From Mycobacterium sp. (GTDB lineage Bacteria > Actinomycetota > Actinomycetes > Mycobacteriales > Mycobacteriaceae): a stretch of 64,000 nt of DNA. Position numbers and translations under genes: made by a program. Numbering within the stretch: the first letter of the stretch is position 1; each line of letters opens with the position of its first letter. A model generated the notes under the pieces. It did no database searches. It had not been told where the DNA came from and saw nothing but the letters and a program-made list of their open reading frames with translations. The stretch lies in NCBI GenBank assembly GCA_016197405.1, contig JACPVR010000004.1:421487-485486 (forward strand). Reading direction: 5' to 3'. This document shows positions 1 to 64,000 of this stretch, in pieces.

Positions 1-359
1 TCGGAGACCGCGGTGCCCTGCAGCAGCATGGCACCGAGGTCGCACAGGTTGCGCAGACCGGCCTGACAGGACGGGCACGCGCCGCACGACGGGATGAACG
101 ACAGCACGACGTGGTCGCCGGGCTCGAGGCCTTCGACCCCGGGGCCGACCTCGGTCACGATGCCGGCGCCCTCGTGGCCACCGAGGACCGGGAAACCGGC
201 CATCGGGATGTCACCGGTGACCAGATGGTGGTCGGAATGGCACATGCCCGACGCTTCCATCTGGATCTTGACCTCGTCTTTGACGGGGTCGCCTATCTCG
301 ATCTCCTCGATCGTCCACGGCTGGTTGAATTCCCAGATCAGAGCGCCTTTGGTCTTCAT
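1..359 (-). CDS. adhB: NDMA-dependent (mycofactocin-associated) Zn alcohol dehydrogenase, N-terminal part, truncated by window edge
   Basis: Minus-strand translation MKTKGALIWEFNQPWTIEEIEIGDPVKDEVKIQMEASGMCHSDHHLVTGDIPMAGFPVLGGHEGAG...CGACPSCQAGLRNLC closely resembles mycobacterial AdhB (Rv0761c type); Zn-ADH GHE and Cys-cluster motifs present. Confidence 0.93.
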   Translation of the reverse strand, partial: MKTKGALIWEFNQPWTIEEIEIGDPVKDEVKIQMEASGMCHSDHHLVTGDIPMAGFPVLGGHEGAGIVTEVGPGVEGLEPGDHVVLSFIPSCGACPSCQAGLRNLCDLGAMLLQGTAVS

Positions 360-455
360 CTCTCCTGCTTTCGAAATAGAGCCACTAGCTCCAGACTAGA
401 GGCTCTAGTTAGCCACATCACAGTGCCCCCAAGCAACTGCTTGGCCGGGTGATTT

Positions 456-1007
456 TCACCAGATCGCGACGGGCGCCTCGCCGAGCGGGTAATAACCGGC
501 CAGCTTCTCCCCGGCCAGGCTGCGTTCGATGCGCTTCTGCATCGTCGGGGTCAGGTCACCGGACTCGATGAGCTTCATGAACGCCTTCTGCACATGCCCG
601 AAGTCGAAGAAGTCGCGCTGCCACTCGATCTTCAGATCCCCGTTGAGCCGGAACCAGCTGCCGCCGATGCCGTAGATCTCATCGCGTGCGCCATCGCTCT
701 TGTTGGCGATCTGCTTCCAGAACCCGACGATCTCCCCGAGCTTGTCGTCGATGAGCACCTTCTGGTACTCGTAGACCCAGTTCTCCAGGCCTTCCATCTC
801 CAGGCCCAGCGCGACATCGCGGATCTCCTCGCGACCGACGCACATGACATCTTCCTTGGGACCGATGTTCCAGCCGTAGGTGGCGTCCTCGGTGTAGAAA
901 TCGGCCAGGGGCTTCCAGTCACCGGCCGCCTCGGCATCCTTGTTGGCCTGCAGCCAACGGTCGACCCATGCTTCGTAGTCTGAGCGACTCGCCTTTGAAT
1001 CAGTCAC
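456..1007 (-). CDS. NTF2/SnoaL-like fold protein (Rv0762c-like)
   Basis: 183 aa ORF, KPLADFYTEDATYGWNIG / IWGIGGSWFR-type SnoaL pattern; position between adhB and ferredoxin. Confidence 0.8.
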   Translation of the reverse strand: MTDSKASRSDYEAWVDRWLQANKDAEAAGDWKPLADFYTEDATYGWNIGPKEDVMCVGREEIRDVALGLEMEGLENWVYEYQKVLIDDKLGEIVGFWKQIANKSDGARDEIYGIGGSWFRLNGDLKIEWQRDFFDFGHVQKAFMKLIESGDLTPTMQKRIERSLAGEKLAGYYPLGEAPVAIW

Positions 1008-1019
1008 AGTCCTTGCCTT

Positions 1020-2583
<1,564 letters not shown>

Positions 2584-2587
<4 letters not shown>

Positions 2588-3411
2588 TGGGCTGGCATCC
2601 CTTCCTCGCCGAGGGCGAGTTTCTGTCGATCTTTCTTGGTCGCCAACGGTGCTTCGGGCTGCAGTTCCATATTGGCGATGAAGCCGCCGCGGGGTGTCTC
2701 GGCGACGAACGTGATGGCACGTGCGAGGTCGGAGGCCCGCAGGAAATAGTCGTGACGGGCCTGTCCCCATTTCGCCCAGTCCTCCAGTGCGGGACCGATC
2801 GACTCGGCGGGCAGACTCCAGCCCATCGACGTCTTGGTGGGGCCGGGGTGCACGATCGACGCACGGACGCCGGTGCCTTCCAGCTCCATCTGGAAGTTGG
2901 TGACCATGGCCACCAGGGCAGCCTTGGCGGCGCCGTAGGCGCCCATGTGCGGGCGCTGGCGCAGGGCGACGTCGGAGCCGACGAAGATCAGATCACCGCG
3001 CTGGCGTTCGAGCATCCCGGGGAGGACGGCGGCGGCCAGCCGATTGGCGCCGACCAGGTGGATCTGCAGCTGTGAGTTGAAATCCTCGGTGCTGATATCG
3101 GCGAGCTTGCCGAAGTAGGTATCGCCCGCACCGGCCACCAACACCTCGATATCACCAAGTGCGTCAACGGCGTTGGCCACGAACGAGGTGACCGAGTCCG
3201 GGTCGGTGACATCGAGCCGGAAGCCGACGGCTTCGCCGCCGTCGGCTCGGATCTTGCCCACCAGGTCATCGAGCTTCTCCACGCGACGGGCGCCGAGTGC
3301 GACCGGGAATCCGCGCGCTGCGAGTTCGAGTGCGGTCGCCTCACCGATACCGGCCGACGCGCCCGCCACGATGGCCGGCCGTCGCTCGGGAAGGGGATCG
3401 AAGCGGGGCAT
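2584..3411 (-). CDS. SDR family oxidoreductase (Rv0765c-like)
   Basis: GASAGIGEA nucleotide-binding motif, YGAAK active site. Confidence 0.92.
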
Positions 3412-4626
3412 TTATACAACCTCCACGGTCATGGGTAGATGAGCGAATCCGCGGACGTTGCTGGAATGAACGCGGACGGCATTGGCCTCGTCGACCTCGA
3501 AGCCGCGGATTCGCTTGAACAACTCGGTCAGCGCAACCCGGGCTTCCATCCGGGCCAGGTGAGCGCCCAGGCAGAAATGTGCACCGCTGCCGAAACTCTG
3601 TAGCTTGGAGCCGATTTCGCGGCCGATGATGAACTCGTCCGGCTTCTCGAAGGCGCGCTCGTCGCGATGCGCCGACCCGGGAAGCAACAACAGCACGTCA
3701 CCCTCGGGTATCACCGTGCCGTAGAACTCCAGCTCGCCGGAAACCAGCCGGGCGAGGATCTGGCTGGAGGTGTCGTAGCGCAGGGTCTCCTCGACCCACA
3801 GCGGGATACGGCTCAGGTCTTCGTAGACCGGCGTCAGCTGTCCGGGATTGCGATGACCCCAGAAGGCGGCATTGGCAAGGAGTTTGGTGGTGGTCTCGTT
3901 TCCCGCGATGACCATCAGGAACATGAAACCGATGATCTCTTCGTCGGTGAGCCGGTCACCGTCGATCTCGGCCTCCAGCAGCGCGGAGGTCAGGTCATCG
4001 CTGGGCTTCTTGCGGCGTTCGGCGACCATGTCCTGGTAGTAGACGATCAGATTGAGCGAAGCCTCGATCGCCTCGGCGGGAACGTCGGTGACGCCGTCCT
4101 CACGGTGCATCACACCGTCGGCCCAGGCGCGCACCTGGTCGCGGTCGGACTGGGGGACACCCATGAGTTCGGAGATGACGTCCATCGGCAGCTTGCCCGC
4201 GAACTCGGCCACGTAGTCGACCGTCGAGCCGCCGTCGGCCTTCTCCATCATGACGTCCAGATGCTGCACGGCGATCTCGGTGACCCGCGGCTCCAGCTCG
4301 CGGATGCGGCGCGGGGTGAAGCCCTTGGACACCAGGGTGCGCAGCCGCAGGTGGCCGGGATCGTCCATCGCCAGGAACGACATGGTCTTGGAGGCGTGCG
4401 GCCCGCGCGAAACCGGATCCAGAGAGACACCTTCACGGTTGGACAGGGTGGTGCTGTTCCGGAATCCGGCGAGCACGTCGGCATGCCGGGACAGCGCCCA
4501 GAAGCCGAGGTCGGCGTTTCGGTACAGCGGCGCCTCGTCACGGAGCCGCTTGTAGTACGGGTACGGATCCTCGTGGAAGTCGTAGTCGTACGGGTCGAGA
4601 AGTGGCTTCTCGGTCTGGACTGTCAT
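3412..4626 (-). CDS. cyp123: Cytochrome P450, CYP123-like
   Basis: DPYDYDFHEDPYPYYKRLRDEAPLYRN...AGNETTTKLLANA...FGSGAHFCLGAHLARMEARVAL; resembles Rv0766c and has the same gene order. Confidence 0.92.
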   Translation of the reverse strand: MTVQTEKPLLDPYDYDFHEDPYPYYKRLRDEAPLYRNADLGFWALSRHADVLAGFRNSTTLSNREGVSLDPVSRGPHASKTMSFLAMDDPGHLRLRTLVSKGFTPRRIRELEPRVTEIAVQHLDVMMEKADGGSTVDYVAEFAGKLPMDVISELMGVPQSDRDQVRAWADGVMHREDGVTDVPAEAIEASLNLIVYYQDMVAERRKKPSDDLTSALLEAEIDGDRLTDEEIIGFMFLMVIAGNETTTKLLANAAFWGHRNPGQLTPVYEDLSRIPLWVEETLRYDTSSQILARLVSGELEFYGTVIPEGDVLLLLPGSAHRDERAFEKPDEFIIGREIGSKLQSFGSGAHFCLGAHLARMEARVALTELFKRIRGFEVDEANAVRVHSSNVRGFAHLPMTVEVV

Positions 4627-5246
4627 CGGTCCCCCTTGGCGGTCGACTCGGACGGCGGGGCTTCGCCGTTCAATATCAGGTTGATCACGAAGGTCAGCCG
4701 GTCGGCGATCTGGTGGTAAGTGAATGCGCCGCTCCCGGCTTGGACGAGGGCGCCGAAGAATGTCATCTCCAGCGCCCCGACGGTGCGGGAGTCGGCGTCG
4801 GGCCCGAAGGCCGAGGTGATGCGGCGGTGGATCTCGGCGCCGATGCGCTCGCGAACCTTGGTGACCGCTTCGTCGTTGCCCGACATCAGGGCGGTGGTGC
4901 AGGCCGCGGCGACCTCGGGATAGTCGGCGACCACCAGGGCGAGACTGCGAACGACATTGTCGACACGGGTGAGTTTGGTGTCGTTGACGTCGGTGAAGAA
5001 CGGCACCTGCTTGATCAGGTCGAGGTAGACCTCGGCGACGAGATGGTTCTTCGACGAGAAGTAGGTGTAGGCAGTTGCCGGTGCGACATTGGCGCGTTTG
5101 GCGACGGCCCGAACCGTCAGGTCGGCATAGGAGCTCTCCCGCAGCATCTCCATGCCCGCAGTGAGCACTTTGCGGAACGTCTCCTCTTGCCGCCGATTGC
5201 GCGGCGCCGCATCGGTTGCGTGGTCGGGGTTCGAGGTGACAGTCAC
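4623..5246 (-). CDS. TetR family transcriptional regulator (Rv0767c-like)
   Basis: N-terminal HTH TVRAVAKRANVAPATAYTYFSSKNHLVAEVY; GTG start at 5246 chosen (VTVTSNPDH...), ORF open to 5312. Confidence 0.88.
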   Translation of the reverse strand: MTVTSNPDHATDAAPRNRRQEETFRKVLTAGMEMLRESSYADLTVRAVAKRANVAPATAYTYFSSKNHLVAEVYLDLIKQVPFFTDVNDTKLTRVDNVVRSLALVVADYPEVAAACTTALMSGNDEAVTKVRERIGAEIHRRITSAFGPDADSRTVGALEMTFFGALVQAGSGAFTYHQIADRLTFVINLILNGEAPPSESTAKGDR

Positions 5247-5448
5247 GATGGACTCACTGGACACGTGTCCAAGGTATCCGACGGTGGCCGCTATAGGCAA
5301 GATCTGCGTCAATGATGGCTGTCAACTGCATGTACGGGGTATTGACGCCCGGTGACCGGCACCCGGGCCTTGTCATGGGCGCGGGTCTGCGGCTATGTTC
5401 GGACGGCAGTCATCGGACACATGTCCAGATAATTCGGGAGAGTCGCAC

Positions 5449-6918
5449 ATGGCGTTACTGGCCGGCAGGGAAAGTCAGCTGTTCATCGACGGCAAGCTCG
5501 TCGCGGGCGGCGGTGGTGCGTTCGCGACCATCAACCCCGCCACCGAGGATGTGCTCGGGACCGCGGCTGATGCCGACGCCGAGGACATGGGCCGGGCCAT
5601 CGAGGCCGCGCGCCGCGCATTCGACGACACCGACTGGTCGACCGATGTCGAGCTGCGCGTGCGCTGCATCCGTCAGCTGCAGCAGGCGATGCGCGACCAT
5701 GTCGAGGAACTGCGGGATCTGACCATCGCCGAGGTCGGAGCTCCGCGCATGCTCACCTCGGCCGCGCAGCTCGAAGGCCCGGTGGCAGACCTCAGTTTCT
5801 GCGCCGACACCGCCGAGTCCTATGCCTGGACCACCGATCTCGGTATCGCCTCGCCGATGGGCATGAAGACCCACCGCACCGTCGCACGTGAGGCGATCGG
5901 CGTCGTCGGCGCCATCACGCCGTGGAACTTCCCCCACCAGATCAACCTCGCCAAGATCGGTCCGGCGCTGGCCGCGGGCAACACCCTGGTTCTCAAGCCT
6001 GCGCCTGACACCCCTTGGGCGGCAGCAGTACTCGGCGAGCTGATCGCCGAACACACCGACTTCCCCGCGGGTGTCATCAATATCGTCACCTCCAGCGACC
6101 ACAGTGTCGGCGCGTTGCTGTCCAAGGATCCGCGGGTCGACATGGTGTCCTTCACCGGATCGACCAACACCGGCCGGATGGTGATGTCCGACGGGTCGGC
6201 GACGCTGAAGAAGGTATTCCTCGAACTCGGCGGCAAGTCGGCGTTCCTGGTTCTCGATGACGCCGACCTGGCGGGCGCGTGTTCGATGTCGGCCTTCACG
6301 GTCTCGATGCACGCCGGGCAGGGTTGCGCGATCACCACTCGCCTCGTCGTTCCGCGTGCACGGTATGACGAGGCCGTCGAGGCGGCGGCCAAGACCATGG
6401 CAGGGCTGCAGCCCGGGGACCCGAACGATCCCGGAACCATCTGCGGGCCGGTCATCTCCGCGCGACAGCGCGACCGAATCCAGGGCTACCTGGACTCGGC
6501 GATCGCCGAGGGCGGCACGTTCGCCTGCGGTGGCGGGCGTCCCGCCGGCCGAGACCGGGGTTTCTTCATCGAGCCGACCGTCATCGCCGGCCTGGACAAC
6601 AGCGCCACCGTTGCGCGCGAGGAGATCTTCGGTCCGGTGCTCACCGTCATCGCCCACGACGGTGACGACGACGCGGTGCGGATCGCCAATGATTCGCCGT
6701 TCGGACTGTCCGGCACGGTGTTCTCCGCCGACGACGAGCGTGCCGCAGGTGTCGCAGCCCGGATGCGCGTCGGCACCGTCAACATCAACGGCGGCGTCTG
6801 GTATTCGGCGGATATGCCGTTCGGCGGCTACAAGCAATCCGGCATCGGCCGGGAAATGGGCCTGGCAGGTTTCGAGGAGTACCTCGAGACCAAGGCGATC
6901 GCCACGCTGGCCAACTAG
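5449..6918 (+). CDS. aldA: Aldehyde dehydrogenase (Rv0768-like)
   Basis: TPWNFPHQ, FTGSTNTGR, LELGGKS, AGQGC motifs; ATG at 5449. Confidence 0.93.
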   Translation: MALLAGRESQLFIDGKLVAGGGGAFATINPATEDVLGTAADADAEDMGRAIEAARRAFDDTDWSTDVELRVRCIRQLQQAMRDHVEELRDLTIAEVGAPRMLTSAAQLEGPVADLSFCADTAESYAWTTDLGIASPMGMKTHRTVAREAIGVVGAITPWNFPHQINLAKIGPALAAGNTLVLKPAPDTPWAAAVLGELIAEHTDFPAGVINIVTSSDHSVGALLSKDPRVDMVSFTGSTNTGRMVMSDGSATLKKVFLELGGKSAFLVLDDADLAGACSMSAFTVSMHAGQGCAITTRLVVPRARYDEAVEAAAKTMAGLQPGDPNDPGTICGPVISARQRDRIQGYLDSAIAEGGTFACGGGRPAGRDRGFFIEPTVIAGLDNSATVAREEIFGPVLTVIAHDGDDDAVRIANDSPFGLSGTVFSADDERAAGVAARMRVGTVNINGGVWYSADMPFGGYKQSGIGREMGLAGFEEYLETKAIATLAN

Positions 6919-6935
6919 GGATCAAGGGAGATCGA

Positions 6936-7697
6936 ATGGGACTTTACGGAGATCAGTTCAAGGACAAGGTCGCCATCGTCACGGGCGCCGGTGGCGGGAT
7001 CGGCCAGGCATACGCCGAGGCGTTGGCCCGTGAGGGCGCCGCCGTCGTGATCGCCGATATCAACACCGACGGTGCGCAGAAGGTCGCCGACGGGATCAAA
7101 GGCGAGGGCGGCAACGCCCTCGCGGTGCGCGTCGATGTATCAGATCCAGAGTCCGCCAAAGAGATGGCAGCTCAGGCGCTTTCGGAGTTCGGTGGAATCG
7201 ACTACCTGGTCAACAATGCCGCAATTTTCGGTGGGATGAAGCTGGACTTCCTGATCACCGTCGACTGGGACTACTACAAGAAGTTCATGAGCGTCAACCT
7301 CGACGGCGCACTGGTCTGCACGCGTGCGGTCTATCGCAAGATGGCCAAGCGTGGCGGCGGCGCGATCGTCAACCAGTCCTCCACGGCGGCGTGGCTGTAT
7401 TCCAACTTCTACGGGCTGGCCAAGGTCGGTATCAACGGCCTGACCCAGCAGCTGGCCACCGAACTGGGCGGGCAGAACATCAGGGTCAACGCCATCGCGC
7501 CCGGACCCATCAACACCGAGGCAAACCGGACCACCACCCCGCAGGAGATGGTCGCCGACATCGTCAAGGGAATCCCGTTGTCGCGCATGGGTGAGCCCGA
7601 GGATCTGGTCGGCATGCTGCTGTTCCTGCTCTCGGATCAGGCGAAGTGGATCACCGGGCAGATCTTCAACGTCGACGGCGGACAGATCATCCGCTGA
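6936..7697 (+). CDS. SDR family oxidoreductase (Rv0769-like)
   Basis: TGAGGGIGQAYA, YGLAK, NAIAPGPINTEA. Confidence 0.92.
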   Translation: MGLYGDQFKDKVAIVTGAGGGIGQAYAEALAREGAAVVIADINTDGAQKVADGIKGEGGNALAVRVDVSDPESAKEMAAQALSEFGGIDYLVNNAAIFGGMKLDFLITVDWDYYKKFMSVNLDGALVCTRAVYRKMAKRGGGAIVNQSSTAAWLYSNFYGLAKVGINGLTQQLATELGGQNIRVNAIAPGPINTEANRTTTPQEMVADIVKGIPLSRMGEPEDLVGMLLFLLSDQAKWITGQIFNVDGGQIIR

Positions 7698-7727
7698 TGC
7701 CGAGTGAGGGACGAGCGATGAGGAGAA

Positions 7728-8612
7728 GTGGCGGATATGACGCGTCCATCGGCTGAGAACATCAAGGTCGGTTATATCGGCCTGGGAAACCAGGGCGCGC
7801 CGATGGCCAAGCGGCTCGCCGACTGGCCGGGCGGCCTCATCGTCTTCGATGTGCGTGCCGATGCCATGACCCCGCTCGTCGAGCTCGGCGCCACGCCGGC
7901 CGACAGCGTGGCCGAGGTCGCGCAAGCCGATGTCATCAGCGTGACCGTGCTCAACGATGCGCAGGTGCGTGATGTGGTCACAGAGCTTGCGGCACACGCC
8001 AAGCCGGGCACGGTGATCGCGATCCATTCCACCATCGAGCCCGGCACCGCGGGTGAGCTGGCCGAGCAGTTGCGGGCCGGCGGTATTCGCATCGTCGACG
8101 CTCCGGTCAGCGGGGGCGCCGGCGCGGCGGAAAAGGGTGAGCTGGCCGTCATGGTCGGCGCCGACGACGAGGCCTACGAGCTGGTCAAGCCGGTGTTCAA
8201 AGCGTGGGCCTCGATGGTCGTCCGCGCAGGTGCGCCCGGCGCGGGAACCCGGATGAAACTGGCCCGCAACATGCTGACCTTCATCGGCTTCGCCGCGGCC
8301 TGCGAGGCGTCCAAGCTCGCCGAGGCCGCCGGTATCGATCTGCAGAAGCTCGGCCGGGTGGTGCGCCACAGCGACGCGCAAAGTGGTGGCCCGGGCGCGA
8401 TCATGGCGCGCGACGACACCAAACCGCTTGAGCCGGATCACTTCTTGTACGACATGTTCGTCCACACCCGCGGGCTGGCCGAAAAGGATCTGCGGTTGGC
8501 ACTCGGACTTGGCGAGGCCACCGGTGTGGAACTTCCATTGGCCGAGATCGCGTTGCGTGACCTGGCCGACGGACTCGGAGTGCCGCACACCGCGGCAAGC
8601 ACGAAGGAGTGA
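7728..8612 (+). CDS. 3-hydroxyisobutyrate dehydrogenase-like NAD(P)-dependent oxidoreductase (Rv0770-like)
   Basis: VGYIGLGNQGAPMAKRL; DAPVSGGAGAAEKGELAVMVG. Confidence 0.9.
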   Translation: MADMTRPSAENIKVGYIGLGNQGAPMAKRLADWPGGLIVFDVRADAMTPLVELGATPADSVAEVAQADVISVTVLNDAQVRDVVTELAAHAKPGTVIAIHSTIEPGTAGELAEQLRAGGIRIVDAPVSGGAGAAEKGELAVMVGADDEAYELVKPVFKAWASMVVRAGAPGAGTRMKLARNMLTFIGFAAACEASKLAEAAGIDLQKLGRVVRHSDAQSGGPGAIMARDDTKPLEPDHFLYDMFVHTRGLAEKDLRLALGLGEATGVELPLAEIALRDLADGLGVPHTAASTKE

Positions 8613-9058
8613 CGATGGACGAGCTGCGCCGCACCGGCCTGGAGAAGATGAACGAGGTCTACGGCTGGGAGATGCCCGATATGGAGGGCGACCCATACTT
8701 CGACCTGACCGTCGATCACCTCTTCGGCACCATTTGGAACCGGCCGGGCCTGTCGATGCGCGACAAGCGGATCATGACCCTGGTTGCGGTGACCGCGGTC
8801 GGACGCGCCGACCTCGCCGAGATCCAGGTGAACGCCGCCCTGCTCAACGAGGAACTCAGCGACGTCGAGCTCAAGGAGATGGCGGTCTTCCTGACCCATT
8901 ACCTGGGCTTCCCCCTGGGCTCGGCACTCAACGGTGCCGTCGACAAGGTCGTCACGAAGCGCAAGAAGGCCGCGGCGCGGGGTGAGGGCGAAAACAAGAA
9001 GGCCAACGTCGACGCCGCCGTCCGGATGCACAGCGGGAAGTCTCTCGACTCGGACTGA
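8609..9058 (+). CDS. Carboxymuconolactone decarboxylase family protein (Rv0771-like)
   Basis: DLTVDHLFGTIWNRPGLSMRDKRIMTLV...AALLNEELSDVELKE. Confidence 0.88.
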   Translation: MTMDELRRTGLEKMNEVYGWEMPDMEGDPYFDLTVDHLFGTIWNRPGLSMRDKRIMTLVAVTAVGRADLAEIQVNAALLNEELSDVELKEMAVFLTHYLGFPLGSALNGAVDKVVTKRKKAAARGEGENKKANVDAAVRMHSGKSLDSD

Positions 9059-9062
9059 AGTT

Positions 9063-9085
9063 CATACCGTATCGGATACGGTATG
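9063..9085. promoter_or_regulatory. Perfect 23-bp palindrome overlapping a start codon, probable operator
   Basis: CATACCGTATC-G-GATACGGTATG; the last 3 nt are the ATG of the 9083 gene. Confidence 0.75.
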
Positions 9086-10135
9086 GATGTGATCCGAGTC
9101 ATCCAGTGGGCCACCGGCACGGTCGGACGCCAAGCGGTGCGGGCTGTGGCAGCGCATCCCGAACTCGCGATCGTCGGCGCCTACGTCTACAGCGATGCCA
9201 AGGCCGGTCGCGACATCGGTGAGATCTGCGGTATCGGCCCGACCGGGGTCATGGCGACCTCGGATGCCGACGAGATCCTCGGGACCGCCGCCGATTGTGT
9301 GCTGTACATGCCGCAGGGTGAGATGAATCCGATGGGTGCGCTCGACGATATCTGTCGGCTGTTGGCATCCGGTAAGAACGTCATCTCGACGGCCGTCACC
9401 GCTTTCATCTACCCGAAGAGCTGCGGGCCTGAGGTCGTGGAGCGGCTGGAGGCGGCGTGTGCGCAGGGCCGAACATCGTTCCACGGCACCGGAATCGAGC
9501 CCGGGTGGGCCGCCGTGGTGCTACCCCTGACGATGTCGGGTCTGTTCGCTCGCATCGACTCCCTACTGGTCCGGGAGCTGCTGGACTACTCCACCTACGA
9601 CAGCGCTGTGATGCTGTTCGACATCATGGGTTTCGGCAAGCACCCCGACGAATCGGTGATCATGGCCGACCCGATCGCACTCGGCGCGACCTTTCGCGCA
9701 CCGTTGATGCTGTTGGCCGACGGCCTCGGCGCGGTCATCGAGGATTTCGAACACCACCGCGAGGTAGCGATCACCGACCATCCCGTCGAGGTCACCGCGG
9801 GCCGCGTCGAAACGGGTACGGTGGCGGCGCAACGCTTCGGTTTGAGCGCCGTGATCGGCGGACGCCGGGCGCTCACCCTTGAGCACATCACCCGGTTGGG
9901 TCCGGATCAGGCCCCGGACTGGCCCACTGGACGCGGGTGGACGGTACAGGTCGAAGGCGCACCGTCGATGGTGCTGGAATCCCGCATCGCGACCCACGGC
10001 GAGGACGAAACCGACCAGGGCTGTCTGGGAACGGCGATGCACGCCGTGCACGCCATCGCGCCGGTGTGCGCCGCGGCGGGGATCGCCACCTTCCTGGACC
10101 TCCCACTGATCACCGGTAGGCACGCGCTCGGTTGA
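9083..10135 (+). CDS. DapB-like / 2,4-diaminopentanoate dehydrogenase-like NAD(P)-binding protein
   Basis: [50 protein letters not shown]. Confidence 0.8.
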
Positions 10136-10178
10136 CCTGCGCCGCTACCGAGGCCGAGCGGCCCGATACAGTGCTTGC

Positions 10179-11447
10179 GTGCGCGTCCTCGTGATCGGAT
10201 CCGGTGCCCGTGAACATGCGTTGTTGTTGGCGTTGCGCCGCGATCCACAGGTGCAGGCGCTGGCCGTGGCACCGGGTAATGCCGGCACCGCCGCGATCGC
10301 CGAACAACACGATGTCGACGTCAGCTCTGCGGACGCCGTGGTCAAGCTTGCCCGCGATTTCGGTGCCGACCTCGTCGTCATCGGCCCCGAGGTCCCACTG
10401 GTGCTCGGTGTCGCGGATGCCCTACGGGCCGCTGGGATCGCCTGCTTCGGACCGTCGCGTGCGGCGGCCCGTATCGAAGGTTCGAAGGCGTTCGCCAAGG
10501 ATGTGATGACGGCTGCCGGCGTGCGCACGGCGGGCAGTGAGATCGTCGACAACCCGGCACACCTGGACGCCGCGCTCAACCGGTTCGGTCCGCCCGCCGG
10601 CCAGCGCGCCTGGGTCGTCAAGGATGACGGGTTGGCCGCGGGTAAGGGTGTGGTCGTCACCGAAGACCGCGACGCCGCCCGTGCCCATGCCGCGGCGCTG
10701 CTCGACGGCGGCCATCCGGTCCTGCTGGAGTCCTTCCTGGACGGTCCCGAGGTATCGCTGTTCTGCGTCGTCGACGGTGAGACCGTCGTTCCGCTGCTGC
10801 CCGCGCAGGATTTCAAACGCGTCGGCGACGGCGACAGCGGTCCCAACACCGGTGGTATGGGCGCCTACGCCCCATTGCCCTGGCTGCCCGACGAGATCAC
10901 CGCGAGCATCGTCGACGATATCGTGAAACCTGTTGCCGCTGAGATGGTTGCCCGCGGCAGCTCGTTCTCCGGGCTGTTGTACGCAGGCCTGGCGATCACC
11001 TCTGCCGGCCCGTCTGTGGTGGAGTTCAACTGCCGGTTCGGCGACCCGGAAACCCAATCGGTGCTGGCGCTGCTGGACTCACCGCTCGGTCAGCTGTTGT
11101 CGGCGGCGGCCACCGGCACGCTCGCGGACTTCGAAGCGCTGCGCTGGCGACCCGGCGCGGCCGTCACCATCGTCATCGCCGCCGAGAACTATCCCGGGCG
11201 CCCGCGGGTCGGCGATGTCATCACCGGATCCGACGCCGACGGCGTCCTGCACGCCGGCACGGCCCGCCGTGAGGACGGCGCGGTGGTCTCCACCGCGGGC
11301 CGGGTGCTCTCGGTGGTCGGAACCGGGGTCGACCTCGCCGCTGCCCGTGCCGATGCGTATGCCATCGCCGCTTCGGTTCGGTTGCCGGGCAGCCATTTTC
11401 GTTCCGATATCGGCTTGGCGGCCGAACGCGGCGAGATCAGCGTCTAG
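10179..11447 (+). CDS. purD: Phosphoribosylamine-glycine ligase
   Basis: [15 protein letters not shown]...[45 protein letters not shown]-grasp GARS. Confidence 0.98.
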
Positions 11448-11555
11448 ACCGAACCCCGGTTCGTCCCGGCCTGGTGTAACGGGCTTGGTCAAAGCGCTCT
11501 GCGGTATTGCCGAATGACTTACAGTTGACCGAACAATTGGGTCGATGGGAGTCAT

Positions 11556-12329
11556 ATGTCGCAATCCGGTGCAGAGCGGGTGGCGGTCGTCGTGGGCGGA
11601 GCCTCGGGCATCGGGTCGGCCGTCGCAGGTGGCCTCGCCGCTGAGGGATACCGCGTCGTCGTGGCCGATCTCAACGCCGACGCCGCCGCGGCCCGGGCCG
11701 CCGAGCTGGGCGCGCCGCACAGCTCGGCACCGGTGGACGTCACCGACGAGGACACCGTCGCCGAGCTGTTCGACCAGGCCGGGGCCGTCGACGTGGTCGT
11801 CAACACCGCCGGCTTCGGTGACTTCGGCCGGATCACCGAACTGGATATGGACCGGTTCCGCGCGGTGATCGACTGCTGCCTGACCGGTGCCGTCATCGTG
11901 GCCAAATATGCAGGCCGACGGCTGCGCGACGGTGGGTCGCTGGTGTCCAGCACGTCGCTGAACGCCCGCCAGGCTGCCACCGGCATGAGCGCGTACTGCT
12001 CGGCCAAAGCGGGATTGGCGATGTTCACCCAGGTGGCCGCTCTGGAATTCGCGCCGCGGCGAATCCGGGTCAACGCGGTGTCACCGGGATTCGTGCACAC
12101 CCCGCTGACGGAGCTGGTCACCCTGGCACCCGGAGTCCTGGAGGACTACCTGGAAAACTCGCCGATCGGTCGCGTCGGCACCGCACAGGACGTCGCCGAC
12201 GCGGTGCTCTTCCTGTGTTCGGACAAGGCCTCCTGGTTGACCGGCGAGGTGCTCGACCTCAACGGTGGGGCGCATCTCAAACGCTATCCCGACGTGCTCG
12301 GGCACATCGAACGCATGGCGCTGTCTTGA
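11556..12329 (+). CDS. SDR family oxidoreductase
   Basis: VVGGASGIGSAVA, YCSAK, NAVSPGFVHTPL. Confidence 0.9.
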   Translation: MSQSGAERVAVVVGGASGIGSAVAGGLAAEGYRVVVADLNADAAAARAAELGAPHSSAPVDVTDEDTVAELFDQAGAVDVVVNTAGFGDFGRITELDMDRFRAVIDCCLTGAVIVAKYAGRRLRDGGSLVSSTSLNARQAATGMSAYCSAKAGLAMFTQVAALEFAPRRIRVNAVSPGFVHTPLTELVTLAPGVLEDYLENSPIGRVGTAQDVADAVLFLCSDKASWLTGEVLDLNGGAHLKRYPDVLGHIERMALS

Positions 12330-13165
12330 AGGCGACGTCTTGGCACGGCAAACAGGCCGTCGTCACCGGCGCGGGGTCGGGCATAGGCGCCGCTTTGTGC
12401 CGGGCGCTGGTCGGCGCGGGGGCCGAGGTGTTGTGCACCGATATCGACGGCGCCGCCGCCGAACGCACCGCCGTGGCGCTGGGTCCGGCTGCCCGGGCTG
12501 CCCGTGTCGATGTCACCGATGCCGCCCAGGTACAGGCCGCCGTGGACGATGTGGTGACCCGGACAGGGCGCATCGACTTGATGTTCAACAACGCCGGAAT
12601 CACCTGGGCAGCCGATACCGAGCTGCTCACTCTGGCGCACTGGAACGCGATAATCGACGTCAACATCCGCGGCGTGGTTCACGGGGTTGCCGCCGCCTAC
12701 CCGCAGATGGTCCGGCAAGGCCACGGTCACATCGTCAACACCGCATCGATGGCGGGTCTGGCCGCCGCCGGCCAGATCACCAGCTATGTGATGAGCAAGC
12801 ATGCCGTCGTCGGATTGTCACTGGCACTGCGATCCGAAGCTGCCGCGCACCATGTCGGCGTGCTGGCCATCTGTCCGGCCGCGGTCGAGACACCGATCCT
12901 CGACAAGGGGCTGATAACCGGTATCAACGGCCGCGAGTTCTACCGGATGGGCCAGCGCAGCAGCACCTTCTACGATCCCGATCGGCTCGCCGCCGACACC
13001 TTGCGCGCCATCTCGCGCAACAAGGCACTGCTGATCGTCCCGCGACGGGCCTACCTCGGCTGGCTGCTCGCCCGGTTCACCCCGGGTCTGATGAACCGTA
13101 TGGCAATACATTTCGTGGCCCGCCAGCGTGCGGCCCAAAGTGTCTCGGAAGGAAGTCCGCAGTGA
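12326..13165 (+). CDS. SDR family oxidoreductase
   Basis: VTGAGSGIGAALCRAL, NNAGITW, YVMSK; TTG start at 12326 overlaps the upstream stop. Confidence 0.87.
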   Translation: MKATSWHGKQAVVTGAGSGIGAALCRALVGAGAEVLCTDIDGAAAERTAVALGPAARAARVDVTDAAQVQAAVDDVVTRTGRIDLMFNNAGITWAADTELLTLAHWNAIIDVNIRGVVHGVAAAYPQMVRQGHGHIVNTASMAGLAAAGQITSYVMSKHAVVGLSLALRSEAAAHHVGVLAICPAAVETPILDKGLITGINGREFYRMGQRSSTFYDPDRLAADTLRAISRNKALLIVPRRAYLGWLLARFTPGLMNRMAIHFVARQRAAQSVSEGSPQ

Positions 13166-14241
13166 ACGCACCGGCTTTGATCCCGCGCTATCCCGATGAC
13201 GTGACGGCCGGCTGGCTCGGTGGCGTGCTGCCGGAGGGAACCCAGATCGACGATGTGGCGATCACCGCCGTCGGTACCGGGCAGACCGGCGCGACCTACC
13301 GGATCACCGCACGCTACGCGGCCAACCCCGCCGGGTTACCGCACACCTTCGTCGTCAAGCTCCCTGCCAACGACGACACCGTGCGTGACCGCGTCGTGCT
13401 GGGCTATCGCAGCGAGTGCGCGTTCTACACGTCGGTGGCCGACCGGGTGAAAGTGCCTATCCCCGAATGCTTTCATTGCGAGATCTCCGAGGACGCATCG
13501 GACTATGCGCTGCTACTCAGCGATCAGGCGCCGGCGCGACAGGGGGATCAGATTGCCGGGTGCGCAGAAGACGAGGCGCGGTTGGCCGCGACTGCCATCG
13601 CCGGGTTGCACGGACCCACGTGGGGTCAGCGCGAGTGGCTGACCTTTTCTGGACTGGCGATGTCACTGCTCGACGACGCAGCCAAGAAGGGCCTCGGCGA
13701 TGTCGCGGTGATGAGCGCCGATATCACCGTCGAGAAGCTGGGGTCGAAGCTCAGCACACAGGACGGCGCGACATTCACCGAGGCGATGAGTCTGGTGACA
13801 CCCTGGCTGTCGAACGATTTCGGCCGGTTCAGCCTCATCCACGGCGACTACCGGCTCGACAACATGCTGTTTCATCCCGCAGGTGACCGGGTGTGGGTTG
13901 TCGACTGGCAGACCCTGGGTGTCGGCCTGCCGGCGCGCGACCTGTCCTACTTCGCTGCGACCAGCCTGGAGCCAGGACTGCGCGCGACACTCGAGCGTGA
14001 CCTGGTGGCCGAATACCATCGCGCCTTGGGTGGTTACGGAGTCAGCGACTACGACCTCGAATCCTGTTGGCATGACTATCGGTACGGGATGATCCAGGCG
14101 TTGCTGATATCCGGTCTGGGCTTTGCGTTCGCAGTGGGAACCGACCGTGGCGACGATATGGTCGCCACCATGCTGCGCCGCGGCTGTCAGGCGGTCCGTG
14201 AACTCGGCACCCTGGACCTGGTCCGTGCGGAGATGCCATGA
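13162..14241 (+). CDS. APH-like phosphotransferase family protein
   Basis: Brenner-type kinase motif HGDYRLDNMLF and VVDWQ; GTG start at 13162. Confidence 0.87.
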   Translation: MNAPALIPRYPDDVTAGWLGGVLPEGTQIDDVAITAVGTGQTGATYRITARYAANPAGLPHTFVVKLPANDDTVRDRVVLGYRSECAFYTSVADRVKVPIPECFHCEISEDASDYALLLSDQAPARQGDQIAGCAEDEARLAATAIAGLHGPTWGQREWLTFSGLAMSLLDDAAKKGLGDVAVMSADITVEKLGSKLSTQDGATFTEAMSLVTPWLSNDFGRFSLIHGDYRLDNMLFHPAGDRVWVVDWQTLGVGLPARDLSYFAATSLEPGLRATLERDLVAEYHRALGGYGVSDYDLESCWHDYRYGMIQALLISGLGFAFAVGTDRGDDMVATMLRRGCQAVRELGTLDLVRAEMP

Positions 14242-15581
14242 CCGGGCGCTACCCCAACACCGCGATAATCGGCGCCGGTATCAGTGGTCTGACGGCGGGC
14301 AAGATGCTCAAGGACTACGGGGTGCCATACACCACCTTCGAGACCTCCGATCGCATCGGCGGGAACTGGGCGTTCGGCAATCCCAACGGACATAGCAGCG
14401 CCTATCGCTCGTTGCATATCGACACCTCCAAACATCGGTTGGCGTTCAAGGACTTTCCGGTTCCCGAGCATTACCCGTCCTTTCCGCACCACTCCGATAT
14501 CAAGGCCTATCTCGATGACTACGCCGCGACATTCGGGCTGCTGGACAATATCGAGTTCGGCAACGCGGTGGAGCACGCCCGGCCCGAGGGCGATGGCTGG
14601 GCCATCATCGACCAGCGCGGGCAGACAAGGCATTTCGATCTACTCGTCGTCGGCAACGGCCATCACTGGGATGCACGGCTGCCGGAGTTCCCCGGCACAT
14701 TCACCGGGGAGAGCATCCATTCGCATCACTACATCGACCCGCACACCCCGCTGACACTCACCGGTAAACGTATCCTGGTCGTCGGAATCGGGAACAGCGC
14801 CGCCGATATCACAGTCGAGCTCTCATCGAGGACGCTGCAGAACGACGTGACATTGTCCACCCGGTCCAGTGCCTGGATCGTCCCCAAATACCTTGCCGGA
14901 CAGCCGGGTGACAAGTTCTTCCGGACCTCACCGCATATCCCGCTGGCCTGGCAGCGCAAGGCCGCTCAATTGTTCGCGCCGCTGGTCGGCGCCGACCCGA
15001 CCACCTACGGACTGCCACCGGCCAACCACAAGCTATTCGAAGCCCACCCGACGCAGTCGGTGGAACTGCCATTGCGGCTCGGCTCCGGTGACGTCACCCC
15101 GAAGCCCAATGTCGCACGACTCGACGGCGACGCCGTGCATTTCGATGACGGCACCAGCGCGGTCTTCGACGCCATCGTCTACGCCACCGGCTACAACATC
15201 ACTTTCCCGTTCTTCGATCCGGAGTTCATCAGCGCACCCGACAACCACATCAGGCTCTACAAGCGCATATTCAAACCCGGAATCGACAACCTGGCCTTCA
15301 TCGGCTTCGCCCAGGCCATACCCACGCTGTTCCCCTTCGTGGAATGCCAGGCGCGACTTCTTGCCGCCTACGCGGTGGGCCGCTACGCACTGCCTCCGGT
15401 GGACGAGATGGAGCGCGTCATCGACGCCGACCAGCAGCTGCACGCCGGTCACTGCACCGACCGGCCGCGGCACACCCAGCAGGTCGACTACTTCTACTAC
15501 GAGCACGATGTACGCACCAAGGAGATCCCCGCGGGTCTCAAGCGGGCAGCGACGCCACGACATCGAGTGGCAGCGCGGTGA
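14238..15581 (+). CDS. Flavin-containing monooxygenase
   Basis: IIGAGISGLTAGKML, canonical FTGESIHSHHY fingerprint, VVGIGNSAADI. Confidence 0.92.
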   Translation: MTGRYPNTAIIGAGISGLTAGKMLKDYGVPYTTFETSDRIGGNWAFGNPNGHSSAYRSLHIDTSKHRLAFKDFPVPEHYPSFPHHSDIKAYLDDYAATFGLLDNIEFGNAVEHARPEGDGWAIIDQRGQTRHFDLLVVGNGHHWDARLPEFPGTFTGESIHSHHYIDPHTPLTLTGKRILVVGIGNSAADITVELSSRTLQNDVTLSTRSSAWIVPKYLAGQPGDKFFRTSPHIPLAWQRKAAQLFAPLVGADPTTYGLPPANHKLFEAHPTQSVELPLRLGSGDVTPKPNVARLDGDAVHFDDGTSAVFDAIVYATGYNITFPFFDPEFISAPDNHIRLYKRIFKPGIDNLAFIGFAQAIPTLFPFVECQARLLAAYAVGRYALPPVDEMERVIDADQQLHAGHCTDRPRHTQQVDYFYYEHDVRTKEIPAGLKRAATPRHRVAAR

Positions 15582-15601
15582 ACTCCTCAGGAGGAGCGGA
15601 C

Positions 15602-16540
15602 ATGGTCTACCGGGACCTGACGTTCGTCTCGGCCGGCAGCGCCTGCAGCAGCTGGCATTTCCCGGCGCAGGGCGATCATTTCACCACCGGATCCGGGCGG
15701 CCCGCCGTGGTGATGGGACACGGTTTTGCCGGCACCAAGGACTCCGGGCTGCTTCCGTTCGCCGAGAAGTTCCAAGCCGCCGGTCTGGACGTGCTCGCCT
15801 TCGACTATCGAGGATTCGGCACATCCGAAGGGCTTCCACGGCAGCATATCTCGATCGATCGGCAGGTCGAGGACTACCAGGCGGCCGTTGCCGCCGCGCA
15901 GCGCCTGCCCGACGTCGACCCCAGTCGCATCGTCTTGTGGGGTTCGTCGTTGTCCGGAGGTCACGTGCTGCGGGTGGCCGCGGGCCGCGACGACATCGCC
16001 GCGGTCATCGCGATGACGCCGATGACGAATTCGCTTGCCACCGGTCGCCAGGTCGTGTCGCAATACGGTGTGGGCACGGCCCTGCAGCAGACGGCGCACG
16101 GGTTTCGCAGCCGCATCGCCACGGCCCGCGGTCGTGCCCCGGTGATGACGCCGGTGGTGGCACGTCCCGGACAACCCGGGTGCCTGACGTTGGAGGGCGC
16201 CTACGAGAGTTACCTGTCGATGGCGGGCCCGAGCTGGCGCAACGAGGTCGACGCATCCATCGGTATCGAACTGTCCCGCATCAGCACCGCGCGATACGCC
16301 AAGGCGCTACGCGCGAAACTGCTGGTACAGATCGCCGATTTCGACCGCTACGTCCCCGCCGCCGCCGTGGCCAAGACCGCCGTGCACGGACGCGCAATCG
16401 TGCACCATTACCCGTGTGACCACTTCGACGTCTGGCCGGGGCACGAACTGTTCGGGCAGGCCTGCGCTGATCAGGTGAACTTCTTGCGGAGGTCGCTGAC
16501 GTCGGTGGAGGATCCGGTGCGAATCCGATCGGAGTCATAG
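15602..16540 (+). CDS. Alpha/beta hydrolase
   Basis: MGHGFAGTKDSGL, LWGSSLSGGHVL nucleophile elbow (GSSLSG); AGGAGG Shine-Dalgarno before ATG. Confidence 0.88.
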   Translation: MVYRDLTFVSAGSACSSWHFPAQGDHFTTGSGRPAVVMGHGFAGTKDSGLLPFAEKFQAAGLDVLAFDYRGFGTSEGLPRQHISIDRQVEDYQAAVAAAQRLPDVDPSRIVLWGSSLSGGHVLRVAAGRDDIAAVIAMTPMTNSLATGRQVVSQYGVGTALQQTAHGFRSRIATARGRAPVMTPVVARPGQPGCLTLEGAYESYLSMAGPSWRNEVDASIGIELSRISTARYAKALRAKLLVQIADFDRYVPAAAVAKTAVHGRAIVHHYPCDHFDVWPGHELFGQACADQVNFLRRSLTSVEDPVRIRSES

Positions 16541-18006
16541 AGCGCGGCGACGGCGTCGAGACGGACCTTCATCGCCGCATTGCGTGGTAGTTGCTCGACC
16601 ACATGGATCGCGACCGGGACATTGTGAGCCGGAAGCAATTCGCGCACGATGTCTTTGAGCTCATTTTCGGACGGTGCCCGCCCTGCGGTGCGGATCTCGA
16701 CAGCGGCGAACGGCACCTGGCCCAGCCGGGCATCGGCCACCGGCACCACGCAGGCGTCCCGCACATCTGGATGGGCCAGCAGGGCCGCGCGGACCCGATC
16801 GGGCAATATCTTGAATCCGCCGCGGTTGATCGCGCCGTCGGCACGACCGTGCACGGTGATGAAACCGTCGGCATCCATCGAGGCGATATCGGTCGTCTCG
16901 ATCCAGTCCGGTCCGAGGATGTCGAGCCGGGCCGTCAGTAGCCCCCGGCCGGATGTGGGCACCGGCAGCCGGGTTTCGGGATCCACGATGCGGACCTGCA
17001 CGCCGGGAAGTGTCCGCCCGACACTGCCGGGTTTGGTGTCACCGAACTCGTGTCGGAGATCCGGCGTCCAGCTGCACACCGTTCCGGCGAATTCCGTTGC
17101 ACCGTAACCCCACAGCAGCGGTATGCCGTACTTGTCCTCGAAGGCCCGCTGCAGTTCGGGCTCCAGCGGACCCGATCCGCCGGGCAGGTATTCCAGCGAC
17201 GCCAGATCGGAGCGCGGGACGTCGGCCTCCAGCAGCATCCGGACCACCGTCGGCTGCACACCGGTCCAGCGGATCCGGTGGGTGCGCACCGCCGCCACCC
17301 ACTCCTGCACCGTGAACTTCTCCAGCAGCACGATGCGCTGCCCGCTGTAGGCGCCGGCCAACAGTTGGCACACGCCCACACTGCCGAACGGCCAGAACAC
17401 CAGTGCGGGGGGATCATCGGCTGCGGCGGCCCGCCCCAGCGTCATGCTGGCAACCGTGTGCCGCAGCACCGCGGTGGGGATGGGCATGCGTTTGGGTGGG
17501 CCGGTGGTACCGCTGGTGAGCAGGCTCAGGCCCGGTTGAGCGGTGGTAGCGTCGATGGCGGGGCCCCTGCCGGCCACACACTGCACCGTCGGCCCCGATG
17601 ACGAAAAAGCCACTGCAGCACAACCGGTTTCGCGAACAGCCTGCAGAAGTGGCGGGGTGAAGTCCTCGATATCGGCGAGAATGGCCGGCGGTCGCAGCGC
17701 GCGGATGTCGGCGGCAATTGCCTGTGCTGACTGGTATGAGTAGATCATCGACACCGGCCGCCGCCTGGCGACGAAATCCAACACGGCGGCGGCGTGCGGC
17801 ACCCGGTTGCGCACCACCAGGCCGACCGGCCCGGTCGGCCCGACCCCGGCGTCGCGCAGTGCTCTGTTGATCGCGCTGCGGTAGCGATCGATATCGTGCC
17901 CGGTGTGCCAGGTCCCGGCGAACTCGATGCACTGGCCGGCACCGTAGCCGGTCAGTCGGGCCGCCAGTGTCTCGGCGAACCCGTCGTCGGATGACGGTGC
18001 GGACAT
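16471..18006 (-). CDS. AMP-dependent acyl-CoA synthetase/ligase
   Basis: LLTSGTTGPPKRMPIP, YGATEFAG, FKILPDRVRAALLAHPDV. Confidence 0.9.
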   Translation of the reverse strand: MSAPSSDDGFAETLAARLTGYGAGQCIEFAGTWHTGHDIDRYRSAINRALRDAGVGPTGPVGLVVRNRVPHAAAVLDFVARRRPVSMIYSYQSAQAIAADIRALRPPAILADIEDFTPPLLQAVRETGCAAVAFSSSGPTVQCVAGRGPAIDATTAQPGLSLLTSGTTGPPKRMPIPTAVLRHTVASMTLGRAAAADDPPALVFWPFGSVGVCQLLAGAYSGQRIVLLEKFTVQEWVAAVRTHRIRWTGVQPTVVRMLLEADVPRSDLASLEYLPGGSGPLEPELQRAFEDKYGIPLLWGYGATEFAGTVCSWTPDLRHEFGDTKPGSVGRTLPGVQVRIVDPETRLPVPTSGRGLLTARLDILGPDWIETTDIASMDADGFITVHGRADGAINRGGFKILPDRVRAALLAHPDVRDACVVPVADARLGQVPFAAVEIRTAGRAPSENELKDIVRELLPAHNVPVAIHVVEQLPRNAAMKVRLDAVAALYDSDRIRTGSSTDVSDLRKKFT

Positions 18007-18011
18007 CGCGT

Positions 18012-18833
18012 TCAGTACTGCGTCGAGCCCTGGTCCACCGGAACCGCCGCCGCAGTGATGAGTTTCGACTCGTCGGTGGCGAGCCAGCACACGGTGTCGG
18101 CGATGTCTTCCGGCTGCGCGACCCAGGTCGGCAGGAACGGTGTCATCATGTGGCCGAGCTGGGGGTTGCTCTCCGCGGTCCGGCCGATCGCGGTGACCAT
18201 ATCGCCGGTGCCCATATCGGTCAGTACCGGCCCCGGGTGCACGCTGTTCACCCGGATCGAATGCTTGCCCAGTTCGGCGGCGAACGCCTTCGCCATACCC
18301 GCGACCGCGTGCTTACTGGCGGTGTAGTGAATCATGAACGGCTGCAGCTTGATCCCGGCCGCCGAGCTGATCAGGATGATGGATCCGCCGCGACCGCCGT
18401 CGATGATGTGCTGTGCGCCGGCCATCACGGCGTTCCAGGTCCCGGTGACGTTGATATCCATGACATCGCGGAAATCCTTCGGGGAGATCTCATTCCAGAT
18501 CTGTGGTGCGGCCACCCCGGCGTTGGCGACGATGATGTCCAGCCGTCCGAGCTCGGCCACACCCGCGTCGACCGCTGTCTTCAGCGCGTCGTGATCGCGG
18601 GTGTCGACGACGGAGGCCAGGATGCGCCTGCCAGTCTTCTCGACCAGCCGCACCGTCTCGGCGAGATCATCCGGGGTGGCCGGGTTGTAGGGCACGCACG
18701 GTGGCAGCGGGCCGGCGATGTCGACGGCGATGATGTCGGCGCCCTCGTCGGCCATCCGGACGGCGTGTGCCCTGCCCTGGCCGCGCGCCGCTCCGGTGAT
18801 GAATGCGACCCGGTCGGACAATCGGTCGGCCAT
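18012..18833 (-). CDS. Mycofactocin-coupled SDR family oxidoreductase
   Basis: FITGAARGQGRAHAVRMADEGADIIAVDI signature, YTASK. Confidence 0.88.
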   Translation of the reverse strand: MADRLSDRVAFITGAARGQGRAHAVRMADEGADIIAVDIAGPLPPCVPYNPATPDDLAETVRLVEKTGRRILASVVDTRDHDALKTAVDAGVAELGRLDIIVANAGVAAPQIWNEISPKDFRDVMDINVTGTWNAVMAGAQHIIDGGRGGSIILISSAAGIKLQPFMIHYTASKHAVAGMAKAFAAELGKHSIRVNSVHPGPVLTDMGTGDMVTAIGRTAESNPQLGHMMTPFLPTWVAQPEDIADTVCWLATDESKLITAAAVPVDQGSTQY

Positions 18834-18856
18834 GATTCTCCTCGGTCGGCGCTAAT

Positions 18857-18896
18857 GGTGTCCGCCACTGTAATGCATTCGGTAGTGACGGACACC
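18857..18896. promoter_or_regulatory. 40-bp imperfect palindrome with nested 17-bp motif
   Basis: GGTGTCCGCCACT / AGTGACGGACACC arms (one mismatch) around ACTGTAATGCATTCGGT. Confidence 0.65.
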
Positions 18897-18902
18897 GCCG
18901 GA

Positions 18903-20075
18903 TCAACGCTTTCGCTGGGCCGCCTTGACCAGTCCGCCACCGATGATGAGCCGCTGGATCTCGCTGGTGCCCTCGTAGAGCCGCAGTAATCGGACGTCGC
19001 GGTAGATCCGCTCCACCGGGACTTCCCGCATGTACCCGGTGCCGCCGTGGATCTGAACCGCCAGATCTGCCACCTGCCCGGCCATTTCGGTGCAGAACAG
19101 CTTTGCCGCCGACGGCGCGATCCGGCGGTCCTCGTCGGTGACCCATTTGCGTGCGGTCTCGCGGACCAGCGCCTGGCCTGCCAGTACACCGGTCTGCTGG
19201 TCGGCGAGCATGGCTTGCACGAGCTGGAACTCGCCGATCGGTGTGCCGCCCTGGGTTGCGGTGGCGGCATAGGCGACCGATTCGTCAAGGGCGCGTTGGG
19301 CGGCGCCGACGGCGAGGGCCGCGATGTGGACCCGTCCCCGGGCCAGCGACGTCATGGCGGCGCGGTAGCCGATGTCCTCGCTGCCGCCGACCAGCGTGCC
19401 GTGTGGGACGCGCACGCCGGTGAAGTTGACGTCGGCGGTCCAGGCGCCTTCCTGGCCCATCTTCTTGTCCTTCACCCCGACCTCGACGCCCGGGGTGTCG
19501 GCGGGCACCAGGAAGACCGCGATGCCGGCGCCCTTGTCGTCGGCGGGCCTGCTGCGCGCGAACACCACGAAGAGATCGGCGGTCGGAGCGTTGGTGATGA
19601 ACCGTTTCTGTCCGTCGATGATCCAGCTGTCGCCGTCGCGCACGGCTTTGGTGCGCAGGCCCGCCGGGTTGGATCCGGCGCCGGGTTCGGTCAGCGCGAA
19701 CGAGGCGACGACATCACCGGAGGCGATGCCCTCGAGCCATGCCGACTTCTGTTCCTCGGTACCGAAGCCCACCAGTACCTGGCCCGCGATTCCGTTGTTG
19801 GTGCCGAACATCGACCGCAACGCCAGCGATGTGTAGCCCAATTCCATTGCCAGTTCGACATCCTGGGCCAGGTTGAGGCCGAGGCCGCCCCACTGCTGCG
19901 GGATCGCGTAGCCGAACAGGCCCATCTTCTTGGCGTGGTCGCGGATGTCGTCGGGCACCTTGTCCTCGGCGAGGATCTCTGACTCCCGTGGGACGACCGT
20001 GGTGCGCACGAAGTGACGCGTCTGCTCCAGGATCTCGGCGAAATCCTCTTCGTTGACTTCTGCGGCGGTCATCAT
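18903..20075 (-). CDS. Acyl-CoA dehydrogenase
   Basis: [31 protein letters not shown]. Confidence 0.94.
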
Positions 20076-20218
20076 TTCCTCCCTTGTGCGGTGACCTGTG
20101 GACTTCTGCCACAGATCGCCGATCGGACCCCTGCGCGGTCCGAACATCATATATGAAATACGATATTGCCAATCGCGGTGGGTTATCCGCACACGCAGGC
20201 AAGAAAGATGGTGATCAG

Positions 20219-20959
20219 GTGTCATTGTTGGCGGGACGGACGGCAGTCGTCACAGGTGGAGCGCAGGGCCTCGGCTTGGCGACGGCAAAGCGCTTCGTCG
20301 CCGAGGGGGCGCGGGTGGTGCTCGGCGATCTCGACCTGGCGGCGACTCAAGCCGCCGCTGCCGAGATCGGCGGTCCCGACCTCGCCGTCGCGGTGCGCTG
20401 CGATGTCACCTCGGCCACCGATGTCGACGCGTTGGTCGATGCCGCGGTACAGCGGTTCGGCGGTCTGGACATCATGGTCAACAACGCCGGTATCACCCGA
20501 GACGCCACCTTGCGCAAGATGACCGAGGAGCAGTTCGATCAGGTCATCGCCGTACATCTCAAGGGCACCTGGAACGGTCTGCGATCGGCGACGGCGATCA
20601 TGCGGGAGAACAAGCGCGGCGCAGTCGTCAACATGTCGTCGTTGTCGGGCAAGGTCGGCCTGATCGGACAGACCAACTATTCGGCGGCCAAGGCCGGCAT
20701 CGTCGGAATGACCAAAGCCGCGGCCAAGGAACTGGCGCATCTCGGCGTGCGGATCAACGCCATCCAGCCGGGCCTGATCCGCTCGGCGATGACCGAGGCC
20801 ATGCCGGAACGGATCTGGGAACAGAAGCTCGCCGAGGTGCCGATGGGGCGCGCAGGCGAACCCGACGAGATCGCCAATGTGGCGCTCTTCCTGGCCTCCG
20901 ATCTGTCGTCGTATATGACCGGCACGGTTCTGGAAGTCACCGGCGGACGGTTCATGTGA
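20219..20959 (+). CDS. FabG-like SDR (3-oxoacyl reductase type)
   Basis: [47 protein letters not shown] start. Confidence 0.9.
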
Positions 20960-20978
20960 GAGAGAAAGAGACCGACAT

Positions 20979-22214
20979 ATGAGCACCACACGCACCGCTG
21001 TCATCTGTGAACCCGTCCGGACGCCGATCGGGCGTTACGGCGGCATGTTCGCCCCGCTGACCGCGGTCGAACTCGGAGTGACCGCGCTCAAGGGGCTGCT
21101 GGAGCGCACCGGTGTGGCACCGGATGCCATCGAGGACGTCATCCTGGGGCACTGCTACCCCAGTAGCGAGGCACCCGCAATCGGACGGGTGGTGGCCCTG
21201 GATTCCGGACTGCCGGTGACGGTTCCGGGTATGCAGCTCGACCGCCGTTGCGGGTCGGGGCTGCAGGCCGTCATCCAGGCAGCGATGCAGGTGGGTAGCG
21301 GGCAGAACGAACTCGTCGTCGCGGGCGGCGCCGAGAGCATGAGCAATGTGGTGTTCTACTCCACCGATATGCGCTGGGGCGGGAGCCGCGGCGGTGTGCG
21401 TGTGCACGACGCGCTGGCCCGGGGCCGCAGTACCGCGGGCGGTCGGGACTACCCGGTGCCCGGCGGCATGCTGGAGACCGCGGAGAACCTGCGGCGCCAG
21501 TACGGGATCAGCCGGGTCGAGCAGGACGAGCTCGCGGTGACCTCCCATCAGCGCGCCATCGCCGCGCAGCAGGCCGGCGTGCTCGCCGAGGAGATCATCC
21601 CGGTGACCGTCCGCACCCGTAAAGGGCAGGACGTCATCGACACCGACGAGCATCCGCGCGCCGATACGACGGTCGAGTCCCTTGCCAGGCTCAAACCCGT
21701 TCTCGGCAAGGATGATCCGGACGCGACTGTCACGGCCGGCAACGCCAGCGGGCAGAACGATGCGGCGTCGATGTGCATCGTCACCACCGAGAGCAAGGCC
21801 GCCGAACTGGGCCTGCGCCCCCTGGTAAAGCTGGTGTCCTGGGGTGTCGCCGGCGTGCCCCCGAACATCATGGGTATCGGTCCGGTTCCGGCCACCGCGC
21901 TGGCACTGGAGAAGGCCGGCCTGACCCTGGCCGATATCGACCTCATCGAACTCAACGAAGCATTCGCTGCGCAGGCGCTTGCAGTGATGCGGGAGTGGAA
22001 GTTCACCCCGTCTGATCTGGAGCGCACCAATGTGCACGGATCGGGTATCTCCCTGGGACATCCGGTGAGCGCCACCGGCGGCCGGATGTTGGCGACGCTG
22101 GCTCGTGAACTCACCCGGCGCCAGGCGCGCTACGGTCTGGAGACCATGTGCATCGGCGGCGGCCAGGGATTGGCCGCGGTCTTCGAGCGTGTTTCCGGAG
22201 GGGTAGACGCATGA
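20979..22214 (+). CDS. Acetyl-CoA acyltransferase (thiolase)
   Basis: RTPIGRYGG, DRRCGSGLQAV, NVHGSGISLGHPVSATGGR, CIGGGQGLA. Confidence 0.95.
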   Translation: MSTTRTAVICEPVRTPIGRYGGMFAPLTAVELGVTALKGLLERTGVAPDAIEDVILGHCYPSSEAPAIGRVVALDSGLPVTVPGMQLDRRCGSGLQAVIQAAMQVGSGQNELVVAGGAESMSNVVFYSTDMRWGGSRGGVRVHDALARGRSTAGGRDYPVPGGMLETAENLRRQYGISRVEQDELAVTSHQRAIAAQQAGVLAEEIIPVTVRTRKGQDVIDTDEHPRADTTVESLARLKPVLGKDDPDATVTAGNASGQNDAASMCIVTTESKAAELGLRPLVKLVSWGVAGVPPNIMGIGPVPATALALEKAGLTLADIDLIELNEAFAAQALAVMREWKFTPSDLERTNVHGSGISLGHPVSATGGRMLATLARELTRRQARYGLETMCIGGGQGLAAVFERVSGGVDA

Positions 22215-23407
22215 CCCGCTTGGCGCAGACCCTCGGTCTCACCGAGTTCCAGACCGAAATCGTCTCGACGGTACGGCAGTTCGTCGACAAAGAGATCATC
22301 CCGGCGGCCCAGGAACTGGAGCACGCCGACACCTATCCGCAGGCCATCGTCGACCAGATGAAAGAGATGGGCCTCTTCGGCCTGATGATCCCGGAAGAGT
22401 ATGGCGGGCTGGGGGAATCGCTGCTCACCTACGCGCTGTGCGTGGAGGAACTGGCACGCGGCTGGATGAGTATCTCCGGGGTCATCAACACCCACTTCAT
22501 CGTGGCGTACATGGTGCGCCAGCACGGCACCGATGAGCAGAAGCGTTACCACCTCACCAAGATGGCCACCGGAGAGTCTCGCGGCTCGTTCTCGATGTCC
22601 GAACCGGAATTGGGTTCCGACGTCGCGGCCATCCGCACCCGGGCCCGTCGCGACCCCGATGGCACCGGTTATGTCATCGACGGTCAGAAGATGTGGCTGA
22701 CCAATGGCGGCAGCTCGACCCTGGTCGCGGTGCTGGTGCGCACCGACGAGGGTGCCGACAAGCCGCATCGCAATCTCACCGCCTTCTTGGTGGAGAAGCC
22801 TTCGGGCTTCGGGGAAGTTCTTCCGGGACTGACCATTCCGGGCAAGATCGACAAGCTCGGTTACAAGGGTATCGATACCACCGAGTTGATCTTCGACGGC
22901 TTCCGGGCCAGGGCCGACCAGGTACTCGGTGAGCGACCCGGGCAGGGCTTCTTCCAGATGATGGATGGTGTCGAGGTGGGCCGGGTCAACGTCTCGGCAC
23001 GCGCCTGCGGTGTCGGTATCCGGGCCTTCGAGCTGGCGGCGCGCTATGCGCAGCAGCGTTCGACATTCGGCAAGCCCATCGCCGAGCATCAGGCCATCGC
23101 CTTTCAGCTCGCCGAGATGGCCACCAAAGTCGAAGCGGCACATCTGATGATGGTCAACGCGGCCCGTTTGAAGGACTCCGGCGAACGCAACGATGTCGCG
23201 GCGGGGATGGCGAAGTATCTGGCCAGCGAGTTCTGCGCCGAGGTCACCCAGCAGAGTTTCCGGATCCACGGCGGATACGGGTATTCCAAGGAGTACGAGA
23301 TCGAGCGGCTCATGCGCGATGCGCCGTTCCTGTTGATCGGCGAGGGAACCAGCGAGATCCAGAAGCAGATCATCAGCCGCAGACTGCTCGACGAGTACCG
23401 GATCTGA
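22211..23407 (+). CDS. Acyl-CoA dehydrogenase
   Basis: SMSEPELGSDVAAIRTRA, GEGTSEIQKQIISRRLL. Confidence 0.94.
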   Translation: MTRLAQTLGLTEFQTEIVSTVRQFVDKEIIPAAQELEHADTYPQAIVDQMKEMGLFGLMIPEEYGGLGESLLTYALCVEELARGWMSISGVINTHFIVAYMVRQHGTDEQKRYHLTKMATGESRGSFSMSEPELGSDVAAIRTRARRDPDGTGYVIDGQKMWLTNGGSSTLVAVLVRTDEGADKPHRNLTAFLVEKPSGFGEVLPGLTIPGKIDKLGYKGIDTTELIFDGFRARADQVLGERPGQGFFQMMDGVEVGRVNVSARACGVGIRAFELAARYAQQRSTFGKPIAEHQAIAFQLAEMATKVEAAHLMMVNAARLKDSGERNDVAAGMAKYLASEFCAEVTQQSFRIHGGYGYSKEYEIERLMRDAPFLLIGEGTSEIQKQIISRRLLDEYRI

Positions 23408-23408
23408 C

Positions 23409-24086
23409 GTGAGCGTGCCGGATTTCGGCTCCCGCCCGCAGCTCGCCGAAGATGTGGCGCAGCTGATCCGCCGCCGGATCTTCGACGGCAGCTACCGCGC
23501 CGGTAGCTATATCAGGCTCGATCAGTTGGCGGCCGAGCTGGGTATCAGCGTCACGCCGGTGCGCGAGGCACTGTTCGGCCTGCGGGCCGAAGGGCTGTTG
23601 ACCCAGCAGCCGCGCCGGGGATTCGTCGTGTTACCCGTGACGCGCCGCGATATCGCCGACGTCGCCGAGGTGCAGGCGCATATCGGTGGTGAGCTCGCCA
23701 ACCGCGCGGCCGAACACATCACCGATGGTCAGTTACGTGAGCTCGAACAGATCCAGCAGCAACTCGAAGCGGCCCATGCGGCCGGCGATCACGAGCGCGC
23801 CGTGCGACTCAACCATGAGTTCCACCGCGGGGTGAACGTGGCGGCGGATTCACCGAAACTCGCCCAACTGATGGCACATACCACCCGATACGCCCTGGAA
23901 TCGGTGTTCCCGACGGTGGACGGCTGGTCGAAGCAATCAGCACGTGATCATCGCCGGGTGCTGGCGGCGTTGAAGAAGGGTGATGGTGAACTCGCGCGGG
24001 CCGCGATGGCCGAGCATCTGTGCGCGGGCGCCAAACCCCTCATCGATCACCTGACCCGGCTGGGTGTCGTGGAAGACGCGCAGTAG
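23409..24086 (+). CDS. GntR family transcriptional regulator (FCD-type C-terminus)
   Basis: LDQLAAELGISVTPVREALFGLRAEGLLTQQPRRGFVV winged HTH. Confidence 0.93.
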   Translation: MSVPDFGSRPQLAEDVAQLIRRRIFDGSYRAGSYIRLDQLAAELGISVTPVREALFGLRAEGLLTQQPRRGFVVLPVTRRDIADVAEVQAHIGGELANRAAEHITDGQLRELEQIQQQLEAAHAAGDHERAVRLNHEFHRGVNVAADSPKLAQLMAHTTRYALESVFPTVDGWSKQSARDHRRVLAALKKGDGELARAAMAEHLCAGAKPLIDHLTRLGVVEDAQ

Positions 24087-24100
24087 CTGTTGTGTAGCAT

Positions 24101-24117
24101 ACTGTAAGTCTTACAGT
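24101..24117. promoter_or_regulatory. 17-bp palindrome, probable operator
   Basis: ACTGTAA-gtc-TTACAGT 18 bp upstream of the CoA-transferase ATG. Confidence 0.75.
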
Positions 24118-24135
24118 CCCCAGTGAAAGTTGGTC

Positions 24136-25320
24136 ATGGGCGTCCTCGACGGTATGCGTGTGCTCGACTACGGCCGGTTCATCGCCGCTCCCTGGTGCAC
24201 CGCGATATTGGCCGATATGGGAGCCGACGTTCTGCGGGTGGAAAAGCGCGAGGGTGGCGAGGACCGCTGGGTGCAGGCCGTCACCGCGAACGGCGAGGGC
24301 GGCACTTTCCTGCAGTGCAACCGCAACAAGCGCTCGCTGACGTTGGATTCCACCACGCCCGAGGGAGCCGAGATCACCCGCCGGTTGGTGGCATCCGCCG
24401 ATATCGTGGTCGCCAATATGCCTGCCGCGGGAATGCGCGCCAGCGGACTCGACTACGAATCGCTTCGGGCCGTCAAACCGGACATCATCCTCGCAAGCGC
24501 CACCGCATACGGCGAAGGCGGACCCTACAGCGACAGAATCGGATTCGACGGTGCGGGACAGGTGATGTCGGGGGCCACCTACCGACAGGGCCTGCCCGAA
24601 AAACCCATCCGGACCGTGGTGCCCTACGCCGACTTCGGCACCGCACTGACCCTGACCATCGGTGTCATGATGGCGGTGTTACACCGGGAACGCACCGGGG
24701 TGGGGCAGCACGTGGAGAGTGCGCTGCTGCCGACCGCGCTGATGCTGTCGAACGCCTTTCTGATCGAACGTGACCTGCTCGGAGTCGACAAGCCGCGCAT
24801 GGGTAATCGGGGTACCTCGGTGGCACCCTGCGACCTGTATCGCACCAAGGACGATGGCTGGGTGTTGCTGCAGATCGCCGGGCAGCCGATGTTCAAGCGT
24901 TGGTGCCGCATGGTGCACCAACTCGATCTTTTCGACGATCCGCGCTTCGCCGACGACGACCTGCGCTGGCAGAACGGCGATGTGCTCAACGACCTGATGG
25001 CGCACTGGTGCGCCGACAAGACCAAGGCTGAGGTGCTTGCGCTACTGGAAGCCGCGAAACTGCCTGCCGCCCCGATGCATTCCACACAGGATGTGCTCGA
25101 CGATCCGCACATTCAGGCGATGGGGTATCTCCAGCGCGTCGCGTTCCCCGGTGCGGCGCACGACGTTCCGATCATCGAGACACCGTTCCGGATGTCGGCG
25201 ACACCAGGGACAATCCGTCGACGTGCCCCGTTACTCGGCGAACACACCGACGAGGTCCTCGGCGATATCGGCTACAGTGCAGCCGATATCGCCGGCTTGC
25301 GGGAACGCGAAATCATCTAG
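24136..25320 (+). CDS. CaiB/BaiF CoA-transferase family III protein
   Basis: VLDYGRFIAAPWCTAILADMGADVLRVEKREGGEDRW...NRNKRSLTLD. Confidence 0.94.
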   Translation: MGVLDGMRVLDYGRFIAAPWCTAILADMGADVLRVEKREGGEDRWVQAVTANGEGGTFLQCNRNKRSLTLDSTTPEGAEITRRLVASADIVVANMPAAGMRASGLDYESLRAVKPDIILASATAYGEGGPYSDRIGFDGAGQVMSGATYRQGLPEKPIRTVVPYADFGTALTLTIGVMMAVLHRERTGVGQHVESALLPTALMLSNAFLIERDLLGVDKPRMGNRGTSVAPCDLYRTKDDGWVLLQIAGQPMFKRWCRMVHQLDLFDDPRFADDDLRWQNGDVLNDLMAHWCADKTKAEVLALLEAAKLPAAPMHSTQDVLDDPHIQAMGYLQRVAFPGAAHDVPIIETPFRMSATPGTIRRRAPLLGEHTDEVLGDIGYSAADIAGLREREII

Positions 25321-26318
25321 GCCACCGAGTCCCGCGGTGTGGCACGAATCCTGATGACCTCCATGGTCGACCAGGATCTCGCCGGTCTCGGGCGACCCAC
25401 CTCCCGAACCGCACCGTGCATCCATGCGATGCCCAGCGAGACTGCCGCGGCGGCGGCATTGTGGGTGGCCTCGAACTCGAAGGTGCGTCCGCCGAAAGCC
25501 AACGTCGCCCGGACCGGCTGGCTGACGCCGTCGCGGGTCTCCCAGGTCACCGTCGATTTCACGTCGTCGTTGGTTGCGATGACGGGACCCTGCCCTTGGC
25601 TGTTGAATGTCGCGGTGGCGTAGTTGCCCGCCCCGAGCATCGCATTTCCCGTCTCCCAGTGACCATCGGCGTCGACGACACCCCAGACGAACCAATAGTG
25701 TTCGAGTTCGGCAATTTTCGACACCTGCGCGCTCAATCCCGGTAGACAGTACATCCGATCGAGCCCGCCATAACCGCCGGTGATCGCCGAGCCGTCGATA
25801 CTGCCTGACACCGTGCACCCGGTACTGGTGTAACCCACGTCATCCGGGAGCCCGGGAACGTAGATCGTGGTGACGTTCATCGGCAGCGGTGTGAGGACGA
25901 CATCGATGACGTTATCGTCCTTCCAGACGTACTTGTCGCGTCCAAGAACCACTTTGATGGGATGTCGGGCGTGCACCGTGGTATTGCCGGCGAACAGTGC
26001 TGAGCTGTGCTCTCGGTCCGACCAGAACAGCGGCCCCCAGTACATATCGTGCTCACCGGGAAACCGTAGGGTCCTCGGGTGCGACCACAGATCCGTCGAG
26101 CATTCGTGCAGGATGAAATCGAACGCCGCGCTCGCTGACATCGTCCTGATCAACTCGTACCGTTTGCCATCGGCAGTATCCACCATGGCCCACAGGAAAT
26201 TCAGATCGTTGTGCAACCCGGGGAACTGTTTGTCTCTTGTCGAATGATCCTGAATGGATGCATCCGCCATCGAGACGTACGGCACGATGTTGACTTTTGC
26301 GATGTCGAAATCAGTCAT
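25317..26318 (-). CDS. Uncharacterised protein, possibly AttH/lipocalin-like beta-rich fold
   Basis: 333 aa, MTDFDIAKVNIVPYVSMADASIQDHSTRDKQFPGLHNDLNFLWAMVDTADG; no recognised catalytic motif; AttH-like assignment is tentative. Confidence 0.55.
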   Translation of the reverse strand: MTDFDIAKVNIVPYVSMADASIQDHSTRDKQFPGLHNDLNFLWAMVDTADGKRYELIRTMSASAAFDFILHECSTDLWSHPRTLRFPGEHDMYWGPLFWSDREHSSALFAGNTTVHARHPIKVVLGRDKYVWKDDNVIDVVLTPLPMNVTTIYVPGLPDDVGYTSTGCTVSGSIDGSAITGGYGGLDRMYCLPGLSAQVSKIAELEHYWFVWGVVDADGHWETGNAMLGAGNYATATFNSQGQGPVIATNDDVKSTVTWETRDGVSQPVRATLAFGGRTFEFEATHNAAAAAVSLGIAWMHGAVREVGRPRPARSWSTMEVIRIRATPRDSVA

Positions 26319-27873
26319 GCGATTCTCCCTGGAGAGTGGCTATGGGCGTGGTTGCGAGCAATTCACGGAGTCGTCGGGTGTCCACCTTCCCGGTCGGCCC
26401 GCGGGGGACGATGGCATCGGTATCGGACAACAGCCACACCGTCGGAATCTTGAAGGAGCTCAGCACGGATTTGGCCGCTGCGCGCAACTTCCCGACGTCG
26501 TGGACGGCGGTGTCGCAGACCACCACGGCGCCTACTTCCTTGCCGCCCTGCGCACCGGCGACATCTGTGGCGAATGCCGCCCGCACCCCGTCGATATCGC
26601 GCAGGCCCTGCACGACCTCGGCCGGGTAGACCGTGGCCCCGTTGACCTTGAACATGTCATCGGATCTGCCGCGGGAGAAGAGATAACCGGCAGAATCGAG
26701 GTAGCCGAGATCGCCGGTGCGGTAGTAGCCGTCGGTGGTGAACACCTGCTCGCGGCTGCGCCGGCAGATGCCGCGCATCAAGTGCGGCCCGCGGACCTCG
26801 ATCTCGCCAACCTCACCTGCCGGCAGTGTCGTCCGGTGATCGGTGTCGACTATGCGAACTGTCATGCCGGCAAACGGTTTACCGCAGCTGCCCCATGCCG
26901 TTCGCGGCATATCGGAGTCGGCGGGGAATCCGCAGTACGGCCCGAAGGTCTCGGTCATACCGAACAGGCTGGCCCTGGCCCCCGGTGCGGCCCTCATATC
27001 CGCCGGGAGCAGTGCTTCGAGGCTGCCGGGCCGCAGGGCACTCAGGTCCGCACCGACCGAATACTGATGCCGGGCCAACACATCCGCCTGGTCGGGCCAA
27101 CCTCGAAACAGGGTGACCCGCTCCCGCTCGAGCAGGCGCAGTGTGCGCGCAGGTTCCGGAATCGGTTCGGTGATCAGGGTCGCCCCCGCCGACAATGCGG
27201 ACAGTATCCCGGCGCCGAATCCGCCCACCCAGAAGAACGGCATCGGCAGATAAAGCCGGGTGTCACGTCCGATGCACCGCGCAGAAAGTCCGGAAGCTAC
27301 TGCACTCAGGGCATTCCCATGCGAATGTATGACGCCTTTGGGTGCCGCGCTGCTACCGGAGGTGAAGATGATCGCCATCGGATCACTCGGGGTGACAGCC
27401 CTGCACAGAGCGTCGACCAGGCCGCGGGCGGCGTGGTCGACGGGCAATGCCGCGGCCTCGTCGTCGGTCCAGACTTCTCGCAGGGCCGGCAGGTCCGATG
27501 CCATCTCCTGTAGCTTGGCCAGGTGATGGTGACCGCGGAACTGCGGCACTGTGATGACGTACTGGACCGACGCCACCCGCAGCTGTTCGGCCAATTCGCG
27601 CGCGGCCAACAACGTACTCAGCGGAACCAGGACGGCTCCGATACGGGTCAGTGCGAGCGCGATGAGCACCCACTGCGCTCCGTTGGGCATGATCAGCCCT
27701 ACCCGGGTGCCCTTGGCGACGCCCGCGTTGACGAAACCGGCTGCCAGTGTTCGGCTCCGGTTCTCCAGTTCGGTGTAGCCGATCCGGCTCGTGGGGTCGA
27801 CGACCATCGGCTTGTCGCCCTCGGTGCCGGCGCGCAACCGGATCACGGCATCGACGGTTCGCGGCTCAGTCAT
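26311..27873 (-). CDS. AMP-dependent synthetase/ligase
   Basis: AIIFTSGSSAAPKGVIHSHG, FGMTETFGPYCG, YRTGDLGYLDSAG. Confidence 0.93.
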   Translation of the reverse strand: MTEPRTVDAVIRLRAGTEGDKPMVVDPTSRIGYTELENRSRTLAAGFVNAGVAKGTRVGLIMPNGAQWVLIALALTRIGAVLVPLSTLLAARELAEQLRVASVQYVITVPQFRGHHHLAKLQEMASDLPALREVWTDDEAAALPVDHAARGLVDALCRAVTPSDPMAIIFTSGSSAAPKGVIHSHGNALSAVASGLSARCIGRDTRLYLPMPFFWVGGFGAGILSALSAGATLITEPIPEPARTLRLLERERVTLFRGWPDQADVLARHQYSVGADLSALRPGSLEALLPADMRAAPGARASLFGMTETFGPYCGFPADSDMPRTAWGSCGKPFAGMTVRIVDTDHRTTLPAGEVGEIEVRGPHLMRGICRRSREQVFTTDGYYRTGDLGYLDSAGYLFSRGRSDDMFKVNGATVYPAEVVQGLRDIDGVRAAFATDVAGAQGGKEVGAVVVCDTAVHDVGKLRAAAKSVLSSFKIPTVWLLSDTDAIVPRGPTGKVDTRRLRELLATTPIATLQGESHD

Positions 27874-29419
27874 CGAACAGCATTGTCAGCACGCGGATAT
27901 CGACCTTTCCGCTGGACATCAACGGCACCTCGGACCGGCTGATCGCCAAGATCTTCCGGGGGATCTTGTATGCCGAAAGCTCGGCAGACAGCAGGGCGCG
28001 CAGCCCGGATGGGTCGAAATCGGCGGCGTCATCCACGGCGATGACCGCGGCGACCAGCTGGCCGCGGTCCCGGTCGGGCAGACCCACGACATGTGCGGAA
28101 CCGCCGGTGAGTCTGGCCAGCACCTTCTCCACCTCGGCCGGCGAGACGTTGGCGCCGGCCGTCTTGATCATCGAACCGGCACGGCCGAGGAAGTAGTAGA
28201 AGCCCTCACCGTCGACGCGCACCATGTCGCCGGTGTGGAACCAGCCGTCGGCGTCGAAACAGTCCTCCCGGCTGTGCCGATGGTATCGCTGCATCAGATA
28301 AGACCCCCTAAGCCACAATTCACCGACGGTGTCGAGTTCGACGTCGGTTCCATTCGTCGGGTCGACGACCCGGGTCTCGAATCCGGGAGCCGGCCGGCCG
28401 AAGGACCCCCGCCGATGCTCAGGCTGGTCGGACTCGTCAGCGCAGATCAACACGACGCTGCCGGCCTCGGTCAGTCCGAGCATGTTGTGCCGCAGCTCGG
28501 GATCCGCCGGTCGTGCGTCGGCGGCCATGATGGGATACAGGTTGCCGCGCCGCACCATTGACAGGTCACGCCCGCGGAAGCTCGGGTGGTTGGCCAGGTG
28601 CGTCACTCCGGCGGCGAAACCATTGGTGATCGTCGGTCTTTCTGCCTCCAACAGGTCGAGGGTGTCGGCCGGGTCGAGTGCGCTGGAGCACAACAACGTC
28701 GAGCCTGCGACCAGGGTGGCCAGCAGGCTGAACGCGAACCCGCCGATCCAAAAGAACGGCGAATTGCTGAACAGAACGTCGTCGGATCGCAGGCCACGGA
28801 TCTCATTGAGGTTGGCCTGGTGTTCGAGCAATGCCGCATGGGTGTGCACCGCCCCTTTGGGCGTGCCCGTCGAACCGGATGTGTAGACGATCGTGAGTGG
28901 GTCACAACCGTCGACATCGGCCTCCATGGCTGCGAGTGTCGCGGCGTCGGCACACTCGGTGTGCTCGGTACGGTCCGTGGCGTCGAAGAGAATATGACGT
29001 AATTGCGGTGTAGCGCTGGTGAACACGTCTAGGTCGAGCTGGTGCACCTGCAAGGCTTCGGCGAGTCGGTGCGCGTAGTCGTGCGAGCGGTAGCGGCGGG
29101 TGGCCAGCAGCACGGCGACATCGGCGTGTGCGAGCTGCCAGCACAGTTCGCGGGCAGTGGAGAAGGTCGAGAACGGCACCACGACCGCTCCGATCCGCGC
29201 CGCGGCGAGCATCGCCACCACGAAGTCCGGGCCGTTCGGGTACAGCACGCCGACGTGCGTGTTCTTGCCGACGCCGAGCGCGATGAGCCGGCGTGCCAAG
29301 ATCGCCGACCGGTCCGCAGCCTCGGCATATCCGATCCGCGCGCCATCGCAGACGAGCAGCGGATGTCCGGCCCGGTGCCTGCGGCGCGCCAGCAGCGCGG
29401 CGATGGTGTCGGCGGTCAT
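27866..29419 (-). CDS. AMP-dependent synthetase/ligase
   Basis: TIVYTSGSTGTPKGAVHTHA, FHTGDMVRVDGEGFYYFLGR. Confidence 0.94.
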   Translation of the reverse strand: MTADTIAALLARRRHRAGHPLLVCDGARIGYAEAADRSAILARRLIALGVGKNTHVGVLYPNGPDFVVAMLAAARIGAVVVPFSTFSTARELCWQLAHADVAVLLATRRYRSHDYAHRLAEALQVHQLDLDVFTSATPQLRHILFDATDRTEHTECADAATLAAMEADVDGCDPLTIVYTSGSTGTPKGAVHTHAALLEHQANLNEIRGLRSDDVLFSNSPFFWIGGFAFSLLATLVAGSTLLCSSALDPADTLDLLEAERPTITNGFAAGVTHLANHPSFRGRDLSMVRRGNLYPIMAADARPADPELRHNMLGLTEAGSVVLICADESDQPEHRRGSFGRPAPGFETRVVDPTNGTDVELDTVGELWLRGSYLMQRYHRHSREDCFDADGWFHTGDMVRVDGEGFYYFLGRAGSMIKTAGANVSPAEVEKVLARLTGGSAHVVGLPDRDRGQLVAAVIAVDDAADFDPSGLRALLSAELSAYKIPRKILAISRSEVPLMSSGKVDIRVLTMLFDD

Positions 29420-30882
29420 CTCATCGAATCGAGGGCGTGCAGTCGTTCCCGTACGGCGGTCAGGTCCGGTTTGCCCGACGGCGTCCGGGGAATGGCATCC
29501 ACGACGGCGATCTCGGTGGGAATCTCGTAGCGAGCCAACCGGCTTCGCAGATAGTCGGTGAGTTCCCCGGCATCGGTCGTCAGGCCGGCACGCAGTTCGA
29601 CCATCGCCACCGGTGTCTCGCCGAGACGCTCATCCGGATTACCGATGACGGCGGCGCCCGCCACCGCCGGATGGCTCTCCAGTGCCGCGCGGACGTCATC
29701 GGGGAGCACTTTGAAGCCGCCCCGGATGATGGCCTGGTCGGCGCGGCCGAGGATCCAGAGGAACCCGTCGGCGTCGATGCGGGCCAGGTCTGTGGTGCGA
29801 ATCCACTCCGCGTCGGGTCCGAGCTGCGCCGGTTTCACCTCCAGGAGGCCGGGCTGGTCGGCGTCGAGGGGGCGGCCGTCGTCAGCGACGACCCGCAGCT
29901 GGGCGCCGGGATTGGCGCGTCCGACGCTGCCACGCTTCTGCAGCCAGTACTGCTTGTGGTCGGCGAGCGTCCACGCGGCCACCCCGCCACCGAATTCCGT
30001 TGCCGCGTAAGAGGTGAGCACCGGTATGCCGAACTTCTCGGTGAAGGCATCGGCGTCGTCGGCTGACAGCGGCGCGGTGCCCGAGGTGACCGCAAGGACG
30101 CCGTCGAGGTCGTCGCGGGTCAGATCGGAATGCAGGACCATTCGCAGGGCCGCGGGTACCAGTGAGACGGCGCGGGGCCGGTGTTCGCGCACGGCCGCCG
30201 CCCACTGCGCAAGCTCGAATTTGGGCAACAGAACAAAGGCGCGGGCCTCGGCGATGCACAGCAATACCCGGAAGACACCGCCGACGTGTACCAGTGGTGA
30301 GTTCACGATGGCGACGCCACGGCGCAACGCGGTTGGTGTTCGCGTGTCGGAGATGACGCTGCGAGCCAGCATGTCGTAGGTCAGATCGACCCGTTTCGGC
30401 GCTCCGGTGGTCCCGCTGGTCAACATCCAGACCGCAACCCCGGGCCGTCCCGGATCGTGGGTCGGCGCAGACGCCGCCCGCACCTGCGCGGGTGAGTCCA
30501 GATCACCGATGGTGACCACGGTGGTGGCGGGCGCGGGTGTCACGAGGGCCGAGACATCCTGTGCGGCACCGATGACGACCGGCAGCGCCAAAGCGGCGAG
30601 ATCCTCGCGCGTCCGGGCGTCGCCACGGGCCGGATTGACCACGACGACGGTGCCGCCGGCACGCAGGACACCGAGCAACGCTGCGACATGAGCGGGACTG
30701 TTGCGCAGCAGGATTGCGACCCGGGGATGTTCGCCACCATGGGCGACCGCGAGCTCACCCAACTGGGTCGCCAGGTGGTCGATGTCGGCCCAGCTGGACC
30801 AGCGCCCGTCGTACTGGATTGCCGGTTTCTGGGGATCCAGCGTGAGGACATCGGCGATCCGGCGGCTCAACGGATGCGTCAT
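29416..30882 (-). CDS. AMP-dependent synthetase/ligase
   Basis: VWMLTSGTTGAPKRVDLTYDM, YAATEFGGG, IIRGGFKVLPDDVRAAL; start ATG at 30882. Confidence 0.92.
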   Translation of the reverse strand: MTHPLSRRIADVLTLDPQKPAIQYDGRWSSWADIDHLATQLGELAVAHGGEHPRVAILLRNSPAHVAALLGVLRAGGTVVVVNPARGDARTREDLAALALPVVIGAAQDVSALVTPAPATTVVTIGDLDSPAQVRAASAPTHDPGRPGVAVWMLTSGTTGAPKRVDLTYDMLARSVISDTRTPTALRRGVAIVNSPLVHVGGVFRVLLCIAEARAFVLLPKFELAQWAAAVREHRPRAVSLVPAALRMVLHSDLTRDDLDGVLAVTSGTAPLSADDADAFTEKFGIPVLTSYAATEFGGGVAAWTLADHKQYWLQKRGSVGRANPGAQLRVVADDGRPLDADQPGLLEVKPAQLGPDAEWIRTTDLARIDADGFLWILGRADQAIIRGGFKVLPDDVRAALESHPAVAGAAVIGNPDERLGETPVAMVELRAGLTTDAGELTDYLRSRLARYEIPTEIAVVDAIPRTPSGKPDLTAVRERLHALDSMR

Positions 30883-31688
30883 CAGCGGATCCGGGGCGCC
30901 CCGGTGGCAGCACCGCCGCCGGCTTTGAGTTCGGCCTGACCAAGGGGATTGCCCAGGCGGGTGTAGATCAGGCCTTGGTCGAGCGCGGCCCGGTAGGGCT
31001 TGTCCAACGACTCCCAGATGGCTTTGACGGTGCCCTGAGTCGCCGACGGTGGTTTGGCTGCAATGATTTTGGCGATCTCGTGGGCACGGCTCCAGAGGTT
31101 GTCGGTCGTGACGACCTCGGTGACCAGACCGATCCGCAGGGCTGTCTGTGCGCAGACGCGTTCGTCGTTTCCCATCAGGGCCATGCGCAATGTGTCGCCG
31201 AGGCCGATGCGGCGCATAAGCCCGATCGGCTCCAGGGCCGACACCAGGCCGGCCGAGACGTGCGAATCGAAGAAGGTGGCATCCTCGGAGCACAGCACGA
31301 CGTCGGCTTCGTTGACGAAATACAGCGCGCCGGCGGTGCACATCCCCTGAACCGCGCAGACCACCGGTTTCCACATCTTCTGCCACTTAGGGCTGAGCAA
31401 CTCACCGGGGTCCTCGTGGTTCCAGACATTGTCGGGTTGTCCGTAGGACGACTTGATGTCCAGCCCCGCGCTGAACGCGCGGGTCCCCGCGGCGCGCAGC
31501 ACGACCGCGTTGGTGGCTTCGTCGAGTTTGACGATGCGCCAGGCCGCCTGCATCTCCTCGCACATGGTCCGATTGAAGGAGTTCAGTCGGTCGGGGCGAT
31601 TCAGTGTGATGGTGGCGACGTGATCGGAGCGGTCGAACTGCAGCTCGATGGTTTCGAACGGCTGTGCCGCGGTGCGTGATTCGGGCAT
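30882..31688 (-). CDS. Enoyl-CoA hydratase/isomerase family protein
   Basis: VATITLNRPDRLNSFNRTM, CAVQGMCTAGALYFVNEADVVLCSEDATFFDSHVSAGL. Confidence 0.93.
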   Translation of the reverse strand: MPESRTAAQPFETIELQFDRSDHVATITLNRPDRLNSFNRTMCEEMQAAWRIVKLDEATNAVVLRAAGTRAFSAGLDIKSSYGQPDNVWNHEDPGELLSPKWQKMWKPVVCAVQGMCTAGALYFVNEADVVLCSEDATFFDSHVSAGLVSALEPIGLMRRIGLGDTLRMALMGNDERVCAQTALRIGLVTEVVTTDNLWSRAHEIAKIIAAKPPSATQGTVKAIWESLDKPYRAALDQGLIYTRLGNPLGQAELKAGGGAATGAPRIR

Positions 31689-31689
31689 G

Positions 31690-32511
31690 TCAGCGGCACT
31701 TCCAGTTCGGTGCGCGCTTCTCGACGAAGGCCATCGGCCCCTCGGCGGCATCCTCGGTACGGACCACCCGCTCCCGGAACGTCTCGGCCAGGATCTCGCC
31801 TTCCAGTAGCGGGAGATCCAGTGTCTTGTGGATGGCCAGGCGGGTCCCGCGTACTGCCAGCGGCGCGTTCGAGTTCACGATGTCGGCGATCTCGTGAGCG
31901 CGTTCCAGTAGCCGGTCGTGTTCGATGATCTCGGTGATCATGCCGAGTTCGTAGGCGCGCTCGGCGCCCATGCGCTCATGCTTGCCCATCAGCGCCATCC
32001 GCAGGGCAACCGATCGAGGTAGCGCCCGGGCCAGCCGTACCATCTCACGGGCAGCGACGAGACCGATGCTGACATGTGGGTCGAAGAACGTCGCGCGCTC
32101 GGAGGCGATGACGATATCGCCGGTCGTCACCCAGTCCAGGCCGGCGCCGCAGCAGATTCCGTTGATGGCTGCCAGCACCGGTTTGGCCATTCGGCGAAAC
32201 GGTGGGGTGCCTTCCTGCGGAGCTTCCCACTGGTCGTAGGTGGACAGGTACGGCCGCTCGTAGATGACCTTGCCATCCTCGGGAATCTCCGTGACATCGG
32301 CGCCGGTACAGAAGGCCCGCCCGGTCCCGGTGACGATCATCAGCCAGATGTCGTCGTTGTTCTCGACCTCGTCATAGGCCGCGCGCAACTCGGCGACCAT
32401 GTGCGGGCTCAATGCGTTGAGGGCTTCGGGCCGATTCAGCGTGATGGTCGCAGTGTGTCCGTCGACCTCGTAGGTGATGGTGTCGTACGTCGTCGACGCC
32501 GTGGTGGCCAT
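31690..32511 (-). CDS. Enoyl-CoA hydratase/isomerase family protein
   Basis: TATITLNRPEALNALSPHM, AAINGICCGAGLDWVTTGDIVIAS. Confidence 0.93.
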   Translation of the reverse strand: MATTASTTYDTITYEVDGHTATITLNRPEALNALSPHMVAELRAAYDEVENNDDIWLMIVTGTGRAFCTGADVTEIPEDGKVIYERPYLSTYDQWEAPQEGTPPFRRMAKPVLAAINGICCGAGLDWVTTGDIVIASERATFFDPHVSIGLVAAREMVRLARALPRSVALRMALMGKHERMGAERAYELGMITEIIEHDRLLERAHEIADIVNSNAPLAVRGTRLAIHKTLDLPLLEGEILAETFRERVVRTEDAAEGPMAFVEKRAPNWKCR

Positions 32512-32548
32512 GGGTGTCCCTTCGATTTTGTTCGGTTCGGCAGGACCG

Positions 32549-33367
32549 TCAGCGGCCCTGGAAGTCCGGGGAGCGACGCTCGCGGAATGCGGCCAGGCCT
32601 TCTTTGAAATCACCTGTGCGTGCCGATAATTCGAGATTGAACAACTCCTGTGTCATCGACTGGACCAGGCTGTTGTGCGCGGCGGCTCCGATGGCCTGTT
32701 TGGTCAGCCCCATCGCGACGGTCGGCGCCGCGGCCAGCCGTGTCAGTAGGGCGTCGGAGGTCGCATCGAGGTCGGCGGCCGCGACGGCCTGGTGGATCAG
32801 GCCCCAGTCGGCCGCGGTGTCGCCGCTGACCCGCTCTCCGAGCAGTAACATCCGTCTGGCGCGGGTCAGCCCGATGAGCCTGGGCAGCAACCAGGTGGCA
32901 CCCGAATCCGGGCTGAAGCCCCGGTCCAGGAACGGCTCCCAGAACACCGCTTCGCTGTCGGCGACGGTGAAGTCCGCCGCCAGCGCCAGGTTGCAGCCGA
33001 GGCCGACGGCCCAGCCGCGCACGGTACATACCACCGGCAGTGCGATGGTCGTGAGGAGTTCGACGACGCGATGGGCGGTGTGAGGGATCCGCCGTACCAG
33101 ATCACCGGTGCGGGGACGCCGGTCACCGGAATTGGTCGCCACCCAGTCGGCCCCCGTGCAGAAGTCGTCACCGGCGCCTCGGATGCCGATGGCCCGCAGC
33201 GCGTCGTCGGTTGCCGCGGCGGTCAAGATCGACACCAACTGATCGATCATGGCGTGGTCGAGGGAGTTGCGGCGCGCTGGGCGGTCGAGGGTTATCCGGA
33301 GGATCGCCCCGTCGTGGACCGCCGTGACCGAACCGGCTGGGGTGTCGCGACGTTCGGTGTCGGCCAT
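32549..33367 (-). CDS. Enoyl-CoA hydratase/isomerase family protein
   Basis: ILRITLDRPARRNSLDHAMI, CTVRGWAVGLGCNLALAADFTVAD. Confidence 0.92.
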   Translation of the reverse strand: MADTERRDTPAGSVTAVHDGAILRITLDRPARRNSLDHAMIDQLVSILTAAATDDALRAIGIRGAGDDFCTGADWVATNSGDRRPRTGDLVRRIPHTAHRVVELLTTIALPVVCTVRGWAVGLGCNLALAADFTVADSEAVFWEPFLDRGFSPDSGATWLLPRLIGLTRARRMLLLGERVSGDTAADWGLIHQAVAAADLDATSDALLTRLAAAPTVAMGLTKQAIGAAAHNSLVQSMTQELFNLELSARTGDFKEGLAAFRERRSPDFQGR

Positions 33368-33494
33368 CTGCGCACCCCTTCCGTACTCGTATGGACAGTC
33401 GTATAGATAGCCATACAGTAGACGATACGATTTCTATCCTGTACAAGTTAGCAAGGAAAGGCCGCGCACGGAACACGCGGCGAAGAGTCGACAA

Positions 33495-34349
33495 TTGGGG
33501 GCCGGGGTGGTGGCATACCGCATCCGTCAACCCCGCGTCGCCGATATCGTGGCGTCCCGCCTTCGTGACGACATCCTGTCGGGCCGGCTCAAGGAGGGCG
33601 ATGTGCTGCCCACCCAGGAGAGTCTGTTCCACCAATTCGGTGTCAGTCCGCCTGCTCTGCGGGAAGCCATCCACCTGCTGGAGACCGACGGACTGGTGTC
33701 GGTGCGCCGAGGCAATGTCGGTGGCGCCGTGGTGCATCTGCCGACCGCCGAGCGGACCGCGCAGATGATCGGCATGGTGTTGCAGGCCCGAGCAGCAACA
33801 CCTTCCGATGTCAGCGGCGCGTTGATGCACCTCGAACCGGTGTGTGCCGGTATGTGTGCGGCCAGGCCGGACCGCGACGCCGAAGTGGTTCCGGTCCTGC
33901 AAGCCGAAATCGACCGGCAAACAGCAGAATTCGACGATGTCTCGGCCTATGTCCCCAACGCGCGGCGGTTTCACGAGCAGCTGGTCGCACGGTGTGGCAA
34001 CGAACCGATGATCCTGTTGATCGGGTCACTGGAGTTGATCTGGTCGGCGCACGAGTCGTCGGTGTGGAGCGGTGACGGGGACAGGGCGGCGGCCGACGGA
34101 ACGGCCGCGGCCGGGCTGAGGACCCGCCGGGCCGCACTGCGTGATCATCAACGGCTGCTGGAGGCGATCCGCGCCGGAGATACCGCTCTCGCGATTCGGA
34201 TCGCGAGCGATCACGTCTCGGCGGCCAGGACCAACACACTTGCCCGTGGGACGGATGATTCCGGCGCGGCACAGAAAACCATTGAGGCACGGCTGATCTC
34301 GAATCTGGATCGGCGGCCATGGCAGACCGGAAGGATCGATGAACGATGA
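33495..34349 (+). CDS. GntR/FadR-type transcriptional regulator
   Basis: IVASRLRDDILSGRLKEGDVLPTQESLFHQFGVSPPALREAIHLLETDGLVSVRRG; exact start uncertain (TTG 33495 or a downstream GTG). Confidence 0.92.
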   Translation: MGAGVVAYRIRQPRVADIVASRLRDDILSGRLKEGDVLPTQESLFHQFGVSPPALREAIHLLETDGLVSVRRGNVGGAVVHLPTAERTAQMIGMVLQARAATPSDVSGALMHLEPVCAGMCAARPDRDAEVVPVLQAEIDRQTAEFDDVSAYVPNARRFHEQLVARCGNEPMILLIGSLELIWSAHESSVWSGDGDRAAADGTAAAGLRTRRAALRDHQRLLEAIRAGDTALAIRIASDHVSAARTNTLARGTDDSGAAQKTIEARLISNLDRRPWQTGRIDER

Positions 34350-35242
34350 CCACATCGGACAGCGGCGACGATCGAGTGCTCTTCGAGGTCGACCGGGAAT
34401 CCCGGATAGCGACCATCACGCTGAACAACCCGCAACAGCGCAACTCCTATGACGCCGGGATGCGCGAACTGCTGGCCCGCTACCTGGATCAGGTGGCCGA
34501 GGATGACGATCTCACCGTCGTACTACTGCGTGGTGCGGAAGGGGTCTTCTCGACCGGAGCCGATATGAACAACGCCTACGGCTGGTACGGCGAGAAGGCA
34601 CCGGACTCGGAGAAGCCGGCAAAGAGCAGGCCGAGTCAGCGCAGGCGGCTCACGGTGGATCGCAAGTCGTTCGGCTTCTACCACAACCTGATGGGTTTCC
34701 CGAAGGTCACCGTCGGCGAGATCTCGGGCTATGCGCTGGGTGGAGGCTTCGAGATGGCCCTGATGATGGATATCTCGGTGATCGCCCGCGACACCCGAAT
34801 CGGTATGCCCGCCACCAGATTTCTCGGACCCGCCTTGGGCAGTCTGCACATGTTCTTCCACCGGCTCGGCCCCGTGCAGGCCCGACGCTTACTGCTCACC
34901 GGCGACATCGTCGAAGCGGGCACCGTCGAGCACCTCGGTATCTTCACCGAGACATGCTCGGCGGCAGCGGTGTCGGCACGTGCGCGGTATTGGGCGGAGA
35001 AAGCGGCCAAGATGCCCGCCGACGGTGTCGTCATCGCAAAGGAGGCGTTCCGTCTCGTCGAGCAGAGCCAGGCCTACCAGGGTGAGGAGGTCGCCAGCTA
35101 TATCTTCCACGCCTACGGAACCAACCTCCAGTTCGCACCGGGGGAGTTCAATTTCGTCAAGACCAGGGCGCAGGTCGGAACGAAAGAGGCCTTCCGGCTC
35201 CGCGACGAACACTTCGCGATTCCCGAGCCCGCGGAGCAGTAA
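34346..35242 (+). CDS. Enoyl-CoA hydratase/isomerase family protein
   Basis: RIATITLNNPQQRNSYDAGM, VGEISGYALGGGFEMALMMDISVIARDTRIGMP. Confidence 0.93.
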   Translation: MTTSDSGDDRVLFEVDRESRIATITLNNPQQRNSYDAGMRELLARYLDQVAEDDDLTVVLLRGAEGVFSTGADMNNAYGWYGEKAPDSEKPAKSRPSQRRRLTVDRKSFGFYHNLMGFPKVTVGEISGYALGGGFEMALMMDISVIARDTRIGMPATRFLGPALGSLHMFFHRLGPVQARRLLLTGDIVEAGTVEHLGIFTETCSAAAVSARARYWAEKAAKMPADGVVIAKEAFRLVEQSQAYQGEEVASYIFHAYGTNLQFAPGEFNFVKTRAQVGTKEAFRLRDEHFAIPEPAEQ

Positions 35243-35249
35243 TGCGTGC

Positions 35250-35990
35250 TTACTTGGCTTTACGACGTTGCCGGGGAGAGGCTTTCGCCGCGGTCTGGCC
35301 GATGAGGCGCTCGGCATGATCCAGGATGCACTCGAGCCCGTACTCGAAATTGGTCTCGTCGGCCGCGCCGATGCGATGCCCCTCCTGGCTGACCTGTGCC
35401 AGCAACGGAGTGGTCTCCGGGTCGATGACCATGGTCTCTTCGAAGTCGCCAGGCCCGCCGTCGGTGGCCCGGTTCTTCTCGTAAAGCCGTTGCAGGACCA
35501 CCGAACCGCGCACGTGGACCGAGACCGCCGAGTAGGTGTCGAAAGCGGCCTCCGGGGAGAGCCCGGCCTCGACGAGGCTGGCGATCGACTTCTCGACTTC
35601 GAGGACGCCGACACGGGCGGCGCGGGGCGGCAGCGCCGAGCGGATCAGGATGAGATCACACAGGATCGGGCTGCCGAGGAAGGTCTTGCGCATGGCGCGT
35701 GCATGGTTGCGCAGCGTCTCACGCCAATCGGCGGCCTCGATATACGGCGTCGCAAAGACATACTGACGCAGCGCACGCTCCGTCATGGCGTTGAGCAGGT
35801 CGTCCTTCTTGCGGAAGTACCAGTAGATACTGGTGACGCCGACACCGAGATGCTTGCCGAGCAACGGCATGCTGAGATTGTCGATCCCCACCTGTTCGGC
35901 GAGGTCGAAAGCGCCGTTGATGATGTCGTCGGGATTGATGGACCCGCGCTCGCGTCGCTGCCGCTTCTCCGCGGTCGCTTGCTTTGCCAC
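35250..35990 (-). CDS. TetR family transcriptional regulator
   Basis: GSINPDDIINGAFDLAEQVGIDNLSMPLLGKHLGVGVTSIYWYFRKKDDLLNAM. Confidence 0.93.
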   Translation of the reverse strand: MAKQATAEKRQRRERGSINPDDIINGAFDLAEQVGIDNLSMPLLGKHLGVGVTSIYWYFRKKDDLLNAMTERALRQYVFATPYIEAADWRETLRNHARAMRKTFLGSPILCDLILIRSALPPRAARVGVLEVEKSIASLVEAGLSPEAAFDTYSAVSVHVRGSVVLQRLYEKNRATDGGPGDFEETMVIDPETTPLLAQVSQEGHRIGAADETNFEYGLECILDHAERLIGQTAAKASPRQRRKAK

Positions 35991-36270
35991 TGGGCACCTC
36001 CGTCAAGATCGGGCCTGGATCGTCAGACCCCGCGCTGCGGCGAGCGGTGGATGAGAATCTACCGGCAAACAACTGGGGAAAGATTGCTCCGCTCGCGTGT
36101 CGCCGACAACCTTACCGGTAGCCATCCCATTTGCCGCACTGCACCGCAGGTGCCGACCGCCGGCGCCCCCTCGTCGTCTTCACTAGCGTGATGGTCATCG
36201 TTGGCGTTTCCGCAGGAGCAGCAGTGTTCACGAGCCGGGGTCGACGACCTCAGACGGGGGGTGATCGGCC

Positions 36271-37068
36271 ATGGACCTCGGTCTTCGGGACGCCGCCGCG
36301 GTAGTGGTGGGCGGTGGGCGCGGTATGGGACTGGCCTCGGCTCGCTGCCTGGCCGATGACGGAGCCCGGGTTGCGGTGGTGGCACGCACCCGGACCGATA
36401 TCGATCAGGTGGTCGAGGAACTGGCTCTCCGGGGCAGCCCCGACGCGGTCGGGCTGATCGCCGACGCCGCCGATGAATCCCAGGTCGAAGCGGCATTCGC
36501 GCAGCTGGGACAGCGCTGGGGCGGCGAACTCAACATCCTGGTCAATGCCGTGGGGCCATCGGTTCAGGGGCGCTTCGATGATCTCAGCGACGACCAATGG
36601 CGGCAGGCGATCGACCAGGGCGCCATGGGCATGGTGCACTGCGTGCGTGCGGCGCTACCACTGCTGCGCAGCGCGCAGTGGGCGCGCATCGTGAACTTCT
36701 CCGCGAGTTCCACTCAGCGGCAAGGGATCACACTTGCTGCCTATACCGCGGCGAAGGCCATGGTGACGAGCGTCTCCAAGAATCTGTCGCTGTTGCTGGC
36801 TCCCGACGAGATCCTGGTGAACGTCGTATCACCGGGCAGCGTCGCCTCCGATTCCATGAAGGCCTGGGCCACGTCGGTCGGCGTCGACGGCGGTGATCCA
36901 TACGCCGTGATGGACGCGATCACCCGACACTTCGGCCATCCGGCGCACCTGCCGCGCGCCGGCCTGCCCGAAGAGATCGGTCCCGTCGTCGCATTCCTTG
37001 CATCGCAACGCAACTCGTATATGACCGGAGCGAACGTCAACGTCGACGGTGGCTCGGACTTCACCTGA
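36271..37068 (+). CDS. SDR family oxidoreductase
   Basis: VVVGGGRGMGLASARCL, YTAAKAMVTSVSKNL, YMTGANVNVDGG. Confidence 0.92.
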   Translation: MDLGLRDAAAVVVGGGRGMGLASARCLADDGARVAVVARTRTDIDQVVEELALRGSPDAVGLIADAADESQVEAAFAQLGQRWGGELNILVNAVGPSVQGRFDDLSDDQWRQAIDQGAMGMVHCVRAALPLLRSAQWARIVNFSASSTQRQGITLAAYTAAKAMVTSVSKNLSLLLAPDEILVNVVSPGSVASDSMKAWATSVGVDGGDPYAVMDAITRHFGHPAHLPRAGLPEEIGPVVAFLASQRNSYMTGANVNVDGGSDFT

Positions 37069-37241
37069 GACATACCGATTCGACGAGCCCGCGGGCTGCC
37101 TGAAAACCATTAGCGGAGTGGCATTTCAGGGCATGACCCGAGCCCGCGGGGGACGGTTGCGGAATGCGCTACCGATAGGTATACAGTAAGAGCCGCACAA
37201 GCCCGCATCAAGCGGCCGAATATCGAGGAAGGATCAACTCG

Positions 37242-38102
37242 ATGAGTGCTGCCGACGGACCCGTCGTCGCCGAGACCGCGCAGTCCCCGACCGAGTCGAG
37301 TCCCGCGGTTCTCTACGAGGTCCGCGACTCCGGGGTGGCGGTCTTGACCTTCAACCGGCCCGAACGGATGAACGCCTGGGGCGGTGAGCTCGCCGCGGGC
37401 TTCTACGCCGGCATCGCGGCCGCGGAAGCGGATCCTGATGTCCGCGTCATCGTGATAACCGGCCGAGGTAGGGCATTCTGCGCCGGGGCTGACATGGGAG
37501 GCCTGAGCACCATCTCGACGGTGACCGTCGAGTCGGCCAACCAGACCGATGTGAGCGCGCTCGTCGCGGGCAAGCACCCTTATTTCCTGACCCAGCTGGA
37601 CAAGCCGGTCGTCGCGGCAATCAACGGCTCGATCGCGGGCATGGGGTTGTCGCAGGCCTTGATGGCCGATGTGCGGTTCGCCGCGGCGGGCGCGAAGTTC
37701 ACCACGTCGTTCGCTCGCCGCGGACTGATCGCCGAGTACGGCATCTCCTGGATACTGCCGCGGCTCATCGGCTGGGGTGCCGCGACCGACCTGTTGCTCA
37801 GCGGCCGGACATTCTTCGCCGAGGAAGCCGCGGCGCTGGGTCTGGTGAAGGAGGTCGTGCCCGCCGAACAACTCATGGAGCGCACGTTGGCCTACGCCGA
37901 GGAGATGGCCGCCAACTGCGCACCCAGTTCGTTGGCGGTGATGAAGCGTCAGCTCTACGCCGACGCCGGACTACCGCTGGTGGAGACCAGTGCCAAGGCC
38001 GAGAGGCTCATGCACGACTCGATGCAGCGGCCCGACTTCATCGAGGGCATCACCGCATTCTTCGAGAAGCGCCCCCCGAATTTTCCGCCTTCGAGCGTAT
38101 GA
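37242..38102 (+). CDS. Enoyl-CoA hydratase/isomerase family protein
   Basis: VAVLTFNRPERMNAWGGEL, GRGRAFCAGADMGG, AAINGSIAGMGLSQALMADVRFAA. Confidence 0.94.
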   Translation: MSAADGPVVAETAQSPTESSPAVLYEVRDSGVAVLTFNRPERMNAWGGELAAGFYAGIAAAEADPDVRVIVITGRGRAFCAGADMGGLSTISTVTVESANQTDVSALVAGKHPYFLTQLDKPVVAAINGSIAGMGLSQALMADVRFAAAGAKFTTSFARRGLIAEYGISWILPRLIGWGAATDLLLSGRTFFAEEAAALGLVKEVVPAEQLMERTLAYAEEMAANCAPSSLAVMKRQLYADAGLPLVETSAKAERLMHDSMQRPDFIEGITAFFEKRPPNFPPSSV

Positions 38103-38133
38103 AGCCGATGCACAGCTCCTGAAAGGACTCAGA

Positions 38134-39342
38134 ATGACGCTTGACTATCGCGCCATCGACGTGGACAACCATTACTACGAGCCGATCGATTCGTTCACCC
38201 GCCACCTGCCCAAGGAGTTCCGCCGGCGCGGTGTGCAGATGTATCAGGACGGCAAGCGCACCTGGGCGGTGATGGGTGGCCGGGTCAACACCTTCATCCC
38301 GAACCCCACGTTCGACCCGATCATCGAACCCGGTTGCCTGGACCTGTTGTTCCGCGGTGAGATTCCCGAGGGTGTCGACCCGGCCTCACTGATGAAGGTC
38401 GACCGGATCGGCGACCATCCCGAGTACCAGAACCGCGAGGCCCGGGTGAAGATCCTGGACAAGCAGAACCTGGAGACGGTGTTCATGCTGCCGACATTCG
38501 CCTGCGGTGTCGAGGAAGCGCTCAAGCGCGATATCGAGGCGACCATGGTGTCGGTGCATGCCTTCAACCTGTGGCTCGACGAGGACTGGGGATTCGATCG
38601 TCCCGACCACCGGATCCTGTCGGCGCCGATCATCTCGCTTGCCGATCCCGAAAAGGCCGTCGAAGAAGTCGAATTCGTCCTCGCGCGCGGAGCCAAGGTG
38701 GTCCTGGTACGGCCCGCACCCGTGCCCGGTCTGGTCAAGCCGCGGTCACTGGGCGATCCGCTGCACGACCCGGTCTGGGCGCGGTTGGCCGAGGCCGGTG
38801 TGCCGGTGGTCTTTCATCTGTCCGACAGCGGCTATATGGCAGTTCCAGCCCTCTGGGGCGGCAAAGACACGTTCGAGGGTTTCGGCAAGCGTGACCCTCT
38901 GGACATGGTGCTGATGGACGACCGGGCGATACACGACACCATGGCCTCCCTGATCGTGCATCAGGTCTTCACCCGGCACCCCAAGCTCAAGGTGGCCAGC
39001 ATCGAGAACGGTTCGTACTTCGTCTACCGGCTGATCAAGCGGCTCAAGAAGGCGGCCAACAGCGATCCGCGCTACTTCCGCAACGATCCCGTCGAACAGC
39101 TGCGCGACCACGTCTGGATCGCCCCGTACTACGAGGACGACGTCAAGGTGCTTGCCGACACCATCGGCGTCGACAAGATCCTGTTCGGCTCGGACTGGCC
39201 GCACGGAGAAGGGCTGGCCGATCCGATGAGCTTCACTGCCGACATCCCGCAATTCCCCGAGTTCAGCGCGGAGGATACCCGGAAAGTGATGCGCGACAAC
39301 GCCTTGACTCTCATCGGCGCAGACGTCCACGCGTCGGTCTAG
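38134..39342 (+). CDS. Amidohydrolase family protein (ACMSD-like metal-dependent hydrolase)
   Basis: YRAIDVDNHYYEPIDSFTRHLPKEFRRRGVQMYQDG; KILFGSDWPHGEGLADP. Confidence 0.92.
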   Translation: MTLDYRAIDVDNHYYEPIDSFTRHLPKEFRRRGVQMYQDGKRTWAVMGGRVNTFIPNPTFDPIIEPGCLDLLFRGEIPEGVDPASLMKVDRIGDHPEYQNREARVKILDKQNLETVFMLPTFACGVEEALKRDIEATMVSVHAFNLWLDEDWGFDRPDHRILSAPIISLADPEKAVEEVEFVLARGAKVVLVRPAPVPGLVKPRSLGDPLHDPVWARLAEAGVPVVFHLSDSGYMAVPALWGGKDTFEGFGKRDPLDMVLMDDRAIHDTMASLIVHQVFTRHPKLKVASIENGSYFVYRLIKRLKKAANSDPRYFRNDPVEQLRDHVWIAPYYEDDVKVLADTIGVDKILFGSDWPHGEGLADPMSFTADIPQFPEFSAEDTRKVMRDNALTLIGADVHASV

Positions 39343-39350
39343 GTGTCCGG

Positions 39351-40970
39351 GTGAGTGAATGGACGGTAGGCGCGGTCCTGGACGCGGTGGCCGATGTCGT
39401 CGGGGACCGCGTCATGACGGTCTGCGGTGAGCGGCGCAGCACCTTCGCCGAATCCGCCGAGAGAACACGGCGTATCGCCAACTACCTTGCGGCGCAGGGG
39501 TTCGGCGCACACACCGAACGCGAGGCGCTCGGCAACTGGGAGTGTGGGCAGGATCGCGTTGCGCTGATCATGCACAACGACCTCTACCCCGACCTGGTCA
39601 TCGCGTGTCTGAAGGCTCGGGTGGTTCCGGTCAACGTCAACCACTACTACACACCCCGCGAGGTGGCCGACCTACTGGCCTACGTCAAACCGCGCGGCGT
39701 GATCTACCACCGGTCACTCGGCGCCAAATTCGCCGACGTTCTGCCCTGTGACGGCGCCGAACTCCTGATATCGGTCGACGACGGCACCGACTATCCGGAA
39801 CTTCCCGGAGCGGTGCCCCTCGACGATGTCCTGACTCAGAACCATCCCGATCACGGCAGCACACCCTCGCCCGATGATCTGTTGATGATCTGTACCGGTG
39901 GCACGACCGGGCGGCCCAAGGGTGTGCTGTGGCGCCAGAGCGATATGTACGTGTCGTCGATGAACGGTGACGACCACGCTGGTGTCGAGCAGATCCACGA
40001 GAAGGTGCGCGGCGGTGGAGCACCGTGGTTTGCGGTATCGCCGCTCATGCACGCGGCCGGCATGTGGACGGCGTTCTCCGGCATCCTGTCCGGCCTGACC
40101 GTCGTGTTGTCCGATACCCAGCGCCGGTTCGATCCGGCGACGGTGTTGGCGACCGCCGAACGGGAACGGGTCGGGCTCATGACCATGGTCGGTGATGCCT
40201 ACGCCGCACCCATCGTCGAAGAACTCGGACGTGGCAACTACGACCTCTCCTCGCTCTTCGCCATCGGCACCGGGGGTGCGGCGACCAATGTCAAACATCA
40301 GCAAGCCCTGTTGGAACACCTGCCGCAGATCACCCTGATCAACGGATACGGGTCGTCGGAGACCGGGAACATGGGCTTCGGGCACAGTCAGCGCGGTACA
40401 CGCTCCGACACGTTCATGTTCCGGACCGGTGGGTTGGTGCTGTCGGAGGACTACAGCCGATTCCTCGATCCCGGTGATCCGGAAGTCGGCTGGGTGGCGC
40501 GCACCGGGCGGATTCCGTTGGGCTACTACGACGATCCGGTGGCCACCGCCAAGACTTTTCCGGACGTGCAAGGTCGACGAGTGGTGGTATCGGGTGACCG
40601 GGCCACCGTGGAGGCCGACGGCACACTCCGGCTGTTCGGCCGAGATTCCCTGGTGGTCAACACCGGAGGCGAGAAGGTCTTCGTCGAGGAGGTAGAAGAG
40701 GTGCTGCGTGCCCATTCCGGTGTCGCCGACGCCCTGGTGGTGGGCCGCGACAGCGATCGGTGGGGCCAGGAAATCGTGGCGCTGGTGGCACTGCACGACG
40801 GCGTCGACGTCGGCCACGATCCACTACGCACGCACTGCGCGTCGGAGCTGGCGCGGTTCAAGGTACCCAAAGAGTTCATCATCGTCGATTCGGTTCGCCG
40901 GCTCGGCAACGGCAAGGCCGACTATCGCTGGGCGAAAACAACAGCCATGCAGTCGGTCACGGCGGGATAG
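39351..40970 (+). CDS. Acyl-CoA synthetase (AMP-forming)
   Basis: LMICTGGTTGRPKGVLWRQ, YGSSETGNMG, GGEKVFVEEVEEVLRAHSGVADALVVG. Confidence 0.94.
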   Translation: MSEWTVGAVLDAVADVVGDRVMTVCGERRSTFAESAERTRRIANYLAAQGFGAHTEREALGNWECGQDRVALIMHNDLYPDLVIACLKARVVPVNVNHYYTPREVADLLAYVKPRGVIYHRSLGAKFADVLPCDGAELLISVDDGTDYPELPGAVPLDDVLTQNHPDHGSTPSPDDLLMICTGGTTGRPKGVLWRQSDMYVSSMNGDDHAGVEQIHEKVRGGGAPWFAVSPLMHAAGMWTAFSGILSGLTVVLSDTQRRFDPATVLATAERERVGLMTMVGDAYAAPIVEELGRGNYDLSSLFAIGTGGAATNVKHQQALLEHLPQITLINGYGSSETGNMGFGHSQRGTRSDTFMFRTGGLVLSEDYSRFLDPGDPEVGWVARTGRIPLGYYDDPVATAKTFPDVQGRRVVVSGDRATVEADGTLRLFGRDSLVVNTGGEKVFVEEVEEVLRAHSGVADALVVGRDSDRWGQEIVALVALHDGVDVGHDPLRTHCASELARFKVPKEFIIVDSVRRLGNGKADYRWAKTTAMQSVTAG

Positions 40971-40977
40971 GGAAGAG

Positions 40978-41817
40978 ATGACGCAGCAGGCCATCGATTG
41001 TCTGGTCAACGTGCACTTCGGCGAGACCGAACACCAGCCGCAGTTCATGACGAAGGTACGCGACGACTACTTCAAAGGTCCCAAGTCGATGTTCGACCCG
41101 GTCGATCTGGGTGAACTCCTCGACGAGATGGACTCTCAAGGTGTGGCCAAGGCGATCCTCATGGACAACATCGCCAAGCCGTCGGTCACCGCTCGCAAGT
41201 TCGTCGAGGCACATCCGGATCGGTTCGCGCTCGCGATGGGTGGTCTCAATCTGTTGCGGCCCGTCGCATCCCTGCGTGAGTTGACCGCGCTGGTCGCTGA
41301 TCTTCCGATCGCCTACACCGTAGTGGGGCCCAGTTTCTGGGCGGACGGCCAGTACCCACCCAGCGACGCGGTGTACTACCCGTTGTACGCCAAGTGCGCC
41401 GAGATCGACCTGCCGTTGTGCGTCAACACCGGGATGCCGGGCCCGCCCATCCCCGGCGAGGTGCAGAACCCGATACACCTGGACCGGGTATGCGTGCGGT
41501 TCCCCGAATTGCGACTTTGCATGATCCACGGGGCCGACCCGTGGTGGGACATCGCAATCCGGATGTTGATCAAATACCAGAATCTGCGGTTGATGACATC
41601 GGCGTGGTCCCCGAAGCGGCTGCCCGATTCGCTGTTGCACTACATGCGAACCCGCGGACCCGACAAGGTCATATTCGCATCCGACTGGCCCGTGCTGCGG
41701 CAGAGCCGAGTCATCCCCGAAGCCAAGGCTCTCGACCTTCCCGCCGAGGTCCTCGACAACTACCTCTACAACAACGCAGAAGAATTCTTCTTCGGAAATC
41801 GGGAGCTGGCACGCTGA
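40978..41817 (+). CDS. Amidohydrolase family protein
   Basis: DCLVNVHFGETEHQPQFM; KVIFASDWPVLRQSRVIPEAKALDLPAEVLDNYLYNNAEEFF. Confidence 0.88.
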   Translation: MTQQAIDCLVNVHFGETEHQPQFMTKVRDDYFKGPKSMFDPVDLGELLDEMDSQGVAKAILMDNIAKPSVTARKFVEAHPDRFALAMGGLNLLRPVASLRELTALVADLPIAYTVVGPSFWADGQYPPSDAVYYPLYAKCAEIDLPLCVNTGMPGPPIPGEVQNPIHLDRVCVRFPELRLCMIHGADPWWDIAIRMLIKYQNLRLMTSAWSPKRLPDSLLHYMRTRGPDKVIFASDWPVLRQSRVIPEAKALDLPAEVLDNYLYNNAEEFFFGNRELAR

Positions 41818-42890
41818 TGGATCGCTACGAGCTGCGTCGGCTGGACTACAGCCTCAACGACGACCACAAAGACCTGCAGGCCGCGTACCGTCAACTGTTG
41901 ACCAGCCACTGCCCGATCGAAGTCGTCTGGGCCGCACAGGAAACCGGGTTCGACAAGAGCCTGTGGGAACGGTTGTGCGGTATGGGTGCCGCCTCGATGG
42001 CCATCGGTGAGGCGGCCGGCGGCGATGGTGCGTCGTTGGTCGATCTCACCCTGGTGGCCGAGGAACTGGGCCGGGCGCTGGCACCGGTGCCGTGGATCGA
42101 CCACGTTTGCGCCGCGCGACTGTGGGAACGGTTGGGCGGAATCGACGACGAAGTGGTGGCCGGCACCCGGATCGTGGCATTCGACCCCCGATTGGACGCC
42201 ACCGGCGCCGTGCGTTTGATCCCGTCGGGATCGGTCGCCGACCGGATCATCATGCGCGACGGTGAGCAGGTCGTGCTGCTGGGCTTCGCGAGCCGTCCCG
42301 ATCGGATCGACAACCTCGGGAAACTTCCGATGGCGTGGGTCGACACCGACACCGCCGAGAATCGGACGGTTCTGGCATCAGGCACCGAAGCAGTGGCTGC
42401 CTACGACCGTGCGCTCGACGAGTGGCGTGTCCTCACCGCGGCGGCGCTGAGCGGACTGGTCGATCAGACGATGACGATCGCCGCCGAGTTCGCCAAGTCG
42501 CGTTACACCCTGGGTGTACCGATCGGTACGCTGCAGGCGATCTCGCATCCGTTGGCCAATATGGCAATCGCCGTCCAGGGCGGGCGCAACCTGTCCCGAC
42601 GCGCGGCGTGGTTCCTGGACAACGAACCCGATGAGCGGCCCGAGCTGGCAGGCTGCGCTTACGTTTTCATGGCCGAAGAGGCCGCCAGGGCAGCGACGAT
42701 GGCGGTGCACATCCAGGGCGGACTCGGTGTCTCCGCGGAAGCCGCGGCAACCGCATACCTGGTCCGTGCCCGCGGCTGGCCGCTGGCCGGCGGTGATCCC
42801 GGTGCCACCGCCAAACGGGTCGGCGAGATCGCGGCCGCGCGGGAGAGCGCCCAAAATGCAACGTTGTCAACCGAACCCGTTTCGGTGTAG
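41817..42890 (+). CDS. Acyl-CoA dehydrogenase family protein (short, divergent subunit)
   Basis: MGAASMAIGEAAGGDGASLVDLTLVAEELGRALAPVPW; LANMAIAVQGGRNLSRRAAWF; EEAARAATMAVHIQGGLGVSAE. Confidence 0.88.
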   Translation: MDRYELRRLDYSLNDDHKDLQAAYRQLLTSHCPIEVVWAAQETGFDKSLWERLCGMGAASMAIGEAAGGDGASLVDLTLVAEELGRALAPVPWIDHVCAARLWERLGGIDDEVVAGTRIVAFDPRLDATGAVRLIPSGSVADRIIMRDGEQVVLLGFASRPDRIDNLGKLPMAWVDTDTAENRTVLASGTEAVAAYDRALDEWRVLTAAALSGLVDQTMTIAAEFAKSRYTLGVPIGTLQAISHPLANMAIAVQGGRNLSRRAAWFLDNEPDERPELAGCAYVFMAEEAARAATMAVHIQGGLGVSAEAAATAYLVRARGWPLAGGDPGATAKRVGEIAAARESAQNATLSTEPVSV

Positions 42891-42902
42891 GAGGTAGAAC
42901 AC

Positions 42903-44099
42903 ATGGACTTCACCCGCGTCGCGCTCGATGACGACGACAAGGACTTCTTCGACGAGGTCCGGGCATTCCTGGCTGAGCACGTGACCGATGAGGTCCGCCG
43001 CCGCGACCGCGAGACCGGCGACAACTTCGACGAGGGTGTGCATCTGGCGCTCGGTGCGGCGGGCTATCTGGAAGCCGAGTGGAAACCCGAGAGCGAAGGC
43101 GGCTTCAGCCGGGTCCGGCGCCGAATCTGGGAGCTGGAGAAACGGCGTGCGCACGTGCCGTGGGTGACTTGGGGCACCACATCGATGGTCGCCCGGTCGG
43201 TGGCCGCGTTCGGCAAACCGGAACTCGTCGAAGAGGTGCTGCCGAAGGTCTTCAGCGGACACGTCCGGATGTGTCTGGGCTACACCGAGCCCGAGGGCGG
43301 TTCGGACATCGCCACCTGCAAGACCCGGGCGGTACGCGACGGGGCGGGCTGGATCATCAACGGGTCCAAGATGTTCACCACCGGCGCGCACAACTGCCAG
43401 TACACGTTTCTCATCACCAACACCGATCCGCAGGCGCCCAAGCACAAGAGTTTGACGATGTTCCTGCTGCCGCTGGACTTGCCCGGCATCGAGATCCAGG
43501 GCATCCGCACCGTCGACGGTGATCGCACCAACATCGTCTACTACAGCGATGTACGGGTCTCCGACAAGTACGTGCTCGGCGAGGTCAACGGCGGCTGGAC
43601 GGTTCTGCGCGGTCCGCTGGACGCCGAGCACGGCGCCGTCTCCGCACCCGAGGACGGCCTGGGCGACGTGGCGATCATGGCGCATCAGGCGGGTTTCATG
43701 TCGGCCGCCGCCGATGCTGTGGCGCTGCATGTCTCGCGTCCTGACCCCGCTGGCGACCGACCCATCGACGACGCGTCCATCGCTTACCGGCTGGGCCGCA
43801 GTATCGCCCGGATGGAGGCGGCTCATTCCACGCCCAGCATCTTCGGGCGGGTGGCTCTGGCTCAGACCATGCGCGACATCGGCCCCGACCTGATGGATGT
43901 CCTGGGCTCGGCGTCCGTGCTGCCGATCGAGACGGCGGGAGCCCCGGACGACGGTGCGTCCGAATACATCTACCGGTTCGCCCCGCTCGCCGGGATCTAC
44001 GGCGGGACACTGGAAGTGTTCCGCAACATGATCGCCCAACACGTGCTGGGGCTGGGAAAGCCGAACTATTCGCCGCCCGTCCAGAAGGTCTCCCGGTAA
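42903..44099 (+). CDS. Acyl-CoA dehydrogenase
   Basis: LGYTEPEGGSDIATCKTRA, YGGTLEVFRNMIAQHVLG. Confidence 0.94.
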   Translation: MDFTRVALDDDDKDFFDEVRAFLAEHVTDEVRRRDRETGDNFDEGVHLALGAAGYLEAEWKPESEGGFSRVRRRIWELEKRRAHVPWVTWGTTSMVARSVAAFGKPELVEEVLPKVFSGHVRMCLGYTEPEGGSDIATCKTRAVRDGAGWIINGSKMFTTGAHNCQYTFLITNTDPQAPKHKSLTMFLLPLDLPGIEIQGIRTVDGDRTNIVYYSDVRVSDKYVLGEVNGGWTVLRGPLDAEHGAVSAPEDGLGDVAIMAHQAGFMSAAADAVALHVSRPDPAGDRPIDDASIAYRLGRSIARMEAAHSTPSIFGRVALAQTMRDIGPDLMDVLGSASVLPIETAGAPDDGASEYIYRFAPLAGIYGGTLEVFRNMIAQHVLGLGKPNYSPPVQKVSR

Positions 44100-44127
44100 G
44101 CGATGAGTCTCGCTCGACGCTGAGCTC

Positions 44128-45369
44128 TCAGATCTGCGCGAAGGCGGGCGGCTCTGCCGCCGCCGGGTCTGGGTTGGCCAGCGGCAGGCCCATGAACCGA
44201 CGGGCGTTGTCGCCCATGAAATCGTATGTGCGCCGGACATCCATACCCTCGGCGTACTTCCAGTAGCCCTTGGGCTCGGGCAGGCCTTCCGGATGCGGAT
44301 AGTCCGAACCGAACATCACCTTGTCCCATCCGACGGTGTTCACCACGTCGGACACACAACCCTCCCAGAACGGGCTGACCCAGATATTGCGCCGGAAGAC
44401 CTCATGTGGATGTTCGGGGAAGTTCTGCGGCATCTTCTTCTGCAGGTCTTCGAAGTCGTTGAACAGTGGGAAGATCCAACCGCTGCCATTCTCGACGCTG
44501 GCGATGCGCAGCTTGGGGAATCGGGTCAGGGTGCCATGGCAGATCAGGCTGGTGATCATATCGGCGATCTCCCGATGGCCGAGCGCCATCCAACGGAATG
44601 CGCTCTGTTTCATGAAGTTCTGGGTGTGCGGCGGCTCCCACTTGGCGATGTAGCTGTCCAGGGGTGGGAAGCTCGCGTGCAGCACGATGGGCAGCCCGGC
44701 AGCCTCGACGTCACGCCAGAACGGGTCGAACTCGGGTAACGCCGGCGAGCGCCACCCGTGCAATCCGTTCACCGGACCGGGCTTGATCAGTGCGACTTTC
44801 GCCCCGTTCTCCAGGATGTAGGCGAGTTCACGTTGGGCGGCTTCGACTTCGGACAGGTTGATGATGGGCGTGGAGTACACCCGATCGGCGTAGTTGAACG
44901 TCCAGTGCTCAGCCATCCACTGATTGAGGGCGTGAATGATCGCCAGCGTGAGCTCCGGATCGTCCGCGGAGGCGTGTTCGATGAGGCTCGCCAGCGTCGG
45001 ATAGTTGAGTGCTTCGGCCACGCCCTGGCGGTCCAGCTCGGCGACCCGGTCCTGCGGGGTCCGTGTCGCCGCGGGCGCCTCGATGGCCGCACCCTGCATC
45101 TCACGCAGCGTCTGCCCCTCGGTGTTCTCACCCGCGAAGAACTTCTCGTGCGCGCCCGGTGCTGCCACTCGTTCGAAGGTGGGGTTGGGGATGAAGTCGC
45201 TGACCTTGTTGTTGATCACGATCCGCGTCTGCTTGCCGAAACTGGCGTACTGCACGGCGTAGCGGTAGCGCTCCGGGAGGAATTTCGTCAACGCGTCCGC
45301 GGTCTCGTACATGTGCTGGTCGGCGTCGAAGATGGGCGCGTCCCGGAAGGTCTCGGTCTCGTTCATCAC
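44128..45369 (-). CDS. Amidohydrolase family protein (paralogue of 38134 gene)
   Basis: IFDADQHMYETADALTKFLPERYRYAVQY; KVMFGSDYPHPEGLPEP. Confidence 0.92.
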   Translation of the reverse strand: MMNETETFRDAPIFDADQHMYETADALTKFLPERYRYAVQYASFGKQTRIVINNKVSDFIPNPTFERVAAPGAHEKFFAGENTEGQTLREMQGAAIEAPAATRTPQDRVAELDRQGVAEALNYPTLASLIEHASADDPELTLAIIHALNQWMAEHWTFNYADRVYSTPIINLSEVEAAQRELAYILENGAKVALIKPGPVNGLHGWRSPALPEFDPFWRDVEAAGLPIVLHASFPPLDSYIAKWEPPHTQNFMKQSAFRWMALGHREIADMITSLICHGTLTRFPKLRIASVENGSGWIFPLFNDFEDLQKKMPQNFPEHPHEVFRRNIWVSPFWEGCVSDVVNTVGWDKVMFGSDYPHPEGLPEPKGYWKYAEGMDVRRTYDFMGDNARRFMGLPLANPDPAAAEPPAFAQI

Positions 45370-45389
45370 GGCTTCCTTTCTTGGGCGAG

Positions 45390-45440
45390 CAGACGCTTAG
45401 GGCCACGTGCTCACCACGTTTTGGGGGTCGTAAGCGTCTG
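45390..45440. repeat. Perfect 10-bp inverted repeat (candidate stem-loop/operator)
   Basis: CAGACGCTTA (45390-45399) and TAAGCGTCTG (45431-45440). Confidence 0.7.
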
Positions 45441-45449
45441 TTCGGCGGA

Positions 45450-46595
45450 TCAGGTGGTCAGGATCGTCGCGGCCGCTGTGCCGGGTGCGCCGTAGAGCTG
45501 GGCGAAGCCGACCTTGGGGGCACCGGGAACCTGGCGTTCACCGGCCTCACCGCGCAGTTGACGCACCAGTTCGTGGATCTGACGCAGCCCCGATGCGCCG
45601 ATCGGTTCGCCGTTGGCGATCAGGCCGCCGTCGGTGTTGATCGGTAGTGACCCGCCGATCTCGGTCGCGCCTTCGGCGAGCAGCTTCTCCTGGTCGCCGT
45701 CGGCGCAGAACCCGCACTCGGCCATGTGGATTATCTCTGCTCCGGCATCGGTGTCCTGCAGTTGCACGACGTCGACATCGCCGGGTGCTACGCCGGCCTT
45801 CTCGAAAGCCGCACGGGCGGCGTAGACGGTAGGCGAGACGTCCTCCTCGACGGGGGCGAATGTGGTGTTGACCTCGTAGGCACCGTAGCGGCGCGTGCGC
45901 ACCTCCACCGCGCGCAGGTAGACCGGCTTCGAGGTGTACCGGTGCGCGATGTCTGCCCGGCACATCACCACCGCGGAAGCACCCTCATCCGGAGTGCAGA
46001 ACATGTACTGCGTCAGTGGGTAGTTCAGCATCGGCGCGTTGAGAATGTCGTCCTCGGGGATCGGCTTGCGCCGGAAGGCATTCGGGTTCAATGCGCCATT
46101 GCGCAGATTCTTGTTGACCACTTTGGCCAAGGTGCGGTGCGAGATGCCGTGCTCGTGGGTGTAGCGGTTGGCTTTCATGCCGAAGAACTGGGTGGTCAGG
46201 TATTGGCCGTTCTCGGCGTACCAGGACGGCATCCCGACCAAGCTGGGATCCTCGGTGAAGGCACCGCGCGGGTGCTTGTCCAGGCCGACGGCGATCCCGA
46301 TGTCGTAGTCGCCGGTCCTGATGCCGTCGGCGCACGCCCGGGCCGCGCTGGCGGCGGTCGCGCACGCGTTGAAAACGCTGGTGAACGGAATACCCGAGAG
46401 TCCGACCATGCTGACGATGGCGTCCGGGTTGGCCACCGTCCAGCTGCCGCCGACGGCGAACTGGACATCGCTCCACTGCACGCCGGCATCCGCGACGGCG
46501 GCGAGAATTGCGTCGACACCCATCTGCATGGCGGTCTTGCCTTCGAATCGACCGAATGGGTGCATGCCCACGCCGATGATGGCCACATCGTGCAT
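45450..46595 (-). CDS. Thiolase-like / lipid-transfer (SCP-x type) protein
   Basis: VAIIGVGMHPFGRFEGKTAMQMG; NACATAASAARACADGIRTGDYDIGIAVGLDKHPRGAF; GLIANGEPIGASGLRQIHE. Confidence 0.92.
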   Translation of the reverse strand: MHDVAIIGVGMHPFGRFEGKTAMQMGVDAILAAVADAGVQWSDVQFAVGGSWTVANPDAIVSMVGLSGIPFTSVFNACATAASAARACADGIRTGDYDIGIAVGLDKHPRGAFTEDPSLVGMPSWYAENGQYLTTQFFGMKANRYTHEHGISHRTLAKVVNKNLRNGALNPNAFRRKPIPEDDILNAPMLNYPLTQYMFCTPDEGASAVVMCRADIAHRYTSKPVYLRAVEVRTRRYGAYEVNTTFAPVEEDVSPTVYAARAAFEKAGVAPGDVDVVQLQDTDAGAEIIHMAECGFCADGDQEKLLAEGATEIGGSLPINTDGGLIANGEPIGASGLRQIHELVRQLRGEAGERQVPGAPKVGFAQLYGAPGTAAATILTT

Positions 46596-46630
46596 ATCGG
46601 GAGTCCTCGATTCTCCGGCTGGCCGGTGCA

Positions 46631-46647
46631 ACTGTAGCGCTTACAGT
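46631..46647. promoter_or_regulatory. 17-bp palindrome, probable operator
   Basis: ACTGTAG-cgc-TTACAGT, 35 bp upstream of thiolase-like ATG. Confidence 0.65.
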
Positions 46648-46757
46648 ATCGTATCTAGTGCTCGTGAATACCGACGGGGAAGACGGGTTTACGCACGGCG
46701 CCGAGTCGGGGCCGGGGAAACGTGCGACCCACTTCCGACCAGCCGATGGATTAGGTT

Positions 46758-46774
46758 ACTGTAACTATTACAGT
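46758..46774. promoter_or_regulatory. 17-bp palindrome, probable operator
   Basis: ACTGTAA-cta-TTACAGT, about 50 bp upstream of ALDH GTG. Confidence 0.75.
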
Positions 46775-46825
46775 TGGGCAGCCCAGATGTGGCGGCGGAA
46801 TCGGTGTGAGCGCGGGAGGTGGCAG

Positions 46826-48376
46826 GTGAGCGAGATCCTGGCGGATCAATCGGCGCCCAGCGTGGACCTGGGACGCCGTGTGGCCCAGCGCGCCGAGGTG
46901 CGCATGCTCATCGACGGCCTACTCGTGGAATCGGCTAGCGGTGAGCGATTCGACAATGTCAGCCCGGCAACGGGTCTGCTGTTGGGATCGACCACGGCCG
47001 CGGGCCCCGCCGATATGGACCGGGCCATCGGGGCGGCCAGGCGGGCCTTCGACGACAGTGATTGGTCGACCGATGTCGAACTCCGCAAACGATGCCTGCA
47101 ACAGCTGCAATCGGCTCTGGAAGCCGAGCAGGAGGACCTTCGTGAGGAGCTCATCGCCGAGGTGGGCTGCCCGGCGATGACAACGCAGTCGGCGCAGCTG
47201 GATTGGCCGCTGGCCGCCGCCCTGCGTTATCCGACAGGCCTGATCGACGAGTTCGCCTGGGAACGAACACTCGACGGTGGGGGTCTGTTCGGCGACCGGA
47301 ACGTGCGCACCGTCGTCAAGGAGCCGGCCGGCGTGGTCGCCGCGATCACCCCGTCGAACTTCCCGATAGAGGTCATCCTCAACAAACTCGGGCCCGCCCT
47401 GGCCACCGGTAACACCGTGGTGCTCAAGCCCGACCCGAACACGCCATGGAATGCCACCCGGTTGGGACGTCTGATCGCCGAACACACCGACATCCCGGCA
47501 GGCGTGGTCAATGTGGTGCCGACACCGTCCAACGACGTCGCCGCGCGTCTGGGCGCCGATCCCCGGGTCGATCTGATCTCGTTCACCGGATCGACCGCCG
47601 TGGGCAGGGCATTGATGCGTCAGGCCGCCGACACCATGAAACGCACCTTCCTGGAGCTCGGGGGGAAGTCGGCCCTCGTGGTCCTCGACGATGCCAATCC
47701 GGCCGCCATCATCCCCAGCGCCGTGGGGGTTTGTGTCCATGCCGGCCAGGCGTGTGCGTCGACGACCCGCATGCTTGTGCACCGTTCGCTGTTCGATGAA
47801 GCGGTCGCCGGCGTCACAACGGTTTTCGCCAACGTCCCGGTCGGTGATCCGGTGCATGCCGACACCCTCGTCGGGCCGCTCATCAGCGCTGCACAACGGC
47901 AGAAGGTTCTCGACGCCTGCGACCAGGCACGCGGCAGCGGAGCCGAAATCACCACGGGCGGTGCCGCATACGGCAAGTCCGAAGGCCTCGCCGAGCATCT
48001 GTTGGACGGTCACTTCGTACAACCCACCGTGATCGTGGGCGTGGACAATTCCGCACCGATCGCTCGGCAGGAGATCTTCGGCCCAGTGCTGGTCATCATG
48101 CCCTTCGATGATGACGACGACGCAGTCCGGCTGGCCAATGACAATCCATTCGGGTTGGCCGGCGCAGTGTTGTCGCGCTCCACCGAACGCGCCATGAGTG
48201 TCGCTCGTCGAATCCGGACCGGTGCCGTTGGTGTCAACGGCGGCATGTACTACGGCGCCGACGCGCCCTTCGGCGGTTACAAGAACAGCGGGGTGGGTCG
48301 GCAGTGCGGTATCGAGGGTTTCGAGCAGTACCTCGAGACCAAGACGATCGGTGTCCGGATGCCGCGTCGAAAATGA
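46826..48376 (+). CDS. Aldehyde dehydrogenase
   Basis: TPSNFPIEVILNKLGPAL, FTGSTAVGR, LELGGKSALVVLDDA, AGQACASTTR. Confidence 0.93.
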   Translation: MSEILADQSAPSVDLGRRVAQRAEVRMLIDGLLVESASGERFDNVSPATGLLLGSTTAAGPADMDRAIGAARRAFDDSDWSTDVELRKRCLQQLQSALEAEQEDLREELIAEVGCPAMTTQSAQLDWPLAAALRYPTGLIDEFAWERTLDGGGLFGDRNVRTVVKEPAGVVAAITPSNFPIEVILNKLGPALATGNTVVLKPDPNTPWNATRLGRLIAEHTDIPAGVVNVVPTPSNDVAARLGADPRVDLISFTGSTAVGRALMRQAADTMKRTFLELGGKSALVVLDDANPAAIIPSAVGVCVHAGQACASTTRMLVHRSLFDEAVAGVTTVFANVPVGDPVHADTLVGPLISAAQRQKVLDACDQARGSGAEITTGGAAYGKSEGLAEHLLDGHFVQPTVIVGVDNSAPIARQEIFGPVLVIMPFDDDDDAVRLANDNPFGLAGAVLSRSTERAMSVARRIRTGAVGVNGGMYYGADAPFGGYKNSGVGRQCGIEGFEQYLETKTIGVRMPRRK

Positions 48377-48418
48377 AAAACCGCAACAACATTCGCCAGC
48401 ACGTGAAAGGTCAGATAC

Positions 48419-49267
48419 ATGGGCAAACTGGATGACAAGGTCGCCGTGGTATCGGGTGCTGCTCGCGGGCAGGGCCGTTCACACGCGGTGAACCTCGCCG
48501 CGGAAGGCGCGAGCATCATCGCCCTTGACATCTGTGCGGACCTGGCCGGAAACACCTATCCGCTGGCGCGGCCCGAGGATCTCGACGAGACCGCACGGCT
48601 TGTCGAGAAGGAGGGTGTGCGGGCCCACACCGTCATCGTGGATGTGCGTGAGCGCGCCGCGGTGTGGAAGGCCGTCGAAGACGGTGTCCGCGAACTCGGC
48701 CGGCTCGACGTGGTGGTCGCCAACGCCGGGATCTGTGCCATGGGCACAGGGCAGACCATCCAATCGTGGTCAGACACCATCGATACCGACCTGGTGGGGG
48801 TTTTCAACGTGATCCAGGCGAGCCTGCCGCATGTCAACGACGGCGGCTCGATCATCGCGACAGGCTCTCTGGCCGCGTTGCTCGGCAGTTCCACCAGCCA
48901 GGGACCGGGCGGCGCCGGGTATAGCTTCGCCAAACAGGTCGTCGCACATTACGTCAATGATCTGTCTATCCAGTTGGCCAAGAGAATGATTCGGGTCAAC
49001 GCCGTCCATCCGACCAATGTGAACACCGACATGCTGCACAACGAGGGCATGTATCGGGTTTTCCGGCCCGATCTGAAATCCCCGACCCGCGAAGAGGCCG
49101 AAGCCTCCTTCCCGGCGATGCAGGCCATGCCGGTTCCCTATATCGAACCGCAGGATGTCTCGAACGCGGTGGTGTTTCTTGCCAGCGACGATGCCCGCTT
49201 CATCACCGGTACGCAGCTGCGGGTCGATGCGGGCGGATTCGTCAAGGCCAAGCCGTACAAGGCCTGA
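48419..49267 (+). CDS. Mycofactocin-coupled SDR family oxidoreductase
   Basis: AVVSGAARGQGRSHAVNLAAEGASIIALDICADLAGNTYPLARPEDLDETARLVEKEG, YSFAK. Confidence 0.9.
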   Translation: MGKLDDKVAVVSGAARGQGRSHAVNLAAEGASIIALDICADLAGNTYPLARPEDLDETARLVEKEGVRAHTVIVDVRERAAVWKAVEDGVRELGRLDVVVANAGICAMGTGQTIQSWSDTIDTDLVGVFNVIQASLPHVNDGGSIIATGSLAALLGSSTSQGPGGAGYSFAKQVVAHYVNDLSIQLAKRMIRVNAVHPTNVNTDMLHNEGMYRVFRPDLKSPTREEAEASFPAMQAMPVPYIEPQDVSNAVVFLASDDARFITGTQLRVDAGGFVKAKPYKA

Positions 49268-49272
49268 CGGCG

Positions 49273-50793
49273 GTGAGCATCGAACAGGCTGCAGTCGACG
49301 ACGTGGTCGGGGGACCCGCGGGCCTCGGCGATATTCTGGCGTCGCAGCGCCGGGCGTTCGTTGCCGAGGGGCCGCCTGATGTCGATGTTCGGCGTAACCG
49401 CATCGACCGACTGCTCGCATTGCTGTTGGACAACACCGATGCCTTCCTCGACGCCATGGCAGCCGATTTCGGTACCCGCTCCCGGGCCGCATCGTTGTTC
49501 ACCGAAGTGGTGGGAATCATCCCCGTCATCGAGCACACCAGATCCCATGTCGCGCAATGGATGAAGCCAACCAAACTGATGCGAGCCGCTCGGATTCTGG
49601 GCTTCAAGGCTGATGTCGAACCGACGCCGCTGGGTGTGGTGGGCATCATCGGCCCGTGGAACTTTCCGGTGAACCTGGTGGTCCTGCCTGCCGCCGCGGC
49701 CTTCGCCGCGGGTAACCGCGTGATGATCAAGATGTCGGAGATCACCTCTGCCACAGCTGAACTGATGCGTAAGCTGGCGCCGAGATACTTCACGTCCGAT
49801 GAGCTCTATGTCGTGACCGGTGGGCGCGATGTAGCGGCGGAATTCACCAGGCTGCCGTTCGACCACCTGTTCTTCACCGGGTCGCCCGAGATCGGAGTTC
49901 TGGTGCAGCGCGCCGCGGCTGACAATCTGGTACCGGTCACCCTGGAACTCGGCGGTAAGAACCCGGTGGTGGTGGCACCGGACGCCGATATCGCGCAGGC
50001 GGCGCGACGTGTCGCGGCGGCCAGGATGGTCAACGGCGGGCAGGTCTGCGTGTGCCCCGACTACGTCTTCGTTCCCGAGGCGCAGCTCCCGACATTCCTT
50101 GAGGCCGCTCGTCGCACCTGGCAGGCCATGTTTCCCGCCGTGCTGACCAATGACGACTACTGCTCCTGTGTCAACGAACCGAACTATGACCGCGTGCTCG
50201 GTTTGATCGACGACGCCTACGTCAAGGGCGCCACCGTCGAGACGGTCGCCCCGGCAGGTGAGCTACTGCCCGACCGCGCCACCCGCAAGATCGCTCCGAC
50301 CATCGTCCACGGCATCGAGCCACACATGAGGATCAGCTCCGAGGAGATATTCGGACCCGTCCTGATGGTCATGGGGTATTCGCGGCTATGCGATGTGATC
50401 GACTACATCAACGACCGACCGGCTCCATTGGTGGCGTACTGGTACGGACCCGATGGCGACGATTTTCGCACCTTCGTGACTCACACCCGCAGCGGCGGTG
50501 TGGCCCGTAATGACTTTGCCGCGCAGATGATCCCGTCGGCGGCGCCGTTCGGCGGCGTGGGACACAGCGGGATGGGTGCCTATCACGGCAAGGCCGGTTT
50601 CGACGCGTTCACGCACTACCGGTCGGTGGTCGGATCCGATCTGCCGTTCAGCATCACCGGCACGGCTTCGCCCCCTTTCCGCACTCCGATGAAGGTCTAC
50701 GCGAACGCTTCCCTGCGGATGGCTCGCAACCGGACGCACCGTCGGCTACGGCGAAAACAATCAGCTCACGTCGTTGAGGGGAGATCGAGATGA
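49273..50793 (+). CDS. Aldehyde dehydrogenase (coniferyl-aldehyde/ALDH3-like)
   Basis: GIIGPWNFPVNLVVLPAAAAFAAGN, FTGSPEIGVLVQ, LELGGKNPVVVAPDA, GGQVCVCPDYV. Confidence 0.92.
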   Translation: MSIEQAAVDDVVGGPAGLGDILASQRRAFVAEGPPDVDVRRNRIDRLLALLLDNTDAFLDAMAADFGTRSRAASLFTEVVGIIPVIEHTRSHVAQWMKPTKLMRAARILGFKADVEPTPLGVVGIIGPWNFPVNLVVLPAAAAFAAGNRVMIKMSEITSATAELMRKLAPRYFTSDELYVVTGGRDVAAEFTRLPFDHLFFTGSPEIGVLVQRAAADNLVPVTLELGGKNPVVVAPDADIAQAARRVAAARMVNGGQVCVCPDYVFVPEAQLPTFLEAARRTWQAMFPAVLTNDDYCSCVNEPNYDRVLGLIDDAYVKGATVETVAPAGELLPDRATRKIAPTIVHGIEPHMRISSEEIFGPVLMVMGYSRLCDVIDYINDRPAPLVAYWYGPDGDDFRTFVTHTRSGGVARNDFAAQMIPSAAPFGGVGHSGMGAYHGKAGFDAFTHYRSVVGSDLPFSITGTASPPFRTPMKVYANASLRMARNRTHRRLRRKQSAHVVEGRSR

Positions 50794-51995
50794 CGACGAC
50801 AACTGTGGTGTTCGACCCGTTCTCCGAGGACTTCTTCAACGGCCCGTACGAGACGTACCGCCGGATGCGCGAAGAGGCGCCGGTCTATTACAGCGAGCGG
50901 TACGACTTCTACGCCATAACCCGGCATCAGGATGTGGCGGCGGCCTACAAGGACTACGAGTCCTATTCGTCGGCGCGCGGCGTTGACCTGGCGATGGTGC
51001 GCAAAGGTGAGGTCACCGAACACGGATCGATCATCACGATGGATCCGCCGAACCACCGTCACATGCGCAGCCTGCTGAACAAGGTCTTCACCCCACGCGC
51101 CATCCAGGCGCAGAAGCCGATGGTCGGTGCGCTCGTCGACAAGTACCTGTCGGCCGTCGACCGCAACGGTTTCGATATGGTGCAGGACTTTTCGGCGCTA
51201 TTCCCCGTCGAGGTGATCACCACCATGCAAGGCGTCCCGGAGGGAGACAGTCAACGCGTCCGGAACTGGATCGATGAGCTGCTGCACCGCGAGGCCGGTG
51301 AGGTCGACATGACCGAGAGCGGTCAGCGGGCTGCGGTCGAGATGGCCATCTACTACTACAAACTGATCAAGCAGCGCCGCGGGGAGCTCGGTGACGATCT
51401 GCTGAGCAAGCTCATCAATTCCGAGATCGAGCGCGAAGACGGTGAGATGGGTCCACTGTCGAATATCGAGATAACGGAATTCGCAACGCTATTGGGTGGT
51501 GCCGGCGCCGAGACGGTGACCAAATTGCTCGGCAATGCGGCGGTGGTTTTCGCCCAGAATCCCGACCAGTGGCAGAAGCTGCTCGACGATCGCAGCAAGA
51601 TTCCGTCGGCCGTGGAAGAACTGCTGCGTTATGAGGCGCCCGCACAGTACAACGTGCGGTGCTCGCTGCGGGACATCACGCTGCACGGCGTCACGATACC
51701 GGCCGGCAAACCGGTATTCCTGGTCGGCGGCGCGGCCAATCGCGATCCCGAAGCATGGACGGAACCGGACACTTTCGACATCGACCGGGATCGCACCGAG
51801 GCGCAGAACCTGGGGCTGGGCTACGGCATCCACAGTTGCCTCGGCGCCGCCCTGGCCAGAATGGAAAGTGCCATCGCGCTGGACAAGATGCTCGATTTCA
51901 TGCCGCGCTTCGAAGTCGATTTCGCCGGGTGCCGACGGGTGAACATGCAAAACGTCGCGGGTTGGAGCAATGTGCCGGTCCGGGTGCTCGACTGA
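50790..51995 (+). CDS. Cytochrome P450 with atypical heme-loop start (LGYGIHSCLG)
   Basis: ITMDPPNHRHMRSLLNKVFTPRAI, GGAGAETVTKLL, EELLRYEAP, LGYGIHSCLGAALARME. Confidence 0.93.
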   Translation: MTTTTVVFDPFSEDFFNGPYETYRRMREEAPVYYSERYDFYAITRHQDVAAAYKDYESYSSARGVDLAMVRKGEVTEHGSIITMDPPNHRHMRSLLNKVFTPRAIQAQKPMVGALVDKYLSAVDRNGFDMVQDFSALFPVEVITTMQGVPEGDSQRVRNWIDELLHREAGEVDMTESGQRAAVEMAIYYYKLIKQRRGELGDDLLSKLINSEIEREDGEMGPLSNIEITEFATLLGGAGAETVTKLLGNAAVVFAQNPDQWQKLLDDRSKIPSAVEELLRYEAPAQYNVRCSLRDITLHGVTIPAGKPVFLVGGAANRDPEAWTEPDTFDIDRDRTEAQNLGLGYGIHSCLGAALARMESAIALDKMLDFMPRFEVDFAGCRRVNMQNVAGWSNVPVRVLD

Positions 51996-51996
51996 C

Positions 51997-52620
51997 TTAC
52001 CGCCAGGCCTCGATGAGTTCGTCGGTGGTGGTGACGGTGGCCAGCAATGCCAGGGTGTTTTCGATGATCGCGGTGCCGTAATCGGCCGGGATTCCGGCCA
52101 CCGCGTCGCGGGGGAGTACCACTCGATAACCGGCGTTGACGGCGTCCATCACCAGGTTGGGAATGGCGATGTTGAGCGACACTCCCACCGCCACGATCGT
52201 CGTCACGCCCATGTTGCGCAGTATCGCGTTCAGATCGGTACCGCCCATCGGGCCCAGGCCGTGCCAGCGGTGCAGCACCAGGTCCTGCGGCTCTGGTCCG
52301 AACTCCGGCAGGAGGGTGGCGCCATCGCTACCGGGCAGAATCGCGACGTCCTTTCGGCCGATCGCGAACAGCGTGGCATTGCGATTGGAGCCCAGACCAT
52401 CGGCGCGGCGCTGGACAAGGCAGTGCACCAACGGAACCGACGCCGATCGCGCCACCGGTAGCAGTCGGGCGATATTCGGCAACGCTTCCCGGCGGGCCTC
52501 ATCTGCCAACGCCGCCAGGCCGGCGTTCGGGCCGACGACAGCACCCTGGAGCTCCTGGGTGATCACGGCGGTGTGACCCGGTGCCACCAGGCCCACCAGC
52601 TTGTCGCGAGGCACCGTCAC
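51997..52620 (-). CDS. Isochorismatase/cysteine-hydrolase-fold protein
   Basis: TAVITQELQGAVVGP...GGTDLNAILRNMGVTTIVAVGVSLNIAIPNLVMDAVNAGYRVVLPRDAVAG. Confidence 0.85.
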   Translation of the reverse strand: MTVPRDKLVGLVAPGHTAVITQELQGAVVGPNAGLAALADEARREALPNIARLLPVARSASVPLVHCLVQRRADGLGSNRNATLFAIGRKDVAILPGSDGATLLPEFGPEPQDLVLHRWHGLGPMGGTDLNAILRNMGVTTIVAVGVSLNIAIPNLVMDAVNAGYRVVLPRDAVAGIPADYGTAIIENTLALLATVTTTDELIEAWR

Positions 52621-53627
52621 GCCGAGGTGCTCTCGTGCGCGGGAACCTCATAGAATCGGGTGGCCCACTTCCGCATGGCCATATACGGTTTCGCGTCGAT
52701 CTTGGACAGCGCCGGGTGCTCGACGTACTTCTGGTAGCGCCAGATCTCGACATCCTCCCAGACCGTCTTGAGGAATTGGCGTTCGACTTTTTCCCGGACA
52801 TGCTCGGGCGGAACATCGGAGGTCTCGCCGGCGATCTTGGGCCACCAGATCGAATAGAACATGTCGGAGACCTCGTCGTCGACCGGGGTGCAGGCGAATA
52901 TCAGCCGATGGTTTGACGTGCCTTCGAAGACACTCATCGCGAACCCGAGCCCGGAGAAGTGGCTGTGGATGCGCAGCGCCATCGCATCCGGATCCTCGCT
53001 GCGGGCATCGGGCCAGCCCGTGAGGAACCGCCACTCCTCGTCGACGTGCTCCCAGTGCAGACATACCGGCGTCACGCTTGCGCCGTGTACGTAGCGGAAG
53101 TGAGCGCTGTCGGGTCCGTTCTCGGCGACGATCTGCGGGTGCACCGGTATGGCATCCGCGCGGCTGGAGAACTCCGGGTAGGGCCGGTAGTAGGCATCGG
53201 CGTCGGTCTCGAACTGCGGGAACTTCCAGAAGATGTCGGGTAGCTCCCATTGCGGTTCCTTGCCCTCGGGCTGGAACCACATGAAGATGCAGCCGTACTG
53301 CTCCTTGACGGGGTAGGAGCGCAGACGCAGACCGCGGTTCGGTTTGTCGGGTTGGTACGGGATGAACCGGTTCGAGCCGTCCGGACCCCAGCGCCAGCCG
53401 TGGAAAGGACATTCGACGCAGTCTCCGACGACCGTGCCGCCGTGTCCGATATGGGCGCCGAGATGTTTGCAGTGCGCTTCCAATAGGTGCAACACGCCGG
53501 CGGTATCGCGGTAGGCCACCAGATCCTCACCGAAATACTTCAGCGCCCGGACGTCGCCGACCTGGTATTCCGCCGACCAACCGATCATGAACCACCCGGT
53601 GACCTTCCAGGTGAACGGCACCTTCAT
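52617..53627 (-). CDS. Rieske [2Fe-2S] oxygenase, KshA-like
   Basis: EAHCKHLGAHIGHGGTVVGDCVECPFHGWRWGPDG Rieske CxH..CxxH; ATG at 53627. Confidence 0.9.
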   Translation of the reverse strand: MKVPFTWKVTGWFMIGWSAEYQVGDVRALKYFGEDLVAYRDTAGVLHLLEAHCKHLGAHIGHGGTVVGDCVECPFHGWRWGPDGSNRFIPYQPDKPNRGLRLRSYPVKEQYGCIFMWFQPEGKEPQWELPDIFWKFPQFETDADAYYRPYPEFSSRADAIPVHPQIVAENGPDSAHFRYVHGASVTPVCLHWEHVDEEWRFLTGWPDARSEDPDAMALRIHSHFSGLGFAMSVFEGTSNHRLIFACTPVDDEVSDMFYSIWWPKIAGETSDVPPEHVREKVERQFLKTVWEDVEIWRYQKYVEHPALSKIDAKPYMAMRKWATRFYEVPAHESTSA

Positions 53628-53657
53628 CGCGTGCTCCCTTTTTTCGTTGCCAGGCTC

Positions 53658-53674
53658 ACTGTATCCCTTACGGT
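53658..53674. promoter_or_regulatory. 17-bp palindrome, probable operator in divergent promoter
   Basis: ACTGTAT-ccc-TTACGGT between Rieske oxygenase and BVMO-like gene. Confidence 0.7.
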
Positions 53675-53761
53675 ATAAGTTTCTGCAGGAACCGCACGTG
53701 CGGTGTCCGCCGGTGACCGGCGAACGTGCAGCGCAACGGCCCCGAGGAAAGGTGTGCACTC

Positions 53762-55387
53762 ATGACCGTCGAAAACGCCGACCGCTACGACGTTTTGATC
53801 ATCGGCGCCGGTTTCTCCGGGCTCTATGCACTGCACCGGTTGCGGGAAGCCGGACTGGTGGTTCGGGTGCTGGAGAAAGACGACGCCGTGGGCGGAACCT
53901 GGCACGTCAACCGCTATCCCGGTGCGCGCTGTGATATAGAGAGCATCGAATACTCCTACAGCTTCTCCGACGAGATCCAGCAGGAGTGGGAATGGACGGA
54001 GACGATGCCCGCCCAGCCCGAGATCGAGGCATACCTGAACTTCGTGGCGGACCGGCTCGACCTGCGCCGCGATATCGCCTTCGGCGCCGAGGTCGTTGCC
54101 GCGACGTTCGACGAGGACGCGGCCGAATGGAGGTTGCGTACCGCTGCCGGCTCCGAACTGGTCGCCGCCTTCGTCGTCGCGGCGTCCGGAATCCTGTCGG
54201 TACCGCTGGAACCCGATATCGCCGGTATCGATTCGTTCACCGGGACATCACTTTTCACCAGTCGCTGGCCCGCCGAGGGATTCGATCTGACCGATAAACG
54301 TGTCGGTGTCATCGGTACCGGCTCGACCGGTGTGCAGCTCATTCCCGTCGTTGCCCGCCAAGCCGGGCAGCTGTGCGTGTTCCAGCGTTCGGCGGCCTAC
54401 ACACTGCCGTGGCACGTTCGCAAATTCGAGCCCGGTGAGCTGGACGGACTGAAGGCGAACTATGCCGAGATCCGCGCCGAGCAGCGGGCACACCAGGTCG
54501 GGGCCGCGCGCCTGAGCGCCTTCTCGGTGCTGTTCGACATGCTCGCAAAGCTGCCACTGAAGACGGCGCCGCGGGCCGATCAGCTGCGTGCCGTCGAGGA
54601 TGGCGGAGTGCTGGGCGCGCTGAGCTGGGGTGACATCTTCTTCGATATCGAGGCGAATCGGATGGCGGCGAAACTGTACGGCGAGGCGGTGGCCCGCATC
54701 GTCAAGGATCCTGATACCGCCGCATCGTTGGTGCCCACCCACCCGTTCGCCTGTAAGCGGCCCATCATCGACCAGGGCTACTACGAGACGTTCAACCGCG
54801 ACAACGTCACCTTGGTCGATCTGCGGAAGAACCCGATCCGCGAGGTTGCCCCGACGGGTATCCGCACCGAGGACGGGATGTACGAACTCGACGTCATCAT
54901 CTTTGCGACCGGGTTCGACGCCATGACAGGTGCGTTGAGTCGCATCGACATTCGGGGACGGGGCGGTGCGCTGCTGCGTGACGTGTGGGCCGACGAGGGT
55001 CCGGTGTCCTATCTGGGACTGCAGGTCGCCGGTTTCCCGAACCTCTTCACCATCCAGGGGCCCGGTGCACCGGCAGCCGCCACGAATTTCGTCGCGGCAC
55101 TGGAACAGCACGTGGAATGGATCGCCGACTGCGTCGTGGATCTGCGGGCACGTGGTGTCCGCACCATCGAAGCGACGCCGGCAGCGCAGGCCGACTGGAT
55201 CGAACACACCACCTCGCTTGTCGAGCCGACGGTCATGCTGCACCCGTCCTGCAATTCCTGGTACAACGGCGGCAATGTGCCGGGCAAGAAGCGGATGTAC
55301 ATGGGCTATGTCGGCGGCATACCGGAGTACCGCCGCCGCTGCGACGAGATCGCCATGGGCGGCTACACCGGTTTCGAATTGCGCTGA
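53762..55387 (+). CDS. Baeyer-Villiger/flavin monooxygenase family protein
   Basis: VLIIGAGFSGLYALHRLREAGLVVRVLEKDDAVGGTWHVNRYPGARCDIESIEYSYSF; FTGTSLFTSRWP. Confidence 0.93.
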   Translation: MTVENADRYDVLIIGAGFSGLYALHRLREAGLVVRVLEKDDAVGGTWHVNRYPGARCDIESIEYSYSFSDEIQQEWEWTETMPAQPEIEAYLNFVADRLDLRRDIAFGAEVVAATFDEDAAEWRLRTAAGSELVAAFVVAASGILSVPLEPDIAGIDSFTGTSLFTSRWPAEGFDLTDKRVGVIGTGSTGVQLIPVVARQAGQLCVFQRSAAYTLPWHVRKFEPGELDGLKANYAEIRAEQRAHQVGAARLSAFSVLFDMLAKLPLKTAPRADQLRAVEDGGVLGALSWGDIFFDIEANRMAAKLYGEAVARIVKDPDTAASLVPTHPFACKRPIIDQGYYETFNRDNVTLVDLRKNPIREVAPTGIRTEDGMYELDVIIFATGFDAMTGALSRIDIRGRGGALLRDVWADEGPVSYLGLQVAGFPNLFTIQGPGAPAAATNFVAALEQHVEWIADCVVDLRARGVRTIEATPAAQADWIEHTTSLVEPTVMLHPSCNSWYNGGNVPGKKRMYMGYVGGIPEYRRRCDEIAMGGYTGFELR

Positions 55388-55406
55388 GTCCCCGGCCGCG
55401 GGGCTG

Positions 55407-56018
55407 TCATGCGCCGTAGTCCCGGACTATGCGATCCCGCACGTATTGCAGCTCGCGGGCCAGATCGTAGTGTTCGGACATCACGATCCAGTGGAAAGCG
55501 ATACCGAACGCCGAAGCGCTGATGTCGTTGACGGCCCGATCGACGTCGATATCGGGTCGGACCGATCCGTCGGCGATACCGTTGCGCAGCCCCACCTCGA
55601 CGGCTTCGACACCGCGCTGGAACCAGGCCTGTAACCGGGATCGCACCGGTGAAGTGGTCTTGACCGCTTCGAATGTCATGACGAACATCGCCCGCAGGAA
55701 GTCGCGATCCTGGGCGTGCAACTCCAGGACCCGGCCGAAGTGGGCCACGGCGTTCTCCATGCCGGTGGCATCCGGTTGAGGGCCGGGCAATACCTGTTGG
55801 ACGTATCCGTGCTCGAAGAACGCGTCGAGGATGGCGTCCTTACTGCCGTAACGGGCATGCACCATTGCCCGGCTGTAGCCGGCTCGCCGTCCGATCTCTG
55901 CCGCCGTGGTCGCTTCCCAGCCTTTTTCGGTGATGAGTTCGGCGGCAGCCTCGACAAGACGCCGACTCGACGCCTCGACACGCTGCGGTTGGGTCAGTCC
56001 ACGGGCGGGTGACGGCAC
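55407..56018 (-). CDS. TetR family transcriptional regulator
   Basis: LVEAAAELITEKGWEATTAAEIGRRAGYSRAMVHARYGSKDAILDAFF. Confidence 0.94.
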   Translation of the reverse strand: MPSPARGLTQPQRVEASSRRLVEAAAELITEKGWEATTAAEIGRRAGYSRAMVHARYGSKDAILDAFFEHGYVQQVLPGPQPDATGMENAVAHFGRVLELHAQDRDFLRAMFVMTFEAVKTTSPVRSRLQAWFQRGVEAVEVGLRNGIADGSVRPDIDVDRAVNDISASAFGIAFHWIVMSEHYDLARELQYVRDRIVRDYGA

Positions 56019-56085
56019 CCTTGCATATTAGACGTCCGACAACTAAGTTGCTTGTTCAGCGTCAAATAACGCGATGAGGGGTGTG

Positions 56086-57162
56086 ATGAAGAGTCCGGCA
56101 GCGGAGGCCCCTGCCGGAATCGGCGCGATCGATCCCGAGTGGCTCACCGACGCACTGCGCGAACATCATTCGCTTCCGGACGATCTCGTCGTTGCCGATC
56201 TTCGCACCGAACAGATCGCCCAGGACAGCGGGTTCTCGTCACTGCTGTACCGGTTGCATCTCACCGGTACCGGAGTGCCGCCGACCGTCATCGTGAAACT
56301 GCCCGCACAGTCCGAGGCGCGCGGCGCGATGGAGATGCTGGGCGGCTACACCCGCGAACTGAACTTCTACCGCAAGGTAGCCGATCGCGTACCGTTGGCG
56401 ACACCTCGGGTGTATTCGGCTCGCATGGCGCAGGATTCGATCGACTTCGTGCTGGTGATGGAAGACCTGCAGAACTGGCACAACGCCGATCATCTTGCCG
56501 GACTGTCGCTGCGGCAGGCCCAGGTGTGCATCGAGCAACTCGCCGGTCTGCACGCATGGTCGACGCTGCACGAGACCGAAGTGCCCGAGGACTTTCCGAG
56601 TATCGACACCGCGATCGCCCGTGAGGTCTTCCTTCCCGTGTTCGCGCTGGGCTGGCAGGTATACCGCGACCATTCCGCGGCCTCGGTCCCGCCCACGGTG
56701 CAACGATATGCCGAGAGATTCACCGAACTGGCGCCACAGGCCCTCGACGCGTTGAGTCGACGTTCGATGCTGCTACATGGCGACATCCGGGCCGACAACA
56801 TGTTCTTCGACGGAGACCAGCTCAAGGTCGTCGACTTCCAATTCGTCTGCCGTGGAGCCGGGCTCGCGGATATCGGCTATCTGATCAGTCAAGGTCTACC
56901 GACCGGGGTCCGTCGCGGAAAAGACGAGTCGCTGGTGCGGCAATATCTGAGACAGCTTGCCGACTTCGGGGTGACCGATTACGGCTTCGACGAAGCATGG
57001 CGGCAGTACCGATTCGCCGTCGGCTACCTGATGGTTCTGCCCGTCATAACGCTGGTGGGCTGGGACGCGTTACCAGCGCGCTCGCGTGCGCTGTGCATCG
57101 CGCTCGTCGATCGGGCGGTCGCCACCATCGAAGACATCGGTGCGGTGGAGGTTTTCCAATGA
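56086..57162 (+). CDS. APH-like phosphotransferase family protein
   Basis: LLHGDIRADNMFFDGDQLKVVDFQ; start 56074 or 56086. Confidence 0.88.
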   Translation: MKSPAAEAPAGIGAIDPEWLTDALREHHSLPDDLVVADLRTEQIAQDSGFSSLLYRLHLTGTGVPPTVIVKLPAQSEARGAMEMLGGYTRELNFYRKVADRVPLATPRVYSARMAQDSIDFVLVMEDLQNWHNADHLAGLSLRQAQVCIEQLAGLHAWSTLHETEVPEDFPSIDTAIAREVFLPVFALGWQVYRDHSAASVPPTVQRYAERFTELAPQALDALSRRSMLLHGDIRADNMFFDGDQLKVVDFQFVCRGAGLADIGYLISQGLPTGVRRGKDESLVRQYLRQLADFGVTDYGFDEAWRQYRFAVGYLMVLPVITLVGWDALPARSRALCIALVDRAVATIEDIGAVEVFQ

Positions 57163-57533
57163 GCAGGACCGCGCGTGAGGTGGTCGAGCTGTACAACCTC
57201 GTCGTCTGGAACGAACGGGACTTCGCTCTGGCCGAGGAGCTGATGGGTGAGACCGTCATACGGCACGAGGTGGGGGAAGCTACGGTGCTCACTCACGCGC
57301 AGGCGGTGGCACGTATCGTCGATCACTGGGCGATGTTCGAGACCATCCGCTTCGAGCTCAATCTGGTGGTGGCCGGAGACGACGGCGAACATGTCGCGAT
57401 CGTCTATCAGTCACCCATGGAGCTCAAGGACGGCACCACGACAACGGTCGGCAGCATGGAGATCTTCCGCGTGGTCGACGGGAGAATCACCGAAGTCTGG
57501 AATTGCGGCTACAAACAAGGAGTTTGGGCGTGA
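57159..57533 (+). CDS. SnoaL/NTF2-like protein
   Basis: MSRTAREVVELYNLVVWNERDFALAEELMGETVIRHEVG...VDGRITEVWNCGYKQGVWA. Confidence 0.85.
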   Translation: MSRTAREVVELYNLVVWNERDFALAEELMGETVIRHEVGEATVLTHAQAVARIVDHWAMFETIRFELNLVVAGDDGEHVAIVYQSPMELKDGTTTTVGSMEIFRVVDGRITEVWNCGYKQGVWA

Positions 57534-58579
57534 CACGAGTACTCGACGAACTGGGCTACTACCTGCTCGCCGGTGCAGGCGGTGAAGGACCGGCCGGTCT
57601 TATGGACGAGGCGCGGCGTGGTGAGGACCTCGGCTTCGGCACCGCCTTCATCTCCGAGCGGTGGAACGTCAAGGAGGCGTCGTCGCTCACCGGGGCGGCC
57701 TGCGCAGTGACCGCGAGGATGCAGATCGCCACGGCCGCAACGAATCACAACACCAGGCATCCGTTGATAACCGGGTCCTGGGCGACCACCATGCATCGGC
57801 TGTCGCGGGGACGGTTCACCCTGGGCATCGGCCGCGGTATCGCCGCGATGTACAACGCCTTCGGGGTGCCGGCGGTGACGACGGCCCAGATGGAAGACTT
57901 CGCGCAGGTGATGCGGCGGCTCTGGCAGGGCGAACTGATCTTCAACCACGACGGGCCGATCGGCAAGTACCCGGTGCTGTTCCTGGATCCCGATTTCCGG
58001 GAGGACATCCGGCTGGCGATCGTCGCGTTCGGGCCGCAGACGCTGGCGCTGGGTGGACGAGCCTTCGACGACGTCATCCTGCACACCTACTTCACCCCGG
58101 AAACGCTGCAGCGCGCGGTGAAAACCGTCAAGGACGCCGCCGAGCAGGCGGGCCGCGATCCGGACAGCGTAAAGGTGTGGTCGTGCTTCGCAACCGTCGG
58201 CGACCACCTGCCCGAGGAGCTGCGGCTCAAGAAGACCGTCGCCCGGCTGGCCACCTATCTGCAGGGCTACGGCGACCTGATGGTCAGCACGAACGGCTGG
58301 GATCCCGCTGTTTTAAAGCGGTTTCGGGAAGATCCGGTGGTGACGGCCATTCCCGGCGGCATCGATCACAAGGCCAGCGCCGAACAGATCGAACACATCG
58401 CCACCTTGATCCCCGAGGAGTGGCTGGAACCTTCGGCGACCGGGTCGGCGGCCCAGTGTGTCGACCGCATCCGGCAGGAGTTCTCCTACGGCGCCGACAA
58501 GGTCATCATGCACGGGGCAACCCCGGACGAACTCGAACCGATCGTCACCCGGTACCGGGACACCGATCCGGGGAGCTGA
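57530..58579 (+). CDS. LLM-class (F420-dependent type) oxidoreductase
   Basis: LMDEARRGEDLGFGTAFISERWNVKEASSLTGAACAVT, RLSRGRFTLGIGRGI; GTG start at 57530. Confidence 0.9.
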   Translation: MTRVLDELGYYLLAGAGGEGPAGLMDEARRGEDLGFGTAFISERWNVKEASSLTGAACAVTARMQIATAATNHNTRHPLITGSWATTMHRLSRGRFTLGIGRGIAAMYNAFGVPAVTTAQMEDFAQVMRRLWQGELIFNHDGPIGKYPVLFLDPDFREDIRLAIVAFGPQTLALGGRAFDDVILHTYFTPETLQRAVKTVKDAAEQAGRDPDSVKVWSCFATVGDHLPEELRLKKTVARLATYLQGYGDLMVSTNGWDPAVLKRFREDPVVTAIPGGIDHKASAEQIEHIATLIPEEWLEPSATGSAAQCVDRIRQEFSYGADKVIMHGATPDELEPIVTRYRDTDPGS

Positions 58580-58601
58580 ACGCACCGGATAACGTTGTCC
58601 G

Positions 58602-59018
58602 TCAACGGCTCTCCGGCGGATCGGGCCGTTGCCAGACCAGGGTGCTGTGGGTGGTCGATCCGTCTTCGGCGGTCATGGTCGCCGAGAGCACCAACCGGTC
58701 TTCGACGAAGGAGACGTGGCGGATCTGGGTCTGGGTCAGTAGGTCCGGCATCGTGGCCATCTGCACGTCATGGCGAACGGTGGACTCCAGCTCGTCGACC
58801 TGGAACGGACCGCCATAGGCGATGTAGTCACCGATTTCGGTGTGCGTCGAGGCGACTTCCGGGGCCAGCTGCGCAGACATGAATCCATCGGCGGTGTAGA
58901 GGATCAGGCCACGCGGCTGCCGGCCCAAGGGGTGCCGGGCAGCTCCGGTTCGGCTATCGCGGGCCTCGAAAGACACCAGTTCCCAGCCGCCGAGGATATC
59001 GGTGCGTTTGAGTGCCAT
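58602..59018 (-). CDS. Lipocalin-like domain protein
   Basis: DILGGWELVSFEARDSRTGAARHPLGRQPRGLILYTADGFMSAQLA. Confidence 0.8.
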   Translation of the reverse strand: MALKRTDILGGWELVSFEARDSRTGAARHPLGRQPRGLILYTADGFMSAQLAPEVASTHTEIGDYIAYGGPFQVDELESTVRHDVQMATMPDLLTQTQIRHVSFVEDRLVLSATMTAEDGSTTHSTLVWQRPDPPESR

Positions 59019-59033
59019 CGAGACTCCAGATGC

Positions 59034-60539
59034 TCAGGGGACTATCGCGGTGCGGCTGACGGGTGCTGCCGCGGACTGCCTGCTCAGCAAGCCGCGCTGC
59101 AGGGCCGCTATGAGGGCGTCCCGTGTCTCGCGGGGATCGATGAGTTCGTCGAAACCCAGGTTCTCCGCCGAGTTGAACGATGCCTGCAGTTCGGCGTCGC
59201 GCATCGCGCTGCTGGCGTCTTCGTCGGCGTTCGATGCGCGGCTGAGCGCCGCGGCGCTCATGGCGCCCATCGTCGCACCGGGGTATCCGAAGGTGGCGAC
59301 CTGGTCGTCGAATCCCAACAGCGACATCACCATCGAGCCGAATCCGTAGGCCTTTCGCAAGGTCAGATGCAGCTTGATTGTTGTCGCCATCGTCTGAGCG
59401 GTGAACATCCGTGCACCGCTGCGCAGGATCCCGCTGCGTTCTGACCGGCTGCCCGGCAGCATCCCCGGATTATCGGCCAGGAAGATGATCGGCAGGTGGA
59501 AGGAATCGGCGACCATGATGAAATGTGCCGCTCTGTCGGCGGCGTCGTTGTCGATGGAACCGGCCATCACATTGGGCTGGTTGGCCACCACGGCGACGGG
59601 ATGACCGCCGAGATGAGCCAGGGCGCAGACGATCGCGCGGCCGAACCGTGGTGCAACCTCGAACCAGCCGGCGTCGTCGAAGACCACGTCGAGCACGGCG
59701 CGCATGTCATACACCCGCCGGTTGTCCCGTGGGACGATATCGAGCAGCTCGGGTGTGGCGCGCTCCCGCATCGACGCCGAGGCGGTGCGGGCAGACGGAT
59801 ACGACCACGCACTGGACGGAAAGTACGACAGATACCGGCGGATCTCGTCGATGACGGCACCGTCGTCGTCGGCCACATTGTGGATCACCCCGCTGCGGAT
59901 AGCGACATCGGGACCGCCGAGATCCTCCTTCGAGATGTCCTCTCCGGTCGACTCTTTGACCACCGGTGGGCCTGCGGTGAATATCGCGCCCTGGCGACTC
60001 ATGATCCGGAAATCGCAGACCGGCGCGACCAGTGCCCCGTGACCCGCCGACGGCCCGAGGACCGCCGCCACCGTCGGTACCAGTCCTGAGCATCTGGCCT
60101 GAGCGATCAGGTCGGTCGGCGACCGGCCGCCGTGCTTGCCGGGCCGAAACCCCGCTCCTTCCAGGAGCATCACCAACGGGATCCGGTTGCGCAGCGCCAG
60201 TTCGGCCAGCCGGTAGCGCTTGGCGTTGCTACCCGATCCGATGGTTCCGGCGATGGTGGTGAAATCCTCGGCACCGACCATCACCGGGTGGCCGTCGACG
60301 TGACCCGAGCCCGCCACGATTCCGTCGGCCGCGACCTCACCGCCGACCAGGGTGCCCAGTTCGTGGAAGCTGCCGGCATCCAGAAGTCTGTCGATGCGGG
60401 CGCGGGCGTCGAGCTTGTCCTTGGCCCGGTGCGCGGCCAGTCGTTCGGTGCCGCCCATGGCGCGTGAGCGCTGACGTCGTCGGTCCAGGTCGGCCAGCGT
60501 GTCCTGCCAGTCCTGCGCCCCTGCCATACGACTCCTCAT
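59034..60539 (-). CDS. Acyl-CoA carboxyltransferase (AccD-like)
   Basis: KDKLDARARIDRLLDAGSFHELG, LLEGAGFRPGKHGGR, FLADNPGMLPG, KAYGFGSMVMSLLGFDDQVATFGYPGATMGAM. Confidence 0.92.
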   Translation of the reverse strand: MRSRMAGAQDWQDTLADLDRRRQRSRAMGGTERLAAHRAKDKLDARARIDRLLDAGSFHELGTLVGGEVAADGIVAGSGHVDGHPVMVGAEDFTTIAGTIGSGSNAKRYRLAELALRNRIPLVMLLEGAGFRPGKHGGRSPTDLIAQARCSGLVPTVAAVLGPSAGHGALVAPVCDFRIMSRQGAIFTAGPPVVKESTGEDISKEDLGGPDVAIRSGVIHNVADDDGAVIDEIRRYLSYFPSSAWSYPSARTASASMRERATPELLDIVPRDNRRVYDMRAVLDVVFDDAGWFEVAPRFGRAIVCALAHLGGHPVAVVANQPNVMAGSIDNDAADRAAHFIMVADSFHLPIIFLADNPGMLPGSRSERSGILRSGARMFTAQTMATTIKLHLTLRKAYGFGSMVMSLLGFDDQVATFGYPGATMGAMSAAALSRASNADEDASSAMRDAELQASFNSAENLGFDELIDPRETRDALIAALQRGLLSRQSAAAPVSRTAIVP

Positions 60540-60667
60540 GCGACGGTCGCTCGATAGTAGCGCTCGGTATCAAGCCCAGCCGGTCACGTTGACCTTACGG
60601 AATTGCTTACTGTAGCGTCACCGGTTATGGCCGGTACCGACCCGGGCGCGACGCGCTGCCCGCAGCG

Positions 60668-61705
60668 ATGAGTGGATCGCCGGCCACCGGGTTGAAGATC
60701 GACCGCGGTGTTCCCAGCCAGCTCGAGCGTGTGCCCGCGGTGGCGCGTGAACTCGAAGAATCGGGCTATGACGGTTGCTGGACCGGCGAGATCAACCACG
60801 ATCCGTTCCTGCCGATGTTGCTTGCGGCAGAACACACCTCCCGTATCGAGCTGGGCACCAGCATCGCGGTGGCGTTCGCGCGCAACCCGATGACGGTGGC
60901 GCAGCTGGGCTGGGATCTGCAGGCCTATTCGCAGGGGCGGTTCATCCTGGGTCTCGGCACCCAGGTGCAGGCACATGTCGAGAAGCGGTTCGGCATGCCG
61001 TGGAGCCACCCGGTGCCGCGGATGCGGGAGTTCGTCGCCGCCCTGCGTGAGATCTGGTCCTGCTGGCGTACCGGCGAGAGACTTCGCTTCGAAGGCCGGT
61101 TCTACAACCACACGTTGATGACACCGATGTTCACACCTGAGCCCGTCGACGTGCCCGCACCCAGGATCTTCCTCGCCGCGGTGGGTGAGTCGATGACCGA
61201 GATGTGCGGAGAGGTCGCCGACGGCCTGTTGGCGCATGCTTTCAGCACCCGGCGCTATCTGGAGGAAGTCACCGTGCCCGCTCTGCAGCGGGGGCTGTCT
61301 CGCAGTGGCCGCGGCCGTGCGCAGATCCAGGTATCCAGTCCGGTCTTCGTGGTCACCGGGCGCGACGAAGACGAACTCGCCGCGGCCGCCGGGGCCTTCC
61401 GCAAGCAGATCGCGTTCTACGCGTCGACCCCGGCCTACCGTCCGGTACTGGACCTGCACGGCTGGGGTGACCTGCAACCCGAACTACGCAGGCTGTCGCT
61501 CGACGGCGACTGGGATGCCATGACCGATCTGATCGACGACGAGGTGCTGTGTGCCTTCGCCGTCGTCGCACCCGTGGACGATGTAGCCGACGCTCTCCGG
61601 CAGCGCTGCGCCGGCGTGATCGACCGGGTGCTACCAGGTTTCGGGGCGGGCACACCCGAGCCGGTGATCACCGCGGTACTCGACGATGTTCGCAGGGGGC
61701 ACTGA
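60668..61705 (+). CDS. LLM-class F420-dependent oxidoreductase
   Basis: ELEESGYDGCWTGEINHDPFLPMLLAAEHTSRIELGTSIAVAFARNPMTVAQLGWDLQAYSQGRFILGLGTQV. Confidence 0.94.
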   Translation: MSGSPATGLKIDRGVPSQLERVPAVARELEESGYDGCWTGEINHDPFLPMLLAAEHTSRIELGTSIAVAFARNPMTVAQLGWDLQAYSQGRFILGLGTQVQAHVEKRFGMPWSHPVPRMREFVAALREIWSCWRTGERLRFEGRFYNHTLMTPMFTPEPVDVPAPRIFLAAVGESMTEMCGEVADGLLAHAFSTRRYLEEVTVPALQRGLSRSGRGRAQIQVSSPVFVVTGRDEDELAAAAGAFRKQIAFYASTPAYRPVLDLHGWGDLQPELRRLSLDGDWDAMTDLIDDEVLCAFAVVAPVDDVADALRQRCAGVIDRVLPGFGAGTPEPVITAVLDDVRRGH

Positions 61706-62572
61706 ATGGACAACATCACCGGCAAGACCGTCGCCATCACCGGCGCGGCGCGCGGTATCGGCTACGCCACGGCCACGGCGTTGTCGACCCGCGGCGCCCG
61801 CGTCGTGATCGGCGATCGTGATGTGGTGCAGCTTGATTCGGCGGTGAAAACACTGGCCCAGCGGGGGCAGGTTACGGGGCATCCGCTCGACGTCAGCGAT
61901 CGCCGATCCTTCGCCGACTTCCTGGACCGGGCCAGATCCGACGGCGCCGGACGGATCGACGTGCTGATCAACAATGCCGGTGTGATGCCCGTCGGCCCCT
62001 TCCTGGACCAGCCCGAGCAGGCGTTCCGATCGGCGATCGAGGTCAATTTCTACGGTGTGCTGACCGGTTGCCAGTTGGTGCTGCCCGAGATGGTCGCGCG
62101 CGGCTGCGGACACATCGTCAACATCGCGTCGATGGCAGGTGTGATGGCGATCCCCGGCCAGGTGCTGTACGCCGGAACCAAGTACGCCGTCGTCGGGCTG
62201 AGCACGGCGCTCGCCGACGAATTCGCGCCGCACGGAGTCGAAGTCAGCGTCGTCATGCCACCGTTCACCCAGACCGAGCTGATCGCCGGTACCGCGTCCA
62301 GCGGTCTGGGTAAACCGGTGCAGCCGGACGCCATCGCCGACGCGATCGTCGCGGTGTTGAACCGGCCCCGGACGCATGTTGCACTACCGCAGGTGACGCG
62401 GCATTTCGGCCCGCTGGTGTCGATGCTCGGCCCGCGGGCCCGACGCTGGGTGAACCGGCGGGTGGGCGCTGACCGACTCTTTCTCGACTTCGACGTCGAA
62501 GCTCGTAAGTCCTATGAACAACGTGCGCAATCCGCGACCGGTGTCGTCTGTGATTCGGAGGAAGCGAAATGA
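61706..62572 (+). CDS. SDR family oxidoreductase
   Basis: AITGAARGIGYATATAL, NNAGVMP, YAGTKYAVVGLSTAL. Confidence 0.94.
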   Translation: MDNITGKTVAITGAARGIGYATATALSTRGARVVIGDRDVVQLDSAVKTLAQRGQVTGHPLDVSDRRSFADFLDRARSDGAGRIDVLINNAGVMPVGPFLDQPEQAFRSAIEVNFYGVLTGCQLVLPEMVARGCGHIVNIASMAGVMAIPGQVLYAGTKYAVVGLSTALADEFAPHGVEVSVVMPPFTQTELIAGTASSGLGKPVQPDAIADAIVAVLNRPRTHVALPQVTRHFGPLVSMLGPRARRWVNRRVGADRLFLDFDVEARKSYEQRAQSATGVVCDSEEAK

Positions 62573-63804
62573 CCGAACTGGTAATGGACCCCGCTGCAGC
62601 GGTTTTCACCGACCCACAGGCCTACGCCGATGAGACACGGCTGCATGCGGCGCTCGCACACCTGCGTGTCACCGAACCGGTGGCGTGGGTCGACGTTCCC
62701 GGCTACCGGCCGTTCTGGGCGATCACCAAGCACGACGACATCATGTCGATCGAACGGGACCACACGATCTTCACCAACTCGCCGCGGCCGGTGCTGACGA
62801 CCATCGAGGGGGACGAACAACAAGCGGCGATGGGCATCAGCACGCTGATTCACATGGACGGTCGGCGCCACCGCGTCGTCCGCGCGATCGGGGCCGACTG
62901 GTTTCGGCCGAAAGCCATGCGCGCATTGAAAGTTCGCGTCGACGAGCTGGCCGAGAAGTTCGTCGACCGGATGGCCGCAACCGGCGGCGAATGCGATTTC
63001 GTCCAAGAAGTGGCGGTGAATTTCCCGCTCTACGTCATCATGTCGTTGCTGGGGATACCCGAGTCGGACTTCCCGCGCATGCTGACCTACACGCAGGAGC
63101 TCTTCGGTAACGACGACGAGGAGTTCCAGCGTGGCGCCACGATGGAGGAGCGAGGGATGGCGCTCTTCGAGATGTTCAGTTACTTCAACGACATAACGGC
63201 CGCGCGTCGGGCCAACCCGACCGAGGACCTGGCATCGGCCATTGCCAACGCGCGTATCGACGGCGAACCCCTGTCCGATATCGACACGGTGTCCTACTAC
63301 GCGATCATCGCGACCGCCGGACACGACACCACCAGCGCGACGATCTCCGGGGGATTGCATGCGCTCATCGAGAATCAGGACCAGCTGGCCCGGTTGCAGG
63401 CCGAACCGGCGCTTATGCCGTCGGCGGTCGAGGAGATGATCCGCTGGGTGACACCGGTCAAGGAGTTCATGCGAACCGCGCAACAGGACACCGTGGTGCG
63501 GGACATCTCCATTGCCGCGGGCGATTCCGTGCTGCTTTCCTACCCGTCCGGCAACCGCGACGAGGAGATCTTCGCCGATCCGTTCCGGTTCGACATCTCC
63601 CGCGACCCCAACAAGCACGTGGCATTCGGCTACGGCGTGCATTTCTGTCTCGGCGCGGCGCTGGCGCGCATGGAGATCAACAGCTTCTTCTCCGCGCTGT
63701 TGCCGCGGCTGCGTTCGATCGAGCTCGACGGGCGTCCCGAGTACGTCGCGACGACATTCGTGGGCGGACTCAAACACCTGCCGATCCGCTTCCAGCTCGG
63801 CTGA
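62569..63804 (+). CDS. Cytochrome P450
   Basis: TAGHDTTSATISGGLHAL, EEMIRWVTP, FGYGVHFCLGAALARMEI. Confidence 0.96.
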   Translation: MTELVMDPAAAVFTDPQAYADETRLHAALAHLRVTEPVAWVDVPGYRPFWAITKHDDIMSIERDHTIFTNSPRPVLTTIEGDEQQAAMGISTLIHMDGRRHRVVRAIGADWFRPKAMRALKVRVDELAEKFVDRMAATGGECDFVQEVAVNFPLYVIMSLLGIPESDFPRMLTYTQELFGNDDEEFQRGATMEERGMALFEMFSYFNDITAARRANPTEDLASAIANARIDGEPLSDIDTVSYYAIIATAGHDTTSATISGGLHALIENQDQLARLQAEPALMPSAVEEMIRWVTPVKEFMRTAQQDTVVRDISIAAGDSVLLSYPSGNRDEEIFADPFRFDISRDPNKHVAFGYGVHFCLGAALARMEINSFFSALLPRLRSIELDGRPEYVATTFVGGLKHLPIRFQLG

Positions 63805-63880
63805 ATTCGGCTCTGCGCTCGGCCCTCGGCGCGAGCGTGCGCAGAACACGCAATGGCGTCGGGCGGTTTCAAGGGGTGGT

Positions 63881-63908
63881 TGCAACACGTCTGTGAAGGA
63901 GTGTTGCA
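63881..63908. repeat. 8-bp inverted repeat just upstream of probable transposase ORF
   Basis: TGCAACAC (63881-63888) and GTGTTGCA (63901-63908). Confidence 0.6.
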
Positions 63909-64000
63909 GTGCCTGGTGTTGCGTTGTTGAAGGTTCGTCAGTTCTGGGTTCATGTTCGTGCTGGGATGTCGGTGGCTGATGCCGGTGTGGCTGTTGGCGT
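63909..64000 (+). mobile_element. N-terminus of probable transposase (HTH, IS30-like), truncated by window edge
   Basis: VPGVALLKVRQFWVHVRAGMSVADAGVAVGV; codon usage (many GTT/GCT/GGT) differs from the surrounding genes. Confidence 0.5.

Follow-up and report, generated by a model that had tools for sequence, protein, structure and literature searches.

An EcKL/APH-type kinase and a TIGR03857 LLM oxidoreductase form a recurrent gene pair and, in mycobacteria, part of an overlapping three-gene operon

The genes for an EcKL/APH-type small-molecule kinase and for an LLM oxidoreductase of TIGR03857 are strongly linked in the family of the window, which is the whole 64,000-nucleotide stretch of DNA analysed, taken from a Mycobacterium genome of 6.1 Mb in 36 contigs. 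In the window these two genes and a gene for a SnoaL-like, NTF2-fold protein between them form one operon, and its control by a divergent TetR-family regulator is the simple reading of the arrangement. The gene set is conserved and is best regarded as a further variant of alcohol catabolism coupled to a kinase; literature searches on MSMEG_2249, TIGR03857 and the gene combination returned no description of the set or of the kinase-LLM pair.

Linkage of the kinase and LLM genes across genomes

The kinase and the LLM were searched separately in a sample of 151 genomes of the family, and the distances between them were taken from the coordinates. An EcKL/APH-like kinase was located within 10 kb of the LLM for 52 of the 71 TIGR03857 matches, and 48 of these 52 pairs were on the same strand and within about 0.5 kb of each other. 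Both gene orders were found among the same-strand close pairs, the kinase being upstream of the LLM in 14 and downstream in 34, and several pairs in other genomes share a 4-bp overlap. At the level of whole genomes, 56 carried both genes, one the kinase only, seven the LLM only and 87 neither (Fisher p 2.5e-32, uncorrected for genome relatedness). Chance clustering of the two genes is ruled out by this recurrence and co-occurrence. The original prediction had left its claim to depend on a conserved neighbourhood of the three genes, and the neighbourhood is strongly conserved; its view that a kinase, an NTF2-like protein and an F420 oxidoreductase make an unusual set was not borne out, the set being recurrent.

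TIGR03857 is rare in the phylum (14 of 297 genomes), and only one of nine outgroup LLM loci carries an adjacent kinase. The SnoaL gene is nearly confined to the genus of the window within the 151-genome sample, and outside the genus divergent copies adjoin the LLM at two loci (L032 and L036). The kinase-LLM pair is the widespread core, and SnoaL is mainly an addition of the mycobacteria. In several other genera the pair was found without BVMO (Baeyer-Villiger-type monooxygenase) or catabolic neighbours, so a Baeyer-Villiger setting is not a general feature of it. No single pathway predominated when the genes around the pair were counted in other genera, and because the surroundings are varied and often non-catabolic, the basic reaction of the pair may be broader than the pathway of the island.

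The three-gene operon and its control region

The genes for the kinase (56086..57162, plus strand, 358 aa), the SnoaL-like protein (57159..57533, plus strand, 124 aa) and the LLM (57530..58579, plus strand, 349 aa, GTG start) overlap by 4 bp at both junctions, ATGA at 57159-57162 and GTGA at 57530-57533, translation of the window placing both exactly where the original prediction had put them. An alternative in-frame ATG for the kinase exists at 56074, but the start was taken as 56086 because a GAGGGG ribosome-binding-like stretch precedes it. Of 29 mycobacterial homologues, 19 have a kinase-SnoaL overlap of exactly 4 bp, and NTGA overlaps are the most frequent form of the SnoaL-LLM junction. 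Since the 4-bp overlaps are kept in relatives, they go beyond chance.

Of 80 mycobacterial LLM loci, 64 contain SnoaL; the trio kinase stood beside SnoaL and LLM in 29, the LLM being without it in the adjacent position in the other 51. Three gene orders were observed: BVMO, hydrolase-like, TetR (minus strand), kinase, SnoaL and LLM (17 loci); BVMO, hydrolase-like, kinase, SnoaL and LLM (9 loci); and BVMO, hydrolase-like, SnoaL and LLM with the kinase absent (14 loci). The gene heading the operon in these relatives corresponds in the window to an FMO/Baeyer-Villiger-type monooxygenase gene (53726..55387, plus strand; FMO-like PF00743, with a PtlE-like match). The hydrolase-like protein of the relatives, with a GVSMGSP motif and only weak Pfam matches, has no gene in the operon of the window.

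The TetR-family regulator (55407..56018, minus strand; TetR_N PF00440, 48.7 bits) is divergent from the kinase; it was found in 21 of the 80 mycobacterial loci, 20 of which also carry the trio kinase. Sequence comparison located a promoter-like element, TTGCAT-17 bp-TAAGTT (56021..56049, plus strand), in the gap between the two genes, where it may serve as the promoter of the operon. Relatives carry it as TTGCAT-17-TAA(C/G)TT, and TTGCAT precedes about 20 of the 29 homologous kinase genes. An operator-like palindrome, GACAACTAAGTTGCTTGT (56038..56055), is a degraded copy of GACAACTAACTTAGTTGT, a sequence conserved ahead of the kinase gene. A search of four genomes gave a single site for GACAACTAACTTAGTTGT in each: three relatives match it perfectly, and the site in the window's own genome, at 56038, has three mismatches. 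The original prediction had passed over the TetR gene with its palindrome, as well as the recurrence of the kinase-LLM pairing far outside this locus. Judged from this arrangement, the TetR protein is probably a dedicated local repressor of the trio operon. A wider TetR regulon was considered as a clue to the substrate and was set aside, as the palindrome occurs only at this operon in the four genomes and gave no further targets.

The encoded proteins and the kinase lineages

The trio kinase matches EcKL (PF02958) with 76.5 bits against a curated cut-off of 22, and APH with 60.8 bits. The motifs HGDIRADN and VVDFQ, read correctly in the original prediction, occupy residues 231-238 and 248-252, and K71, E91, H231, G232, D233, N238, D250 and Q252 are invariant in an alignment of 30 sequences, so that the kinase motifs (HGD....N, D.Q, Lys and Glu) are intact. 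For the structural model (pLDDT 91.9), the nearest folds by Foldseek were methylthioribose kinase, 3dxp, choline kinase, Rv3168 and the 25-hydroxysteroid kinase (25-HSK) 9fsg; with TM-scores of about 0.5, these matches of a predicted structure are taken as fold-level relatives. The profile search against PDB returned methylthioribose and homoserine kinases only, and the phmmer search with the protein as query gave no match to the ACAD11 or 25-HSK chains in PDB at E<=0.01, which rules out membership of the 25-HSK or ACAD11 kinases by sequence. The likeness to 9fsg is one of fold only, at 14-15% identity.

The SnoaL-like protein scores 37.5 bits against SnoaL_2 (PF12680; curated cut-off 27). Its model (pLDDT 92.4) is nearest in fold to limonene-epoxide hydrolase and ketosteroid isomerase (TM about 0.7-0.8); it shares the NTF2 fold with these enzymes and with SnoaL, but the sequence identity is about 15-27%. 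The literature consulted contained no demonstration of an NTF2-fold enzyme acting as a phosphate lyase. The LLM covers the whole TIGR03857 profile with 488 bits against the NCBIfam cut-off of 218.4 and matches Bac_luciferase of Pfam with 133 bits; its closest named relatives, at 92-94%, are from Mycolicibacterium senegalense, porcinum and houstonense. The EcKL, SnoaL_2 and TIGR03857 scores, each above its curated cut-off, agree with the families first named for the three genes (APH-type kinase, SnoaL-like and LLM). Methylene-H4MPT reductase (Mer) is the nearest match of the LLM profile and F420-dependent alcohol dehydrogenase (Adf) comes further down; both the name and these relatives suggest dependence on F420. 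TIGR03857 is a hypothetical equivalog with no function attached, and almost none of the bacterial EcKL-like kinases has an assigned function either. Because the pairing arises again and again, in either gene order and with kinases of different lineages, the two genes define a module whose substrate is directly testable and supply candidates for the partner enzymes of an ATP-dependent removal of alcohols.

The LLM could act directly on the phosphorylated product of the kinase by chemistry like that of FGD, itself an LLM with a phosphorylated substrate. The position of a kinase beside the LLM fits this explanation directly; the LLM superfamily and F420 (predicted for the LLM of the window) are common to both proteins, a phosphorylated substrate being proposed for ours, and two invariant residues close to the site, R44 and K48, might bind an anion, as judged from the alignment. 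We take His40 and Glu109 of FGD to be catalytic and Thr195, Lys198, Lys259 and Arg283 to be its phosphate ligands. None of these six is kept in TIGR03857 in an alignment of 17 homologues whose C-terminal portion is unsure; those columns hold Arg, Ile/Phe/Val and non-basic residues, and an invariant SER(F/W/Y)NxK-type segment occupies the site of His40. FGD-like chemistry was rejected on the absence of the expected residues, subject to the uncertain C-terminal alignment, and we consider this explanation unlikely.

A first kinase gene is located in the same island (13162..14241, plus strand), overlapping by 4 bp both the SDR gene before it and the BVMO gene after it. The latter, a second FMO/BVMO-type gene (14238..15581, plus strand; FMO-like PF00743, 237 bits), is followed by an alpha/beta-hydrolase gene (15344-16540; Hydrolase_4/Abhydrolase_1). 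In a quick tree of 76 kinases, in which several branches are long and the deep branching details are unsure, the trio kinase groups with its counterparts from three trios of the genus and from a second cluster in the genome of the window; in most other genera, the kinase adjacent to the LLM is placed outside this group. The first kinase and its mycobacterial relatives are nested within the LLM-adjacent set of other genera, making it the mycobacterial member of the main LLM-partner lineage and the trio kinase a member of a second, and the starred branches force at least four label changes. The kinase neighbours of the LLM have been recruited from two lineages or more.

A close relative (56-67%) of the first kinase was present in all 30 named LLM genomes tested. 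It shares the strand of the LLM and lies 39-58 kb upstream in ten of the 30 and 128 kb upstream in one, with the same contig assumed from matching coordinates in draft genomes; in others it is far from the LLM. Another contig (C7) of the window's own genome carries a paralogous cluster, L054 (G000:C7:6958-14000), in which TetR, trio-type kinase, SDR, SnoaL, LLM, first-type kinase, SDR, hydrolase and BVMO genes occur within about 15 kb; a 246-aa protein without a Pfam match is listed between the LLM and the first-type kinase. L054 is a compact relative of the island that reunites both kinase types, SnoaL and LLM. The original prediction had taken the second kinase of the island as favouring a phosphorylation-based step, and this view gains support from L054 and from the kinship of the first kinase to the LLM-adjacent kinases.

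The kinase and the LLM might nevertheless be independent enzymes of one pathway, linked only by co-regulation, which act on different intermediates or in which the kinase detoxifies or stores an alcohol; a detoxification or storage role for alcohols has been proposed for the EcKL enzymes of insects. The optional presence of the kinase beside the LLM in mycobacteria (29 of 80 loci) and the varied surroundings of the pair agree with such independence. The tight adjacency, the flips of gene order and the repeated recruitment of different kinase lineages suggest a closer coupling, as does the retention of the first-type kinase in 30 of 30 LLM genomes, and we regard independent enzymes as a possible but doubtful explanation.

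A possible phosphate-activated step and its place in the island

We give a probability of roughly one in three to the reading that the trio operon serves to degrade a hydrophobic compound, resembling a terpenoid, steroid or cycloalkanone, through a step activated by phosphate. A BVMO and an alpha/beta-hydrolase would release a hydroxy intermediate (hydroxy acid or alcohol), probably later a CoA ester, and the EcKL/APH kinase, predicted to act on an alcohol or acyl intermediate by its homology and context, would use ATP to phosphorylate the hydroxyl. Two proteins, the NTF2-fold protein and the F420-dependent LLM, would next take off the phosphate and reset the carbon skeleton, with hydride transfer as the contribution of the LLM, and the CoA ligases, acyl-CoA dehydrogenases, enoyl-CoA hydratases (ECH) and thiolases in which the island is rich would perform the remaining steps. 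The substrate, the order of steps, the use of F420 and the roles of SnoaL and LLM are all predicted from homology and genomic context. The recurrent kinase-LLM linkage, the intact kinase motifs, the BVMO-headed gene order of relatives, the location of the first kinase together with a BVMO and a hydrolase, the presence of both kinase types, SnoaL, LLM, BVMO and hydrolase in L054, and a weak match of the first kinase to the ACAD11 kinase domain argue for the phosphate-activated step. Against it stand the lack of an adjacent kinase at most outgroup LLM genes, the 51 of 80 mycobacterial loci where the LLM has no trio kinase beside it, the pairs of several other genera that have no catabolic neighbours, the lack of a sequence match of the trio kinase to ACAD11 or 25-HSK, and the absence of the hydrolase-like gene from the operon of the window. 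We know of no LLM that eliminates phosphate. The bolder proposal that an F420-dependent LLM and an NTF2-fold protein eliminate phosphate by hydride transfer after an EcKL-type kinase, constituting an ATP-dependent dehydration of inert alcohols in actinobacteria, is speculative and seems rather improbable.

The step is modelled on ACAD10/11 and LvaA/LvaC (levulinate operon), which handle alcohols that block beta-oxidation; the kinase phosphorylates the hydroxyl and the flavin enzyme is then thought to eliminate the phosphate with a hydride 'rebound' (PMC12440821). An APH-superfamily kinase coupled to a flavin enzyme is the point of likeness, and the analogy, with a deazaflavin LLM in the flavin role, is proposed because the conserved kinase partner is a deazaflavin-type LLM. 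The partner in the known systems is an acyl-CoA dehydrogenase, in the window an LLM with predicted F420 dependence; the trio kinase, in contrast to the ACAD11 kinase, is EcKL-like and without a PDB sequence match to it. The 25-HSK of Sterolibacterium denitrificans performs ATP-dependent alcohol dehydration via a phosphoester followed by a C-O lyase (PMC8449060), the lyase of this anaerobic sterol breakdown being still unknown in the literature consulted (PMC8449060, PMC11061730). The kinase fold is common to 25-HSK and the trio kinase, but no candidate lyase is encoded close to 25-HSK, and the trio kinase adjoins SnoaL and LLM.

Classical LvaA/LvaC chemistry could also operate in the island itself, an acyl-CoA dehydrogenase eliminating phosphate from a phosphorylated hydroxyacyl-CoA while SnoaL and LLM act elsewhere. 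Several acyl-CoA dehydrogenases are encoded there, and the first kinase weakly resembles the ACAD11 kinase domain (8v3v; E 3e-5, catalytic loop only). None of these dehydrogenases is conserved beside the kinases, the conserved partner being the LLM, and the genes next to the trio kinase are SnoaL and LLM, with no LvaC-type acyl-CoA dehydrogenase beside it and the dehydrogenases lying elsewhere in the island. This alternative is held to be very unlikely.

Several other features of the window were recorded. The genes at 1232-11447 (P450, SDR, P450, aldehyde dehydrogenase, SDR, 3-hydroxyisobutyrate-dehydrogenase-like and CMD, then purD) follow an order that recalls what we take to be that of the M. 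tuberculosis CYP51 region, and the catabolic island comes directly after purD. ORFs of 260 and 333 aa at 20222-21004 and 25317-26318 gave no Pfam match at 0.01. A KshA-like Rieske oxygenase gene and an isochorismatase-like gene (51997-53759) overlap by 4 bp and are found upstream in more than 50 of the 80 loci. Downstream of the LLM, a Lipocalin_5 gene (58602-59018), for which no more than 3 of the 80 related loci have a relative, precedes a carboxyltransferase gene of the acyl-CoA carboxylase beta type (59034-60539), which is conserved beside the LLM in 71 of the 80 loci and has no biotin carboxylase gene seen adjoining it. A second LLM gene of the island (60668-61705; TIGR03617, MSMEG_2256 family) is kept in 65 of the 80 loci.
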